64,000 nt of DNA, from positions 124,001 to 188,000 of the forward strand of contig JARWMV010000237.1 of NCBI GenBank assembly GCA_030998015.1. The letters are read 5' to 3'. This DNA is from Ceratorhiza oryzae-sativae. Taxonomy: Eukaryota > Basidiomycota > Agaricomycetes > Cantharellales > Ceratobasidiaceae. Each line of letters starts with the position of its first letter. The stretch's first letter is position 1. Below are positions 1 to 64,000 of this stretch, piece after piece. A model generated the notes under the pieces. That model did not search any database, had not been told where the DNA came from, and saw only the letters and a program-made list of their open reading frames with translations. The position numbers were made by a program, and so were the translations under genes.

Positions 1-470
1 CTCCATCAGCAGCACTGGCATAAATTACTTGCATGTCTCAAGAGACTGTCATCAGAGATGGTAACATTGTACCAGGGTGCAGCAGTTCAACCTCCTGCTG
101 ATACAAGCAATCAGAGACCAGATTGAAGGCCTGCTTGTTTTGTGCACAATGCAGGGCAATCAAAACTTGATGACAAGCCTTAGAGTAGCTGTTGAAGAAG
201 TTAGAGTTCAACTTGGAACTCTGTACCACTCTCCAATGTGCGTTGCACATGTCAGCTGTGTCTTGAAGGTTGCAGGTTCCATTTCTGGTCTTCATGCACT
301 CTCGAAACTGAGGTAAGTGTGATGGACAACTGTGTTTGCACTAAAAGCAGTACATCAGAAGCTTGGGGGACCCCTGCTCTTCTTGCCAACACTTGAGATA
401 CACATTGTAGTGCTTGTACACCTGAGAGTGCCAGGTCCTGAACAAGGCAGCTGAATCCACAACAAGCCCA
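1..470 (-). pseudogene. hAT transposase, N-terminal fragment
   Basis: Reading the minus strand from about 470 down to the window edge gives a run typical of the N-terminal part of fungal hAT transposases: a BED-like stretch with VYKHYNVYL and a following KLLMYCF, an RECMKTRNGT segment, then ALHCAQNKQAF and a VELLHPGT..PSLMTVS segment that in this family precedes the catalytic core. At least one in-frame stop (TAG after LLMYCF) breaks it, and the rest lies outside the window, so it is a decayed partial copy. The family call rests on recalled motif order of hAT proteins, not a search. Confidence 0.55.
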
Positions 471-610
471 TCAGCTTACAGTAAATACAAGTGGTTTCAG
501 GTGCATACCAATGATCTCATCATCACTATAGGGCCAAGCCTCAATGTCTGTAAGTGCATTAAGTCCATGACATTGTGAACATTGATGTCTGACAGGTGAA
601 GTTGGTATAG

Positions 611-986
611 TGTCAACGACGACAAGTCAGGCAACAAGGAAAATAGTAAGGAAATAAAGAACTTGTATTCGATGAGAGGTCAAGTTCTTGAGGGGTCCTC
701 TGCGAACTTGACCTGGTTTATATACATAGTACAAGCCACATCATAACAAACAAGTCCGTACAGTGAGTCACGACAGATAAGAGATAGAAGCAGTAGAAGC
801 GACTGCGGAACTGTGGAATTTCACATCGGAGTTGAAATACATCTTGGTTACTGGTCCGGAACATTCCCTGAGTCACATGACACAGATATACCATAAAAGG
901 CAAGTATGTTTTTGAAGATGATCTCATAAAATGTAGTAAATTGAGAAAATATTATAGAGTGGATATATGCGTGTCAGTTCATGACA
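611..986 (-). mobile_element. solo chromovirus LTR with 5-bp TSD
   Basis: A 376-bp LTR in minus orientation (TGTCAACGAC..ATGACA on the plus strand), of the same family as the LTRs at 4450, 11076, 13219, 13795, 19308 and 25872. It is flanked by a perfect 5-bp target duplication TATAG (606-610 and 987-991). Copy B carries the uninterrupted site (single CTATA at about 4374-4378). It keeps many CpGs, so it is one of the less decayed copies. Confidence 0.9.
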
Positions 987-1257
987 TATAGCAGGCATAT
1001 GTACACAAAAGAGATTGAATTTACTGTAACTAAAAGTCATGCTTGCACCTTGATTATATATACCAAAAAAAAGAACCTTGGCAAATGCCATCAAAGCCAG
1101 CGCCCTGACACACACCATGGCAGGATTTGTTAGGTCACTAATCTGGATGCTGAGTCACCTGAGTGGGACCTCCCAGAATAATCCAGCAACTGTAGGTATA
1201 ATTTCAAATTGACCTGGGCTATCCATGACCAAACCTGGGCTCCACCTGCAGATAGAT

Positions 1258-1360
1258 GCTGTGTTGACCCACAGTAAGGCTGTCCCATGTTAGACTCTGG
1301 TGGTGGGTTGGTGTGGAGCAGAGTCTAACATGGGACAGCCTTACTGTGGGTCAACACAGC
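1258..1360. repeat. 42-bp perfect palindrome, 19-bp loop
   Basis: Arms 1258-1299 and 1319-1360 are perfect reverse complements around a 19-bp GT-rich spacer (1300-1318). Each arm ends at the hAT-like terminus CAGAGTCTAACATGGGA, so two element ends face each other. The arms continue into the wider inverted repeat: beyond 1360 the pairing is interrupted by the large LTR and resumes after it. Confidence 0.85.
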
Positions 1361-2671
1361 TGTTATGGATCATTAACATTTTCTGTTATTTTAGTCTGCT
1401 CTGCCAACCTCAAGCAATGCCTCTGTAACTAAATTGTGAAATACTTGGATTTGTATGCGCTCCAAATTGTACTATTTTCCGTTCCATTAAATAGTACAAA
1501 TTTCCTGCTCTCCAACGCATATTTTATTAAGTTTTTATGATAAGATCTCAGAGAGATACAGAGGTTGCGATATTTCCTCTTATCAGGAGATATTGATTAA
1601 AACATCGCACCGCTCATATCTCGGCAACCGCTTACGCTATCAAGGCGATCTTGTGCTCTATCGATAGCTAATCTTCGGCGGTATCTGCTGCCCGAAGACC
1701 GTCGCGATCCACCGGATCCTTGCGCCGGAATGGCCTGAAGATCATTAGAATCTTACTGGACCATCAATCAAGATCTAATGACTCCAGTGAGTCAGGAGAG
1801 CTTCCCAAATTGATCCAGAAGCTTCTCTGACTCACTTTATGACTCACTGAGATGTAGCCTCTGTTCATTACATGTATATACTATGATAATGTGATCTACA
1901 AGCCAATAGCAGGTCTCAGATGCATCAATGCCTTTGATCCACACCCTGTCTTTACTCACTTATCCTATACTGGGCTAGGGTGTACCCCAAGTATAGCAGT
2001 ACTCTCTTTTGATGATCGCACTGGCATGCATGCATCTATTTGGCTCTGGAATGCCCTCCTCAGGGTATAAAAGGACCTCCTCTGAGGCCCTTCCAGACCA
2101 CCCTTCACTCCTCTACTCAACCCATACTGGTTATTGGTTTCCTTTTTCTCTTTCTATTTCTCTTGTCTGTGTGTGATTTCTTATATAACTAGTACTGAGG
2201 AATAAAGTACCATATTAGTTATATACTGTCTGAGTCATTGTATCTTATATACAGAGATATATAAGGATACAATATTGCCTGATTGAGTGTGACATTAAGT
2301 ACCAGCTATTAGAGGAAATCTAAGTACCTGTAGCTGAGGAAGTACATGCATTAGGCAGCCGACCATCTATCCTATAAGCTATTGCTTAAGTCTAGTATTA
2401 AGATTAGTATCAGTTAGTCCAAGCGACTAGGGCTGAACTACATTTAAGATATCTAAGGGAACCTGACCATAGTAGTCTTGCTCTTTATACCTGTAAATTA
2501 GTCAGTTTACACTGTGAAAGATTAAGACTACCTTGAGTGTTACTTGATTGCATTGCAACTACTTTGAGCCTTCTTACTCTAGTCTAAGAAGTATTGAGTA
2601 CGATTAGTGTATACTAACATATCTACATTTGCTTAAGGTCTAGATATATCAGTGTACCCTGACCTGTAACA
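1361..2671 (+). mobile_element. 1.3 kb solo LTR with 5-bp TSD
   Basis: The 1311-bp unit begins TGTTATGGATC and ends CCTGTAACA (TG..CA type), contains a TATA box (TATAAAAG, 2066-2073) and is flanked by a perfect 5-bp duplication ACAGC (1356-1360 and 2672-2676). The undisturbed site is present in copy A near 1253-1258. A second, truncated and strongly CpG-decayed copy lies inverted at 29579-30735. Length and ends suit an LTR retrotransposon; no internal region is present, so the superfamily is unknown. Confidence 0.85.
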
Positions 2672-2745
2672 ACAGCATCTATCTGCAGGTGGAGCTGGGG
2701 TTTTTCTCACAGATAGCCCAGGTCAATTTGAAATTATACCTACAG

Positions 2746-4166
2746 TAGAGGTGCTGTGCCAGGCTCCTGCAGCCAGAACTTGCCAGAATTCTGGCTAAAA
2801 TTCCAGCGAATTCCGGCGTGCCAGTTGCCAGTGCAGGTGCCAGAATAGCCTCAAGGGTGCCAGAGTCCTAGGCGGAGTCCTGCAGTACTGGCATACCTGC
2901 ATACCTGCATACCTGAATACTGGCACATTGTCACCTGTACACGACCACCACGGATTGCATATATTAAGCACTCATAAAATGCGCAAAATTCAGCGGATCA
3001 AATTGTACTTTACTTGATTACAAACGGTTAAGAAATGAGCAGTATCGGCGCAGAATCGTCTAAGAAAAATATTCAGGGGGATGCGCAGATGTTCAAGCTC
3101 GCTATCCTGAGCTCTAATTGGGGCGATATACATACTAATCGACTCGTCTCACTGAGAGGAATCGAATGCACATATTTTCATAATAAACGAACGCTTTCAT
3201 CGAAAGTTATCAGCGATATAAAGGGGGAAACCCCTGAACAGCGCCACAAGCGCTAGTGAAACCAGCTGTGCAAACCTCGCTCCCTTGCACGGAGTCGATG
3301 CGCATTATCATAAGGACTCTATATACCAAAAACCAGCCTGATTGAAGGTGATTTAGCTGGTGAAACTGGGGGAACAGCGCCCCTGATGCTGAAAACCCCC
3401 TGAAATGTGCCATGGACACCCACACAGTGCTATTCTGGCTTTCTTAGTATCACAGACAGATTCAGGGATGCTTATTGCCCTATCTCAGGTACCTGAAACA
3501 TCTGGAACAAGCTTATAACATAAATTTCCGACCATGTGCAGTGATTCTGCTGGGTTGACAGTGAGGTTGCCTGCACACACCCCGGTTCATAGTTATCCAG
3601 TCAATGTATTTACTAGATATAATGTCAGTAGGGGTTTTTCAAGCTCAGGAGAAAGGCTAGCTGGTCGGATAAGCTTCAAACAGCTTTCTTTGTGGTGAAA
3701 TAGCATGTGCGCATTTCCCAGAATATTTCCTGAGCATCAATTTGGAGCGAACTATGCGTTATCGAATTTTTTGCGCGGAGCAAATGACATATCTGTGATC
3801 TCCTGATTTTTGCGCATTTAATGAGCTACTTTGCGAGAGATTGTGGTGAGGTTTATGGCCCTGGAAATGTTGGCCACAAAGACCCGAACAAAAGAACTGC
3901 GTAAAATTTGCCAGAATGAATTTCGTATGAAATGTGCTCTATATCATTGGAATGCTCTCTCTTCTGCGCATCTAATGAGCTATTACACAACTTGATGTGG
4001 TGAGTTCTGACCATAGCCAGTTGCAGGAGTCCCGGGATTCTGGCATGCTCCTGCACCTGCCAGAATTCTGGCACAGACTCCGGCAACTGGCAAGCCAGTG
4101 CCAGTGCCAGTGCCAGAATGGCCAAAAAGCGCAGGAGTCCTGCAAAGTTCTGGCACAGCTTCTCTA
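2746..4166 (+). mobile_element. non-autonomous hAT element, copy 1
   Basis: The 1421-bp element has imperfect terminal inverted repeats (left TAGAGGTGCTGTGCCAG, right as reverse complement TAGAGAAGCTGTGCCAG) and a perfect 8-bp target duplication ACCTACAG (2738-2745 and 4167-4174). YARNG ends and an 8-bp duplication are hAT hallmarks. Subterminal regions are crowded with CCAGAATTCTGGC-like palindromes. No transposase is visible; the only longer frame is a 73-codon ORF at 3035-3256. A near-identical copy lies inverted at 28140-29578. Confidence 0.85.
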
Positions 4167-4449
4167 ACCTACAGTTGCTGGATTATTCTGGGAGGTCCCA
4201 CTCAGGTGATTCAGCATCCAGATTAGTGACCTAACAAATCCCACCATGGTGTGCATTGGGGCACCAGCTTTGATGGCATTTGCCAAGGTTCTTTTTTTTG
4301 GTATATATACTTGAGGTGTAAGCACCACTTTTAGTTACAGTAAATTCAATCTCTTTTGTGTACATATGCCTGCTATACCAACTTCACCTGTCAGACATCA
4401 ATGTTTGCAATGTCATGGCCTTTATGTGCTTATGGACATTGAGGCTTGC

Positions 4450-4809
4450 TGTCACAAACTGACATGCATATATCCATTCTATAATATTTTCTTGATTTAT
4501 TACATTTTATGAGATCATTTTCAAAACATACTTGCCTTTTATGGTATACCTGTGTCATGTGACTCAAAGTATGTTCTGGACCAATGACCAAGATGTATTT
4601 CAACTCTGATGTGAAATTCCACAGCTCTGCAGTTGCTTCTATCTCTGATTGGTCATGACTCACTGTATGGACTTGTTTGTCATGATGTGGCTTGTATCAT
4701 ATATAAACCAGGTCAAGTTTGCAGAGGACTCCTCAAGAACTTGACCTCTCATCAAATACAAGTTCTTTTCTTATCATTTTCCTCATTGCCTGACTTGTTG
4801 TCATTGACA
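4450..4809 (+). repeat. 5' LTR of element 1
   Basis: It starts TGTCACAAACTGACATGCAT and ends TCATTGACA, with a TATA-like ATATATAAA near 4699-4707. The sequence CAAGAACTTGACCT (4734-4747), about 30 bp after the TATA box, is the exact complement of the primer-binding site just after the LTR. The 5' flank is copy B of the hAT repeat. Confidence 0.85.
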
Positions 4810-4811
4810 TC

Positions 4812-4825
4812 AGGTCAAGTTCTTG
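4812..4825 (+). promoter_or_regulatory. primer-binding site, self-priming type
   Basis: AGGTCAAGTTCTTG follows the LTR by two bases and pairs 14 of 14 with CAAGAACTTGACCT inside the LTR (4734-4747). This is the arrangement of self-priming elements such as Tf1, in which the mRNA 5' end folds back as the reverse-transcription primer. No tRNA-like PBS was recognised. Confidence 0.6.
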
Positions 4826-5159
4826 TTCAATTGTAAGTCTCAGTGTTGCCTGGGATACATCTGGAACACCATCAGTGTTGTCTTGAGATAACACTCTGCT
4901 GCCTTCCCCAATCCCACTCCACCTATCCACAGCCACAAGACATTGTTGCCCTATACATGCCTCTGTGAAATCTTGCATACCTATATCAGTTGAAGTGCTA
5001 TCAGTCCTTGCAGATGCAGCAGCTCACTGACCAAAGGTTGGGTCCCTCACACATTGTAACAAGCTTCAGTTCTCTGATCTCTTTCATTGACAAGAGGTGG
5101 GGTCAGTTGTTGCCCTTAAGTAGCTGAGCAACAGAGGTCACCTTCCTACTCCAATAGAC

Positions 5160-6128
5160 TTGGGAAAGGGTCTATCTTTTCTTGTTCTGTCTTGCTCTTG
5201 CTCAAGTACACCTCTGACAGAACGCATGGCCCCCAGTGGCACAACCCTTTACAGAAGACCAGCACTGCCATTTGTGTGGGTGGTTCAGACACCTGTCTAT
5301 CCACTGCTTCACTCTCAACTCAGTCAAAGACAGCCTTGAAGAGGCTGGGCACATCAATTTTAACCATGTGAAAATCATCAAAGTCTGTCCCTAGAAAGTC
5401 AGACAAGCCCAACAAGCCTTTGTTACTAAGCTGGGTGCCCCTGAGTGCAAAATTTGCCATCAGGCAAACAGAGCCACCTCCCTAGCATGCTGTCCTTACT
5501 GTCCTAAGGACAAATTCTTATACTACTACATTATCCCCTGTCACCAGCTATGAGCTGGAGAACCTTGGCCAACAGCTCCTTTGTCACCTACTAGATACCA
5601 TCAAAAATTTCCAAGACAGGTATCATCATTACTGTAATAGGTATGAAGAAACTTGTGAAAAATTCCATGAAGCCAAGGCCTGCTGCACATACCTAACTGA
5701 GCAGTTGCACAAACACCAGGAGGACTATCTATCCCTCCTCCATAACCATCTTGAACTACAAGCACTAGTCCAAGAAACAACTAGACCCTGCAAGTACACC
5801 TTCCCTACCTTCTCAATTCCTTCAGACCTCCCTCATCCTATCTTTCTAAGTGGCACAGGCTTGCCAATTCAGGAAGAAGCACCCCTTCCAGCAGCCCAAA
5901 TTGATTTTCCCCAAGGAAGCACTCCTTCAGGACCAAACTAAACTGAAGAGGGTGGTACCACTGTATTGCTGCCAGGACACCAAGAGTTGGGACTTGGATG
6001 ATATGTGGCTGAGATTTGGGGGGATTGGAAACTTTGAAATTTATAGAATTGTGCAGGGAACAGAAACCTTCTGGTACCAAAACAACTCTCAATTCCCTGT
6101 AATTGCCTATCACCTCTGTTGCTCCTAG
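5160..6128 (+). pseudogene. decayed pre-gag ORF of element 1
   Basis: This is the degenerate counterpart of the ORF pair at 20005-20945. Fragments in shifting frames encode a region like the zinc-knuckle protein (5220-5550), then a segment ending in HQEDYLSLLHNHL (about 5640-5941), then a YCCQDTKSWDLD segment (about 5970-6128). Frameshifts and stops prevent one continuous product. Its presence in both elements shows the extra coding region is ancestral to the family. Confidence 0.5.
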
Positions 6129-6151
6129 AATTTATCTGAAACATCCCTGAA

Positions 6152-8215
6152 ATGGCATCACAAACCCCTGCCCCTGCTTGGGCAAATATGTCTGATGGAG
6201 AGAAAGTGATCTATATGCTTCAGTCAATGGACAAATTGCAAGAGCAAACCAACAACCTCCAAAATGATATTGGAGATGTCAAACATAATAATAAAACCTA
6301 CACAGATTCGCTTGAAGCAAAACTCACAACAAACCAGACAAAGATAGACACCAATGTGGCTGGGCTGGCCACCAATGTTAACAACCTAGTTGGCATGTTA
6401 GCAATACTCCAAACCACTATCATGTGCATTGAAGCACAAATCAATACCTCCTCAGGTGGCTCAGGTGCCACCCAAGTACAACCCTTCTCCAGTGTGACCC
6501 AGCCACAACCAGCAACCACCACTACCTCTAGCAGATCAACTGCAAAAGTTAAAATGGCTGCTCCCCCAAAATTTGATGGCATGAAGCATGAAGACACCAT
6601 TTCATTTAGAATTGCATGTGCTCAATACATCAACACAAACATGAGTGGGCACTCTGCTGATCAGGTGGTTGCCTTTATCACATCTTATCTTGAAGGGTCC
6701 ACTGCCAAATGGGTCAACTCATTTGAGGAATTCGAAATCCTAAACCCTGGAACCAGTCCCATGGCTTCATGATGTTAACCTGTTTTGGCAAGAATTTACT
6801 ACCAGTTATGGAGACTTAAACTGCACTGAAAATAACCACAATAAATGGCAGAAATTGAAACAATCCAAGACAGTCCAAGACTATCTCACCCTATTCAACT
6901 TATACTCAACTGGGCTCAATTACAATGATGCAGCCATGTGTGACCAATTCTATGATGGCTTATCATCCAATGTAACAGACAGCATGGTGGCCCAAAACTA
7001 TGATCCCTGCACTAAAACCTTCGCCCAGCTCACTCAGCAGGCCCTGGAAATTGACTGCCACCTCATCTTGTTTGGTAGCAAAAGGATGTCCCATGGAGGC
7101 AACAAGTCTAGCAGCAATAATGCCTTGTCCAGTGAGCCAACAACTACCCAAAGCAATCCCCCAAGGGAAAAGTTCAGGAATGGGGAGCAGGTATCTCTGG
7201 GACTCTGGGACATGCGGATTTTCCAAATGATATGTTAGGATGTATTGTCCTTATACTCACAGCATCAGTTCTTTGTTTCTAGTACATGTTGTACTCATCT
7301 CATGTAGTTGGATTTCATGTAAATTTTAGTATGCTTCAACTGATAAATTTAAGTATATAGTGGCTGTACTTATGTCTACATCTGGATTTGCCCCACACAA
7401 CACGCTTGAGGGCAGTCTGATGTGCAATGGTGGAGTAGTTTGATGACATGATGCCATTGTGGAGCTTGCTTTGACTTGCAGTTCTACCAATGTCTGGCAT
7501 TAAGCATTGTGCACCCAAGCAAGTGCACAAGTAATCACATGCAGGGGTATTTTGTAGCATATAGCCCCTTTGAGCATGAGGGGACAAAAACTCAGTGGCT
7601 GCATGAGGAAATTGATCAAATGGGAAATAATGTTATCCATATATGGTAAATTTGAACTCTTCCTAAAGGGGAAAGTTGGAGCTAGGTAAATAACAAAAAA
7701 TTGACTATATGATGTCCAGATTAGGAAGTTGCCATAATGGGCAGTACTAGAAATTAGTCCTCAGAACCAGGCATAGTAAATTCAGTACCATGAGATTAGT
7801 ATGCCCTGTACTAACTTCAGCATACTAACATATCATACTTAATTTTTGCATGTTTTCTGCATGTAGAGTATACAATATCAAGGATGGCAAGGCAGTAAAG
7901 GGCCAAATTGTGGCCATTGGGCCCAATGCCAAAGGTTTCACAGTTCCTACTGTCTGTTATGATGGTAGCAACTGGAATGTCCAAGAGTCCTTTAAGGACA
8001 TAAAGAAGGATAATCACCTGCTGGCAGCCCCCAAGGCAAAAGACCCAGCCGTGATGGACCTGGATAGTGCAGGGAAAGGAAAGGGGACAAATACCTGCTA
8101 CAACTGTGGAGGGCACAGCCATATTGCTGCCAAATGTCCCTCAGCCAAGATGTCAGGATACAAGGTGGTTGTAGAGGATGTAGAAACAACTGACAAGGAG
8201 TTGGTAAAAGAATGA
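6152..8215 (+). pseudogene. gag of element 1 (interrupted)
   Basis: It encodes the gypsy-type Gag: an N-terminal coiled region (LQSMDKLQEQTNNL), the capsid-like part (SADQVVAFITSYLEGSTAKW, later TVQDYLTLFNLY) and a CCHC zinc knuckle (CYNCGGHSHIAAKC, about 8095-8136). Compared with the intact Gag at 20969-22357 it has a 2-nt deletion near 6755 and a 672-676 bp insertion after 7190. The final TGA (8213-8215) overlaps the pol ATG (8212-8214). Confidence 0.8.
7191..7866 (+). mobile_element. insertion in gag of element 1
   Basis: Element 2 reads straight across this point, so the extra sequence is an insertion or an unspliced intron-like segment. It can be read as a GT..AG segment (7191-7866) or as a 672-bp insert flanked by GTAT on each side (7191-7194 and 7867-7870 region). 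No clear terminal inverted repeats or transposase are visible; minus-strand ORF 7336-7587 is not recognised. Confidence 0.55.
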
Positions 8216-10802
8216 GCTCAAACCATGCCAGGGGGGTGGTCTTGGGCACTATGTTACAAAGTGTGCAGAATGAAAATAAAAATATGGAAATGGAATGTAT
8301 GTCATTAGGAAACCAATCACAACTTCAGTTTTTCTTTCATGCTTTTCCTCTGCACACAACCCCCAAACACAAGTCTGCATACAATATGAAAAAGTTCAAT
8401 GGATGGGCCATGATTGATTCAGGGGCCACATCAGTATTTATACATGAAGACCTTGTTAAACAATATTGTATCCCTATTGTTGCCCTCAAAACACCCAAGA
8501 AACTACAAGTAATTGATGGAAGGGAGATTGACTCTGGGTCTGTGACCCACTATTGTGCCTTTGAGTTGTGCATTAAGGAGCACCAAGAGATTCTCAGTGC
8601 TTATGTTGTGAACATTGGCAAGAATGATTTAGTCCTGGGCATGTCATGGCTCAAATTCCATAATCCCAACATTGATTGGGATGGAAAAGACATGAAATTC
8701 AACTTGCCAGTATGCTTAAAGCATTGCATCATCAAACCCCTACATGTGCAGGCCAATGAACCCAAGGAGCTCCAGTTGGACACTTTAGACTTGCTCCCAG
8801 CAAAATACAAAGAATTCAAGAAAATATTTGCTGAAGAAGACAATGTCCAGCCATTACCACCTCATAGAAAGTGGGATATGGAGATAGACTTAAAACCAGA
8901 TGCTAAGCCAAGGCATGGTCCCATATATAGTGTAGGCATCAAAGAAGATGCAGAATTGCACAAGACCCTGGACTGCCAGTTGAAAGCAGGGCATATTAGA
9001 CCCTCAAGGTCACCAATGGCATCCCCTGTCATATTTGTTAAAAAGAAGAATGGGAAGCTGTGCATGTGCATCAACTACTGGCAGCTAAATGAGATGACTG
9101 TCTCCAATGTATACCCACTCCTATGCATCAATGATATTGTGGAGACCCTGCATGGGGCAAAGATATTCACCAAGTTTGATTTAAAGTGGGGTTTTAATCT
9201 TATACAGATTCGGGAAGGAGACAAATGGAAAGCTGCTTTTAAGACCAAGTACAGGTTGTATGAGCCCTTAGTCATGCAATTTGGCTGGAAGAACACACTG
9301 GGGACCTTTATGGCTATGATCCAAGAGGAATTCCAAGACATTGAGGGCATCTATGTTGTAATTTATATGGATGACATACTAGTGTTCTCCAAAACCCAAG
9401 AAGAGCATGATGAACACATCAGAGAAGTCTTGGGTTGTCTTCAAAAGGCTGGCTTATACTGTGCTCTGGAGAAATGTGTTTTTGATGTCACCAAAGTTGA
9501 TTACCTGGGAATAGTAGTGACCCCCCAGGGGATTAAAGTAGACCCAGCCAAGGTTGAAAAGGCTGTTGAATGGCCAACCCCTACAAACCCAACCAAAGTC
9601 CTGGAAGGGTTGGGGTTTGCAAATTGGTTAAGGCACTTCATAAAGGACTTTTCAAAAATTACAAAATGTCTTTATGAATTAGTCAAGAAGGATGTAAAGT
9701 GGGAATGGACAGAGGAGAGGGATTGGGCATGGAACTTACTGAAGCACAAACTAAAGGAAGCCCCCCTCCTAATTCAGCCAGAGCCTAATAAACCATTTAT
9801 TCTGGAGACAGACACCTCAGGCTATGCCACAGGTGCTGTATTATTGCAATACAGAGAAGATGGAATGCTCCACCCAATCTCCTACTACTCCAAAGCAATG
9901 GTCCTGGCAGAAAGGAACTATGATATCTACAACAAAGAAATGCTGGCAATTATAAAGGCCCTCAAACACTGGCATCACTTGCTAGAAGGGGCTGAACACC
10001 CAGTAAACATTGTTTGTGATCACAAAAATTTGGAGTATTGGAAGACAAATCAGCCACTGAATGGCCAAGTCACATGATGGCATGAGTTCCTATCCAGATT
10101 TGAATTCAAGATTCTATACATTGAAGGGGCAAAGAATGGCTAGGCAGACATACTCTCTAGGCTGTCAAGGCACATCCCTAAAGAGGGGAGTGAGAGCCAA
10201 GCTCTGCTTGTGCAAAACCAATTTTTGGAGCTAAAGGCATTGTGGCTACAAGCAATCACACCAGACCATGACCTGGAACAACTCATTAGGGATGTGATCC
10301 CAGGGGACAAGCACCTATCAAAAGTGCTGAAAGCCTTAGATGATAATGAGAAGGTCAAAAATTGGGAATGGGATGAAGGACTCTTATGATGCAAGGGCCA
10401 AATCTTTGTCCTGAATAATAAAGAACTCCACAAGCTGGTCAGTGAAAGTCATCATGATAACCCAGCAGCAGGACACCCAGGGCAGTTCAGAACATATGAA
10501 CTGTTAAACCACAAATACGCATGGTTGTCGATGAAAAAATCAGTCAATGAATATGTCATGCATTGCAAATCCTGTATCAGGAACAAGCACAGCAACCAAG
10601 TTCCCCCAAGGCTCTTAAACCCAATACCAGCACCAGAAAAGCCTTGGGAGGAAATCACCTATGACCTGATCGCTGGGCTACCCCTGTCAGAAGGGTTTGA
10701 TGCTATATTTACAGTTGTTGACTGGCTGACAAAAATGGTCCACTTAATTCCATGTCAATCAGAAGCCAGCACTATGAATTGCGCAAACTTGTTAAGGATG
10801 TG
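8212..10802 (+). pseudogene. pol of element 1 (PR-RT-RNase H, partial integrase)
   Basis: An open frame of 621 codons runs 8212-10077. Order: aspartic protease (MIDSGATSVFIHEDLV, about 8411-8458), reverse transcriptase with intact YMDD (9364-9375), and RNase H (ETDTSGYATGAVLLQ, about 9808). A TGA at 10075, TAG at 10141 and TGA at 10387 interrupt it; the integrase HHCC zinc region and the first catalytic part (TYDLIAGLP, VVDWLTKM) follow up to 10792. The rest of integrase and the chromodomain are missing. RT looks catalytically competent on sequence; the element does not. Confidence 0.85.
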
Positions 10803-11075
10803 ATGCAGGAACTTTGCTGAAAATCAGCACCTGCATGCAGAAATTGGTCAATATTTGGCCATTCCCACCCCTGCCCCTGCCCCTGCACATGGGAATGTGG
10901 AATGTCAGCAGAATTCTGGCATGTGCAGGAATGCCTGCAATGCCAAAATTCTGGCAGAATGCAGGCACACAGGGAGAGCAAGAATGCAAGAAGGGCAAGA
11001 ATGTGAACACATGAGAACGCAAGAATGCAGGAATGTAGGAATATTTATGCATTGTAGCATGTATATGATGCATAT
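10793..11075. repeat. unrelated insert replacing 3' end of pol
   Basis: From the AAGGATGTGATGC at about 10793 onward the sequence no longer matches element 2 and resembles small non-autonomous repeats (CAGAATTCTGGCATG, repeated GCAAGAATGCAGG motifs, CCCCTGCCCCTGC runs). The 13-bp AAGGATGTGATGC start recurs inverted at about 17470-17484. It runs up to the 3' LTR. Confidence 0.45.
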
Positions 11076-11451
11076 TGTCATGAACTGACATGCATATATC
11101 CACTCTATAATATTTTCTTGATTTATTGCATTTTATGAGACCCTTTCAAAAACATACTTGCCTTTTATGGTCTATCTGTGTCATGTGACTCAGGGGATGT
11201 TCTGGACCAATAACCAAGATGTATTTCAACTCTGATTTGAAATTCTGCAGTTCCACAGTTGCTTCTATCGCTTTGATCTCTTATTGGTTGTGACTCACTG
11301 TATGGACTTGTTTGTTATGATGTGGCTCATATCATGTATATAAACTGGGTCACTTTTGCAGAGGACTCCTCAAAAACTTGACCTCTTGTTGAATACAAGT
11401 TCTTTTCTTTTCTTACTAGTTTCCTTGTTGACTGACTTGTTGTCATCAACA
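11076..11451 (+). repeat. 3' LTR of element 1
   Basis: A 376-bp LTR (TGTCATGAACTGACATGC..TCATCAACA) of the same family. It contains the TATA box region and AACTTGACC block. The following flank (TATGG) does not duplicate the 5' flank. Confidence 0.8.
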
Positions 11452-13218
11452 CATATGGTTCATATCATTCATTTTAAACACATGTACAGCATTGGGTAGT
11501 GTTTTCAGGTTCATGATAGTATTGCACAGGCAGGTATAAGATCATTTATATTCATATAACAGGCAGAAACAGGTGGCAGACATGATCACTAACAATCAAC
11601 AAGAAGAAAGAAACTGAGCAGGGCACTGTGGCAAGGTATGCACACACAAATAACATGCTCCCGGAGTTTTGCAGGCAGCCTGCCCTCCCCCAGCACTCAC
11701 AGTGGAACACCTTGTGAGAGGGGGCCAACTCTGCATCATGTAACAGCTAGAACAGTGTATGAATGAGCAAAACCAAGCACAGAAAACAGCAGGCACTTAC
11801 AAGTTGGTTGGCAAGTGAGAGCACATCATTGAGGGAGAACTTTCAGTCACAGGAATTGAAGAAATCTTTGAGAGAGGGCCTGAGGAGATCAAGGACCATT
11901 GTGTTATAATCACACTCAGTTCCGAACCTCCCCACAAACAGAACACCAACACCACCAGTGAGTGTCTTGTAGACCTGGCTCTTGTACTTGAGCAGCAGGT
12001 GGGCAGGCAAGCATTGGGCTGTTGGTGCTGCTCACATATGCTATGGTCTGTGTAGCATAGCTGACAGGGCTGCACCTGTCCAGGGGAGAAGGCAGGGCAG
12101 TCGGTGGGGCATAGCAGATGTTGTCTAGGTGTGCATGCAAATGATTGGTGCTGTCTCAAGAGCTACACAAAATGTTAGCTGGAGCTTGAACACAGATTGA
12201 ATGATATGCACCAAGTGGCATCCAGCCTGAAAAGTTGTGTTTCCAGCTTGAAAAATGCAAGATCACCCCAGGTCTTCCAGAGACCATTCCCCCTGGGGTG
12301 CCAGGTAACCCAAGCGCTTGACAGAGGTACTAGGAGCTTGCAGAGGACGTGGAGGCATCATCACATTGGATGAACCATCAGCAGTCATGTGTCCTCCCAC
12401 TGTTGGCACAAGCAGGGGCCATTTCGCCCAACTTGCTGGAGCACTCATGACCCCCATGGTGGAAACAGAGCTATTGTTCACAGTTAGTGTTTTGCCCTAA
12501 TAAGAGAATACATGTACTCACCTTGCAGAAAACATGCAAAAGGGTTGAGACACTGGGGGTGGTGGTGGCCACGTAGTTGGCAGGGTGCTAAGCACTGGGC
12601 AATTGGGTCAGACTAGGCCCAAACAAGGGCAGCACAGTGTTGCACATGGGCACAAAGGCCAATATACCCCCCCATCCAGGGGATATTTTGCTTTAGTATT
12701 TGATAATATATTATCTTGGGGTGTTGTGGGCCTTTTCAATGGGCTATATGTGCTGTGATTATTACCTCATGGTTGGGTGTGATTTTTGTGCATATGTTAT
12801 TTCCCCTCCCTCACCGACAGATTGCAAGGCCATAAATAAAGCTCTCAGCAGTGAGGTAAAGACCATAAGCTGCTTGTATGCTTACTTATCTAAGTTACCT
12901 GCCACACCTAAACCCCATCATTATCCTTGGTTTGCTGCACCAATGCTGGCAACATCCTACATTGACTCTGACTCTGACAGACCAGCTGTAGCAGGACCTA
13001 ACAACAGGCCTGCCGTTGTCAAACCAGCACAACGCCCTAACAAGAGGGCAAGAGCCAACAGCAACCTTGTCCTGCTTGTTGGCAAGTTCATATTTCATTA
13101 TTCACAAGTGCTAATAATATATTCAGCAGCTCAGATCCAAGTGTCCTTGTCCTGTCACAAGGACACCCTGTTCAAAGAGGAGGTTAGTTCTTGCACAACC
13201 TCACCAGTTGAGTTGATA
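11452..13218. other. repeat-derived DNA without clear gene
   Basis: No recognisable gene. Minus-strand frames at 11797-12159 and 12263-12481 and a plus-strand frame at 12700-13254 (with a SDSDRPAVAGPNNRPAVV stretch that could be the N-terminal part of a transposase) are open but lack a motif I can name. CpG is rare, as in the surrounding transposons. It may be the left part of the hAT gene that follows, split by the two LTRs. Confidence 0.4.
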
Positions 13219-13595
13219 TGTCGACCACGACAAGTCAGGCAACGAGGAAAATAGTAAGAAAAGCAAAAGAACTTGTATTCGACGAGAGGTCAAGTTCTTG
13301 AGGAGTCCTCTGCGAACTTGACTGGGTTTATATACATAATACAAGCCACATCATAACAAACAAGTCCATACAGTGAGTCACGACAGATAAGAGATAGAAG
13401 CAGTAGAAGCGACTGCGGAACTGCGGAATTTCACATCAGAGTTGAAATACATCTCGGTTACCAGTCCGGGACATTCCCTGAGTCACATGATACAGATATA
13501 CCATAAAAGGCAAGTATGTTTTGAAGATGATCTCATAAAATGTAATAATTCGAGAAAATATTATAAAGTGGATATATGCGTGTCAGTTTGTGACA
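13219..13595 (-). mobile_element. solo chromovirus LTR, minus orientation
   Basis: A 377-bp LTR (plus strand TGTCGACCACGACAAG..TTGTGACA), 199 bp away from an opposite-facing LTR at 13795. It retains many CpGs. No 5-bp duplication was found at its edges (TGATA against AGTGT), so the locus was probably rearranged. Confidence 0.85.
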
Positions 13596-13794
13596 AGTGT
13601 TATCTGAATCATTCGCCAAATGTTGCTTACCTAGTTCCTCCTCTGGGTTGTGTTTTTCTTGCTGCAACCATGTTTTGTCTCACTGCTTCATGTCTGTCAC
13701 CTTGTTTGCATTGGCTCTGTCTGTGTCAAGTCCATTGGTTGTTGCTCTGTTGGTAGTTGCCCTGTTGCTCTGCAAGTGCTCTGTTGCAGCTATC

Positions 13795-14170
13795 TGTCAC
13801 GAACTGACATGCATACATCCACTCTACAATATTTTCTCGATTTACTACATTTTATGAGATCATCTTCAAAACATACTTGCCTTTTATGGTATATCTGTGT
13901 CATGTGATTCAGGGGATGTTCCGGGCCGATAACCGAGATGTATTTCAACTCCGATGTGAAATTCCGCAGTTCCACAGTTGCTTCTTTTGCTTCTATCTCT
14001 TATCAGGCGTGACTCACTGTACAGACTTGTTTGTTATGATGTGGCTTGTACTATGTATATAAACTGGGTCAAGTTTGCAGAGGACTCCTCAAGAACTTGA
14101 CCTCTCGTTGAATACAAGTTCTTTTCCTTTTTTACTACTTTTCTTGTTGCCTGACTTGTCGTCGTCAACA
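13795..14170 (+). mobile_element. solo chromovirus LTR, plus orientation
   Basis: TGTCACGAACTGACATGC..GTCGTCAACA, 376 bp, with TATA region and AACTTGACC block. It is the inverted partner of the LTR at 13219-13595 and is richer in CpG than the element-1 and element-2 LTRs. Flanks CTATC and ACACT do not match. Confidence 0.85.
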
Positions 14171-14339
14171 ACACTCATGTATGAATTCTGCTGTCAGTGG
14201 CATGCATGAGGCTGTTCCATGCTAGTGGTTCACCAGCCTATGTGAATTACAAGGCACCAGTGATCATCTGGAGGAAGGGAGTCAGGGCGCATGGCTACAA
14301 GTGCACAAAGTGAGTGTATGCACTCCTATATCCATCCCA

Positions 14340-17055
14340 GTCTCACCTTGATCTGCCCCTGTAGGTGCACTGGTTTTTTTGCTAAACAGCAGATCAGCAA
14401 GTCCAGGACATTGTCGCTTGTATCCCATATGAACATATGTCCTGGGCTCAAAGGTAAAGGCACAGCCAAGCTTTCCAAATACAGGATTACTGGCAGCACT
14501 GGCTGCCTTACTTGCAAAGACGTTCACAAGTACTTTGCCCTCTGGGTGGCGGAAAGTGGCCACCTGTTCCTGATGATTGACAATTGCTATGTGAGTACCA
14601 GCCTAATTATAATGACATTGATGAACCATGCCGTAGCTTCAGAAACTCCTTCACCCTGATGCCAAGCAAGACAAACCGAGCTGTGGGACATTATCTAAGG
14701 ATGTGCACTGACTTTATGAAGTGACACAGCAAGATATTGTCAAGGTGCTATAGGTAGGGTTTCTATTGATGCAATACTAATATACTTATTCATTTTGTAT
14801 TTTAAGGATCATGTCAGTATCTTTCATTTAGCACTCAACCTGTTCCAGAGCAGTAACAGGTTCGACTTCCTTGGGCTCATGCTATTCAAATTCAAGTTGA
14901 ATACACCAAATGAGCTTGTTGAGATTGAACAGTTTGTTCTCAAGTGTCTTAGGTGCATAGTATACATGTACATATCTTGGCACCCCACTCACACCACTGC
15001 AGTTTCACTGAGAGCCACACTGGGGTCCACATTGCCCAGACCTTGTATGCTGTGCTATGTAAATTTGGGATTGAACATTGGGTGAGTGAATTTGTCTGTC
15101 AGTCTTAGGTAATCACAAACACTGAGGTTGAGGTTTGGGGTGTTGCTGCCAACAATGCCTTGAATAACACTGCGATGATGGTGTATTTGGCAAAGTATGG
15201 GCTATTGCATCTTACAGGGCCTTCATGTCATATTTTCTGCATACTGCATGTTTACAACCTTGCAGCCAAGGTGTGTTTATTTACTTTGTTTCATTTGTTT
15301 GCATGTGCTGACTAATCACATAACCTCTGTTGTAGGCCATCACCCTCCCCTTCTGTGTCCACTGGAAACAACTTGAGGATGCCACACAAGCCAATAGCGA
15401 CAACAAGGACCATGATGATGAGTTCAAGGACCTACTGATAGACAAGGTGAGCATATTAACAACAAAAGATTGGTCTTGGCTCACCTCTACAAGGCCAGTG
15501 ATGATGGGTGTTCACCGTCAAGCATGCTTGCTGGGCTAGGAGATGAGGACAAAGCAGAGCTGCCAGATATAGAATCTGGATTGGAGGAGGATAAGGAACA
15601 TTGTTGGGTGATGAAAATCCTGCATAAAGTACATACACTGTGCATCTCATTGCCTGACGCTGGCTAATCATACCATTGTAGGTTGCAAGGGAGGCTAAAC
15701 ACCTCTGCTACACACAAGGCACAAAGGCTGCCTTCAAGGCCTTGTGCGCAGAGACAGACACTCCAACTCCTCACAACATTGCAAACAATGTTGCCACTTG
15801 TTGGAACTTGACTGAGGAGTCCCTTGCCAACACTGACTGCATGTGGCCTGGCCTGTACAAGTTCTTTCTTGTCTCAGGCATAGAATGTTTGTACTAACTA
15901 TATTTCAGTGTTCACTACCAGAAAAACAATTGATACACCCCCTGCAGGGAGCGCTTCCTGTCTGAGGATCACAAGGCCATTCACAGCCTCTTGACAGTAT
16001 TATGAGTGAGTCCTAATTTTATTCCCCTATTTTTCCCAATGCTGACTCTCACCCTTAGCCCCTGCAAATTGCCACCAAACAGCTTTCTAAGGTGAAAGTG
16101 CTTCTGCTTGCCAATGTCATCATCCAATATGATGCACTCAACAAGCAGTATGGCCACATTGCCAACAACACTGCCATCTCTCTACCTCCACCACTGCGCT
16201 GATTGTGTGCAGTGTGTGCTCAATTGTTATGAGAAAACTGACAAATTGTTGTTGTACTGGATTGGGCTCCATAAGCTCATTGTTTTCCTGTTTTCATTTA
16301 AGCTCACAAGTAATTTATAGTCCTCCATCCTTCCTTGCATGTTCACTACATGAAAGCTGCAAAGTGGCAGCTGGAGTGGATCAACCACACAATCAAGCTT
16401 GCCAAGGAGATTTGGCACCAACATTACTGGCCCCAGCACCTGGCAGCTGAGTCTGTCAATGAGGAGGTGTCAAGCAAGGCCAGTGCATTTGGCTTTAGTG
16501 TGAGTAACTCATTCCATCTTGATTGTTTGCTAACTTGCTCTTTAGTCATACATGGATTGTCTGTTGTCTTCTGTTGACCAAGCAACAGTGCCTTCCTTGT
16601 CTCTGGTGCATTCATTTGTGCACAGTGAGTAGCACTCTGGTTATCTGTAATGTTGCTCTAATATTCAACATAGACATGCTGGTTTTTAATTTTATTGACA
16701 GGAAGCAGAGCACTTTCAACCTGCTCATGTGGTGGTATGGACAACAACATGTTGGCAATGAAGCAAATGGTTTAACTCAAATGGCACTAGATGTGCTTAC
16801 TGCTCCTGGTGAGTTTTGTTGTGGCTGACACAACTTATATTAACTGCAGGTTTAGTGTCAAGCATCAATTTTGAACATGCCTTTTTGTTTGCTGGCTTGC
16901 TTGTCAGCAAACACCAGCACAACCTCTCCCCTCACACCATTCAAGCCACTGCAACCCTCAGCTCATACTCAAAGGCTGGCCTAGTCAAGCTGGGGACTCT
17001 GGTGTTGCTGCTACATGGCAAGGAGGTGGCGAAAGGGACAGCTAAGGTTAAGTAA
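14340..17055 (+). pseudogene. hAT transposase 1 (decayed, intron-containing)
   Basis: Successive plus-strand blocks follow hAT order: DVHKYFALWVAESGHLFLMI (about 14515), LLHPDAKQDKPSCGTLSKDV then a TGA (about 14640-14716), FDFLGLMLFKFKL (about 14865), SHTGVHIAQTLYAVLCKFGI (about 15010), VWGVAANNALNNTAMM and a HIFCILHVYNLAAK (15130-15270), and at 16850-17040 the C-terminal dimerisation block (SINFEHAFLFAGLLVSKHQHNLSP). Blocks are separated by short GT..AG gaps and interrupted by stops, so it is not functional. The first catalytic residue block is only partly recognisable. Confidence 0.7.
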
Positions 17056-17269
17056 TGTGCTGTTGTGAGTTGCCCTTGAATGTACACTATTTTACAATAC
17101 ACTACAATACCGTGTATCATTGCTCCCCCAAATTGAGTGTGTCAGCTAAAAACATCTCCATTTACTGGCATGTGTCCATTGTGATGTGTTGATGCATGCA
17201 TAAATTCAACAATCATGGCTGCACAAGTTACAATTTAGTTGATTACAGCTTGATGGCTACTTGATTGGC

Positions 17270-17500
17270 CACACTTTGAGAGAACTACACTGAAACCAAG
17301 CCAGCATTTTGCCAGAATTTTGCAGGAACAACAGTGCTTAAGTGCCGAAAATTTCCAGCATTCTGGGTGAGAACTGAGATCACAAGGGCGGTTTTGGCAC
17401 CAGCACTGGCACCAGCATTGCCAAAATTTATGCTGCAGGAACTGGGAATTCCTGGGAGCCAAAAATCAGCATCACATCCTTAAGCCACTGCAGCCACAGG
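17270..17500. repeat. small non-autonomous repeat
   Basis: About 230 bp between the two hAT genes, rich in CCAG/TGCCAGAATTTTGC and GGCACCAGCACTGGC motifs like the subterminal parts of the hAT elements at 2746 and 28140. Its right edge, read inverted, begins AAGGATGTGATGC, shared with the insert at 10793. The left end is not defined. Confidence 0.35.
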
Positions 17501-17600
17501 CATATATAAGAAGGATAAAGCAAGACTGGACACCTCTGCTTGCTTTATCTTGTCAACCACCATAGACCATAGCAAACACTGTAACTAGAACACTCAATAC

Positions 17601-18934
17601 ATGCTGCATAACACCAAACTGTCCACACAGCCACTACTTAAGTGCTTCACAAGGAAGCATCCAGAGTGTCACAACAGTCACTTCAAGAATGATTTGAAGA
17701 ACTGGCTACAAAAATTGCTATTGGCAAACAACCTGTTCTCACAGAGCATATGGATACTTGCTGGGACACCAATTACAATTGCCTTGAGAGCCATATGCAC
17801 TTCAAAGTTGAGACTCAATTGCTTGCTGCTGATCCTGGGTTGGAATTGAAGTTGTATGCATTGAGCAAAGCACAATGGGCACTTGCTGAGGAGATGTTAA
17901 CAGTCCTAGAGGTTAGTTTCATCCATTGTATATGAGTAAGTGGCTTGATTCACACTATCACACCTTTCATAGATCTTCAAGGAGTGAACAAAGTGCTTTT
18001 CCCATGCTGAGGTTCCCTTGTTGCATGAGACGCTCCCTGAGCTTGCTTCAATGTGTTCAGAGCTTGAGGCAGTATGTAATGACTCAGACAACATGAGTCC
18101 TCTAACCCGAGTTGCTGCTCAAGCTGCCCTTTTGGTGTATGAGAAGTATATTGGAAAAATGAGAGCCAAATTTGAAATGTATTATATTGCTGTTGGTGGG
18201 TACATTGCTGTTTGTTTAAGCAATTCACTTTGTGACACAAATCCTCTAGTCATGTGTCCCTCTCTCAAGCTTAAATGTTTCTTTGATAATGGCTATTCAT
18301 ACAACAAGATCCAAAGGATTTGAGATATTGTCATCCTCTGCTTTTACAACTCATATGCAACTGCTCCCAGTCAAAAAGCACACTCCTTTGATCCCAAGAA
18401 CACCCCTCAGCTAGAGCCCTTGCAGCCAACCAAGGCAAGTATTTAATGCTTTGCTAATATGATGTTATATTGACAGAATCGCTGCAGTAAATCAATAAAT
18501 ATCTACACTGACATAGCCTTGTATCACTTCAACCTCAGCCTCAATCCACTGAATACAACTCAATTGAGCAGTACTTAGCATACGATGTAGTGCCAGAGGA
18601 TGTCATTGCTCAGCATGGCAGCTTGATTTGATACTGTACAGCACTGCTGACAGATTGCCCTCAAGTCTACTCAATGGTGTTAGATTATTTGACTGCACCT
18701 GGTATGTGTCTTTTTCTCTGCAGAGATACTACGTTTGAGCTAACAGGCACATATATAGCTTCTTCTGTTGACACTGAATGTGCCTTCTCAAATGGGAGGC
18801 TGATGGTCAATCATTTGCAGCATCAAATGAGCTCCCATATGTTTCAAGCAAAGATGGCAGTGGGCTTGTGGGTTGGCACACCTTTACTTCCAGACCTTAC
18901 AGCTGCTGCTGCTATGGTTCAAGCAACAATGTAG
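17601..18934 (+). pseudogene. hAT transposase 2 (C-terminal two thirds, decayed)
   Basis: Blocks include KAQWALAEEMLTVLE (about 17868), TRVAAQAALLVYEKYIGKMR (about 18105), HPALKLK-like CPSLKLKCFFDNGYSYNKIQ (about 18255), LAYDVVPED (about 18575) and the hAT dimerisation block SVDTECAFSNGRLMVNHLQH (about 18763-18830). A stop after KIQRI (18322) and another near 18628 break it. An hAT-like terminus (TCCCATGTTAAACTCTA, ending 19138) lies 200 bp downstream and matches the ends at 1299/1319 with few changes, suggesting one family. Confidence 0.7.
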
Positions 18935-19307
18935 TCTACAATTTCATGCTATTTATTTACATGTACTAGTCATTTAGCTGTGTCAGCATCTGCAGGCATA
19001 CTTGGATGAGCCCAGTCAGGTCTCAAATGGATTGATTCAACAGGTCGCTGACCAATTGACTAGTAGACCTCCTGTGTTAAACACCAACCCACAGGTGAGT
19101 AGCCCAGTGTGTATCCAGATCTCCCATGTTAAACTCTAGTGCAGAGAGAGAAGGAGAAATTCTCTTTCTCCTTCTCCTCTGCTTACCAAGATTCTCTGAA
19201 GTAGCCGAAGCTTGGCAGACCCTGTCTCCAAAGGGCACAGCCACGCTTAGTCACCATTACTTGCCCAAAACAGTTTGAGACATTTGCAGCACACAGAACA
19301 TGATGTA

Positions 19308-19682
19308 TGTCATGAGCTGACCTGCATATATCCACTCTATAATATTTTCTTGATTTATTACATTTTATGAGATCCTTTCAAAACATACTTGCCTCTTTTG
19401 GTGTATCTGTGTCATGTGATTCAGGGGATGTTCCAGACCAATAACCAAGATGTATTTCAACTCTGATGTGAAATTCCACAGCTCCACAGTCACTTCTATT
19501 GCTTCTATCTCTTATCAGTCGTGACTCACTGTACAGACTTGTTTGTTATGATGTGGCTCATACCATGTATATAAACTGGGTCAAGTTTGCAGGGGACTCC
19601 TCAAGAACTTGACCTCTCATCAAATACAAGTTCTTTTACTTTCTTGCTATTTTCCTCATTGCCTGACTTGTTGTCATCAACA
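19308..19682 (+). repeat. 5' LTR of element 2
   Basis: 375 bp, TGTCATGAGCTGACCTGC..TCATCAACA. TATA-like GTATATAAAC lies near 19567. CAAGAACTTGACCT (19602-19615) about 30 bp later is complementary to the PBS. It differs from the 3' LTR at few sites, several of them CA here against CG there. Confidence 0.9.
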
Positions 19683-19684
19683 TC

Positions 19685-19698
19685 AGGTCAAGTTCTTT
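19685..19698 (+). promoter_or_regulatory. primer-binding site, self-priming type
   Basis: AGGTCAAGTTCTTT begins three bases after the LTR and pairs 13 of 14 with 19602-19615 of the LTR. Same position and sequence as in element 1. Confidence 0.6.
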
Positions 19699-20004
19699 AC
19701 AATTGTAAGTTGCAGTGTCATCTGGGATACTTCTGGAACACCATTGGTGTTGTCTTGAGATAACTCCCTATTGCCTTCCCCAATCCCACTCCATCTATCC
19801 ACAGCCACAAGACATTGTTGCCCTATACATGCCTCTGTGAAACCTTGCATAGTCAGGTCCCTCACACATTGTAATAAGCTTTGGTTCTCTAATCTCTTTC
19901 ATCGACAAGAGGTGGGGTTGCTCATTGCCCTTAAGTAGCTGAGCAACAGAGGTCACCTTCCTATTCCAATAAGACTTGGGAAAGGGTCTATTTCTCCCAT
20001 TATC

Positions 20005-20945
20005 TTGCTCTTGCTCAAGTACGTCTCTGACGGAAGGCACAGCCCTCAAGTGGCACAACCTTTTACAGAAGACCAGTGCTGCCATTTGTGTGGGTGGTTT
20101 GGACACCTGTCTATCCACTGCTTCACCTTCAACTCAGTTGAAAGTATCCTTGAAGAAGCCAGGCACATCAATTTTAACCAAGTAGTAATTGTCAAAGTCT
20201 GCCCCCAGAGAGTTGGACATGCCCAACAAGCCTTTGTCACTGAGCCAGGCGCCCCTGAGTGCAGAATCTGCCATGAGGCAAACAGAGCCACCTTCCCAGC
20301 ACACTGCCCTTATTGTCCTAAAAAGGACAAATTCCTCTACTACTACACCATCCCCTGCAACCAGCTATAAGCTGGAGAACCTTGGCCAACAACTTCTTCA
20401 TCACCTGTTAACCACTATTGAAAACTTCCAAGACAGGTATTGTCATTACCAGAATAAGTACGAAGAAACCTGCAAAAAATTCCACAAAGCTGAGGCCTGC
20501 TGTGCATACCTAACTGAGCGTTTGCGTGAACACCAGGAGGACTACCTATCCCTCCTCCAAGACCACCTCAGACTAGAATCTATAGTCTGAGAAACAATTG
20601 CACCCCAAGAGTACACCTTCCCTGTCTTCTCAACACCATCAGACCTTCCTCACCCCACCTTTCTAAGTGGCACGAGTTCACTGATTCAGGAAGAAGCACC
20701 CCTTCCGGCAGCCCAAATCACCCTTCCCCAAGGAAGCACTCCTTCAGGATCAAACTAAACTAAAAAGGGCGGAGTGCCCCTACTGTTGCCAAGACACCAA
20801 AAGCTGGGATTTGGACAACACATGTTTAAGGTTCAAGGGAATTGGAAACTTCAAAGTCTATAGACTTGTGCAGGGAACCGAAATCCTCTATTACCAAAAC
20901 AATTCTCAATTTCCTGTACTTCCTTATCGTCTCCACCATCTTTAG
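20005..20945 (+). pseudogene. pre-gag ORFs of element 2: zinc-knuckle and coiled-coil
   Basis: Two overlapping frames precede gag. The first (20005-20370) contains a perfect CCHC zinc knuckle (CHLCGWFGHLSIHC) and a second Cys/His cluster (CRICHEANRATFPAHCPYC). The second (about 20189-20590) continues as a charged helix-prone segment (KLENLGQQLLHHLL, ERLREHQEDYLSLLQDHLRL), stops at a TGA (20588), then runs on past it to about 20757. A third block (about 20777-20945; CPYCCQDTKSWDLD) precedes gag. Gypsy elements normally start with gag, so this extra nucleic-acid-binding-like coding region is unusual. Function unknown. Confidence 0.5.
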
Positions 20946-20968
20946 AATTTACTTGAGTTCTTTTTGAA

Positions 20969-22357
20969 ATGGTGTCACCAGCCCCCACTCCAGCTTGGGC
21001 CAATATGTCTGATGGAGACAAAGTAATCTATATGCTTCAGTCTATGGATGAGCTGCAAGAACAAACAAACAACCTCCAAAACAACATTGGAGACGTTGAG
21101 CATAACAATAAAACATACACAGACTTGCTTGAAGCCAAGCTCACTACCAACCAAACAAAAATAGATGCTGATGTGGCTGGAGTAGCCACCAATGTCAACA
21201 ATCTGGTTGGCATGCTTGCAATACTCCAAACTACAATCACGTGCATTGAAGTGCAAATCAACACTTCCTTGGGTGGCCTTGGTGCTGCCCAAATACCATC
21301 ATCCTCCAGCATAACCCAGCCCCCACCAGCTGCTACCCCCTCAAGTGGATCAACCACAAAGGTCAAAATGGCTGCCCCTCAAAAATTCAATGGCACAAAG
21401 TGTGAGGATGCTATTTCATTCAGAATCGCATGTGCTCAATACATCAATACAAACATGAGCAGACACTCAGCTGATCAAGTGGTTGCCTTTATCACCTTGT
21501 ATCTCGAAGGGTCTGTGGCTGAATGGGTCAACTCCTATAAAGAATTTGAAATCCCAAACCCTGGAACCGCAATCCTGTGGCTTCATGATGCCAACCTGTT
21601 TTGGCAGGAATTTACTACCTGTAATGGGGATTTGAACCACACCAAAAATAACTGCAATAAATGGTGGAAACTGAAACAATCCAAGACAGTCCAAGACTAT
21701 CTCACTCTGTTCAACCTATATTCGACTGGGCTCAACTACAACAATGCAGCTATGCATGATCAGTTCTACAATGGGTTGTCATTGGATGTAACCAACAGCA
21801 TGGTAGCCCAAAATTATGATCCCTGCACAAAGACATTTGCCCAGCTCACACAGTGGGCCCTGGAGATCAACTGTCACCTCATTTCCTTTGGTAGCAAAAG
21901 GACATCTTACAGGGGTAACAAGTCCAGTAGCAATAATGCCTCCTCTAGTAAACCAACAACTACCCACCAAAGCAGCCCCCAAAAGGAAAATTTCAAGAAT
22001 GGGGAACAGATCTACAAGATCAAGGATGGTAGGGCAGTTAAGGGTCAAATTGTGGCCATTGGGCCCAATGCCAAGGGGTTCATGGTTCCCACCATTTGCT
22101 ATGATGGTAGCAACACCAATGTACAAGAATCCTTCAAGGATATAAAGAAGGATAATCACCCCCCTGTGGCCCCTAAGGCAAAGGACCCAGACGCAATGGA
22201 TCTGGATAGCACAGGAAAAGGGAAGGGGACAAACACCTGCTATAACTGTGGAGGACAGGGTCATATTGCTGCCAAATGCCCCTCAGTCAAGATGTCAGGA
22301 TACAAGGCAGTGGTCAAGGATGTAGAAACAACCAATGACAAGTCAGTAAAAGAATGA
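20969..22357 (+). CDS. gag: Gag polyprotein of element 2
   Basis: A 462-codon uninterrupted frame beginning at the ATG at 20969. It has an N-terminal helical region (LQSMDELQEQTNNLQN), a Ser/Pro/Thr linker, a capsid-like core (ADQVVAFITLYLEGSVAEWV; QDYLTLFNLYSTGLNY) and a CCHC nucleocapsid knuckle (CYNCGGQGHIAAKC, about 22238-22279) before a short tail. In Ty3/gypsy elements Gag assembles virus-like particles and packages the RNA. The stop TGA (22355-22357) overlaps the pol start ATG (22354-22356), suggesting termination-reinitiation rather than a frameshift for pol expression. Confidence 0.85.
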   Translation: MVSPAPTPAWANMSDGDKVIYMLQSMDELQEQTNNLQNNIGDVEHNNKTYTDLLEAKLTTNQTKIDADVAGVATNVNNLVGMLAILQTTITCIEVQINTSLGGLGAAQIPSSSSITQPPPAATPSSGSTTKVKMAAPQKFNGTKCEDAISFRIACAQYINTNMSRHSADQVVAFITLYLEGSVAEWVNSYKEFEIPNPGTAILWLHDANLFWQEFTTCNGDLNHTKNNCNKWWKLKQSKTVQDYLTLFNLYSTGLNYNNAAMHDQFYNGLSLDVTNSMVAQNYDPCTKTFAQLTQWALEINCHLISFGSKRTSYRGNKSSSNNASSSKPTTTHQSSPQKENFKNGEQIYKIKDGRAVKGQIVAIGPNAKGFMVPTICYDGSNTNVQESFKDIKKDNHPPVAPKAKDPDAMDLDSTGKGKGTNTCYNCGGQGHIAAKCPSVKMSGYKAVVKDVETTNDKSVKE

Positions 22358-25300
22358 GCTCAAACTGTGCCAGGGGGGTGGTCTTGGGTGCTATGTTACA
22401 AAATGTGCAGAATGAAAATGAAAATATGGAAATGGAATGTATGTTGTTAGGAAACCAATCACAACTTCAGTTTTTCTTTCATGCATTCCCATTGTGCATA
22501 ACCCCTGAACATAAGTCTGCATATAATATGAAAAAATTCAATTGATGGGCCATGATTGACTCAGGGGCCACATCAGTATTTATCCATGAAGATCTTGTTA
22601 AACAATACTGTATCCCTACTGTCTCCCTAAAAACACCAAAAAAACTACAAGTAATCGATGGAAGGGAGATCAACTCAGGGTCTGTGACCCAGTATTGCAC
22701 CTTTGAATTGTGCATTCAGGAGCATCGAGAAATCCTCAGTGCTTATGTGGTGAACATTGGCAAATATGATTTAGTCCTGGGCATGTCATGGCTCAAATTC
22801 CATAATATGGACATTGACTGGGATGGAAAGGACATGAAGTTCAACTCACCAATATGCCTGAAACATTGTATTACAAAACCCTTACACATGCAAGCAAATG
22901 AACCCAAGGAGCTCCAGTTGGACTCTTTAGACTTGCTTCCAGTAAAGTACAGGGAGTTCAAGAAAATATTTGCTGAAGAAGACAATGTCCAACCACTACC
23001 ACCCCATAGGAAGTGGGATATGGAGATAGATCTGAAACCGGATGCAAAACCTAGACATGGCCCCATATACAGTGTGGGTGTCAAAGAAGATGCAGAATTG
23101 CGCAAAACCTTAGACCGCCAATTGAAGGCAGGACATATTAGACCCTCAAGGTTGCCAATGGCATCCCCAGTCATATTTGTTAAAAGGAAGAATGGGAAGC
23201 TGTGCATGTGCATTGACTACCAGCAGCTAAATGAAATGACTGTCTCCAATGTGTACCCACTCCCATGCATCAATGATATTGTGGAAACTTTGCGTGGGGC
23301 AAAGATATTCACCAAGTTTGACCTAAAGTGGGGTTTCAACCTCATACAGATTTGGGAAGGAGACAAATGGAAGGCTGCTTTTAAGACCAAATACAGGCTG
23401 TACGAGCCCTTAGTCATGCAATTCGGCCAAAAGAATGCACTGGGAACCTTCATGGCCATGATCCGAGAGGAATTCCAGGACATTGAAGGCATTTATGTTG
23501 TAATTTACATGCACAACATATTAGTATTCTCAAAGAACCAAAAGGAACACAACAAACATGTCAGAGAAGTCCTGCATCGGCTTCAAAAGGCTGGCCTATA
23601 CTGTGCCCTGGAGAAATGCGTTTTTGATGTCACAGAAGTGGACTACCTGGGAATAGTAGTGACTCCCCAGGGAATTAAAGTAGACCCAGCCAAGGTTGAA
23701 AAAGCTGTTGAATGGCCAACCCTTACAAACCCAACCAAAGTCCTGGAAGGGTTGGGGTTTGCAAACTGGTTAAGGCACTTCATAAAAGACTTCTTGAAAA
23801 TCACAAAATGTCTTTATGAACTTGTCAAGAAGGATGCAAAGTGGGAATGGACAGAAGAAAGGGATTGAGCATGGAACCTGCTGAAGCAGAAATTGAAAGA
23901 AGCCCCCCTCCTAATTCAGCCAGAACCCAGCAAACCATTTATTTTGGAAACAGACACCTCAGGCTACGCCACAGGGGCTGTATTATTGCAATATGGAGAA
24001 GATGGAATGCTTCACCCAATCTCCTACTATTCCAAAGCAATGGTCCCAGCAGAAAGAAACTACAATATTTACAACAAGGAAATGCTGGCAATTATAAAGG
24101 CCCTCAAACACTGGCGTCACCTGCTAGAAGGGGCTGAACACCTGGTAAACATTGTTTGTGACCACAAGAATCTGGAATATTGGAAGACAAACCAGCCACT
24201 GAATGGCCAAGTTACACAATGGCATGAGTTCCTGCCCAGGTTTGAATTCAAGATTCTATACGTTGAGGGGGCAAAGAATGGCCAGGTGGACATACTCTCT
24301 AGGCTGTCAAGGCACATCCCTGAAGAGGGGGGTGAGAGCCAAGCTCTGCTTGCACAAAACCAATTTTTGGAGCTGAAATCATTGCACCTACAAGTGATCA
24401 TGCTGGATCATGACCTGGAACAACTCATTAGGGATGCTATCCCAGGAGATGGGCACCTACCAAATGTGCTAAAAGCACTAGACAACAATGAAAAAGTCAA
24501 AAACTGGGAATGGGACAAAGGACCTTTATGGTACAAGGGCTGAATCTACATCACAAATAACAAAGAACTTTGCAAGTTGATCATGGAAAGGTGTCACGAC
24601 AACCCAGCTGCAGGACACCCAGGACAGTTCAGAACATACAAATTGTTAAACTGCAAATATACATGGTCATCAATGAAAAAATTGGTCAACGAATATGTCA
24701 AACATTGCAAATCCTGTATTAGGAACAAGCACAGCAACCAGGTTCCCCCAGGGCTCCTAAACCCAATACCAACACCAGAAAAACCTTGGGAGGAAATTAC
24801 CTATGATCTGATCACTGGGCTACCCCTATCAGAAGGGTTCAATGCTATATTTACAGTTGTGGACTGCCTGACAAAAATGGTCCACTTTATTCCATGTCAG
24901 TCAGAGGCCAGTGCCATGGATTGTGCAAACCTGTTCCTCACCTATGTATGGAAACTCCATGGGTTACCATGAAAAACCATCTCAGACCGTGGTCCCAACT
25001 TTGCATCCAAATTCTTAAGGCACCTGTACAAACGGCTAGATATAAAACCATCCTACTCCACAGCATACCACCCCCAAACAGATGGCCAGTCTGAAAGGGC
25101 TAACCAAGTAGTAGAAGGGTATCTTAGACACTATGTATCAGATTGGCAGGACAACTGGGTCTCACTCTTACCTCTGGCCAAATTTGCCTACAACAATGGT
25201 GTCAATGCCTCAACTGGCAAAACACTGTTCTTTGCAAACTACGGTTTCCATCCAAGGCTGGCAGTTGGAGACAACGAGGAACAAGAGTTTCCCTTAGCAG

Positions 25301-25830
25301 ACAATCATGCAGAATGGCTTCAAAAGGGACATGACAAACTCAAGGCCACTCTGGAATTATCAAACCAAAGGGCCAAGGAATACTATGATAGGAAGCACTG
25401 GACCCCAGAAGTCATCAAGGTGGGAGACAAAGCCTGGCTCAACACCAGGAACATACAGACACAACAGGCCTCCAGGAAACTGGCCCACAAGAGAGTTGGA
25501 CCATTCAAAGTGGTAGCACAACATGGCACCCATGCCTTCAAATTGGACTTGCCAGTAACCATGAAAATACACCCAGTATTTCATGTCTTGCTCCTGACCA
25601 AACATAAAGATGATCCCTATGGACATCAGATTCCCTCACCTCCACCTGTGGTAACTCCAGAAGGAGAAGAAGAATTTGAAGTAGAACAGATCATAAAGTC
25701 ATGATACAACAAAAGGTCCAACGTCTTTGAATACTATGTCAAATGGCTCGGATATGATGAGTGACAATGGCTAACCTATGACAACCTGGTAAATGCACCA
25801 GAACTCATGGCTGACTATGTCAGATCACAC
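22354..25830 (+). pseudogene. pol: Pol polyprotein of element 2 (stops, dead RT)
   Basis: Domains in order: protease (MIDSGATSVFIHEDL, about 22552), reverse transcriptase (PVIFVKRKNGKLCMCIDY; active site now YMHN at 23506-23517 instead of YMDD), RNase H (ETDTSGYATGAVLLQ, about 23950), integrase (HHCC region about 24590-24730, TYDLITGLP, then SDRGPNF and a YHPQTDGQSERANQ block near 25070) and a chromodomain at the C-terminus (FEVEQIIKS..YYVKWLGYDE, about 25674-25763). In-frame stops occur at 22543, 23866, 24541, 24970, 25702 and 25762. Most are TGA where the sister or family has TGG, CGA or CAA. Confidence 0.85.
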
Positions 25831-25858
25831 CCAAAGGCACCCCATGACCCCCGTGCCT

Positions 25859-25870
25859 TGAAGGGGGGAA
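25859..25870 (+). promoter_or_regulatory. polypurine tract of element 2
   Basis: AGAAGGGGGGAA-like purine run directly before the 3' LTR start (25872), the expected plus-strand primer site for reverse transcription. Confidence 0.7.
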
Positions 25871-25871
25871 G

Positions 25872-26198
25872 TGTCATGAGCTGACATGCATATATCCACT
25901 CTATAATATTTTCTTGATTTATTACATTTTATGAGATCCTTTCAAAACATACTTGCCTCTTTTGGTATATCTGTGTCATGTGATTCAGGGGATGTTCCAG
26001 ACCAATAACCAAGATGTAATTCAACTCTGATGTGAAATTCCGCAGCTCCGCAGTCACTTCTATTGCTTCTATCTCTTATTGGTCATGACTCACTGTACAG
26101 ACTTGTTTGTTATGATGTGGCTCATACCATGTATATAAACTGGGTCAAGTTTGCAGAGGACTCCTCAAGAACTTGACCTCTTGTCGAATACAAGTTCT
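25872..26198 (+). repeat. 3' LTR of element 2 (truncated)
   Basis: It matches the 5' LTR from its TGTCATGAG start to ..ATACAAGTTCT and then stops about 50 bp short of the family end, joining non-LTR sequence that leads to the pogo-like relic. No target duplication can be tested. Confidence 0.85.
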
Positions 26199-26451
26199 GC
26201 TGGAACAAGGTTGCCAAGGGCAGGATTTGTGTGCCTTTGATGCCTGCCCCTCAATGGTGATCAAGTCAGAGTAATGCAGAATAATCTAGAATAATCTAAA
26301 TGTATATTCAGGCCTGCAGGAGCCCTGCTGTAAGTTAGAAATCTCTTTGGAATCTTTGGCAATCTCTTTGGCATGCATATAATTTACCATTTTACATATG
26401 TATGCTATGTTTTTGGGCTGGTTTATATGATTCTTATGGTTTCATGCAGAC

Positions 26452-27927
26452 ATGAAAGTTAATCAAGGTACCTCTGCTCACCCAATTTCAGCTGTAGTCC
26501 CTCCCAAAACCCCTGTCAAACAACACCTTTTGACACCTCAGGACCACTTGGACATCATCAAGTTCTGTGAGGATAACTCTTGCCTCACTGATGGAGAGGC
26601 TGCATGGGCACCCTGACAACTTGGCTATGTCACCATTACTCAACCCACAGTATGGCAGCTCAAGAAACAGAAGCACAAGCTTGAGGAGTTGGCCAAGAAC
26701 CCAAATGAACAGCAGTTCAAACAGGTGCACCATGTAGAGTATCCTGACATTGATCAAGCTTTGCAGATCTGGATCTTGCAGAAGCTTGGATGGTGCTGTA
26801 GGCTGACAGGCAATATTATACAGGCAAAGGCTCAACATTTTGCAACTATGTTTGGGCATTCCAGTGACTTCCTGTCCCTCTTGGGAGGTTGGCTCAATAG
26901 TCTCAAAGCTTGTATGGGTCTCAAGCAATACCACTTCCATGGAGAGGCAGTGTCAGCAGCAATCAATACACTTACTGCCAAAATTGCACACATTTGTGCA
27001 TTGATTGAAAAGCACAACACACCTGACATATTCAACTTCAATGAATCAGCCCTATTTTGGATGCTTGCCCCAGATGTTGGTCTAGCAATGCACCAAATGG
27101 CTGGAGTGAAAGGAAACAAGACTCAACTCTTGGTTGGCCTCTGTTCAAACCAGGATGGCTCAGAGAAGCTCCCTCCCCTCATCATTGGTCATGCACAGTG
27201 CCCACAAGCTTTTGGAAAGTGTGATGGACATGATCTAGGGTTCAATTACTGGTGGAACAAGAAGGCATGGATGACAGGATTGATTTGGCAGGGGTATGTA
27301 TAAATATCAGCATATATGTGCAACTTATAGACTAATCTTAACATCTTAGATGGCTTGCCAACCTGAATGCTGAAATGAAATGCCAGGGGCAACATATACT
27401 CCTTTTATGCCATAACACCCCTTCTCACACATGATCCTGCCAAGTACCCTCACATCCAAATTGAGTTTTTCACTCCAAATCTCACAGCATGGATTCAGCC
27501 CAACAATGCTGGTATTATATGCTGTTGGAAGGTGAACTATAAACACCTGCTACTTCAGCAAGCAATTAAACAGGAGGACACCAGCAAGGAGGACATATAC
27601 AAGACTAATCAACTCATTGCAATGTCAATGATCTGCAATGCATGGGCACAGGTTAGTTCTCATACAATTCAAAACTGTTGGCAGCACACAGGGATTTGTG
27701 GTCCCAAGTACAAGCCATCTCCACTTTCAGTTCCAACTGAAGCTGAAGATGTGCAAGAGTTCATCACAGTGCTACAGACAACGATTGACAGTCTCCATCA
27801 GCATGCCCATGCTCCTTCAATCAAACCTGCCAGTGCCATCGCATTTACCAAACTTGACACTGGTGTCCCCACAGAACAAGACTGGACCGACAAGGAGATT
27901 GTTGACCAAGTTGCAGCTGAGATCTGA
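26452..27927 (+). pseudogene. pogo/Tigger-like transposase relic
   Basis: It starts at an ATG (26452) with an N-terminal helix-turn-helix-like part (LTPQDHLDIIKFCEDNS; TGA at 26616), a CENP-B-type second helix region (ALQIWILQKLGW) and a DDE_1 core: FNFNESALFW (about 27031-27060), the NKTQLLVGLCSNQDGSEKLP block, ILLLCHNTPSH (about 27395-27425) and IQPNNAG (about 27491-27511), ending near TIQNCWQHTGICG. All three positions where the family has catalytic aspartates read Asn, His and Asn. With an intron-like gap at 27300-27350, frame changes and stops it is dead. Confidence 0.75.
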
Positions 27928-28139
27928 CATGCAGATGTGGACATGTGAGGGGAAACCTTGTATGATGACGCTGACAAAGCAACCAAATGAGAGCCAAATG
28001 ACAATGTCACTACATCACCATTGATGCCCCTGTCAAACACCAGCACCCTTGCTTCAATTGAAGTAATTCAAAAATACATTACCCAGCTTGATGACCCCTG
28101 TCTCCAAGCTAATCTACTGTTTCTTTCAGACCTTAGCAC

Positions 28140-29578
28140 TAGAGAAGCTGTGCCAGAATTTTGCAGGACTCCAGCACCTGCAGCAGGACTCCTGCGCTTT
28201 TTGGCCATTCTGGCACTGGCACTGGCACTGGCTCGCCAGTTGCCGGAGTCCGTGCCAGAATTCTGGCAGGTGCAGGAGCATGCCAGAATCCCGGGACTCC
28301 TGCAACTGGCTATGGTCAGAACTCACCACATCAAGTTGTGTAATAGCTCATTAGATGCGCAGAAGAGAGAGCATTCCAATGATATAGAGCACGTTTCATA
28401 CGAAATTCATTCTGGCAAATTTTACGCAGTTCTTTTGTTCGGGTCTTTGTGGCCAACATTTCCAGGGCCATAAACCTCACCACAATCTCTCGCAAAGTAG
28501 CTCATTAAATGCGCAAAAATCAGGAGATCACAGATATGTCATTTGCTCCGCGCAAAAAATTCGATAACGCATAGTTCGCTCCAAATTGATGCTCAGGAAA
28601 TATTCTGGGAAATGCGCACATGCTATTTCACAAAGAAAGCTGTTTGAAGCTTATCCGACCAGCTAGCCTTTCTCCTGAGCTTGAAAAACCCCTACTGACA
28701 TTATATCTAGTAAATACATTGACTGGATAACTATGAACCGGGGTGTGTGCAGGCAACCTCACTGTCAACCCAGCAGAATCACTGCACATGGTCGGAAATT
28801 TATGTTATAAGCTTGTTCCAGATTTTCAGGTACCTGAGATAGGGCAATAAGCATCCCTGAATCTGTCTGTGATACTAAGAAAGCCAGAATAGCACTGTGT
28901 GGGTGTCCATGGCGCATTTCAGGGGGTTTTCAGCATCAGGGGCGCTGTGTTCCCCCAGTTTCACCAGCTAAAACACCTTCAATCAGGCTGGTTTTTGGTA
29001 TATAGAGTCCTTATGATAATGCGCATCGACTCCGCGCAAGGGAGCGAGGTTTGCATGGCTGGTTTCACTAGCGCTTGTGGCGCTGTTCAGGGGTTTCCCC
29101 CTTTATATCGCTGATAACTTTCGATAAAAGCGTTCGTTTATTATGAAAATATGTGCATTCGATTCCTCTCAGTGAGACGAGTCGATTAGTATGTATATCG
29201 CCCCAATTAGAGCTCAGGATAGCGAGCTTGAACATCTGCGCATCCCCCTGAATATTTTTCTTAGACGATTCTGCGCCGATACTGCTCATTTCTTAACCGT
29301 TTGTAATCAAGTAAAGTACAATTTGATCCGCTGAATTTTGCGCATTTTATGAGTGCTTAATATATGCAATCCGTGGTGGTCGTGTACAGGTGACAATGTG
29401 CCAGTATTCAGGTATGCAGGTATGCAGGTATGCCAGTACTGCAGGACTCCGCCTAGGACTCTGGCACCCTTGAGGCTATTCTGGCACCTGCACTGGCAAC
29501 TGGCACGCCTGAATTCACTGGAATTTTAGCCAGAATTCTGGCAAGTTCTGGCTGCAGGAGCCTGGCACAGCACCTCTA
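28140..29578 (-). mobile_element. non-autonomous hAT element, copy 2
   Basis: 1439 bp, nearly identical in reverse orientation to 2746-4166, with the same terminal repeats (TAGAGAAGCTGTGCCAG at 28140, ..CCTCTA at 29578) and the same 73-codon ORF (29068-29289, one residue different). The right flank (GTGTAAAC) fits an insertion into the large LTR, but the left flank (CTTAGCAC) does not repeat it, so DNA on the left was lost or exchanged after insertion. Confidence 0.85.
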
Positions 29579-30735
29579 GTGTAAACTGACTAATTTATAG
29601 GTATAAAGAGCAAGACTACTATGGTCAGGTTCCCTTAGATATCTTAAATGTAGTTCAGCCCTAGTTGCTTGGACTAACTGATACTAATCTTAATACTAGA
29701 CTTAAGCAATAGCTTATTGGATAGATGGAGCACTGCCTAATGCATGTACTTCCTTAGCTACAGGTACTTAGATTTCCTCTAATGGCTGGTACTTCATGTC
29801 ACACTCAATCAGGCAATATTGTATCCTTATATATCTCCGTATATAAGATACAATGAATCAGACAGTATATAACTAATATGGTACTTTATTCCTCAGTACT
29901 AGTTATATAAGAAATCACACACAGACAAGAGAAAATAGAAAGAGAAAAAGAAACCAATAACCAGTCTGGGTTGAGTAAGAGTAGGAGGGAGGAGGTGGTC
30001 TGGAAGGGCCTCAGAGGAGGTCCTTTTATGCCCTGAGGAGGGCATTCCAGAGCCAAATAGATGCATGCATGCCAGTGCAATCATCAAAAGAGGGTACTGC
30101 TATACTTGGGGTACACCCTAACCCAGTATAGGATAAGAGAGTAAAGACAGGGTGTGGATTGAAAGCATTGATGCATCTGAGACCTGCTATTGGCTTGTAG
30201 ATCATATTATTATAGTATATACATGTAATGAACAGAGGCTACATCTCAGTGAGTCATAAAGTGAGTCAGAGAAGCTTCTGGATCAATTTGGAAGGCTCTC
30301 CTGACTCACTGGAGTCATTAGATCTTGATTGATGATCCAGTAAGATTCTAATGACCTTTGGACCATTCTGGTGCAAGGATCTGGTGGATTGTGACAATCT
30401 TCAGGCAGTGGATACTGCTGAAGGTTAGCTATCAATAGGGCCTAAGATAGCTTTGATAGCATAAGCAGTTGCCAAGATATGAGCAGTGCAATGTTGTAAT
30501 TAATATCTCTTGATAAGAGGAAATATTGCAACCTCTGTATCTCTCTGAGATCTTATTGTAAAAACTTAATAAAATATTTGTTGGAAAGTGGGAAATTTGT
30601 ACTATTTAATGGAACTCAAAATAGTACAATTTGGAGCACATACAAATTCAAGTATTTCACAAATTAATCACAGAGGCATTGCTTGAGGTTGGCAGAGCAG
30701 ACTAAAATAATAGAAAATGTTAGTAATCCATAACA
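29579..30735 (-). mobile_element. 1.3 kb LTR family, truncated copy
   Basis: Reverse complement of the LTR at 1361-2671 from its TGTTATGG end (30735) to an internal point near 2512, where the hAT element interrupts it; the last about 150 bp of the LTR are missing. Almost every CpG of the left copy is TG or CA here, so it is older or more heavily deaminated. Confidence 0.85.
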
Positions 30736-31596
30736 CACTCTGTGCTGCTACCTTTTTGTTCTTCACACCTGTTGTCCATCCCACACTGTTGTTTTGACCT
30801 TTTGGTTGACTTCCTGCTACTGTATCATATGTTTAACTACTTTGGCCTTCATGTGTTCTCCATCCTGGCTGTATTTCCTTTAGCTTTTCTTCCTGTGTAG
30901 CTCTATTCAATGTGCATACATGCCTTGGACTTCATGGAGGCCCAGGACAGACTGCCAGAGCTGAGGGACATCAAACTGTCTACAGTGTCCCTTGTCATCC
31001 AAATAGTCTTCATAAACCCAAGACTCAGCCTCCAAAAATGGACCCCTTTGAGCTTGTTTTTTGACAGAATCTCCCCAGAGTCCCTTGAGGACACCAAAGC
31101 AAGATGTGCAAGTCCAAGGGACAGTTATGAGATCCACATGCTTCCTACAGTGTGCATAGTGTTGCAATCAGCAACGACTGTCGATTCTCCTTGATTTAGA
31201 ATCCTAACAAATTGCCTTGTTTGCCCCATGTTTGAAATAACGTAAACAATGGCCAGCCATGACCTGGGTCGAGACCTTCGAATAATCTGCCTTTGACCAC
31301 TCATGACACGATAACCGATAGTCATGCTCTGCCAGCACGTCATACAAAACGCACCATATCCGGAATTTCGCATGCATACAACTGTCAACATGGCTAAAGG
31401 AAGGGCATACACACATCAAAAGGCCACGGCAACGTGAGAACACTCGTGCGAGAGAAAGTTCTGGTAAGAAACAACTGCCCATCCAAGATCCGGTGCAAAT
31501 TGGGCTCAAGATGAAGTGGTGTGACGTGGGGTGCTCTGGCACGTGAGCCACGCTTTGAGATAACGGATATACAAAAAGAGAACGAGCATTGAGGAA
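30736..31596. other. transition from transposon to genic DNA
   Basis: No gene I can support. The first about 450 bp are CpG-poor with short frames on both strands (30903-31167 minus, 30910-31194 plus) that look like transposon debris. From about 31,200 the base composition changes abruptly to CpG-containing DNA that continues to the end of the window. Confidence 0.5.
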
Positions 31597-32295
31597 TCAG
31601 AGAGCTGCAATTCGAAAATCCACTTGAGAAGCAACACACCACCGGATGATCAGCCGCACCAACGCCAAACTGGTTCGGTCTGATAACGAAGCAACTTGGC
31701 GATGGAGAGTCAGAAGTCGAGAAATCCAAGTGAGGGTATTAAGTGTAATAGTCGCGAGCGACTTAGTTGGAACTATGGATGGATTAGTTGGCACGGGGCT
31801 GGGATGAAGGGCCAAGAATGCCGTATAAAGACCCAGGAGGGATTTGGCAACTGGGGCTGCTGGCTGGAACTGGTGCAAAGGCGAGGGTGGCAGGGTTGTC
31901 AGAAGGGCACCAGGCGGAGGCATCAGCGCATGAGGAGGAGGCATGGCAGGTACGGGGGGTAAGGGCAGAGCAGCTTGGGCGAGCACTTCACTTGCAAGGT
32001 GGGGCGCCGGCTGGAGCCCCTGGCCGACACGCAAAGCCACAGGTAGCTCTGAGGATTGGATTGGCGTTGAAGAACGAGTTTGGCCCAGTATTGTGGGTGC
32101 TGTGGCCGCCGCAAGTGACTGTCTTGCGATTTGCGTGTCGGAGTGTGATGTTGTGTTGAAGGTCTGGTTGGGCGAAGGCCTAGCCGAAGGAAACAAGTCC
32201 CGTTCGGATGCTAGTGTTAGAGTTTAAATCAACGCGCATTCAAAAGTGGGGGAGTACAGGCTACTAGATTTACCAGCATGGATAGCTCTGGACAT
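31597..32295 (-). CDS. hypothetical Pro/Ala-rich protein
   Basis: Two-exon model: exon 1 32274-32295 (ATG, 22 nt), a 63-bp GT..AG intron (32211-32273), exon 2 32210-31597. Phases join and give a product of about 211 residues, starting MSRAIHAASERDLFPSARPS, with an Ala/Pro-rich middle (PPVPAMPPPHALMPPPG) and a Ser/Leu/Thr-rich end. No domain is recognised; composition suggests disorder. The C-terminal part may contain another intron. I include it because the splice join fits and the frame is open across a GC-rich stretch, but coding status is uncertain. Confidence 0.4.
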
Positions 32296-32960
32296 TGGCG
32301 CAGACGCGGTCGTCCTACGTTTGGAGGGCGGAAATCGAAGTAGCGTACGAATATATGATGAGGCGCGCTCGAGCAAGAAATTTTTCGTCTTGCCTCGATA
32401 AAAAAAAATTTAGTCCAGGAGATCAGGCTGGGTGACACGGAGGCTAGGGTGTGGTTTAGTGGGAGCGCAGAGTCCTGTCGCAGTTTTGTTGTGCCGGGCG
32501 CAGGTCAATTAGGGGCATGGCCAAGCAAATGTAACATCGCCAGCCCAAAATGGGCTAGGTGTGAAGGAATTTGGGCGGTTGGGGAGGCGCAGGTCACCAA
32601 GAGCCAATCATCGCCGTCTGCTGACTCCGGCATATCAGATCGAGCGAACAGCCGAGTTGGTCGACAAAGCAGTGGGCTAAGGAGAGAGACAGAGCAAAGT
32701 ATGCTGGCTGACCCGGGAGAGCTGATTAAGACAAAATATCGGCGACGGCAGTTGGATGCTAGGCTGCGACGAGGTTTCTCTGAGATGGAACGAAGCCCTG
32801 CATGCCCGGCGCTTCCCGCTCCCCGTGGACCTCGGCGCTTACCACACGGGTATCCGGCAGCCACTTCTTCAGAATTGTACTCGGTCACCCCGTTCGCGTC
32901 GGTCTTCGCCATTTCGTCCTCGTCACTACAAAAACATACCAAGAGCGTGGTATCTGTCTA
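32296..32960. other. intergenic, divergent promoter region
   Basis: Lies between the minus-strand hypothetical gene and the plus-strand thioesterase gene. Open frames exist on both strands (for example 32505-32942 minus) but none shows a recognisable domain or a matching splice model. Confidence 0.35.
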
Positions 32961-34140
32961 ATGGCTCCCCTCGTTCACGCGCTGGCGCCCCAGCTTTTGG
33001 AATCTCGTCAAAGCGGCCGGCGCTCGAAACATGTTTTCCATGGAATTATCGACCCAGACTGGGTAGTTGGTTCGTACGTCCGCCCACTTCCGTATTCATC
33101 TTTTCAATGATTTCGATACTAAATACGTATAGAATCCCCCATGGCGGTTATGTTTTAGGTCTCCTCGTCGCAGCATGCATCAAACGCCAGCACACGACCG
33201 GGCACCAAGACCCGATCCACGTTACAGCCCATTTTATGCAGCTGACTGCAAAGTCAGAGTACAGAGTGGAGGTCGAGATGATGCGCACAGGGTCTCGTTT
33301 CTCGAATCTCACAGCCAACCTAATTCAGGATGTACGCCGATTCCAAGCTCCCTCATATGCGGTTTCTAACGCTTTTCCCTAGGGAGAAACGAAAGTGTTG
33401 ACGCACATGATTTTCGGCACGCTCCCCGCTTTCGATGCACCCCCTTCCACTAACAAGCACGAGGACATCCCACCCACGCACCCGCTGTACAAGCCAATCC
33501 CTCTTCTCTCTCATCCACGCACGACCGCTCCTGAAGACCTTCAATACAAGTATGGCCGATTCCGTCAATTCGTCCGACGTGCTGAAGACTCGGCCATTCG
33601 TGCACGCAACAAGTCCAAGCTCACGGCTCCACCTGGCACACATGATGGCGGCCTGGAGTCTGGAGCCTGGTGGGAGATGGTAGACCAAGACGGAATCGGA
33701 CTAAGCATGATTCCGTTTTTCGCCGACATGTTTGAGAACACGCCGGCGCTATTGTCCGAGGCGCACGGTGATAGGACTATGTTCATGTGAGTCTGCTTGT
33801 TAGGATATTGGATGCGAAAAGTAATCCCAGCGCTAGGTGGTATCCGACAATGATCATGACTTTAGAGTTTAAACGCCAATTACCGGCTCGAGGTAGTCCC
33901 GGCTTCTCTAACCGTACGCTCGGCGTCTATTCGAAAGGGTCATTTCTCGAACACGGGCGACACGATATTTATGGCGAAGTGTGGAGCGCGCCAAGCAACA
34001 TTGGTGAAGAGGATGGCCGGAGCGCCAGCGACGAGAGCTGGAAGCGAGATATGCGGTGCATAGCGGTGACTGGACAAATGGCCCTCAGTGTACCTTTGGC
34101 GATAAACAAGAGCAAGGGGGAGAAAAACGCAAAGCTGTAG
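32961..34140 (+). CDS. thioesterase-like (4HBT_3/TesB-type) protein A
   Basis: Four exons: 32961-33073, 33133-33331, 33383-33786, 33837-34140, introns 50-59 bp. They join to 1020 nt, 339 residues, without a break. The N-terminal hotdog fold is marked by HGGYVLGLLVAACI, the DPIHVTAHFM strand and a RTGSRFSNLTANLIQDGETK block, as in the acyl-CoA thioesterase-like superfamily. The second half (AHMIFGTLPAFDAPP and LEFKRQLPARG) matches a second hotdog. Likely acts on acyl-CoA or acyl thioesters; substrate unknown. First and best preserved of three tandem copies, with all three introns at the same places. Confidence 0.75.
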
Positions 34141-34833
34141 TATGAACAATGAAGTTGTGCAAATACGAAACGACGAAACGGATTTGTCACCAGACACTAT
34201 CAGCTTATATTGAAATTGTCAATTTGAATGCTACTGGCTTGGTTCTGCTCGAAGAGTTGAGCAAGGCTTACTTGATACACAACGCTAATCTCTACCTGAA
34301 TTGCTTCCTTGTCGGAAAAACGGTGCTCTAAAGGGAAATTCTGGTGACCTCAATCGTGAGTTCTTAACGGTTTTAAAGGTGCTAAAATATTTTCATAACA
34401 ATGTCGACAATTAAGGTACAAATCCGTGCGAGGCAAATGGATAAGTGTGTTTGCGCCAAGCATACACTCAAAAGTCCCGATATACTTACCCTAATTCCAG
34501 CCCACAGCCCTCTTGAAGTAGAAACTGAACCATTCAAGAATGGTCACCAAAACTAGCTATAGTAATGGGCGCTTCCGCAATGCTTGGGGTCCAGTTGGAG
34601 GAAATGAGCGCCAACTTGACTGAATGGTCAGACGCCCACTGCCATTCTCAGAGCCCGCAAACCTCGAATGCCAGCATGTGAAGATTGCGCGTTCCCATGG
34701 TCAGCCTGTTGGCCTGAGAATGAAGGCGTTCGAAGTATATAATTGGGGAGCACTTACTTTTGGCCTTCACCCCTTTCAGTTTGAAACACGTAGCTCGCCA
34801 CGGGCTTATCATACCCAACTCAACATCCAACCA

Positions 34834-36014
34834 ATGGCACCTCTAAGCCAAGCATTGTCCCCGCAGATCGTAGAGTCCAGTCTCAGCAACGGGCATTTAA
34901 GACACACCTACCATGGGACCGTGGACCCAGACTGGGCGCGCCGTTCGTACGTTGGTTCGATTCTCCAACCGTGTTGCGAAAACGGTTTACCACACTCATA
35001 GCTTCTCCCATGGCGGCTATGTTCTGTGCCTCCTCCTCGCGGCATGTATGGATTGCCAGCAGAAAACCGAGCACAAAGACCCAATCTACATCACAGCCCA
35101 CTTTATGCAGCCGACGGTCAAGTCTGGCTATCGGGTGGAGATCGAGGCAATCCGCACCGGATCCCGATTGTCGAACCTCACGGCTAACTTGGTGGAAGAT
35201 GTGCCTCGCCGGCTCTGAATCGATTGACATTTTTACTGACTAGATTATGTAGGGAGATACTAAAGTTATGGACGCACATGATCTTTGGCACATTCCCTGC
35301 GTTTGACGCTCCCCCATCGTCTAACAAGTACGAAGATATCACACCTGAACACCCACTGTACAGAACTATCCCGCTGCTCTCGCATCCTGGCACAGTCTCC
35401 CCCGAAGACAATCTTGAAAGCAGTGGGTGGCGACACGCTCGGTTCGGCGACGACCCACTTCTTGTCGAACAACAAATCCAAGCTCACAGCTTCGCCCGGC
35501 ACGCATGATGGAGGGCTCGAGTCTGGATCCTGGTGGGATATCTTACACGACGAGGCGGGGATTCAATTGAGTATGATCCCGCTTTTTGCGGATGTTTTTG
35601 AGAGCACACCTTCGCTGTTGTCCAAGGCGCATGGTAACGGGGCGATGCCCATGTGAGCCCAACCTCATTTCTTGAGATTTGGCTAGTCTATTTATTGACC
35701 AGAGGAGCAGGTGGTATGCGACAGTTGTTATGAGTTTGGAGTTTAAGCGTAAATTTCCACCCCGGGGTACCCCTGGCTACGCTCCTCACACGCTTGGCGT
35801 ATACTCGAAGGGCTCATTCCTCGAACAGGGCAGACACGACATGTATGCTGAAGTGTGGACTGCTCCTAGTAGCATTGGAGAAGGAGATGTTCAGGGTGCC
35901 GATAATGGCAGCTGGAAGCAAAACATGCGATGCATAGCAGTGGCTAGCCAAATGGCACTGAGCGTGCCATTGGTTGCGATAAAGTCCAAGGGGGAAATGA
36001 GGGCGAGTCTTTAG
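34834..36014 (+). pseudogene. thioesterase-like paralogue B, frameshifted
   Basis: Exons by homology to gene A: 34834-34946, 35002-35200, 35253-35652, 35711-36014, all with GT..AG introns at the same positions. Exon 3 contains one extra G near 35265 (TTATGGACGCAC against TTGACGCAC in A), which leads to a TGA within about 60 nt, and a second frame change between about 35410 and 35470. Conserved blocks survive on both sides (HGGYVLCLLLAACM; KSKLTASPGTHDGG; LEFKRKFPPRG). Either a young pseudogene or a sequence error; exon sizes sum to 1016 nt, not divisible by three. Confidence 0.65.
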
Positions 36015-36266
36015 ACGAGGTGGGATAATAGCTTAAATAGCCAAAATTATGTGTATATAGATCATTGAGTGTGAATGGCACTCGAATCCTCAATTTCTAG
36101 AATGTCGAGGTGAGGTAACGTCAGCAAACAATGCCACGCTAGCTTGCTCTGCCTAAGCGCCCGATAAATAAACACGCTTCGAACCGGCTATGACCCTCCG
36201 AAATCATAACCGAACATTCAGTTACGAGCACACTCTGCTGGACGGACAGCTAGACTCTTTGACCTG

Positions 36267-37454
36267 ATGGCTCCTCTCTCTGAAGCTCTTTCACTTGAAG
36301 CTGCTGGGACGAATGTGAATAACGGGTTGAATTATGTCTACCATGGCGTTTTGGATTCGGACTGGGCTTCGCTCTTGTATGTTGCTTTTCTTCGAGTCCT
36401 GAAAACCCACTTTTTCAAACAATATTATAAGCAGTATCCCGAATGGTGGATACATACTTGGGCTTCTAGTCAAGGCAGGTGCGACGTGTCAAGAGTCGAC
36501 AAAACACCCTGACCCGGTCCATGTCACGGGTCATTTTGTACGACCTAGTCTCGCTTCGGCCTATAAAATCGAAGTGGCTGTAGTTCGAAGAGGGTCTCGT
36601 TTCTCGAACTTGGTGGCCAATTTTATTCAAAAAGTATGCTACTTTCTCGGTTCTGTGCACGTCATTCTCAAGAGCCATCCTAGGAGGAGATAAAAGTTAT
36701 GGCACACATGATATTCGGAACCCTTCCAGACTTTGACGCACCGCCCTCAAGCGAGGGTTACGAAGATATAACCCCTTCGCATCCTCTTTATCGTTCCATG
36801 CCCCTGCTCTCCACCCTTCTGCGAGCATACTCGACCAGATGCCGGTTCATATCGCTCATTTTGCGAAGCACGCAAAGCGCGCCCAAGATCCCGAAATTGC
36901 AGCACGTAACAGGGCCAGGTTTCTTGATTCAAAAAATATGCATGGCGAAGGATTGGAAGCCGGCATATGGGTCGAGCTCATGGGAAAAGATGAACAGCTA
37001 GAATTAGCGATGCTCCCGTTCTTTGCGGACATGTACGAGAGAACTCCAACGCTTTTGAATGCTGCACATGATACGGAGAGGGTACTCAAGTGCGTGTTTA
37101 AGTTTCGTTTTCGAACCATCTGCCCTGACACAGCGTAGGCGATTCCCGACCGTGCTCATCACCCTCGAGTTTAAACGCCAACTTCCACGCCGGGGAACCC
37201 CCGGCTTCTCGCATCGAACTTTGGGTCTCTACTCGAGGAATATGTTTCTCGACCACGGTCGACATGACGTTCACTGCGAAATTTGGACGGCGCCGGACGA
37301 CATTGGCCAGAGCGGGCAAGCGAATCCGAGTGATGAGAGCTGGAAGCAAAGCATGAAATGCGTTGCAGTTACAACTCAACTCGCATTGTCATTCCGGTTA
37401 GATATAGGCAGTAATAAGCCCAGCTGGGTGTTAAACTTTGAATGCCAAATATAG
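36267..37454 (+). pseudogene. thioesterase-like paralogue C, frameshifted
   Basis: Exons 36267-36376, 36435-36633, 36684-37089, 37139-37454, intron positions shared with A and B. The first motif is NGGYILGLLVKAG (His to Asn relative to A and B). Exon 3 changes frame between about 36800 and 36840 (from MPLLSTLLRAYSTR to the frame giving MPVHIAHFAKHAKRAQDPE), so the exons sum to 1031 nt. The end is slightly longer than in A. Most diverged of the three; decayed or mis-sequenced. Confidence 0.6.
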
Positions 37455-37957
37455 ACACTCGGTTCTTGTCACTAACGCATTGAACGGTTGTGACGTATTG
37501 TTCCGAGCCTCGCTTGACAACCATGGGTCCCGGTCAATCTATATCTTCTCGATCATTCTGACAATCATTCTGCCGTTGCTTTAAACCTCCTCTTCCCAAG
37601 ACACTCGGTCCAAATTTGGTGGGGTCTTCTGGAGTCGACGATACCACACGAGCGTAGCACAGGTATCATGGGAAATTCGATGAGAATCAGGCGGGGAACA
37701 CAAGTTTGGCGCGATCCGATGTGAGATACCACGGTAAGATTAATCGGACTTTTCATGAGTTGAAAGCCCCCAACTGCCGGTGTCACTCATGTTAAGATAT
37801 TCGGTTTGGCTGCCACCCAACAGTTGTTCATTTCGGCGCCGTTGAGCGCGCGAGTAACCGAGGCAAAATTTACACCTCAAGTGAGAACACATTATCTGGA
37901 AACTGCAACTCCGTTGGAGTACGATAAGGGTGCGTTCCCTAATGAGCTATGTTGAGA
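37455..37957. other. intergenic
   Basis: Nothing recognised between the thioesterase cluster and the left arm of the inverted repeat. Short frames only. Confidence 0.4.
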
Positions 37958-38673
37958 GTAATAGATATTCCACAAATACAAATGTCAATCGGCATACATC
38001 ATAGATCCATACATAGGCGCATATATGTACTTCGTAGCACAACACCGCAACACCCTACACCGAGTAGCCGAGCCCTTTACTTGTAGATGTAGCAGCTGCA
38101 CATCACCCCGGTCAGCTCCCATCCCTAAAACTAGAATCGTTCCTAACTCACATGTAGTGCCCGTCGCAGGCGTTGGGGTGTCCGCTCGTGCTGCCATAGT
38201 TCAGGCGCCAGCGGTTGCCCTCGTCCACAAAGTCGTCGGGGTTCCCCAGCGACACGTCGCCGTGCTGAGCTCCGTTCTTGGGGATGTCTGTGGAGATCGA
38301 GTAGGTCAGTCTAACGCATACTCTCCCGGATCGGGGTCCGAGGAGGGCCGAACGTACAGCAAATGTAGTGGCCTGGGCAAGCGTTGGGATGGCCATTTGT
38401 GCTGCCAAAGTTGAGCTTGAACCGGTTTCCCTGGTCGGTCACCAGGTCTGGGTTCCCGTAAGACGTCTCGCGCTTCGAGATCTGAAAAAGAACAGGAGTG
38501 ATAAGTACCAGTGTCGAGGAGGAGTGTGGAGGACATACGTTCTCAATGGGAGAGCCAGCGACGAAGGCGGCGGCAGAGGCGACGAGAGCGATGAGGCAGG
38601 TGGTAAAGTACATGGTAGAAGAAACTAGCTGTAGAGGAAAGCGCTGACTGAGTGGTGTGAACTGCTGGATGTC
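37958..38673. repeat. inverted repeat, left arm
   Basis: About 715 bp, reverse complement of 39944-40659 with no indel (coordinates of matching points always sum to 78617) and no mismatch found inside the gene including introns. Two mismatches appear at the outer end (37962-37970 region) before homology stops. Contains the whole minus-strand secreted-protein gene, its 3' region and about 55 bp of 5' leader. Confidence 0.85.
38077..38613 (-). CDS. small secreted repeat protein, copy 1
   Basis: Four exons on the minus strand: 38613-38539, 38481-38358, 38287-38152, 38095-38077; 354 nt, 117 residues, predicted sequence identical to copy 2. Residues 1-21 form a signal peptide (MYFTTCLIALVASAAAFVAG, then SP). 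A Lys-Arg pair at about 28-29 could be a Kex2-type site. The mature part holds two related repeats of about 42 residues, each with GNPD, GNR(F/W)(K/R)LN, HPNAC and ending GHYICY; four cysteines could form two disulfides. Family not recognised. TATA-like CTATATAA lies about 85 bp upstream (38698-38705). Confidence 0.75.
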
Positions 38674-38697
38674 GAGTTTGCACTTTGTACCAAGGGT

Positions 38698-38705
38698 TAT
38701 ATAGA
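38698..38705 (-). promoter_or_regulatory. TATA box, secreted protein copy 1
   Basis: CTATATAA on the minus strand, about 85 bp before the ATG at 38613 and outside the duplicated arm. Confidence 0.5.
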
Positions 38706-39912
38706 AGAGCGAACGATACAATATCCTGAGCTCGGAAATAGGTAACATCTTGCTTGCTATGTTTACCCAAACTGCGGAAAACCGAGTGGGCCGACGCCAA
38801 GACATCTCAATATATAACGCGGTGCCACTTCACGAAGCACGCCAAACAATAATCCAGCTTCTCCGGGAGAAATAGCGGGGCTATGATCCAACCAATAGCA
38901 GTACATCAAAAGGGACTCTTTGAGTGCCAGGAGCAGCACGAGGCCAGTGTGCTGTGTGTCTTTGGTAGGTTGTGGAGAGCACCGCCACAGAGTACTCAAA
39001 GGCCGGTGCGTGACGTTACCGAGACAGCCGTGCGATTCGGTCAGCCCAGCGTATACTGAAATTGATGATCGGGCATCAAGTCAGAACTATGCCACAGATG
39101 CGGTGTAAACACAGCTCTACGCAGCCAATCATTCAAGCACCATAGTCGGCCTTGCATACAACTGCCGAGCTGCCCGAGACGGTGTCGGCTCTCAGCCGAT
39201 CACGGGGCATTCTATGGTTCTCAACATCAACCTTACCCATCCCAAACTTCTCAAAAATTTGTGCGATCAAGTTGCTGTCCTGCCACCACATGAAATATAC
39301 GTTGGTCACTTCCTTGTGAAATCAGAGTTGAAGATTGATGGTCAGCTCGGCTGCAGGGGGCGCCACGTCGCCACACTGCAAAAGGTAGCACAATGAAAAC
39401 ATCGACCTCGAGGAAGGCTAAACGTTGCAATTTCGGACGATCTGCGCTTGCCATGGCTCCATAGGCACATAAAGACATAACTTCTCTGATACCCAACCAT
39501 TCCTGGTTTTGCGCCTACTGACTGTCCCAATCAGCCAAATTGAAAAGATATTAACTGAATTATTGCAAATGACATACTGGATACATCGGGGAGCGTCCGT
39601 TTCCTCAATGCTCTTCACGCGAGATCACGTACTAAGGCTGCGACGAAGGCCAAGGTGCTGGCGGTCGGGCAGTGTACCAAATATGACGCAAGGCCAATAT
39701 TAACGCCAGTGGGGCTGCGTCACCTGTTGAGAAGCGTGGAAGCTGAAAACAAATCGCAATTGTGAAACCAAGGATGAGTGGCTGTGACGTGATTGAATTT
39801 GGTGTTGTCCGAGATGTCCGTTGGATTGCTGTTAGTAAGTATCTCTGCATAGGAAACGATCCGTCTAGTGATATCAAAGATTAGCCTAGCATGAAGAGAG
39901 CATACCTTGAGG

Positions 39913-39920
39913 TATATAAA
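39913..39920 (+). promoter_or_regulatory. TATA box, secreted protein copy 2
   Basis: TATATAAA, about 84 bp before the ATG at 40004 and outside the duplicated arm; flanking bases unlike those at copy 1. Confidence 0.5.
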
Positions 39921-39943
39921 TGTGAGGCATGCGATACGATTTC

Positions 39944-40659
39944 ACCATCCAACAGTTCACACCACTCAGTCAGCGCTTTCCTCTACAGCTAGTTTCTTCT
40001 ACCATGTACTTTACCACCTGCCTCATCGCTCTCGTCGCCTCTGCCGCCGCCTTCGTCGCTGGCTCTCCCATTGAGAACGTATGTCCTCCACACTCCTCCT
40101 CGACACTGGTACTTATCACTCCTGTTCTTTTTCAGATCTCGAAGCGCGAGACGTCTTACGGGAACCCAGACCTGGTGACCGACCAGGGAAACCGGTTCAA
40201 GCTCAACTTTGGCAGCACAAATGGCCATCCCAACGCTTGCCCAGGCCACTACATTTGCTGTACGTTCGGCCCTCCTCGGACCCCGATCCGGGAGAGTATG
40301 CGTTAGACTGACCTACTCGATCTCCACAGACATCCCCAAGAACGGAGCTCAGCACGGCGACGTGTCGCTGGGGAACCCCGACGACTTTGTGGACGAGGGC
40401 AACCGCTGGCGCCTGAACTATGGCAGCACGAGCGGACACCCCAACGCCTGCGACGGGCACTACATGTGAGTTAGGAACGATTCTAGTTTTAGGGATGGGA
40501 GCTGACCGGGGTGATGTGCAGCTGCTACATCTACAAGTAAAGGGCTCGGCTACTCGGTGTAGGGTGTTGCGGTGTTGTGCTACGAAGTACATATATGCGC
40601 CTATGTATGGATCTATGATGTATGCCGATTGACATTTGTATTTGTGGAATATTTATTAC
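39944..40659. repeat. inverted repeat, right arm
   Basis: Partner of 37958-38673. Homology begins near ATCCAACAGTTCAC, inside the 5' leader, and ends about 120 bp past the stop codon. Confidence 0.85.
40004..40540 (+). CDS. small secreted repeat protein, copy 2
   Basis: Exons 40004-40078, 40136-40259, 40330-40465, 40522-40540 with introns of 57, 70 and 56 bp; 117 residues, identical to copy 1. Signal peptide, possible Kex2 site after the second residue pair of SKRE, then two tandem repeats of about 42 residues (GNPDLVTDQGNRFKLN..GHYICY and GNPDDFVDEGNRWRLN..GHYICY). Introns 2 and 3 interrupt the two repeats at equivalent points just before or within the final Cys-Tyr, which suggests the gene arose by internal exon duplication. 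A secreted effector or cell-surface role is possible but unproven. Confidence 0.75.
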
Positions 40660-41213
40660 TTTCTACGATACGTATGCGTCACGCAACCAAGTCAGACATT
40701 ACAACCTGTATCCCATCGAATAGTCGTACATAACCATGGACCAGAACCTGACCTCAATCCACGACAAAAGTATCCGAGCTACCGAACTCACCTGGACAAA
40801 CCTACTCTCCAAGCGGTCATAACACCACCTGGACTATATACATTGCGACTCGATTACGGGTCTCATTCGCCTTTCGTGACTACTTCGATTACAGCAATCG
40901 ATGCTGTGTATCACGCAATATATGCGGGTAGCGTAGCATGTTTAATACGATATAAAATCACAATCTATTAGGTACGGGTATAGATAACCATGGAGCCGGC
41001 ATGTGCTCCTTATATACACGTAAAAAGTCGTTCTAGGACATCATAGACCAGCCGGGTAAACTTAGAGTATATCCTACCCGAGTCATGCGATTGCTAGATA
41101 TCTCCAGTAAGTTCGATATATTTATTTTTGTATTCTACATGGATAGTGCCTCATGAAGCTCAATGGTACACCCGGGAGCCGGCTGTGTTCAATATATACT
41201 GAGATGTAAAACC
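40660..41213. other. intergenic
   Basis: No gene recognised. AT-rich stretches and short frames only, up to the LINE insertion. Confidence 0.4.
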
Positions 41214-41228
41214 AAGATACCTGCCAAG

Positions 41229-42116
41229 GCCGCCAGAGGACATTCCAGCAACCCTGACGAGCTTCCGGCGTACCTGCGCAACGAGATCGCAGCCAGCCCA
41301 GCGGCGGCCAAGCAAACCTACAAGGAGGCACAGAGGGAGGCTTGGAAACGACGGTGGGACGAAGAGCTTAGTGACAGCAACGCCCGTATTTGCATCATCG
41401 ACGAATCGACACCTTCAAACTCCTTCCACAAACTGGCTCAGACCTTGCCAAGACGACACGCTTCCTTGCTAGTCCAACTTCGAACCGGTCACGTCCCACT
41501 GAATGCGTACCTACGCCGTTTTAAGAAAATCAAGTCGGCTATCTGCCCAGCCTGCGGCCTACATGCAGAGACCGTCGACCACTACCTCATGTGGTGCCCG
41601 GCATTCGAAGGGGCACGTCAGCGAAGAAACATTGCCTTCCCAGCATCTACGAACTCGATATCCACACTTCTCTCCTCGAGAGGGGCCGTCCGCCATCTTC
41701 TGACTTATGTCCGGGAGACCGGCCGATTCCCTCTACTCTCACACGCATGATGCCCAGAAACCAGGTGAAGTACTCGAATCTAAGATTATAGACAAATGGA
41801 TAACACACTCGTAGATATCAAAACAAAACCGCTCGAGAGAGCGCTGAACAGTCTGTATGCCGTCTAAAGAAAAGCGCGTGAAGGATGCACGTTGCACGGA
41901 AGGAGCCGGCTCGCGAGCTTAAAACGGATCAGGGGTCCGGACGTCAGGGGGGCGTAGGCTCGTCTGACGGGCAGCAAGGAGTCGGTGGGCCTTATGGGAT
42001 AGTAGGCGCGAGGCGCGGTTGGATCCAGGGTTTCTCTCTCCTTTCCTCTGCACCTTTGCATGGTCTACATAAGCCACGGGCTTGACAGACGTATAAACAT
42101 GACCAAAAAAAAAAAA
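41229..42116 (+). mobile_element. 5'-truncated LINE with 15-bp TSD
   Basis: A frame open to 41750 encodes the C-terminal end of a non-LTR retrotransposon polyprotein: a Lys/Arg/Glu-rich helix (KEAQREAWKRRWDEEL), ASLLVQLRTGHVPLNAYLRR and a CPACGL..HYLMWCPAF zinc-binding block that follows RNase H in such elements. The 3' UTR ends in a run of 14 A (ending 42118). AAGATACCTGCCAAG occurs on both sides (41214-41228 and 42117-42131) as target duplication. RT and endonuclease are absent because of 5' truncation. Confidence 0.85.
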
Positions 42117-42131
42117 AAGATACCTGCCAAG

Positions 42132-42824
42132 CAATTTCCCCATTCGGCCCATGTAACAACGATTCAGTATCTAACCGTGTCAATTCAACATTAATCCACA
42201 CGCTCCACGAGCTGACACCTTTGGGCGTGAATATGAACTGCACTTCCGAGGTTTCAAGTGAGCACATCTAGACTGTTTTTCCAGCCTGTGGCTATCTGCC
42301 CGTGGCTCCACTCCTCAGCTGTGGAAATTCCGCTCGATCCTGAGACGTTTCAAGGCCGTGTTGCAAACAACTGGATAAATCAAACCTATTCGCTTGGAAG
42401 GCGTCGCTCGGTGTATTTGTGCGCGAATGGTCCAGGGAGCCCCTATGTCTGAGCCGCCAAGTCATCCTATACTCCCTTGGTATAACTTCCAAAAATCATT
42501 GTATAAGCTCTTTTCTAGTTTTATGCAGCTCAGCTCGGCAACGAAGTGCCACAGATGGGGATGTTTTTTTTTTTTCATCAGCCTCGAGTAGTTCACAGGT
42601 CTCATAACTACAACACCGTGGTAATAAAATTCCACACCTACTGACCGGGGCACACAAACACGCCGTTTCGATAGCACACATCCTCCGCACGTATCATAAT
42701 TACAAAAAAAAAGAGGTATACCAGGACATCCAACCCGGCCGACATAACATCCACAATAACAACAAGACTAGATCACATTACCAAGACTTGGAAAAAAAAC
42801 AAAAACAACAAGCACACATGTACC
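42132..42824. other. intergenic
   Basis: No gene recognised; contains poly-T/poly-A runs (for example 42567-42577, 42704-42711) and the 3' region of the RhoGAP gene. Confidence 0.4.
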
Positions 42825-45800
42825 TCACGAAGGACGTTCAAAGAAACCAGTCGCAGTGACACCCATGGCTGCTACTCCGCTGCCCGTTCCCGTTCCCGGG
42901 CGACCGAGTGCGATCGAGCCCTTGCGTGCGCCTTGCTTCTCGATGCTGATCACCGAGCGAGCACCTCGGATGGTGGATGCCGGACCGGAAGTCGAGCCTG
43001 TGGTATATGGGGACGAGAATGTGGTAGAGCCCGAAGACGGCGTTCGACGATGTTTAGGCATGACGGGCGAGGATGGGGCGGTCGAGACACCCAGGATCGG
43101 AGTCGATGTGCTGTGAGTCATCTTTGGAGAACGAGACCAGGCAGAAGGAGCGCCAGCCGATTTGGCCGTTGCTGACCTCGAGCCGCGGGAATACGTCGCA
43201 TACGGCACGGGCACGGATTGAGAGGAAGTCGCAGAGGCTGGAGTAGGAGGCTGGGCTGGGGCTGGAGTTGGAGGCTGGGATGTGCCTGATGTGGGGAGCG
43301 GTGAAGAGGGAGCAACAGACATGACGAGCATCGCCTCGTTCAGCTCGTCATCCTCGATATCCACACTCGACCTCGGCGCGCTGTCCAACGTGCTAACACT
43401 CGTGTCCATCGCCTTGGAGCAACCCCCTTCTGGCATACTCGTCGCGCTCATGTCGCCGGTCCCAGCGAGGCTCCAACTTCCAGAAAGACTCGACCCGCTC
43501 ACACTCGCACTCATACCGCCGAGCCCAACCCCGCCATCAAACTGCAGCTCAGACGGAACAGGCAGCGCTTCGCCACGATCTGGCACGTCTTCGAAAATCT
43601 CGAAATATCGCTCAATACAAATTTTGACAATCTCTCCAAGGGTTGTCGTTCCGGGTCGACGAGGAAGCGCGGCAGCAGCAGCACTAGCGACTGAACCTGA
43701 GCCAGGAGTGTTCCAAGTAGCAGACATTTGTTGTGCTCCTGCACTCGGAGGGACAGTACAAATCTTGACATCGCGGATGGGGTCGTTGGATCTGACGAGG
43801 TTCGGAGCAATACAAAGAGCGAGATTGTGGGCGTCCATCTTGTTTGCAACCGAACGTATCGAAACATCATGGAGAAGATCTGAAGTCAAGGCATTGTCAG
43901 CAAATGAAACAGAAACAGAAGGGTATCTAGGTTTCTATGACTTGGCCAAGGATGATAGAAGATACAAAATCACATGATTGGCGGTGGCAGTGATGCAGGC
44001 GCGCGCTCGGCACCGAATCCCCACGACTCTGAAGGAACGAGCAAGAGCGCAGACTCACGAAAGATATATGCCAGCAAGACAACTCGACAACCCCAACCCA
44101 TCGCTGGGAGCAACACTTCTCGAATATATTCCACACACGCATCGCCCTCGCCCCATCCTCCGACCGTGGCCAACTCGGCCTCACTTCCTACTCTTGCATG
44201 CCCCCGAGCTGCTCGTCCGTTCAAAACAGAAGTCGAGGATAGTTTCGATGTTGGCTGACCGCGTGGATCAGATGCGAGCCCATCTACCCCCCATCCTGTG
44301 CTCGGAGGACACCGCGCGATGACAGAGTATAATTCACCAGAAAAGATTGGCTCGGGCAAGTCCCTGAGGAATTTTTTAATGAGCACGGCAGCAATGTGGG
44401 GGTCTGCGTATTGAGCAAGGCTGACTTGATTGCCTGCAGATTGAAAAGGCGAGAAAAGAAGAAAGTCAGAAGGACATTAGTATGACCGGCCGAAAATGAG
44501 ACCCACCTCGATCATACGCGTCCCTCACGCTTCTCAAAATAGCCCCATTCGGACTTCTTCTAAACAATCCCTCGACTTCCAAATTTGGACCCAGCGGTCC
44601 ATCTGAACGAAGATAGTCGATACTGTCCCTAATGACGCGTGGCAGTGGAGACGATTCGCCGTCGGCCCCCATCAATGACTCGAGGGGCACACCGAATATC
44701 AGGGAAGAGGGAGATGTAGATGGCAGAGTTATCGTTCTTTCATGCTTCAGGTTTTCGCTGCAACCATGAACGCGCAAGATTAGAACGAGATGCTATTCGT
44801 GGATTTTCATACTTACTTGTATACCGCTGGAGCAATCTCGATCTGCGTGAGAGGGACGTGTCGTGCGAGTTCGGACAGAGTGGAAACATAAGTGATTTTC
44901 CGGAAAAACTTGGGGCTGGGTTTGGGATGACTTCAGTTAGCTCAGCATTCGCAATCAACGAGCAGTGGCGCACCTTATGACCGCGCCTGCGAGCGAAACA
45001 AACACTGTGGAAATACGTTGGCTGGTGCTCGAAATGGTAGGTACTATGACGTACTCTTGGAGAACCAGTCGGGTGAACAATCAGCTGTCAAAAACGACAT
45101 CAGAGTGGCTGTTCTATTGAAACGTGGTAAATAGACAGACCAGCCTTTTCAGGTTTTTACGGTATCTGCATGACACATCAGCAAAAGAGGATGTTGAACT
45201 GGGGGCTGACTTACTTGCGGCTGAGTCCACGATAGGCTTTCCATATCCAATTCCAACTGGGCGTGTGTCGGCCACCAGCGGCGAGAAAGACGACAACGTA
45301 GTCGTTCTCGACTGGACGGGAAACGTGTGAGCCGGGAGACCGGGAAAAAAGTACAGAGAGGGTGTACCATACAGGTCGAGATAGGCAAGGATGCGTCTGG
45401 GGAGTTGGTGTCAGAGGTACACCGCAGCTGGGAGAAATAGGGGCATACGAGAGCAGAATGTCGTAGGAAATCTGGCGTGGATCCGGGAAGGCCGCTGCTG
45501 TGACAATGACCCTGGGGTGGCGAGAGCACGGATCAGAGCGCGCTGAGCGTGGGCATGTCGGTCGACTTACATAGGCCGAGTTCTTGGCAAGTCTGTTAGC
45601 GATCCAGCCAGGAAAATTCCACGCGACTCACTCAAAGTCAACGCCCGCCTGGGTGATCACTCCTGCGACGGCTCTGTCGACGGCGTCTCTGTCCCCCGCC
45701 CGCATTCCCTCGTACTGCTCCTCGCCATCCACCAGCCCAAAGTCGGCATGCACGCCCCGGGGAGAAGGGAACACGCGGCTTCGGGGGGAGGGAGATGCCA

Positions 45801-45876
45801 TAGAGTCTGTTCGCGCTGGCACATTGGTGGTGAGCGCTGCAAGCCGCTGCTTCAGCGTCAGCGTCGGTTGGGTCAT
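42825..45876 (-). CDS. CRAL-TRIO (Sec14-like) / RhoGAP protein
   Basis: Twelve-exon model on the minus strand: 45876-45632, 45582-45571, 45511-45449, 45396-45368, 45311-45215, 45165-45141, 45084-45066, 45004-44974, 44915-44817, 44757-44507, 44433-44059, 43879-42825; 2301 nt, 766 residues, all phases joining. The N-terminal half follows the Sec14-like lipid-binding domain of p50RhoGAP (RPMVIVTAAAFPDP, RILAYLDLYVENDYVVVFL, WIWKAYRGLSRKYRKNLKRL, LIVHPT, KFFRKITYVSTLSEL). The second half is RhoGAP, with the arginine finger in EGLFRRSPNGAILR, the LIKKFLRDLPEPI block and the conserved Asn in NLALCIAPNLVRS. A long Ser/Pro-rich tail follows. It should stimulate GTP hydrolysis by a Rho/Cdc42-type GTPase at membranes. 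The 19-nt exon end is the least certain junction. Confidence 0.85.
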
Positions 45877-46499
45877 TGTCGTTGGCGAGGCAGAGTCGTG
45901 ACGTCACGTGATACGGTGACTGGGCGACGCCAAACAGCGTTGGAGCGAGACCTATTCCAGTCCATGTAGGAGGCTGAATCGCTGGGGCACAAGTAGAAAA
46001 ACTCGAGAGGCAGGAGCCATAAGACGTTTGTCGTAATCGAATTCAATCAGGCCTACCTCATATTTTTGTCAAAATATATGCGGTTCAGCTCAGAGTTGGG
46101 CCACACCGTCTTCCAAACTGGGCAACACAGCTATATATGCCACTTCTGTACCACTACAGTCGCGTTGGTCTTGTCTCAAACCCATCGCTTGTTACCAACG
46201 CATGCCATACGCTCTCTGTCTTTGCTTTTTCGAGTTGGACCCTGTCAGTGATAAAATTGGCGGATTCCGTGGTGGCTGACAGCCTGAAATTGGTGGGACG
46301 ATGAGTAACGTTATTACAGACGTCAAATTGAGATCGTTAGATTATGCTCTAATGTGCTGCCTAGCGAATGGCCTACCATGTATATACGGGTGCATCGAGA
46401 GCACGCAGTGGAAACTTGGTCATACTCGAATCGCTTACCGCTAAAATACAACACGAATTATTTATAGCTCAACGCCCAGTCATAGGCTGAGAGCACGTT
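45877..46499. other. intergenic
   Basis: Upstream region of the RhoGAP gene and 3' flank of the kinase relic. Contains 46258-46322, which is similar to 51180-51245 (see repeat entry). No gene recognised. Confidence 0.4.
46258..46322 (+). repeat. duplicated kinase 3' flank, copy 1
   Basis: About 65 bp (GGCGGATTCCGTGGTGGCTG..) similar to 51180-51245; each lies a short distance downstream (minus strand) of a kinase gene or relic, so the duplication units included the flank. Confidence 0.55.
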
Positions 46500-46509
46500 C
46501 TTCGAGCAT

Positions 46510-47056
46510 TCAAGCCCGTGCGACTACTTTAGAGCAAGATTTTCGTCCAATCGGTGTACTTGTACACACTTGGCTCTTTATGGGATCAGCGCATGTAATA
46601 AAGGGCTCGGTACACACAAGCGTAATACGATCGGCGTGCGGATTGCGAGCAAGGCAATTAGGTGTCGTCTCGCTTGGTATCCACAGCGAGACGTCGGATA
46701 GCTGGTCACGAAGTACGGCTATGCCATACAATTCAAGGATGTTGGGGTGTTTGAAATTTGACTAAACGTATAACTCTCGCATCATTCGCTGACCAGCACT
46801 CTACTCACTAAGGTTTCGGTAAAGCGTAATTCAAGCCTGCGCTCGCATGCCATATCCTCCCACAAACGGCACAAGGCGCAAATGCGCCACCCCACGGGGA
46901 GCCGTAGTGGGAACATGAGACAGGGCCATTTGTCATCGCATAGTTCGTGACGGCCTGTATATCAAGCTCATGAGCGATGTCGCGAGTTCCACAGCCCGAA
47001 GAGTCCAGACGACTTCCGATACGCTCTCGTAAATGCCGCTTACGTCTCAGTATCAA
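46510..47056 (-). pseudogene. TKL-type kinase relic (N-lobe only)
   Basis: A decayed copy of the kinase unit. The first part matches the segment before and across the Gly-rich loop of the intact neighbours (RDIAHELDIQAVTNYAMTNG, at the position of EDV..LDL..), and the second the start of the next exon (FKHPNILELYGIAVLRDQLSDVSLW, about 46670-46745). The Gly loop and VAIK are lost and no catalytic loop or C-lobe follows. Confidence 0.65.
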
Positions 47057-47324
47057 TAGTTAGCAGACATAAACCATATGCTTACCGATCCCGAAATGCT
47101 CACTGATGATCGGTGGCGTATACTATAACCTCAACGTTTGTACTATACATTGCTAGGGGAAAACATGAGGAACAAAGCAGGGGATACTCATATGGCCCCA
47201 TCGAAAGTCCAGCACCTCAATAGCTATTTTTGAAACAGTAAAGAAGGTGGACCACATTCATCCCAGTATGTTATGAGGCTGCTGCAGGGTTATATATCAA
47301 AACATCATTCTCACAGCATACATT

Positions 47325-50300
47325 TTACTTGGTTACTCGAGGATACGATCCGACAGAATTTACTATTGTACGGCCCGCAACTTTAAGTGTCACGTTAGCT
47401 ATTTGTATTTTAACAGTGTTGGGGAATCTACTTACGTTTGCCTCAACCTCGGAAACACTTGGCCGATTGCCGGGCTCGTGATCCCAGCACTGAGACATTG
47501 CTTCCCATAATGCGGCTGCCTTTTGCTCTTCCATCGAATCCAGCTGCGGTGGTCGCTCTGGGATTTTGCCAGTGGTGATTGCCAATATCACAGCTGGATC
47601 CATTCGGATTCCGCTATATGGCACCTCTCCTGTAATGATTTCCTGAGGCAACCTAAAACTCGCATTAATCAAATGATAAGATCTGGCTTACCAGGAATGT
47701 CTGGGTCTGGTAATCAGTTTATGTGAATGTAGTGAATTTGTCCGTACGACCCACCATTCCGAGTGCATACACATCCGCCAGCCTAGTGACATCACTTTCC
47801 TCATCAAACAATTCTGGTGCCTGTACGATGATATTCGTATTACGTTCCGAGATATCAAGAATTAGTGACTCACCGCCCACCTCAAGGAGAATGCCGAGCT
47901 ACTAGTTCTGCCAGTAAACTCAATGGTGTACTTTTTGAGGACAGTGTTTCCAAAGTCTGTGAGCTTTGCAACACCTGAATCGGAAACTAGAATGTTTGAC
48001 TATGACAAAAGTCTTTAAGACCGGATAACGTGTGACTAGAGGCTACAGCCTACCCCTTTAACATCCCCATGTACCTATGTGCAAAATTGAATGTCTGAAT
48101 GTGAAATGCCGCCCAATTGCAAAGACACGTACTGTATCTGAATCGTGAAGATAAGCTAGACCGGACAAGATTTGAAGGCACTAGCCAGAGTCAATGATGG
48201 CGGTTGGCAGAAGGAAAGGTGTGGAAGTACTCACCAGTTTGAACCGATCAACATTGTAATGTTCTTTAAGATAATTTGGGAGAGTTCCATTTTTCATCCA
48301 GGGTGACACGATTGATATCTGGTTCTGGAAGGTTGCCAGCCCAATTAACTCCAAGACATTGGGGTGCTTAAGCTTCGACCAAGTGTAGACCTCTTGGGCA
48401 ATATTCTAGATGTGTAGTTACGAAAACAGCTTCAAAAACCCATGTTGTAGCTCACTCACTTTGGAAGCTTGGCCAACCAAGCCCTCTTGCCTCAGGAATA
48501 GCCTTGGACATTTAATTGCGATATGTTGCCCTCCCAATAGCTGGCCGCTGTACACGTCTCCAAACCCTCCTCCAGCAATTGGGTGCGTCCCACAGCGAAC
48601 CAAATCAAGTTTACTGGTTACATCTTCGACGCCTCTATCTACTAAGTGCGCAATAATCTCTGAACCTACTATAAATCCAGTGTAATTGTGAGATCAGAAT
48701 CACCAGGTTTTGGACACATACCGTTTTTCTTGAGATGATCACTTGACTAGAGCGTGTCTGCTCTCCTATACTGACCCTCAACTAACATGAACGTGATGAA
48801 TCTATCGCAAACTGTGAAACGAAATTTGTCTCACTGTATGGGCGATATACCGGGCATTCGGTCGTGCTTCAGGATCCAGAATCCAGCACTGAGACATCAG
48901 GTTCCAGAGGGTATCGGACTGAATTTTATCGAATAAATCGAGCTCGGTCGGGCGCTCCGGGGACTTGTTGGAGAATACTGCATATATAACCTGCATATCT
49001 GACGTCAACTCATGAAACGGCACACGTCCCGTAATTATTTCCTAGCGCGGGGGTGTTAGTTTGTCGGAAGGCCCCAACTCCCATCCTTCGCTTACGAGTA
49101 GAGTCTGCAAATCACATAATGACCCATATCTAAAATCTAAGATAAACATACCATCCCGAGCGCATACACATCTGTCGGTTTGCTGAGATTACCTTCCTTC
49201 AATAACTCCGGAGCCTACGAAACGGGCGTGAGTACTCATATTAAGACTTCGTATTCAGAGTATTTACAGCCCACCGGACCGAAAACATGGTTTGTGTACC
49301 GGTTGCCGTAAACTGCATTGTTACGGTTTTTAAAGCGGCGTTTCCAAAACCAGAAAGCCTTGGGATGCCCGCTTGGGACACAAGAATATTGTACTTCATA
49401 TCAGTTAGATCGGCTCATGCCAAATTTACTCAATCAGACCTACACCCTTTAAGTTTCCATGTACCTGTATACCAAGATTGAGAATGATGTTCACTGCCCG
49501 AATTAAGTGATCACTCACGATATTATGATAATGCAAGTACTCGAGACCAGCAGACACTTGAATGCACTGATATAACAGTCAATGCGCCGAGAGGCCTACG
49601 TCTTGTAATGTACAGACCATCTGGATCCGGTCAGTTCCCGGGTTCATAGCTAGATATGCTGGTAATGTCCCGTTATCCATCCACAACGAAACTATGGAGA
49701 GTGCGTTCCTGAACAAAGCTAGTCCAACCAGTTCGAGGATGTTGGGATGATTAAGTTTTGACCACATATATAATTCTCTCGCCATGTGCTGCAAACATCA
49801 TGATAACCATGCTCGATTATTGCTGTATGCCATTGAATATACCTTGAGTTCTTTATGTCCTTGATTGTCACCCGCAAGAAAGACCCTTGGGCGTTTGATA
49901 GCCACTTTCGTGCCATCGCGTAATTCGCCACGATACGTGTCGCTGAAGATACCCCCTTCGATAGGATATTCGCCGCATCGAGTCAGATCCAAGATATTAG
50001 ATACGTCTTCACATCCATGGCCGACTAGACTCGCGATAATTTCCGAAGGTGGCTACCCAGAAGGCTTATCATGGGCAGGGCGAAGTGATTGATGTTACAT
50101 ACCGTGAGACTGCTAATCTTGGTTATGAAGCTCTCGTCAATTGCCTCCGTTCTTTTGATAGCATAAGTGTAGCCCGATCTTTTTGTATCGTCATAAAAGC
50201 CACTTACGAATTGTGGCTTAGTGATTGGGTAGATCCGGCTGTTGTCATGGGCATAGTATTTTCAGGACTTAGTTTATTCTGATCTTTTGTTTGTGGAGTG

Positions 50301-50746
50301 TCTACCTCAATAGCGATATCATGTGTGCTGGATGTGGAAGCAGCAGCAGTAGTGTCAACGACTCGTCTCTCAGTCACAGTGCCTGATGGAAACAGTGGAA
50401 CTCCCGCGGCGAGTCCGACCGGAGCAGGAGGCTTAGCCGGAGAAGCATCACGGCGACCTTGCGAGAATCGACTACGAATCATGCTCCCAACTCTGAAACC
50501 TGCATTACTCCATTCCTTTAAAGTAGCGCGGATACCTGTACGTGATTCCTGGCCCGCTTTGGACTGTTCGGATCCTGCGGCTTGGCCTGATTCAGGAGAT
50601 CTGCTACGACTTGTCCCTCCTGCTTCTTGTAGTAGGGTCGTGGACTTCAAATTCTTCCCCAAGCTTTGGTCTAAACTTATATCAAGGACGATATTAGCTG
50701 CGATTCAATCTAGAATAAAGGCAAAGACTAACTTGGGTATGGCCAT
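47325..50746 (-). CDS. tandem pseudokinase-kinase protein KA
   Basis: Starts MAIPN (exon 50746-50733, 57-bp intron), then a Ser/Thr/Ala-rich disordered region of about 155 residues (50675-50208), then domain 1 and domain 2, each preceded by a SEIIA.LV..G.EDV linker. Domain 1 (about 50060-48802): loop GGIFSD, VAIK, then VHGNLKG (Asn codon 49453-49455 instead of Asp) and LSGFG instead of DFG (49349-49351), so a pseudokinase. Domain 2 (about 48690-47325): GGGFGDVY, IAIK, HGD at 48063-48071, DFG at 47949-47957, DVYALGM and the C-lobe Arg of NRPSVSEVE, so catalytic signature intact. A phase-compatible 88-bp intron joins the two. Two separate genes is the alternative. Likely a signalling kinase; no transmembrane or receptor domain seen. 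Confidence 0.65.
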
Positions 50747-51373
50747 GACACTGACTCTCCCCGGAAGAGTTACAAAAGCGTATCACCCAATCGGCGTGTT
50801 GTTAAAGAGGGAGGCGAGAGATGGAGTCCCTCCCGGCTTCAGCACCAGCCAACAAATACCGAGGTGGGTGTTTGGTAATGTTTCCCGCCCATCGCGTGTT
50901 CACTCCGGGGCAGTGTTCACACGTGTTCTTCGTATCGCACTGTCAAGTTATAGCGCTGGGGCTGTTTCGATATGCATGAATGCTTGACCCATGAAGTCAT
51001 TTGAATTCATGGCGCGACATAATATCTCGAAACTGTTGAAAACCCAACTGTGTTTCGAAACTTTTGTCCATGCTGATTGGGTGATATTAAATGGCCCCGA
51101 CGAATGGTTTAAACAGCAATCAATGAAAAACGGGACTGCAATTAACGTTGATCGCTGTCATGGCTGTTGATTTGTGAATGGCAAATTCCATGGTGGGTGA
51201 CAGCCGGAAATTGGTGGGACGAGGAGTAGCATCATTGCGAACGCGAGTTGGACCTTGGGGGTCCATCGTGGTGGTTATGTTCAGATTCGTATGTCACGCC
51301 ACAGCGCTTTTACTAGCAACAACCCATTCGAGCAGCGTTCCAAGATGTGACCAAAGTGCGCCGATCGTGCCAT
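50747..51373. other. intergenic between kinase genes KA and KB
   Basis: Promoter region of KA and 3' flank of KB. The duplicated 65-bp block lies at 51180-51245. Plus-strand frame 50298-50987 is an antisense shadow of KA's first coding exon. Confidence 0.5.
51180..51245 (+). repeat. duplicated kinase 3' flank, copy 2
   Basis: Similar to 46258-46322; followed by GAGTTGGACC, also found just before copy 1 (46231-46240). Confidence 0.5.
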
Positions 51374-54258
51374 TCAAACATTATACAGTATGAAAAAAGT
51401 ATGAAATAATTGCCTTGATTTTTGGACCGGTTCAGCAAACTAAATCAGCGCGCGATTTCGTTCGTAGCCAGATAACTGATGAAAATTTTATTAATCCTAA
51501 TAGGGGCGAGCTATGTGGCAACACTCACTTCAACCTCGATCTCGTAGGCACTAGGGCGCTCCATAGGCTTGAGATTCCAGCAACTCAACGCCGTTTTCCA
51601 CAAAGCGTCCCCCTTGGCCTTTTCCATGTTATCAAGTTGTTCCGGGCGCTCTGGAGTCTGCCCTTGAACAATGGCAAACATCACAGCAACATCCGTAGGA
51701 AGGTGACTAAATGGAGTCTCTCCTGAAATTGCCTCCTATTTTATTATGTAAACGCCACATTCAACGTCGTAATCCAATGGATGTCTCACAAAGAACGTCT
51801 ATTCGATATATAAGCCTGGGACTATAGTCGAGAATTGTGCAATAACTGACCATGCCTAGTGCGTAAACATCTGCTTCTTTTGATGGCACACCACCCTGAA
51901 TGACTTCAGGAGCCTGAAAAAATTAACCATGTCAGCAGTCTGTACCAGTCAAGTAAGAAAGGAACCTGCTCACCGACCAACGCACAGAAAATTTTGAACT
52001 ATTCGAGTTCCCTGTAAACTCGAGTGTGTACATCTTCAGGAAAGCGTTGCCGAAATCTGCAAGCTTTGCTACACCATCCTCTGAAACTAGAATATTATCC
52101 TTTCATACGTGAGTATTAGATCCATCTAGGCGCTTACAATAAACGCACTCCTTTGATGTCGCCATGTATCTTAATATGGATGAGCATTACACTGAAACCC
52201 GTCTACTTAAACTCAGTACTCACGGTATTAGAGGCGTGGAGGTAGGCAAGGCCGGATGACACTTGCAGGCACTAACCATATCTCACAAGTTAGGAACTAA
52301 GAACTAACTTCGTCATGCTCACCGCCTGGAAGCGATTGGCCCATGGACATCTCTCAGATAATCAGGCAGTCTACCATTTGGTTGCCAAGAAGCAACAATC
52401 GAAAGCTGCTGCTGGAATATTGCTAGTCCAACGAGTTCAAGGACGTTTGGATGCCGTAGCTTCGACCATGTGTAAATCTCCCGGGCAATGTCCTTTGGAT
52501 ACAGTGAATATGGCGTGTTTTTGGGCGGCAATCAAGGTTTCTCACCCTTGAAGCCTCTCCAATTCGGTTCTTCTCTTGATAGAATAGTCTTGGACACTTG
52601 ATTGCAATTTTACGAGCCCCAATTAGTTGCCCCCGATAGATATCACCAAAGCCTCCGCATGCTATTGGCTTTGTTTCACAATAATTCAAGCTAAGCTCAG
52701 AGGTTACATCCAAAACCCCTTTAGCAACCAGCTGCAAAATAATGTCTTGGCCCGGCTGCAGAGTAATCATAACAGTAATTGCCTTTCCGTTTCCAGCCGA
52801 ATAGGGGAAACAATGCTACACACCGTTTTCCTAGATATACAGATTGTCGGTCGATCTTCTACGAGCAGTTCTAGCTATAATGTTCATTCCCGGTGTACTA
52901 TCAGATAATGTATTCTGAACGATTGCGTTCGGTTGCAGCCTACCCTATTTACCACTTCAGAGACTCCAGCACGATCTTCAGGTGTATGCAACCAACACTG
53001 CGACATTATGTTCCAGAGTCTGTTGGATTCGAACTCTCCCAGTTCACTTAGTGTATCGGGACGTTTTGGCGATATTTTTTTTAGAGCGATTGCGAAGATC
53101 ACTTGCATCTCGCTCGCTATATCGTTGAACGGGACCTGTCCTGAAGATATTTCCTAGTTTCGTCAAATTTCCACCGCTGACTGTCTGAATTTTCACCTCA
53201 ACATACCAGAAGAACCTGAGAAATAGCAATGTGAATATTTTGCAAGAACTAGAACAATGGCTTTGACTGACCATCCCAAGCGCATATACATCGCTCATCT
53301 TTGTGGGGCATGAATCTCCCCTAAGCAATTCCGGAGCCTAGTGCGCGTAGTAAAAATTAAGCTCTTCGGAGATGGGTATTCGATGGCTGTGCATAACTTA
53401 CAGTCCAACGAACACCGAAAACCTTTGCCACGCCCTTTGGTAGCCCTGGCCGGGGATTTTCCAACCTAGCGTGTCCAAAACCCGATAACTTGGGAGCCCC
53501 TGCCCCGTCGACTAATATGTTTGCCTTGCAATTTCTCAGTCTAAGACGAACAATGTTACTGCTGGCGACGTACCCCCTTGAGGTTACCATGCACCTATAT
53601 ACGCCGACGAATCAGGTACACCCTGCTCAACATAGTAATCGAATGCTTACCACACCCTGTCCATGCATGTATTTGAGCGCTGTAGACACTTCAACACACT
53701 TGGCCGACTTTCAGCATCATTACGCTCAAGAGCCGAGTTAGACGTACCAACTTCAAACGATTCGCCTCCGGGTGCTGTTGAAGGTATTCTGGTATGTTCC
53801 CGTTTTTCATCCACAGCGTTACGGCCGCGAGTTGGCCTCGAAACGAGGCAAACCCATAAAATTCAAGTATATTGGGATGCTTGAGTTTCGAGCAAACATA
53901 GGCTTCTTTTACGAAATCCTACTCGGCATCAGTCTACTGAAGTAGCTATCGAGTCTTGGGCACTACCGCTAAAACCCCGCGCCTCTCGTCTTCGTCCTGA
54001 GTGCTACGAATCCGCTGGGTCCTGATTGCTACCTTCACCCCGCCCAGTAGCGCTCCCAAGTAAATGTCACTAAACCCACTGGCAGCGACGGGATGATCAG
54101 CTATTCGAGTCAAGTCCAAGGCGTCGGTAACGTCGTCACATCCATGCCCCCGCAGCATTGATATCGCTTCCAAAGCATTCTGTGTATGTGCTTGATCAAC
54201 GCTGCATGCGATAACACATGGGGATGGTACTTGCCGTCGGAGCATTGGTTGGGTCCAT
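51374..54258 (-). CDS. tandem pseudokinase-kinase protein KB
   Basis: Probable start ATG at 54258 (short first exon MDPTNAPTA, spliced to ISMLRGHGCDDV); an upstream in-frame ATG at 54365 is an alternative. Domain 1 (about 54170-52950): degenerate loop ASGFSD, VAIR in place of VAIK (Arg codon 54021-54023), VHGNLKG (53583-53591) and LSGFG (Gly 53480-53482), so three key residues are lost. Domain 2 (about 52770-51520): CGGFGDIY, IAIK, HGD at 52158-52166, DFG at 52049-52057 and RPSAYEIEVE, catalytic set intact. Linker intron phases fit one protein, but an in-frame ATG at 52770 would allow domain 2 to be a separate gene. The last exon and stop (51374) are tentative. Confidence 0.6.
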
Positions 54259-54365
54259 GGATACGTGTAGCAATCAGAGGTAATGTGAGCTAAATCTTGC
54301 GCGCAGGGCGTTGACCGGAATGTGGTGGACAAGGGCAAGCTGCAAACCAACAATAAGCGCTTCAT

Positions 54366-55339
54366 CTCTCGTTTAAGTATGCTGATCTGCGCCGGAGCTT
54401 GCCCAGGCAGCAGACCGAATACTTAGCCGCATCTCGGCCAACCCCCGAAAAGCTAGCTAGCACATGATAATACCTCAGCGTCTAACAATGCTTCCGAGGG
54501 CTAACCCGATAGCGTTAGCACCAGTAGCTCATACTACTTCAGATCTACTCAGTACTGGGAAGCTTACTTAGGCCTATGGAGCCAGTATATACTAGCTAGA
54601 TATCTAGGGTTTAACTAAGCACAGACGTGAATAACCTGGTATACATATACACGCCCTCGCGCCATCTCTTTCCTTCCCTCTCTCTCTCTCCCCATCCTCC
54701 GACCCATTGTCCTCGCCATCCGACTGTCGCCTTGCACACGCCCTCCCATCTTACGTACACCCCATTCGGACCGCACTACTTTGCTTATCCTCCCTTGCTT
54801 CCATACTCCCGCCTCCCATCCGTGCATATTATGCCATATTGCACTAGCGGCAGTTTCGACCGCCCACTCGAGCTAGCTCGGCCCCTGCTGCACCATCCGA
54901 GCTCGCGCAGGCCGCCTCTAGGCGCCGCTCCCGATTCGCCCAACACCCCCCTTGCCAGTGCTACCGCTTACATGTACTTACACATATCTAATGCAATAAT
55001 TATACATGACTAACCGCGTCGGCGCAGGCCACGTACCCGTATACGCGCGTGTTGGTTTCTAAAATTAGACTAAGCGTTGCACCATTCATATCCCGTGAAA
55101 ACTGTCTTAAAAGGGGACCACGACAAGCAAGGGCATCTTGTATCCATTACTCAAATGGCTGCCTCACTATAAAAAAGAACAGCATTAAGCTTATCCCAAG
55201 GCCTATCCCAAAGGCTGACACCAATACAACAAACGTCCTAACCAAGAATCTCAAGAACAAAAAATCACCTTTTACAAGTATCCCCACATGTATGCATACG
55301 TCGTCACCGTCAAGCAACCCACCAACAACACGCTCGCCA
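54366..55339. other. intergenic, no gene seen
   Basis: About 1 kb with pyrimidine-rich stretches (54655-54720) and GC-rich blocks; no splice-compatible coding model or known repeat recognised. Confidence 0.4.
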
Positions 55340-55720
55340 GTCGAAGCACCGAATGAGTGGCTCCAGTAAACTCGAGTGTGTACGTCCTCGTCACGATGTT
55401 CTCGAACGCCGTGCGCTTGGCTTGGCGGGATTTGGACAACGAGACGTTCAGCTGTGTGATCATGTCATGTTAGCGTTGAGTATTTTCGTTATTCGAGGAG
55501 CAAGCTCACCCCCGGAGTCTATAAAAACGTTTGTGTTAATAATGATAGTTGCCTTGTGGATCATGATACGAACCTGATCGGTTAGATACAAATAGGCCAA
55601 GCCAATAGAAGTATTGACACAAGGCAAGGTCCGGTTCTCCATCCACGAAAACACAATCGAAAGTTGACCGCGGAATGTCGCGAGTTCGACCAGATCCATG
55701 ATACTCGGTTGCTTCGTTTT
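55340..55720 (-). pseudogene. TKL-type kinase relic with internal deletion
   Basis: Fragments of the same kinase family: ELATFRGQLSIVFSWMENRTL (about 55620-55690), then directly a GLAYLYLTD segment (the intervening DYL..DRFQL part is missing), NVFIDSGG, and a degraded activation region ending TRTYTLEFTGA (about 55350-55385), the family form being YTIEFTG. The DFG position reads AFE. Not functional. Confidence 0.65.
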
Positions 55721-56044
55721 CGATCCAGCGTACGATTCCAGAGTTTTAGGTTTCTCTATATATGCCGATGGTTTAACTCTCGAAGTGGTTCTCAGATTGA
55801 ATCGTACCTGCTTCCCTGGTAGATGGATACCGGACGACGGCTGGTGGGCTCAGGATGGTTTCCTTATGCGGAAAGACCCGGCTCGATATACGCTGCCAAG
55901 AACACCCGCGGCGACTGGAAGCACTGGTACCGGTATAGAGCTTGGTTTCTCGATCACAGGTTGAGCGACAGATCGTGGTGTCGTTACGGGAACGGGCTGC
56001 AGCGAATATTCGTAAAGGACAGAAAGCTTGAAAGCGAATTCCAC

Positions 56045-57570
56045 TCACAATATCCGACACGGTTTCAACCTTGTCGTCGGGTTGACCGCAACCACAGGGG
56101 CAGCTATCTCGGTGGTACAACCAGTAGCCAGGACGGGCGCAACCACAGGAACAGGCAGGACCTCGCAGGTAGCGGCTGGGGCTGGAATGACAGGTTCTGG
56201 TGGGCGCTCAATCGATTTCTCAGTCTGGAGCACCTCAGAGATCTGCGATCGAGGTTCCGGCAGGATCTCGTCGTGCTCTGGGCTCGGACAGCGTAAAGGA
56301 CCAAACGTCTCGGCCACATGCTCGAGCTTGGGGCTTGATGGCACAGGAATAGCCGCCGCGTCCATCGGCGCAGCAGCAGGGACGGTCGGCACAGGGATAG
56401 GAGGCGCGGCCGAAAACGTAAACCTTTCCTTGCCCTTGGGAGCCACAGACGAAAACTCGGGGATGCCATCCAAACTCCTTCGGGTATCATCGGGCGTCTT
56501 GACTCCGTCTTCGCTCTGCGCACGGCGATGGGCGGCCTTGATTCGCGCGACACTCGACCCAGGCTGACGCTTCTTGTACAAATCCATGTCTGTCATGCCG
56601 CGCTGCACAAACGAGCGACGAGGACGATGAACGAGCGGGCTACGCGGGTCGGGAGCGCTGGAGAAAGGTCACGTGAGATGATATCACTGACTCTGCAACA
56701 GGGTGCTTACTCTGGCGTAGTATCCGGAACGGTGAGGCTGGACGGGAAGGTGACAGGGAGAGGTTCGGTCCCAATGGATTTCATGATAGTCGGAACGAAG
56801 GTGATCGGTTCGGGACTGGGCGAGAACCGTTGGGCGGGGGTGGGCGAGGACGAGCTCGGCGCGGCGGGCGCGACTGTCGGCTCTGGCTCCGGCTCAGGAT
56901 GGTGGGGGCTGGACGACTCGCCGCCGGTGTGCTCCCAGCTCGAGGTCGTCTCGTGCATCACGTCCACAGGGCTCGGGCTCGACGAAGAGCGGGCGATTGA
57001 CGCGATCGACGGCGAGCGGCTGCGAGACTCGCTCGCCGGAAGCGAGTGTACAGAAGGCGATCGGCTTCGCGTCTTGTCTGCCCCCGCATCGGTCGAGACT
57101 CCGGCGGGAGCCATGCTGGTAGCTTCCGTTCCAGCAAGCGAAGCGTTTTGAGTAGCATCATCGCTTGGACCCGTCATTTGGGAGCTAGTGATAGACGGGG
57201 TATCGTGGGCGGATTCAACACCGGCGCTAGCGCTCATCACGGAAGACGGATTTGCCTCCGTGATCACAGCTGCGGGCGGTTCATGGGGATCGTTGCTTTG
57301 GGACGAGGGAAGAGAAACAGTCGAGGCAGAACGAATGTGGGCATGTCGAGTTCGTGAGGGTGTGGGAGATTCATGTTTGGTCGACTCGACAGATGCAATC
57401 GAACTCGTGTCCGATTTTCCAAATTGGAAGCCAGTTTTGCTGAGCACAATGTCGGTGTCGGTGGTCGTGGGGGCAGCGGGGCGCGCAGGAGATACGAGCC
57501 CCAGGCCGGGGCGTGCGGCGCGAGACGACTTGTCGGCGCGTGTGAATCGGGGGGTGGTCGTGCCGAACAT
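56045..57570 (-). CDS. Ser/Pro-rich disordered protein
   Basis: Two exons: 57570-56711 and 56657-56045 with a 53-bp intron (56710-56658). The product is about 490 residues, almost entirely Ser, Pro, Ala, Thr and charged residues (for example SRSRSPSIASIARSSSSPSP, PHHPEPEPEPTVAPAAP), with a basic RRSFVQRGMTDMDLYKKR stretch after the junction and no folded domain I recognise. It could be a stand-alone disordered regulator, or the N-terminal tail of a former kinase gene: long disordered tails precede the kinases of KA and KD, and a kinase relic lies just downstream at 55340-55720. Another splice near 56040 into a PV-rich frame (to 55850) is possible. Confidence 0.55.
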
Positions 57571-57578
57571 CAAGTGAT

Positions 57579-57893
57579 GTGCGGGGATCGCAGGCGAGGA
57601 CTCTCACCCACCCGTTTATCTATCATACGACACGCGCGTCGTGTGCGGTATCACTTGCCTTACTGCCTGTTGATGGTTTGTCGATACCAGCTATCCAGGC
57701 CCCTGGCGCTCTACACGTGTTTGGCTTCCAAACACAGTGGCACAGCCACGGCCCATCACTCGCCCGCGTCTGGCGGCCAGTTCCATGGGTTCACTTTGGG
57801 CTTTCCTTGGCTGCGGTCCAACGCGCTAACCCCGGCTTTTAATATTTCATTTTTTAACATCTTTATGCGCCCAGGAAGCCCTCAAACATGGTA
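57579..57893. other. intergenic
   Basis: Short region between the disordered-protein gene and the 3' end of kinase gene KC. Nothing recognised. Confidence 0.4.
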
Positions 57894-60720
57894 TTACTTT
57901 GGTACAATTGTGCCAGAACCCTAAAACTACGGCTAGACACTCGAGAGCTGTGTAGTGAGGGCTTAGCGCAAAATAAATTAAAAAAGGGTAATCGCTCACT
58001 TTGTGTTCAACTTCACTAGCACTTGGCCGGTGAGCGGCCTCAGGACTCCAGCATTGGGAGATTGTTTCCCACAACACATCGCCTTTGTTTCCCTCCATCT
58101 CACCTAGCTTCGCTGGGCGAGCAGGAGTGGTGCCCAATATAATCGCGCGCATAACTGCCACATCTGTCGGGCGATCGCAAAACGGTACTTCTCCTGTAAC
58201 AATTTCCTGCCAACGTATAAGCAGGCAAAAACTTGACCGATGTACGATAACCTTTTTCTCACAAGAAATGTCTAAAGCAGGATTTCAGATTATAGCTCAC
58301 TGGAAATAGCTGTACTACGTACCATACCGAGAGCATACACGTCTGCTTCTTTGGTTTGTGTGCTCCCCTCTAATAGCTCTGGTGCCTAAACACATGGCCG
58401 TTTTACACTCGATTTACCGCCCAAATATTGCTTACTAACCGACCAGCGCATAGAGAGCGGAAAAGTATCGCCCTTGCCCGTAAACTCGATGGTATACTTT
58501 TTCAAAAGCGTGTTTCCAAAATCTGTGAGTTTCGCGACACCTCCTTCAGATACCAAAATATTTTCCTACACAAGCGTCATAATCAGCCAATTAGACTACC
58601 GAAACAACACCTACTCCTTTAACATCCCCATGCACCTGTCGATTCGTAGAAATATTGAAAAAAATAATTTCTAAGAAGGAACTCTTGCTTGCTTACTGTG
58701 TTAGCTCCATGAAGATAGGCAAGACCTGCAGATATCTGCACACACTATAAAGAGCCATGACCGATCAGCACCGACATGTATAACTGGTAACTTGCTTACT
58801 AGCTGGAACCGATCGACTTTTGGATAGTTCTTGAGATATTTGGGCAGTGTTCCATTGTCCTGCCAGGGAGCAACTATCGACAGTTGCCCTTGGAACGTGG
58901 CAAGGCCAATAAGCTCGAGGATGTTCGGGTGCCGGAGTTTCGACCATGTGTAAACTTCCCGCGCTACGTTCTTTAGCTTATTCAACGATAATAGCCTCCT
59001 TCCAAAGCCGAAACACCTTACCTTTGCTGCCTCACCGGCCAACGTATCCTGTAGATAGAAAACCTGGGACACTTGATCGCTACATTCCCAGCCAATCAAC
59101 CGGCCCAGGTAGATATCGCCAAAGCCTCCACCTGCGATTGGATGCGTGCCACAGTTGTCCAATCCAGTTCCCGGGTCACATCGGCTACCCATGGGCAACC
59201 AAATGGGATATGATTTCTGAACCCAGCTGGAGAGCGGTTTTGTTAGATTTGTGTCTCACCTGGTTTATAAGAGACGCTGTACTGACCGTTCTCCTAGATA
59301 TTGTAATTGTTCCTTGAGAGCGACCTGATAAGAGCTCCTCAAGCTAAATTCGCTGGGATAGTTTGTTCATCCCCTTTGGTCTCGCTTGAAAACGACTTAC
59401 TTTACGAGTCACCTGAAATATTTCAGGTCGATCGTCTGGATCATACCTCCAGCAGGACAGCATGATATTCCATAATTTCTCGCCATTCGTCTTGCCGAGT
59501 GCGTCGAGCTCTTTGGGGCGTTCTGGATGTATTCCCTTGTACACCTTCCATATGACAATCAAATCGCTCTTGGTATCAAATGGCGGGCGCCCGGTGACGA
59601 TTTCCCATTCATCATCAAGCGGTTTCCTACATGAATATCATTTACACCCTCACTTACCAACATCACCTTACAAGTTTAATGCTATCTATTCAGAACTCTT
59701 GAGAGTTTTGATAGAAGGATTCGCTCACCCTCCCAAGCGCATACATATCACTCATTTTGGTGAAATTTACTCGCTCCATTAGTTCTGGAGCCTATTATAT
59801 GTGACGAAAATCAAAGTTTAGTAGCGGAACATTGAATTTACAATGATTAGGCATGGCCTACCGCATAACGAATCGAGATTGGCGGCTCTTCGAACACTTC
59901 GGACAACCACGGAGGTGGGTCTTTGAGCACAGTGTTTCCGAAGCTACATAGCCTGGCGATCCCCGCTTCATTGATCATCACTATTCTTGAATTCACTTAG
60001 TGATATAAAAACAGCTCGTCAAAGCTGACTTACCCCCTTAAGGTCACCATGCACCTGCACCCATCATTTATCACTCGAAAAAAGCTAAAATAACATGGCT
60101 ACTAGCTTACCATCCCATTCTCGTGGAAGTATTGAAGACCTCTAGACACTTGAATACACTTGGCCAAACCTCAGGTTAATCATATTTAGCAACTTGTTTG
60201 TACTTACCAATTGCAAACGGTCAGCATCTGGGCATCGGCAAAGATAATCTGTTAATGTGCCATTTTTCATCCACGCCGATATCGCCGATAGTTGACCGCG
60301 GAACAAGGCCATCCCGTAAACCTCAAGAACATTGGGATGATTGATTTTTGAGCCAACATAAATATCTTTCATCATCCACTTTCCGGTGTTAGCACGTTTC
60401 GATAATTATGGAAGGTTGGCTGCACCTGTAGAGACTGACGCCCATCCTCGTCAATGCGTCCACCGAGGAGCCTTTGGGATTTGATCACTATTTTTACACC
60501 ACCAAGGAGCATTCCTCGATAAATATCGTTAAGGAACCCTATGGCATATGGATATTCATCGGTACGAGCTAAATCCAGGGCGTGCGTAACGTCGTCACAG
60601 CCCTCTCGCTTCAGTAAGGATAATGCATCTGAAGGAGTCTGGCATTTGGCGTGATTGTGAGATCACTAGAATGTATCGTAATTGATTAAAACTCGCCATC
60701 GAGCGGCTAGCCATGTCCAT
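57894..60720 (-). CDS. tandem pseudokinase-kinase protein KC (N-lobe of domain 2 frameshifted)
   Basis: Probable first exon MDMASRSMA at 60720 spliced to ALSLLKREGCDDV. Domain 1 (about 60640-59390): loop AIGFLND, IVIK, HGD kept (60043-60051) but SFG in place of DFG (Ser codon 59943-59945), so likely inactive. Domain 2 (about 59270-57894): GGGFGDIY, HGD at 58624-58632, DFG at 58515-58523, HRPSASEVEH and a last short exon ending GSGTIVPK. Around 59050-59200 the frame is broken at GGG, TT and TTTT runs, once immediately at the VAIK lysine; restoring single bases in those runs would give the family sequence, so sequence error and pseudogene are both possible. Linker intron phases again fit one protein. 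Confidence 0.55.
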
Positions 60721-61294
60721 CGCTGCGTATCGCAATCGTGAGTGAAGACTCTAAACAAAGGGTTATCGAAAAGCCGACTGCGATCAGGTGGATGAGGTTC
60801 TAAAAAATTGGCGGGGGCTAATGCAGCTTGCGAGAATGACGGGGCTGTATTCGGACGAGTGCGTGACTAGTTCCTTATTTGAAGAGTCTCGGCTATCATC
60901 CGTTGGCGCTTGGTGGAAGCAATCCAACTCGGGGTTTGATTCCCCGAGTTGCGACTCATTGGTACGAGGTAATATGGTTGTATAATAACAGAATGTAGAT
61001 GAGTACATGAGACCAAAGTTGAATGAGGGAGGGCGGAGTTCGGAAATCACGTAACGTTCATTATGACAGCGGTTTCACAAGGGTGTGATTTTAAGCAGAA
61101 TGGCACAGCCACTCGACTTGCGGTTTGACAACTCCACCACAGCCAACAAAACGACGATCTACAGCTCGTGGACTCAACCAATTTCATGAAGAAGTTTTTC
61201 AAGGCCTCTCATAAATAGGACTTTCCACTTGTTGTATCACAGGATCCACAGTCTTGTTCGGCGAAGTGGGGGTTTCGACGCCACGTAACTGGTT
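60721..61294. other. intergenic between KC and KD
   Basis: No gene recognised; plus-strand frame 60788-60985 and minus frame 60784-61050 lack a recognisable domain. Confidence 0.4.
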
Positions 61295-63184
61295 TCATGC
61301 TTTAGTGCCACTGGGCCACATTAATGCTTGGGTGAAAGAACTTACTTCCGACTCTACCTGAGCGGCACTGGGTCTCTCATCCGGATTAAACCTCCAGCAC
61401 TTATTCATCGTTTCTTGAAGCAACGCCGCTTGTCCCGCGCCCATATTTTCCAATTCTGCGGGAACTCCTGGCAATTTTCCGCCCATAATCAACATGCCTG
61501 CAATATTTTCTGGCTTGCTTTCAAACGGTCTTCCCGGTGACAGTCTCCTGCGGCCCGTGTAAGCATAGCGCGTCAGCATGATCGATTAGTCGTTAACCCA
61601 CAAAGAATACCTAAATGTCTTGGTCAAAATTTACTCTGGTCGTCAAATAGAAATCAACCTACCATTCCTAGAGCAAATAAGTCGGCAGGCTTCGTGTAAG
61701 AATGCGCCGCTCATCGAACAATTCCGGCGCCTGCGTATGCACGCTTTATAGCACGGTGCATGCAGAAACGCAGGGATAGGTATACTCACCGTCCATCGAA
61801 TTGAAACTTTGAGAGTGGCAGTAACGCTCGTGAATTCGATAGTACATCTCTTCAGCACGGTGTTACCAAAGTCTGCGAGCTTCGGCTCCCCCGCAATTGA
61901 TATTAAAACATTCATCTGCACCAGCCTTAATGACCAGTTCGAGGAAACTCGTGGCCACCCACCCCTTTGACGTCGCCGTGAACCTATCGGTATTTGTGAG
62001 TATTCTACGAAAATATAATTTGGCCCATGAATACCTACAATGTCGTGGCTGTGAAGGTAAGCCAGACCGGCTGATATTTGGGCGCACTAAACCAAATAAA
62101 TCAGATCACTGCGCTCGTGGGTAGGGATTGCGGATGCACCAATTGGAATCGATTTGCGCTTGGGTTCTTCGCTATATAATCCCGTAGAGTGCCATTTTCC
62201 ATCCACGGGGACACAATAGAAATCTGTTTTTTGAACGTGGCTACTCCAATCAGCTCGAGGACGTTGGGGTGCTTTAACTTTGACCACGCATATACCTCTC
62301 GGGCGATATTCTGAGCAAAATGGGTTAATACATCCCATCAAGGCTAGTTTGATCTTACTTTAGTTATTTTGTTCTTGTCTCCGCTTCCATTCAGAAATAA
62401 CCTCGGGCATTTGATCGCAACTTTTGTACCTCCGACCAACACTCCACGGTAGACGTCACCAAAGCCGCCGCCGACGAACGGAACTTCTGCGCATCGGCCT
62501 ATATCGAGCCTTTGCGTTACGTCCGAGCAGCCATTATTGGCCAGTTCAGCGAGCACTGCTCTAGCGGGCTAGCCCGAACCATTCACATCAGTAAGGAAAC
62601 CGAAGCAAGAAACTTAATCATACCATGCTACTCGATATCGTGGAAGCTCGCCTATGAACGTTCCGTAGATCGAGTCTCTTATTGTTAAATGTACTCGACT
62701 TTTTGCTATTCCCTTCATTCGATCCCGCAATCGCGGCGAGTTTGGATTGTATGGTAACAGTATCGTCAATGGGCGACAGGTCAGGAACGGAGCGGGCTGC
62801 CGGTCCGGTGCCCCCATATTTTTGCCGTACGCTTCGTGGTCTTAGAGTAGCTTGGCGTTGAGGTGAGTCTTCCATTTCACTTGCACTGTCGCTTTGAGCC
62901 CTCGTATGACTTCGACTACGGCGCCCATGATACGTGGGACGTTTTTGATTGAATCTTGTCTCGGGAGTATTACGGCTAATACTCCATCCCCTTTCCAGTC
63001 TTTTCAGTCGATCGGCCTCACTTTCATCTCCACTGGTTGCCGTACGAGACTGACTAGTGACTGACAAGCGGGAGGATCGACTTGGCTCGGGGCTCGAGGG
63101 GGATGGCGATATACATTTGTGTCGTTTCAGTCCGGATCGACCGGAAAAGTTGGAGAGCTTATCGGAGAGTTTGTGCTGCCGCAT
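61295..63184 (-). CDS. single TKL-type kinase KD with disordered N-terminus
   Basis: The kinase domain runs from a CSDV..LDI..VPF linker: GGGFGDVYRG, VAIK (about 62415-62425), HGD at 61972-61980, DFG at 61866-61874, C-lobe ERPSAAQVES, final exon SGTKA, stop 61295. All catalytic motifs are present. Before it lies a Ser/Arg/Pro-rich tail (about 63180-62620; SRSHTRAQSDSASEMEDSPQ) joined by a phase-0 intron after SSSM. The start is uncertain: ATG at 63184 (MRQHK) or an upstream exon ending YVIQRK that splices in phase at 63178. Only kinase locus in the array without a pseudokinase partner. Probably a soluble signalling kinase. Confidence 0.65.
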
Positions 63185-64000
63185 TTAATGGTGTTATTTT
63201 TTTTGTTTCGAATGAAATGTGTAAATATTACCTTGCGCTGTATGACATAGGTGGCTGCAGCCGAGAAGGGATCTGACGTCCAGATCCCATAGGGATCCTT
63301 ATCGGGGATGGGCTTCGTGTTCGGAGCGAGCTCATGGCCTCTGATCCTCCTTTTTCGATAAATCCCGATGGTGTGGGACTTGTACACAGTTGGGGCGGTG
63401 AAGTCACCGGCAAATCGGGAAGGAGTACAGATTTTGGAGATTCGGTTTCAACCAAGACGGGGCTGGATCCAGAGGGTTCTAATATGACGGGAACGATTGT
63501 ATGCTGGGGTGTGGTATCTCCATCCGTAGCACGGTTCGAGGGTTCATTTCCGGGTGCTCCGATACTGGTAGCGACGGGTGGCGATTTAATTTGTGGCGGT
63601 GGAGCTTCGCCACCAAACAAGTAGCGCCCAACCCTGCTGGCGCTACGCATGCTTAGGTTAGAGATCCTGTGTCGTAGTGTGGGAAGATATGAACCCGGAG
63701 CCGAGACAGCGCTGGAAGGGAGTCTGGGTCGTCGTTTAGCGTCAGCTGAAGTGCATCTGAGGTCTTGGGCAAACCCGAGTCGAACACATCAACGCGGGAC
63801 GAGTTTGCCGACCCGTACAGACTTGTGAGGAGTTGTAAGCTCGCGGGGGTGCGATTCGGCGTGCAATTATTCTCGGTGTTGATATCAGGTATATCGACCG
63901 TCAGGGTTGGTACATTTCTTCTGGTCCCACCTGCAGGACTGAGGCTGTCACAGTGAGAAATTAGCACGATCTCGGGTTCGATTCAGTGGTGACCGGAGAA
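63185..64000 (-). other. possible upstream exons of KD, right edge
   Basis: Two competing open frames cover 63228-63650 and 63178-63387: one gives MRSASRVGRYLFGG and a Ser/Pro-rich run to PMSYSA; the other gives DPYGIWTSDPFSAAATYVIQRK, which splices in frame to HKLSDKLSNF of KD. A third frame (63653-63967; VPTLTVDIPDINTENN) may be a further exon reaching the window edge. I cannot choose between them from sequence alone. Confidence 0.35.

What the first reader, a model, noticed from the sequence alone, without database searches (positions are those of the whole stretch)
47325..60720. Repeated pseudokinase-kinase genes: a JAK-like architecture amplified in tandem
In three consecutive loci (KA, KB, KC) the upstream kinase domain has lost catalytic residues while the downstream one keeps them. 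Domain 1: KA has HGN and SGFG; KB has VAIR, HGN and SGFG; KC keeps HGD but has SFG and a degenerate Gly loop. Domain 2 keeps HGD, DFG and GGGFGD in all three. Linkers between the two domains are only about 200 bp and carry phase-compatible introns leading into a conserved EII..LV..G..DVT motif. In JAKs a pseudokinase next to a kinase acts as a regulator; finding the same polarity three times in an independent fungal expansion suggests selection for a regulatory pseudokinase, not random decay.
Basis: partly seen in the sequence, partly recalled or inferred. Interest (0 to 1): 0.8.

Follow-up and report, generated by a model that had tools for sequence, protein, structure and literature searches.

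The report
Decaying fungal pseudokinase–kinase gene cluster
A fungus related to Rhizoctonia carries neighbouring genes that each join a catalytically dead-looking kinase domain to a normal-looking one; the pairing is real, arose once before these genes were copied, and resembles other such pairings in this group of fungi, but only one of the three copies has both halves readable.

Summary
The anatomy is real: three minus-strand loci (K1 47.4-50.1 kb, K2 51.5-54.2 kb, K3 58.0-60.6 kb) each hold two homologous kinase domains, the first missing catalytic residues, the second keeping them. (1) The three first domains form one clade, so the polarity arose once and was copied; it is not a threefold coincidence. 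(2) Domain 2 is frameshifted in K2 (once) and K3 (four times); K1 has both domains open, but its junction is in frame only by a splice route different from K2 and K3; the neighbouring single kinase K4 is broken too. (3) HGN is one step from HGD, the motif of 164 of 169 intact family domains, so it says little for JAK likeness. Against pure decay: K1 and K2 domain 1 are open over 8 exons at near-saturated synonymous divergence. Among 164 relatives (160 named Rhizoctonia/Ceratobasidium), pseudokinase domains are common in multi-kinase proteins, in both orders (29 p-K, 12 K-p of 52 callable), with up to 36 inferred origins. The closest precedent is plant tandem kinase-pseudokinases rather than JAKs. 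Most likely domain 1 is a non-catalytic docking or regulatory partner of the kinase in a birth-and-death family.

The parts
48835..50049 (-). K1 domain 1: pseudokinase (Gly loop lost, HGN, GFG; b3 Lys and aC Glu kept), 8 exons incl. 9-nt microexon, frame open
48667..48831 (-). K1 linker between D1 and D2. The junction is one base off relative to K2/K3; in-frame splice routes exist but differ from those of K2/K3
47433..48666 (-). K1 domain 2: kinase with all catalytic residues (GGGFGD, K, E, HGD, K, N, DFG), 8 exons, frame open
50204..50704 (-). Probable N-terminal exon of K1: no Pfam match; start codon not determined
   Evidence: assignment to K1 is inferred from a splice join read by eye
52941..54176 (-). 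K2 domain 1: pseudokinase (b3 Lys to Arg, HGN, GFG), 8 exons, frame open (end is the alignment's; the last codon may be intron)
52753..52940 (-). K2 linker with LELL...ISRKT exon, in frame
51526..52752 (-). K2 domain 2: catalytic residues present, one frameshift in exon 2
59398..60635 (-). K3 domain 1: pseudokinase (HGD kept; catalytic Asn, DFG Asp and Gly loop lost); only a non-homologous splice route joins YALGR to EIVTG
59224..59397 (-). K3 linker with LEELL...ISRRT exon, in frame
57997..59223 (-). K3 domain 2: catalytic residues present, four frameshifts, all in exon 1
61343..62565 (-). K4: single kinase domain of the same subfamily, catalytic residues present, two frameshifts
46618..46800 (-). 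Relic of a further kinase domain (one exon-sized match, 53% identity to K1D1); a wider alignment over 45.7-47.0 kb is poor, with stops and frameshifts

Best explanation
This is a local birth-and-death cluster of fungal TKL/FslK-like kinase genes in a Ceratobasidiaceae-like fungus. One ancestral gene acquired two kinase domains by internal duplication, introns included. Its first domain lost catalysis, and the whole gene was then copied to give K1, K2 and K3. For most of its history domain 1 was kept as a folded, non-catalytic module. I infer that it docks partners, or regulates the kinase next to it in cis, as pseudokinases in JAKs do and as has been proposed for plant tandem kinase proteins. 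The cluster is now eroding: K1 is the only copy with both domains open, and K2 D2, K3 D2 and K4 are frameshifted. Shown: homology, catalytic losses, intron structure, single origin of D1, open K1/K2 D1 frames against a neutral expectation, frameshifts in the assembly. Inferred: translation as one protein, loss of activity, docking or regulation in cis.
For: Two-domain structure with the same 8-exon pattern in both halves of K1 and K2. D1s form one clade, D2s another, with the same branching order K1,(K2,K3) in both. K1D1 and K2D1 open at pS 0.74 between them, against 0 of 300 stop-free neutral runs at 0.4 or 0.8 substitutions per site. PF07714 143 bits for K1D1 and 147 for K1D2. Open pseudokinase-kinase pairs elsewhere in the same genome: L018 (both domains group with those of P0057 of Ceratobasidium sp. 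392) and L032. Frames: 17 of 26 same-family domains outside the window (aligner score over 300) had no frameshift or stop.
Against: No transcript or protein evidence. K1's fusion needs a splice route different from its paralogues. D1s in the window evolve faster than D2s (pN 0.34-0.38 against 0.22-0.26), which also fits relaxed constraint. Several frameshifts look like single missing bases and could be assembly errors; no second allele of K1, K3 or K4 was found to check, and 9 of 26 family copies elsewhere are broken too. Inter-domain arrangement is not settled by the models (pTM 0.49 and 0.67).
Confidence: 0.6

Rival explanations
1. Plain decay. Tandem duplicates of a redundant kinase gene lose function piece by piece; domain 1 lost catalysis first by chance and nothing is selected for.
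For: Frameshifts in K2 D2, K3 D2 and K4, a relic at 46.6-46.8 kb; faster D1 evolution; 9 of 26 family domains scored elsewhere in the genome also carry frameshifts or stops.
Against: K1D1 and K2D1 are open in all 8 exons despite near-saturated synonymous change; neutral runs of that length gained stops. In the clade A relatives D1 is more alike than D2 in 7 of 8 pairs. This rival probably describes the present state of K3, and perhaps K2, but not the history of D1.
Confidence: 0.2
2. JAK-like autoinhibition proper: D1 packs on D2 near the hinge and holds it inactive until a signal releases it.
For: Same order as JAK JH2-JH1; HGN in K1D1 and K2D1 as in JAK JH2 (PMC6287396 passage); b3 Lys and aC Glu kept in K1D1, so nucleotide binding is conceivable.
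Against: Reverse order is common in relatives (12 of 52 callable two-domain proteins). No DPG and no aC Ala. Whole-chain match of the clade A model to JAK1 gives rmsd 22.8 and TMq 0.33 over 644 columns, that is one domain at a time; for the clade B model no JAK chain is among the 50 rows listed. HGN is one step from the family's HGD.
Confidence: 0.15
3. The domains are separate genes, or the frameshifts are assembly errors, so the cluster is either three D1 genes and three D2 genes or three intact fusions.
For: K1 junction is off by one base relative to K2/K3; many lesions are single-base and several lie in short homopolymers (read by eye).
Against: K2 and K3 linkers splice in frame through a shared LE.L...ISR(K/R)T exon. 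In K1 the unspliced frame upstream of D2 runs to a stop without an ATG (read by eye). Annotated relatives carry both domains in one protein (62 of 164 with two, 7 of 164 with three), though gene models may fuse neighbours. 17 of 26 family copies in the same assembly are frame-clean.
Confidence: 0.2

Closest known systems
Plant tandem kinase-pseudokinases (TKPs; WTK1/Yr15, RPG1)
   Same: Two kinase-fold domains in one protein, one degenerate; in WTK1 the kinase is a non-RD Ser/Thr kinase; the family is called polyphyletic, and none of the 92 had additional conserved domains (PMC6170490, passages). The fungal set is also non-RD (HGD) and polyphyletic (up to 36 inferred origins).
   Different: WTK1 comes from plant WAK/RLCK kinases, this from a fungal TKL/FslK-like lineage; WTK1 is kinase first; disease resistance is reported for WTK1 and other plant TKPs (listings), whereas no function is known here; some fungal relatives have further domains (Pfam lists).
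Janus kinases (JH2-JH1)
   Same: Pseudokinase before kinase; HGN in place of HRD (K1, K2).
   Different: No FERM or SH2 match in the one upstream exon scanned, no DPG, aC Glu kept in K1/K2, D2 is not a tyrosine kinase by its HGDVK loop, both orders in relatives.
FslK, fungi-specific kinase lineage (PMC3937382)
   Same: Agaricomycete expansion near TK/TKL; lacks TK motifs; has Pro where TKs have L/M after GxR.
   Different: Described as mostly without additional domains and conserved in catalytic residues; the abstract and the sections read (4 part 1 of 2, and 9) mention no tandem pseudokinase-kinase proteins. Membership by tree was not tested.
GCN2 (recalled, no call)
   Same: Pseudokinase domain before a kinase in one fungal protein.
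   Different: Recalled only: carries RWD and HisRS-like domains and is not an expanded family.

Membership tests
Protein kinase fold (PF07714) | Profile match above cut-off over the whole domain | tested here: met
   K1D1 143.3 bits, K1D2 147.3 bits, cut-off 23.1; K2 and K3 domains were not scanned singly
Pseudokinase (sequence definition) | Loss of b3 Lys, HRD Asp or DFG Asp | tested here: met
   K1D1 and K2D1 lose HRD Asp and DFG Asp (K2D1 also Lys); K3D1 loses DFG Asp
Pseudokinase (sequence definition) | No phosphotransfer activity | not testable with these tools
   Needs protein
Janus kinase | Pseudokinase N-terminal to kinase in one chain | tested here: inconclusive
   Order met in the DNA; one chain needs cDNA, and the K1 junction is off by one base
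Janus kinase | JH2 motifs HGN and DPG, Ala in aC | tested here: not met
   HGN in 2 of 3; GFG/GFG/SFG; aC Glu/Glu/Asp; JAK motifs from passages of PMC6287396
Janus kinase | N-terminal FERM-SH2 | tested here: inconclusive
   No Pfam match in the 166-aa upstream exon of K1; full N-terminus not determined
Janus kinase | Tyrosine-kinase catalytic loop in the kinase domain | tested here: not met
   HGDVKGSN in K1D2, no AARN in any D2
Janus kinase | JH2-JH1 packing | tested here: inconclusive
   Only homologues modelled; TMq 0.33, rmsd 22.8 to 8ewy_A; pTM 0.49
Plant TKP | Kinase and pseudokinase domains in one protein without other domains | tested here: inconclusive
   Two domains in one protein in many annotated relatives; for the window genes fusion rests on splice models and the N-terminus is not determined
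Plant TKP | Plant RLK/RLCK ancestry | tested here: not met
   116 of the 120 listed best hits are named Rhizoctonia or Ceratobasidium, 3 other fungi, 1 unnamed; plant kinases appear only far down
FslK | Lacks TK-specific motifs; Pro after GxR | tested here: met
   By eye: HGDVKGSN, RWxAPE without the TK Pro, ERP, against PMC3937382 section 4
FslK | Groups with FslK in a kinase tree | not tested
   No reference FslK sequences were held

The most novel reading that the evidence does not exclude
Ceratobasidiaceae have, independently of plants and animals, turned a large non-RD kinase family into a repertoire of tandem kinase-pseudokinase receptors or switches: pseudokinase halves act as changeable sensors or decoys, cis kinases signal, and copies turn over by birth and death, as in plant immunity. 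The window shows one such array in the middle of its turnover.
Probability: 0.18. Interest if true: 0.78.

Novelty: new variant of a known kind. Interest (0 to 1): 0.45.

Why it matters
If domain 1 regulates or senses, these fungi give many natural replicates (up to 36 inferred losses, 26 of them mainly in multi-kinase proteins) of how a kinase becomes a pseudokinase, often beside an active partner. It would be a third lineage, besides plant TKPs and animal JAKs, in which tandem kinase-pseudokinase proteins evolved. It also warns that polarity repeated in a tandem array is not independent evidence.

Tried and rejected
Independent origin of the three pseudokinases: rejected by the domain trees. 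JAK convergence through HGN: weakened, because 164 of 169 intact kinase domains in the set carry HGD. A second haplotype to check the lesions: DNA of K1, K3, K4 and the left flank found no second copy (the last two kinase searches showed only the query and weak paralogue pieces, only a short repeat); K2 was not searched alone. Polarity as a rule: tip counts favour pseudokinase first (39 of 68 first domains against 28 of 77 later ones, Fisher p = 0.013), inferred origins do not (16 against 10, p = 0.33). dN/dS: synonymous sites mostly saturated, so only pN and pS are given. I first thought K1 had a single weak-donor route and K3 D1 a dead splice site; an exhaustive scan found other in-frame routes, so both are stated as uncertain. 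The viral fold search listed kinases where a name was given; not used further. VIA-align listed 50 rows, 49 of them on domain 1; no JAK two-domain row was listed, which says nothing either way. Literature: ten searches showed, in their listings, no paper on tandem pseudokinase-kinase proteins in these fungi; this is a statement on those listings only.
Full report
WHERE IT IS. The window lies on contig C237 (124001-188000) of an unnamed 48.8-Mb genome. Of the 120 best relatives listed, 116 are named Rhizoctonia or Ceratobasidium, 3 are other fungi (Thelephora, Tulasnella) and 1 has no name, so I treat the source as a Ceratobasidiaceae-like fungus. The identities listed reach about 61%, so the species itself is not named.

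ANATOMY. I wrote a spliced aligner (GT-AG introns, frameshifts marked) and aligned each domain. K1 D1 50049-48835 and D2 48666-47433, K2 D1 54176-52941 and D2 52752-51526, K3 D1 60635-59398 and D2 59223-57997, K4 62565-61343. Domains other than K3 D1 show the same 8 exons, including a 9-nt microexon (TLL, TFL, VLL and the like). Of 17 clean family domains elsewhere in the genome, 13 have 8 exons, 3 have 7 and 1 has 9 in the same alignment, so the pattern is a family trait, and both halves are best read as one internal duplication.

CATALYTIC RESIDUES. D1 of K1 and K2 lack the HRD Asp (Asn) and the DFG Asp (Gly); K2 D1 also has Arg for the b3 Lys; K3 D1 keeps the HRD-type Asp but loses the DFG Asp (Ser), the catalytic Asn and the Gly loop. 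D2 of all three keeps Lys, Glu, Asp, Lys, Asn and DFG; K2 D2 has Cys for the first Gly. 164 of 169 intact domains in the set carry HGD, not HRD, so HGN differs from the norm by one residue.

LESIONS. K2 D2 has one frameshift, K3 D2 four, K4 two. An exhaustive scan of splice routes with up to two introns, scored with donor and acceptor frequencies from 84 introns of intact family members, shows that K2 and K3 linkers join in frame through a shared LE.L...ISR(K/R)T exon. K1's junction is one base off; routes in frame exist (best score 22.9, against 24.7 for the homologous K2 route and 20.2 for the homologous K3 route), but they use other splice sites and do not keep that peptide. K3 D1 joins YALGR to EIVTG only with an insert or with loss of that stretch. 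Is the assembly to blame? Of 26 same-family domains outside the window with an aligner score over 300, 17 have no frameshift or stop and 9 do. CCT and HSP70 hits were only read by eye: the adjoining pieces I compared leave room for an intron, one pair on C17 being unclear; no spliced control was run on them. So most lesions are probably real, but no second allele of K1, K3 or K4 was found and single-base errors cannot be excluded.

ONE ORIGIN, NOT THREE. In two FastTree trees (201 tips; 267 tips) K1D1, K2D1 and K3D1 form one clade (0.86, 0.83), joined by one single-domain protein of Ceratobasidium sp. 428 (P0109; 0.91, 0.965), next to the clade that holds the D2s. In both D1 and D2 the order is K1,(K2,K3). 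The D2-type protein P0080 of Ceratobasidium sp. AG-Ba falls inside the K2/K3 D2 clade (0.97), so the copying is older than the split from that fungus. The simplest history: one two-domain gene whose D1 had already lost the DFG Asp, then copying of the whole gene. HGN in K1 and K2 with HGD in K3 means that the HRD Asp was lost twice, or lost and regained.

IS D1 UNDER CONSTRAINT? Among D1s pS is 0.66-0.74 and pN 0.34-0.38; among D2s pS is 0.74-0.79 and pN 0.22-0.26 (K3D1 rests on a doubtful exon model). In neutral simulations from K1D2, 1 of 300 runs at 0.2 substitutions per site was stop-free and 0 of 300 at 0.4 or 0.8. K1D1 and K2D1 have no stops and no frameshifts; K1D1 scores 143 bits against PF07714. 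So D1 was kept as a fold for most of its history, though more loosely than D2. This test does not show present-day selection.

RELATIVES. I classed domains in 164 proteins: P0001-P0169 less five (P0099, P0100, P0105, P0121, P0159; other organisms). Four of the 164 carry no name (P0025, P0125, P0151, P0153), the rest are named Rhizoctonia or Ceratobasidium. P0170-P0218 (49, low-ranked, mostly other organisms but with three Rhizoctonia/Ceratobasidium proteins, P0175, P0177, P0187) were left out. The pool is the listed hits only, 120 of 1111 and 120 of 469, with overlap. 62 have two domains, 7 three, 89 one, 6 none that passed the length filter. Of 52 two-domain proteins with both domains callable: pseudokinase-kinase 29, kinase-pseudokinase 12, both kinase 8, both pseudo 3; ten more were not callable in one domain. 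Two of the kinase-pseudokinase cases (P0043, P0058) look like fused or reversed neighbours of one clade. Adding the window and own-genome domains, pseudokinases make 67 of 145 callable domains in multi-kinase proteins and 16 of 107 in single ones (Fisher p = 1.7e-7; 15 of 267 tips not callable). Tips are related, and the query was itself a pseudokinase-kinase protein, so the enrichment is an upper impression. Counting maximal all-pseudokinase clades, with loss taken as irreversible, gives 36 origins: 16 mainly in first position, 10 in later position, 10 in single proteins. This is an upper bound: 25 rest on one tip, and some of those are broken copies or doubtful gene models (for example L023, L027, P0082). 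DFG Asp to Gly is the commonest change (10 of 36 origins; 10 keep the Asp).

SAME GENOME. Of the 25 stretches fetched, L018 holds an open pseudokinase-kinase pair whose two domains group with the two domains of P0057 of Ceratobasidium sp. 392 (0.91, 0.93), so that pair is probably older than the split of these fungi. L032 holds another open pair; L033 a broken pair. In the clade that contains L018 (clade A), D1 is more alike than D2 in 7 of 8 compared pairs (one of them nearly tied, 0.94 against 0.93), for example 0.82 against 0.56, and again in L018 against P0057 (0.62 against 0.55); in 9 of 9 pairs of three other clades, and in the window, D1 is less alike. Pairs overlap, and in P0035 at least the D2 may not be the true counterpart, so this is a hint, not a test, that a pseudokinase half can matter as much as its kinase.

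STRUCTURE. Models of two homologues: P0021 of clade A (pLDDT 78.9, pTM 0.49) and P0066 of clade B (84.3, 0.67). Against the PDB both match single kinase domains well. The best whole-chain partners are a duplicated EGFR kinase (TMq 0.34 and 0.39, rmsd 18-19) and, for P0021, JAK1 8ewy_A (TMq 0.33, rmsd 22.8): each domain fits, the arrangement does not. The interface stays open.

COMPARISON. Plant TKPs are the closest precedent: 92 putative proteins, none with further conserved domains, a non-RD kinase in WTK1, a polyphyletic origin, both domains needed for Yr15 resistance, and a proposed decoy role (PMC6170490, passages only). JAKs share order and HGN only. The FslK paper (PMC3937382, abstract, section 4 part 1 of 2 and section 9) describes an Agaricomycete expansion, mostly without additional domains and with catalytic residues conserved. 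PMC2838846 (passages) reports the TKL expansion in Laccaria. PMC12881547 (passages) notes fungal HELL domains joined to kinase/pseudokinase domains, a different architecture.

VERDICT. Real anatomy, over-read. The cluster is a decaying local copy of a wider and more interesting pattern, recurrent tandem kinase-pseudokinase proteins in these fungi. A regulatory or docking role for D1 is the best guess; JAK-style autoinhibition is possible but not supported in particular.

Noticed in passing
L018 2759-5372 (C241) and P0021, P0035, P0038, P0054, P0057, P0059, P0068, P0072, P0089: A separate pseudokinase-kinase lineage (D1 mostly H(S/G)A and GFG, b3 Lys kept) shared between species, in which the pseudokinase is mostly more alike between relatives than the kinase.
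   Followed up: partly
L032 1052-3686 (minus, C66): Another open pseudokinase-kinase pair in the same genome (D1 GFG, catalytic Asn to His, Gly loop lost; D2 with intact catalytic residues).
   Followed up: partly
L031 1006-4993 (C7), also L029 and L030: Loci with two or three adjoining kinase domains of a more distant kinase group; their later domains align poorly and were not classed.
   Followed up: no
window 8194-10077 and 20957-25704 (+): Remains of LTR retroelements (gag, protease, RT, RNase H and Tf2-1-like SH3 matches) in the A+T-richer left part of the window.
   Followed up: partly
window 42825-44476 (-): RhoGAP-domain gene left of the kinase cluster.
   Followed up: no
window 56045-57603 (-): Two long Ser/Pro-rich reading frames between K2 and K3 with no Pfam match.
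   Followed up: no
relatives: The same kinase domain is listed with SH3, WD40-like, Kelch-like, HMG box, TPR/CHAT, Ras-association and Rho-type GTPase domains in other proteins, by precomputed Pfam lists.
   Followed up: no
G000 C252, C1, C2, C43: Family exons with the same score and identity occur on several contigs (also C70 and C237 at 189-190 kb), suggesting recent copies or haplotype contigs.
   Followed up: no
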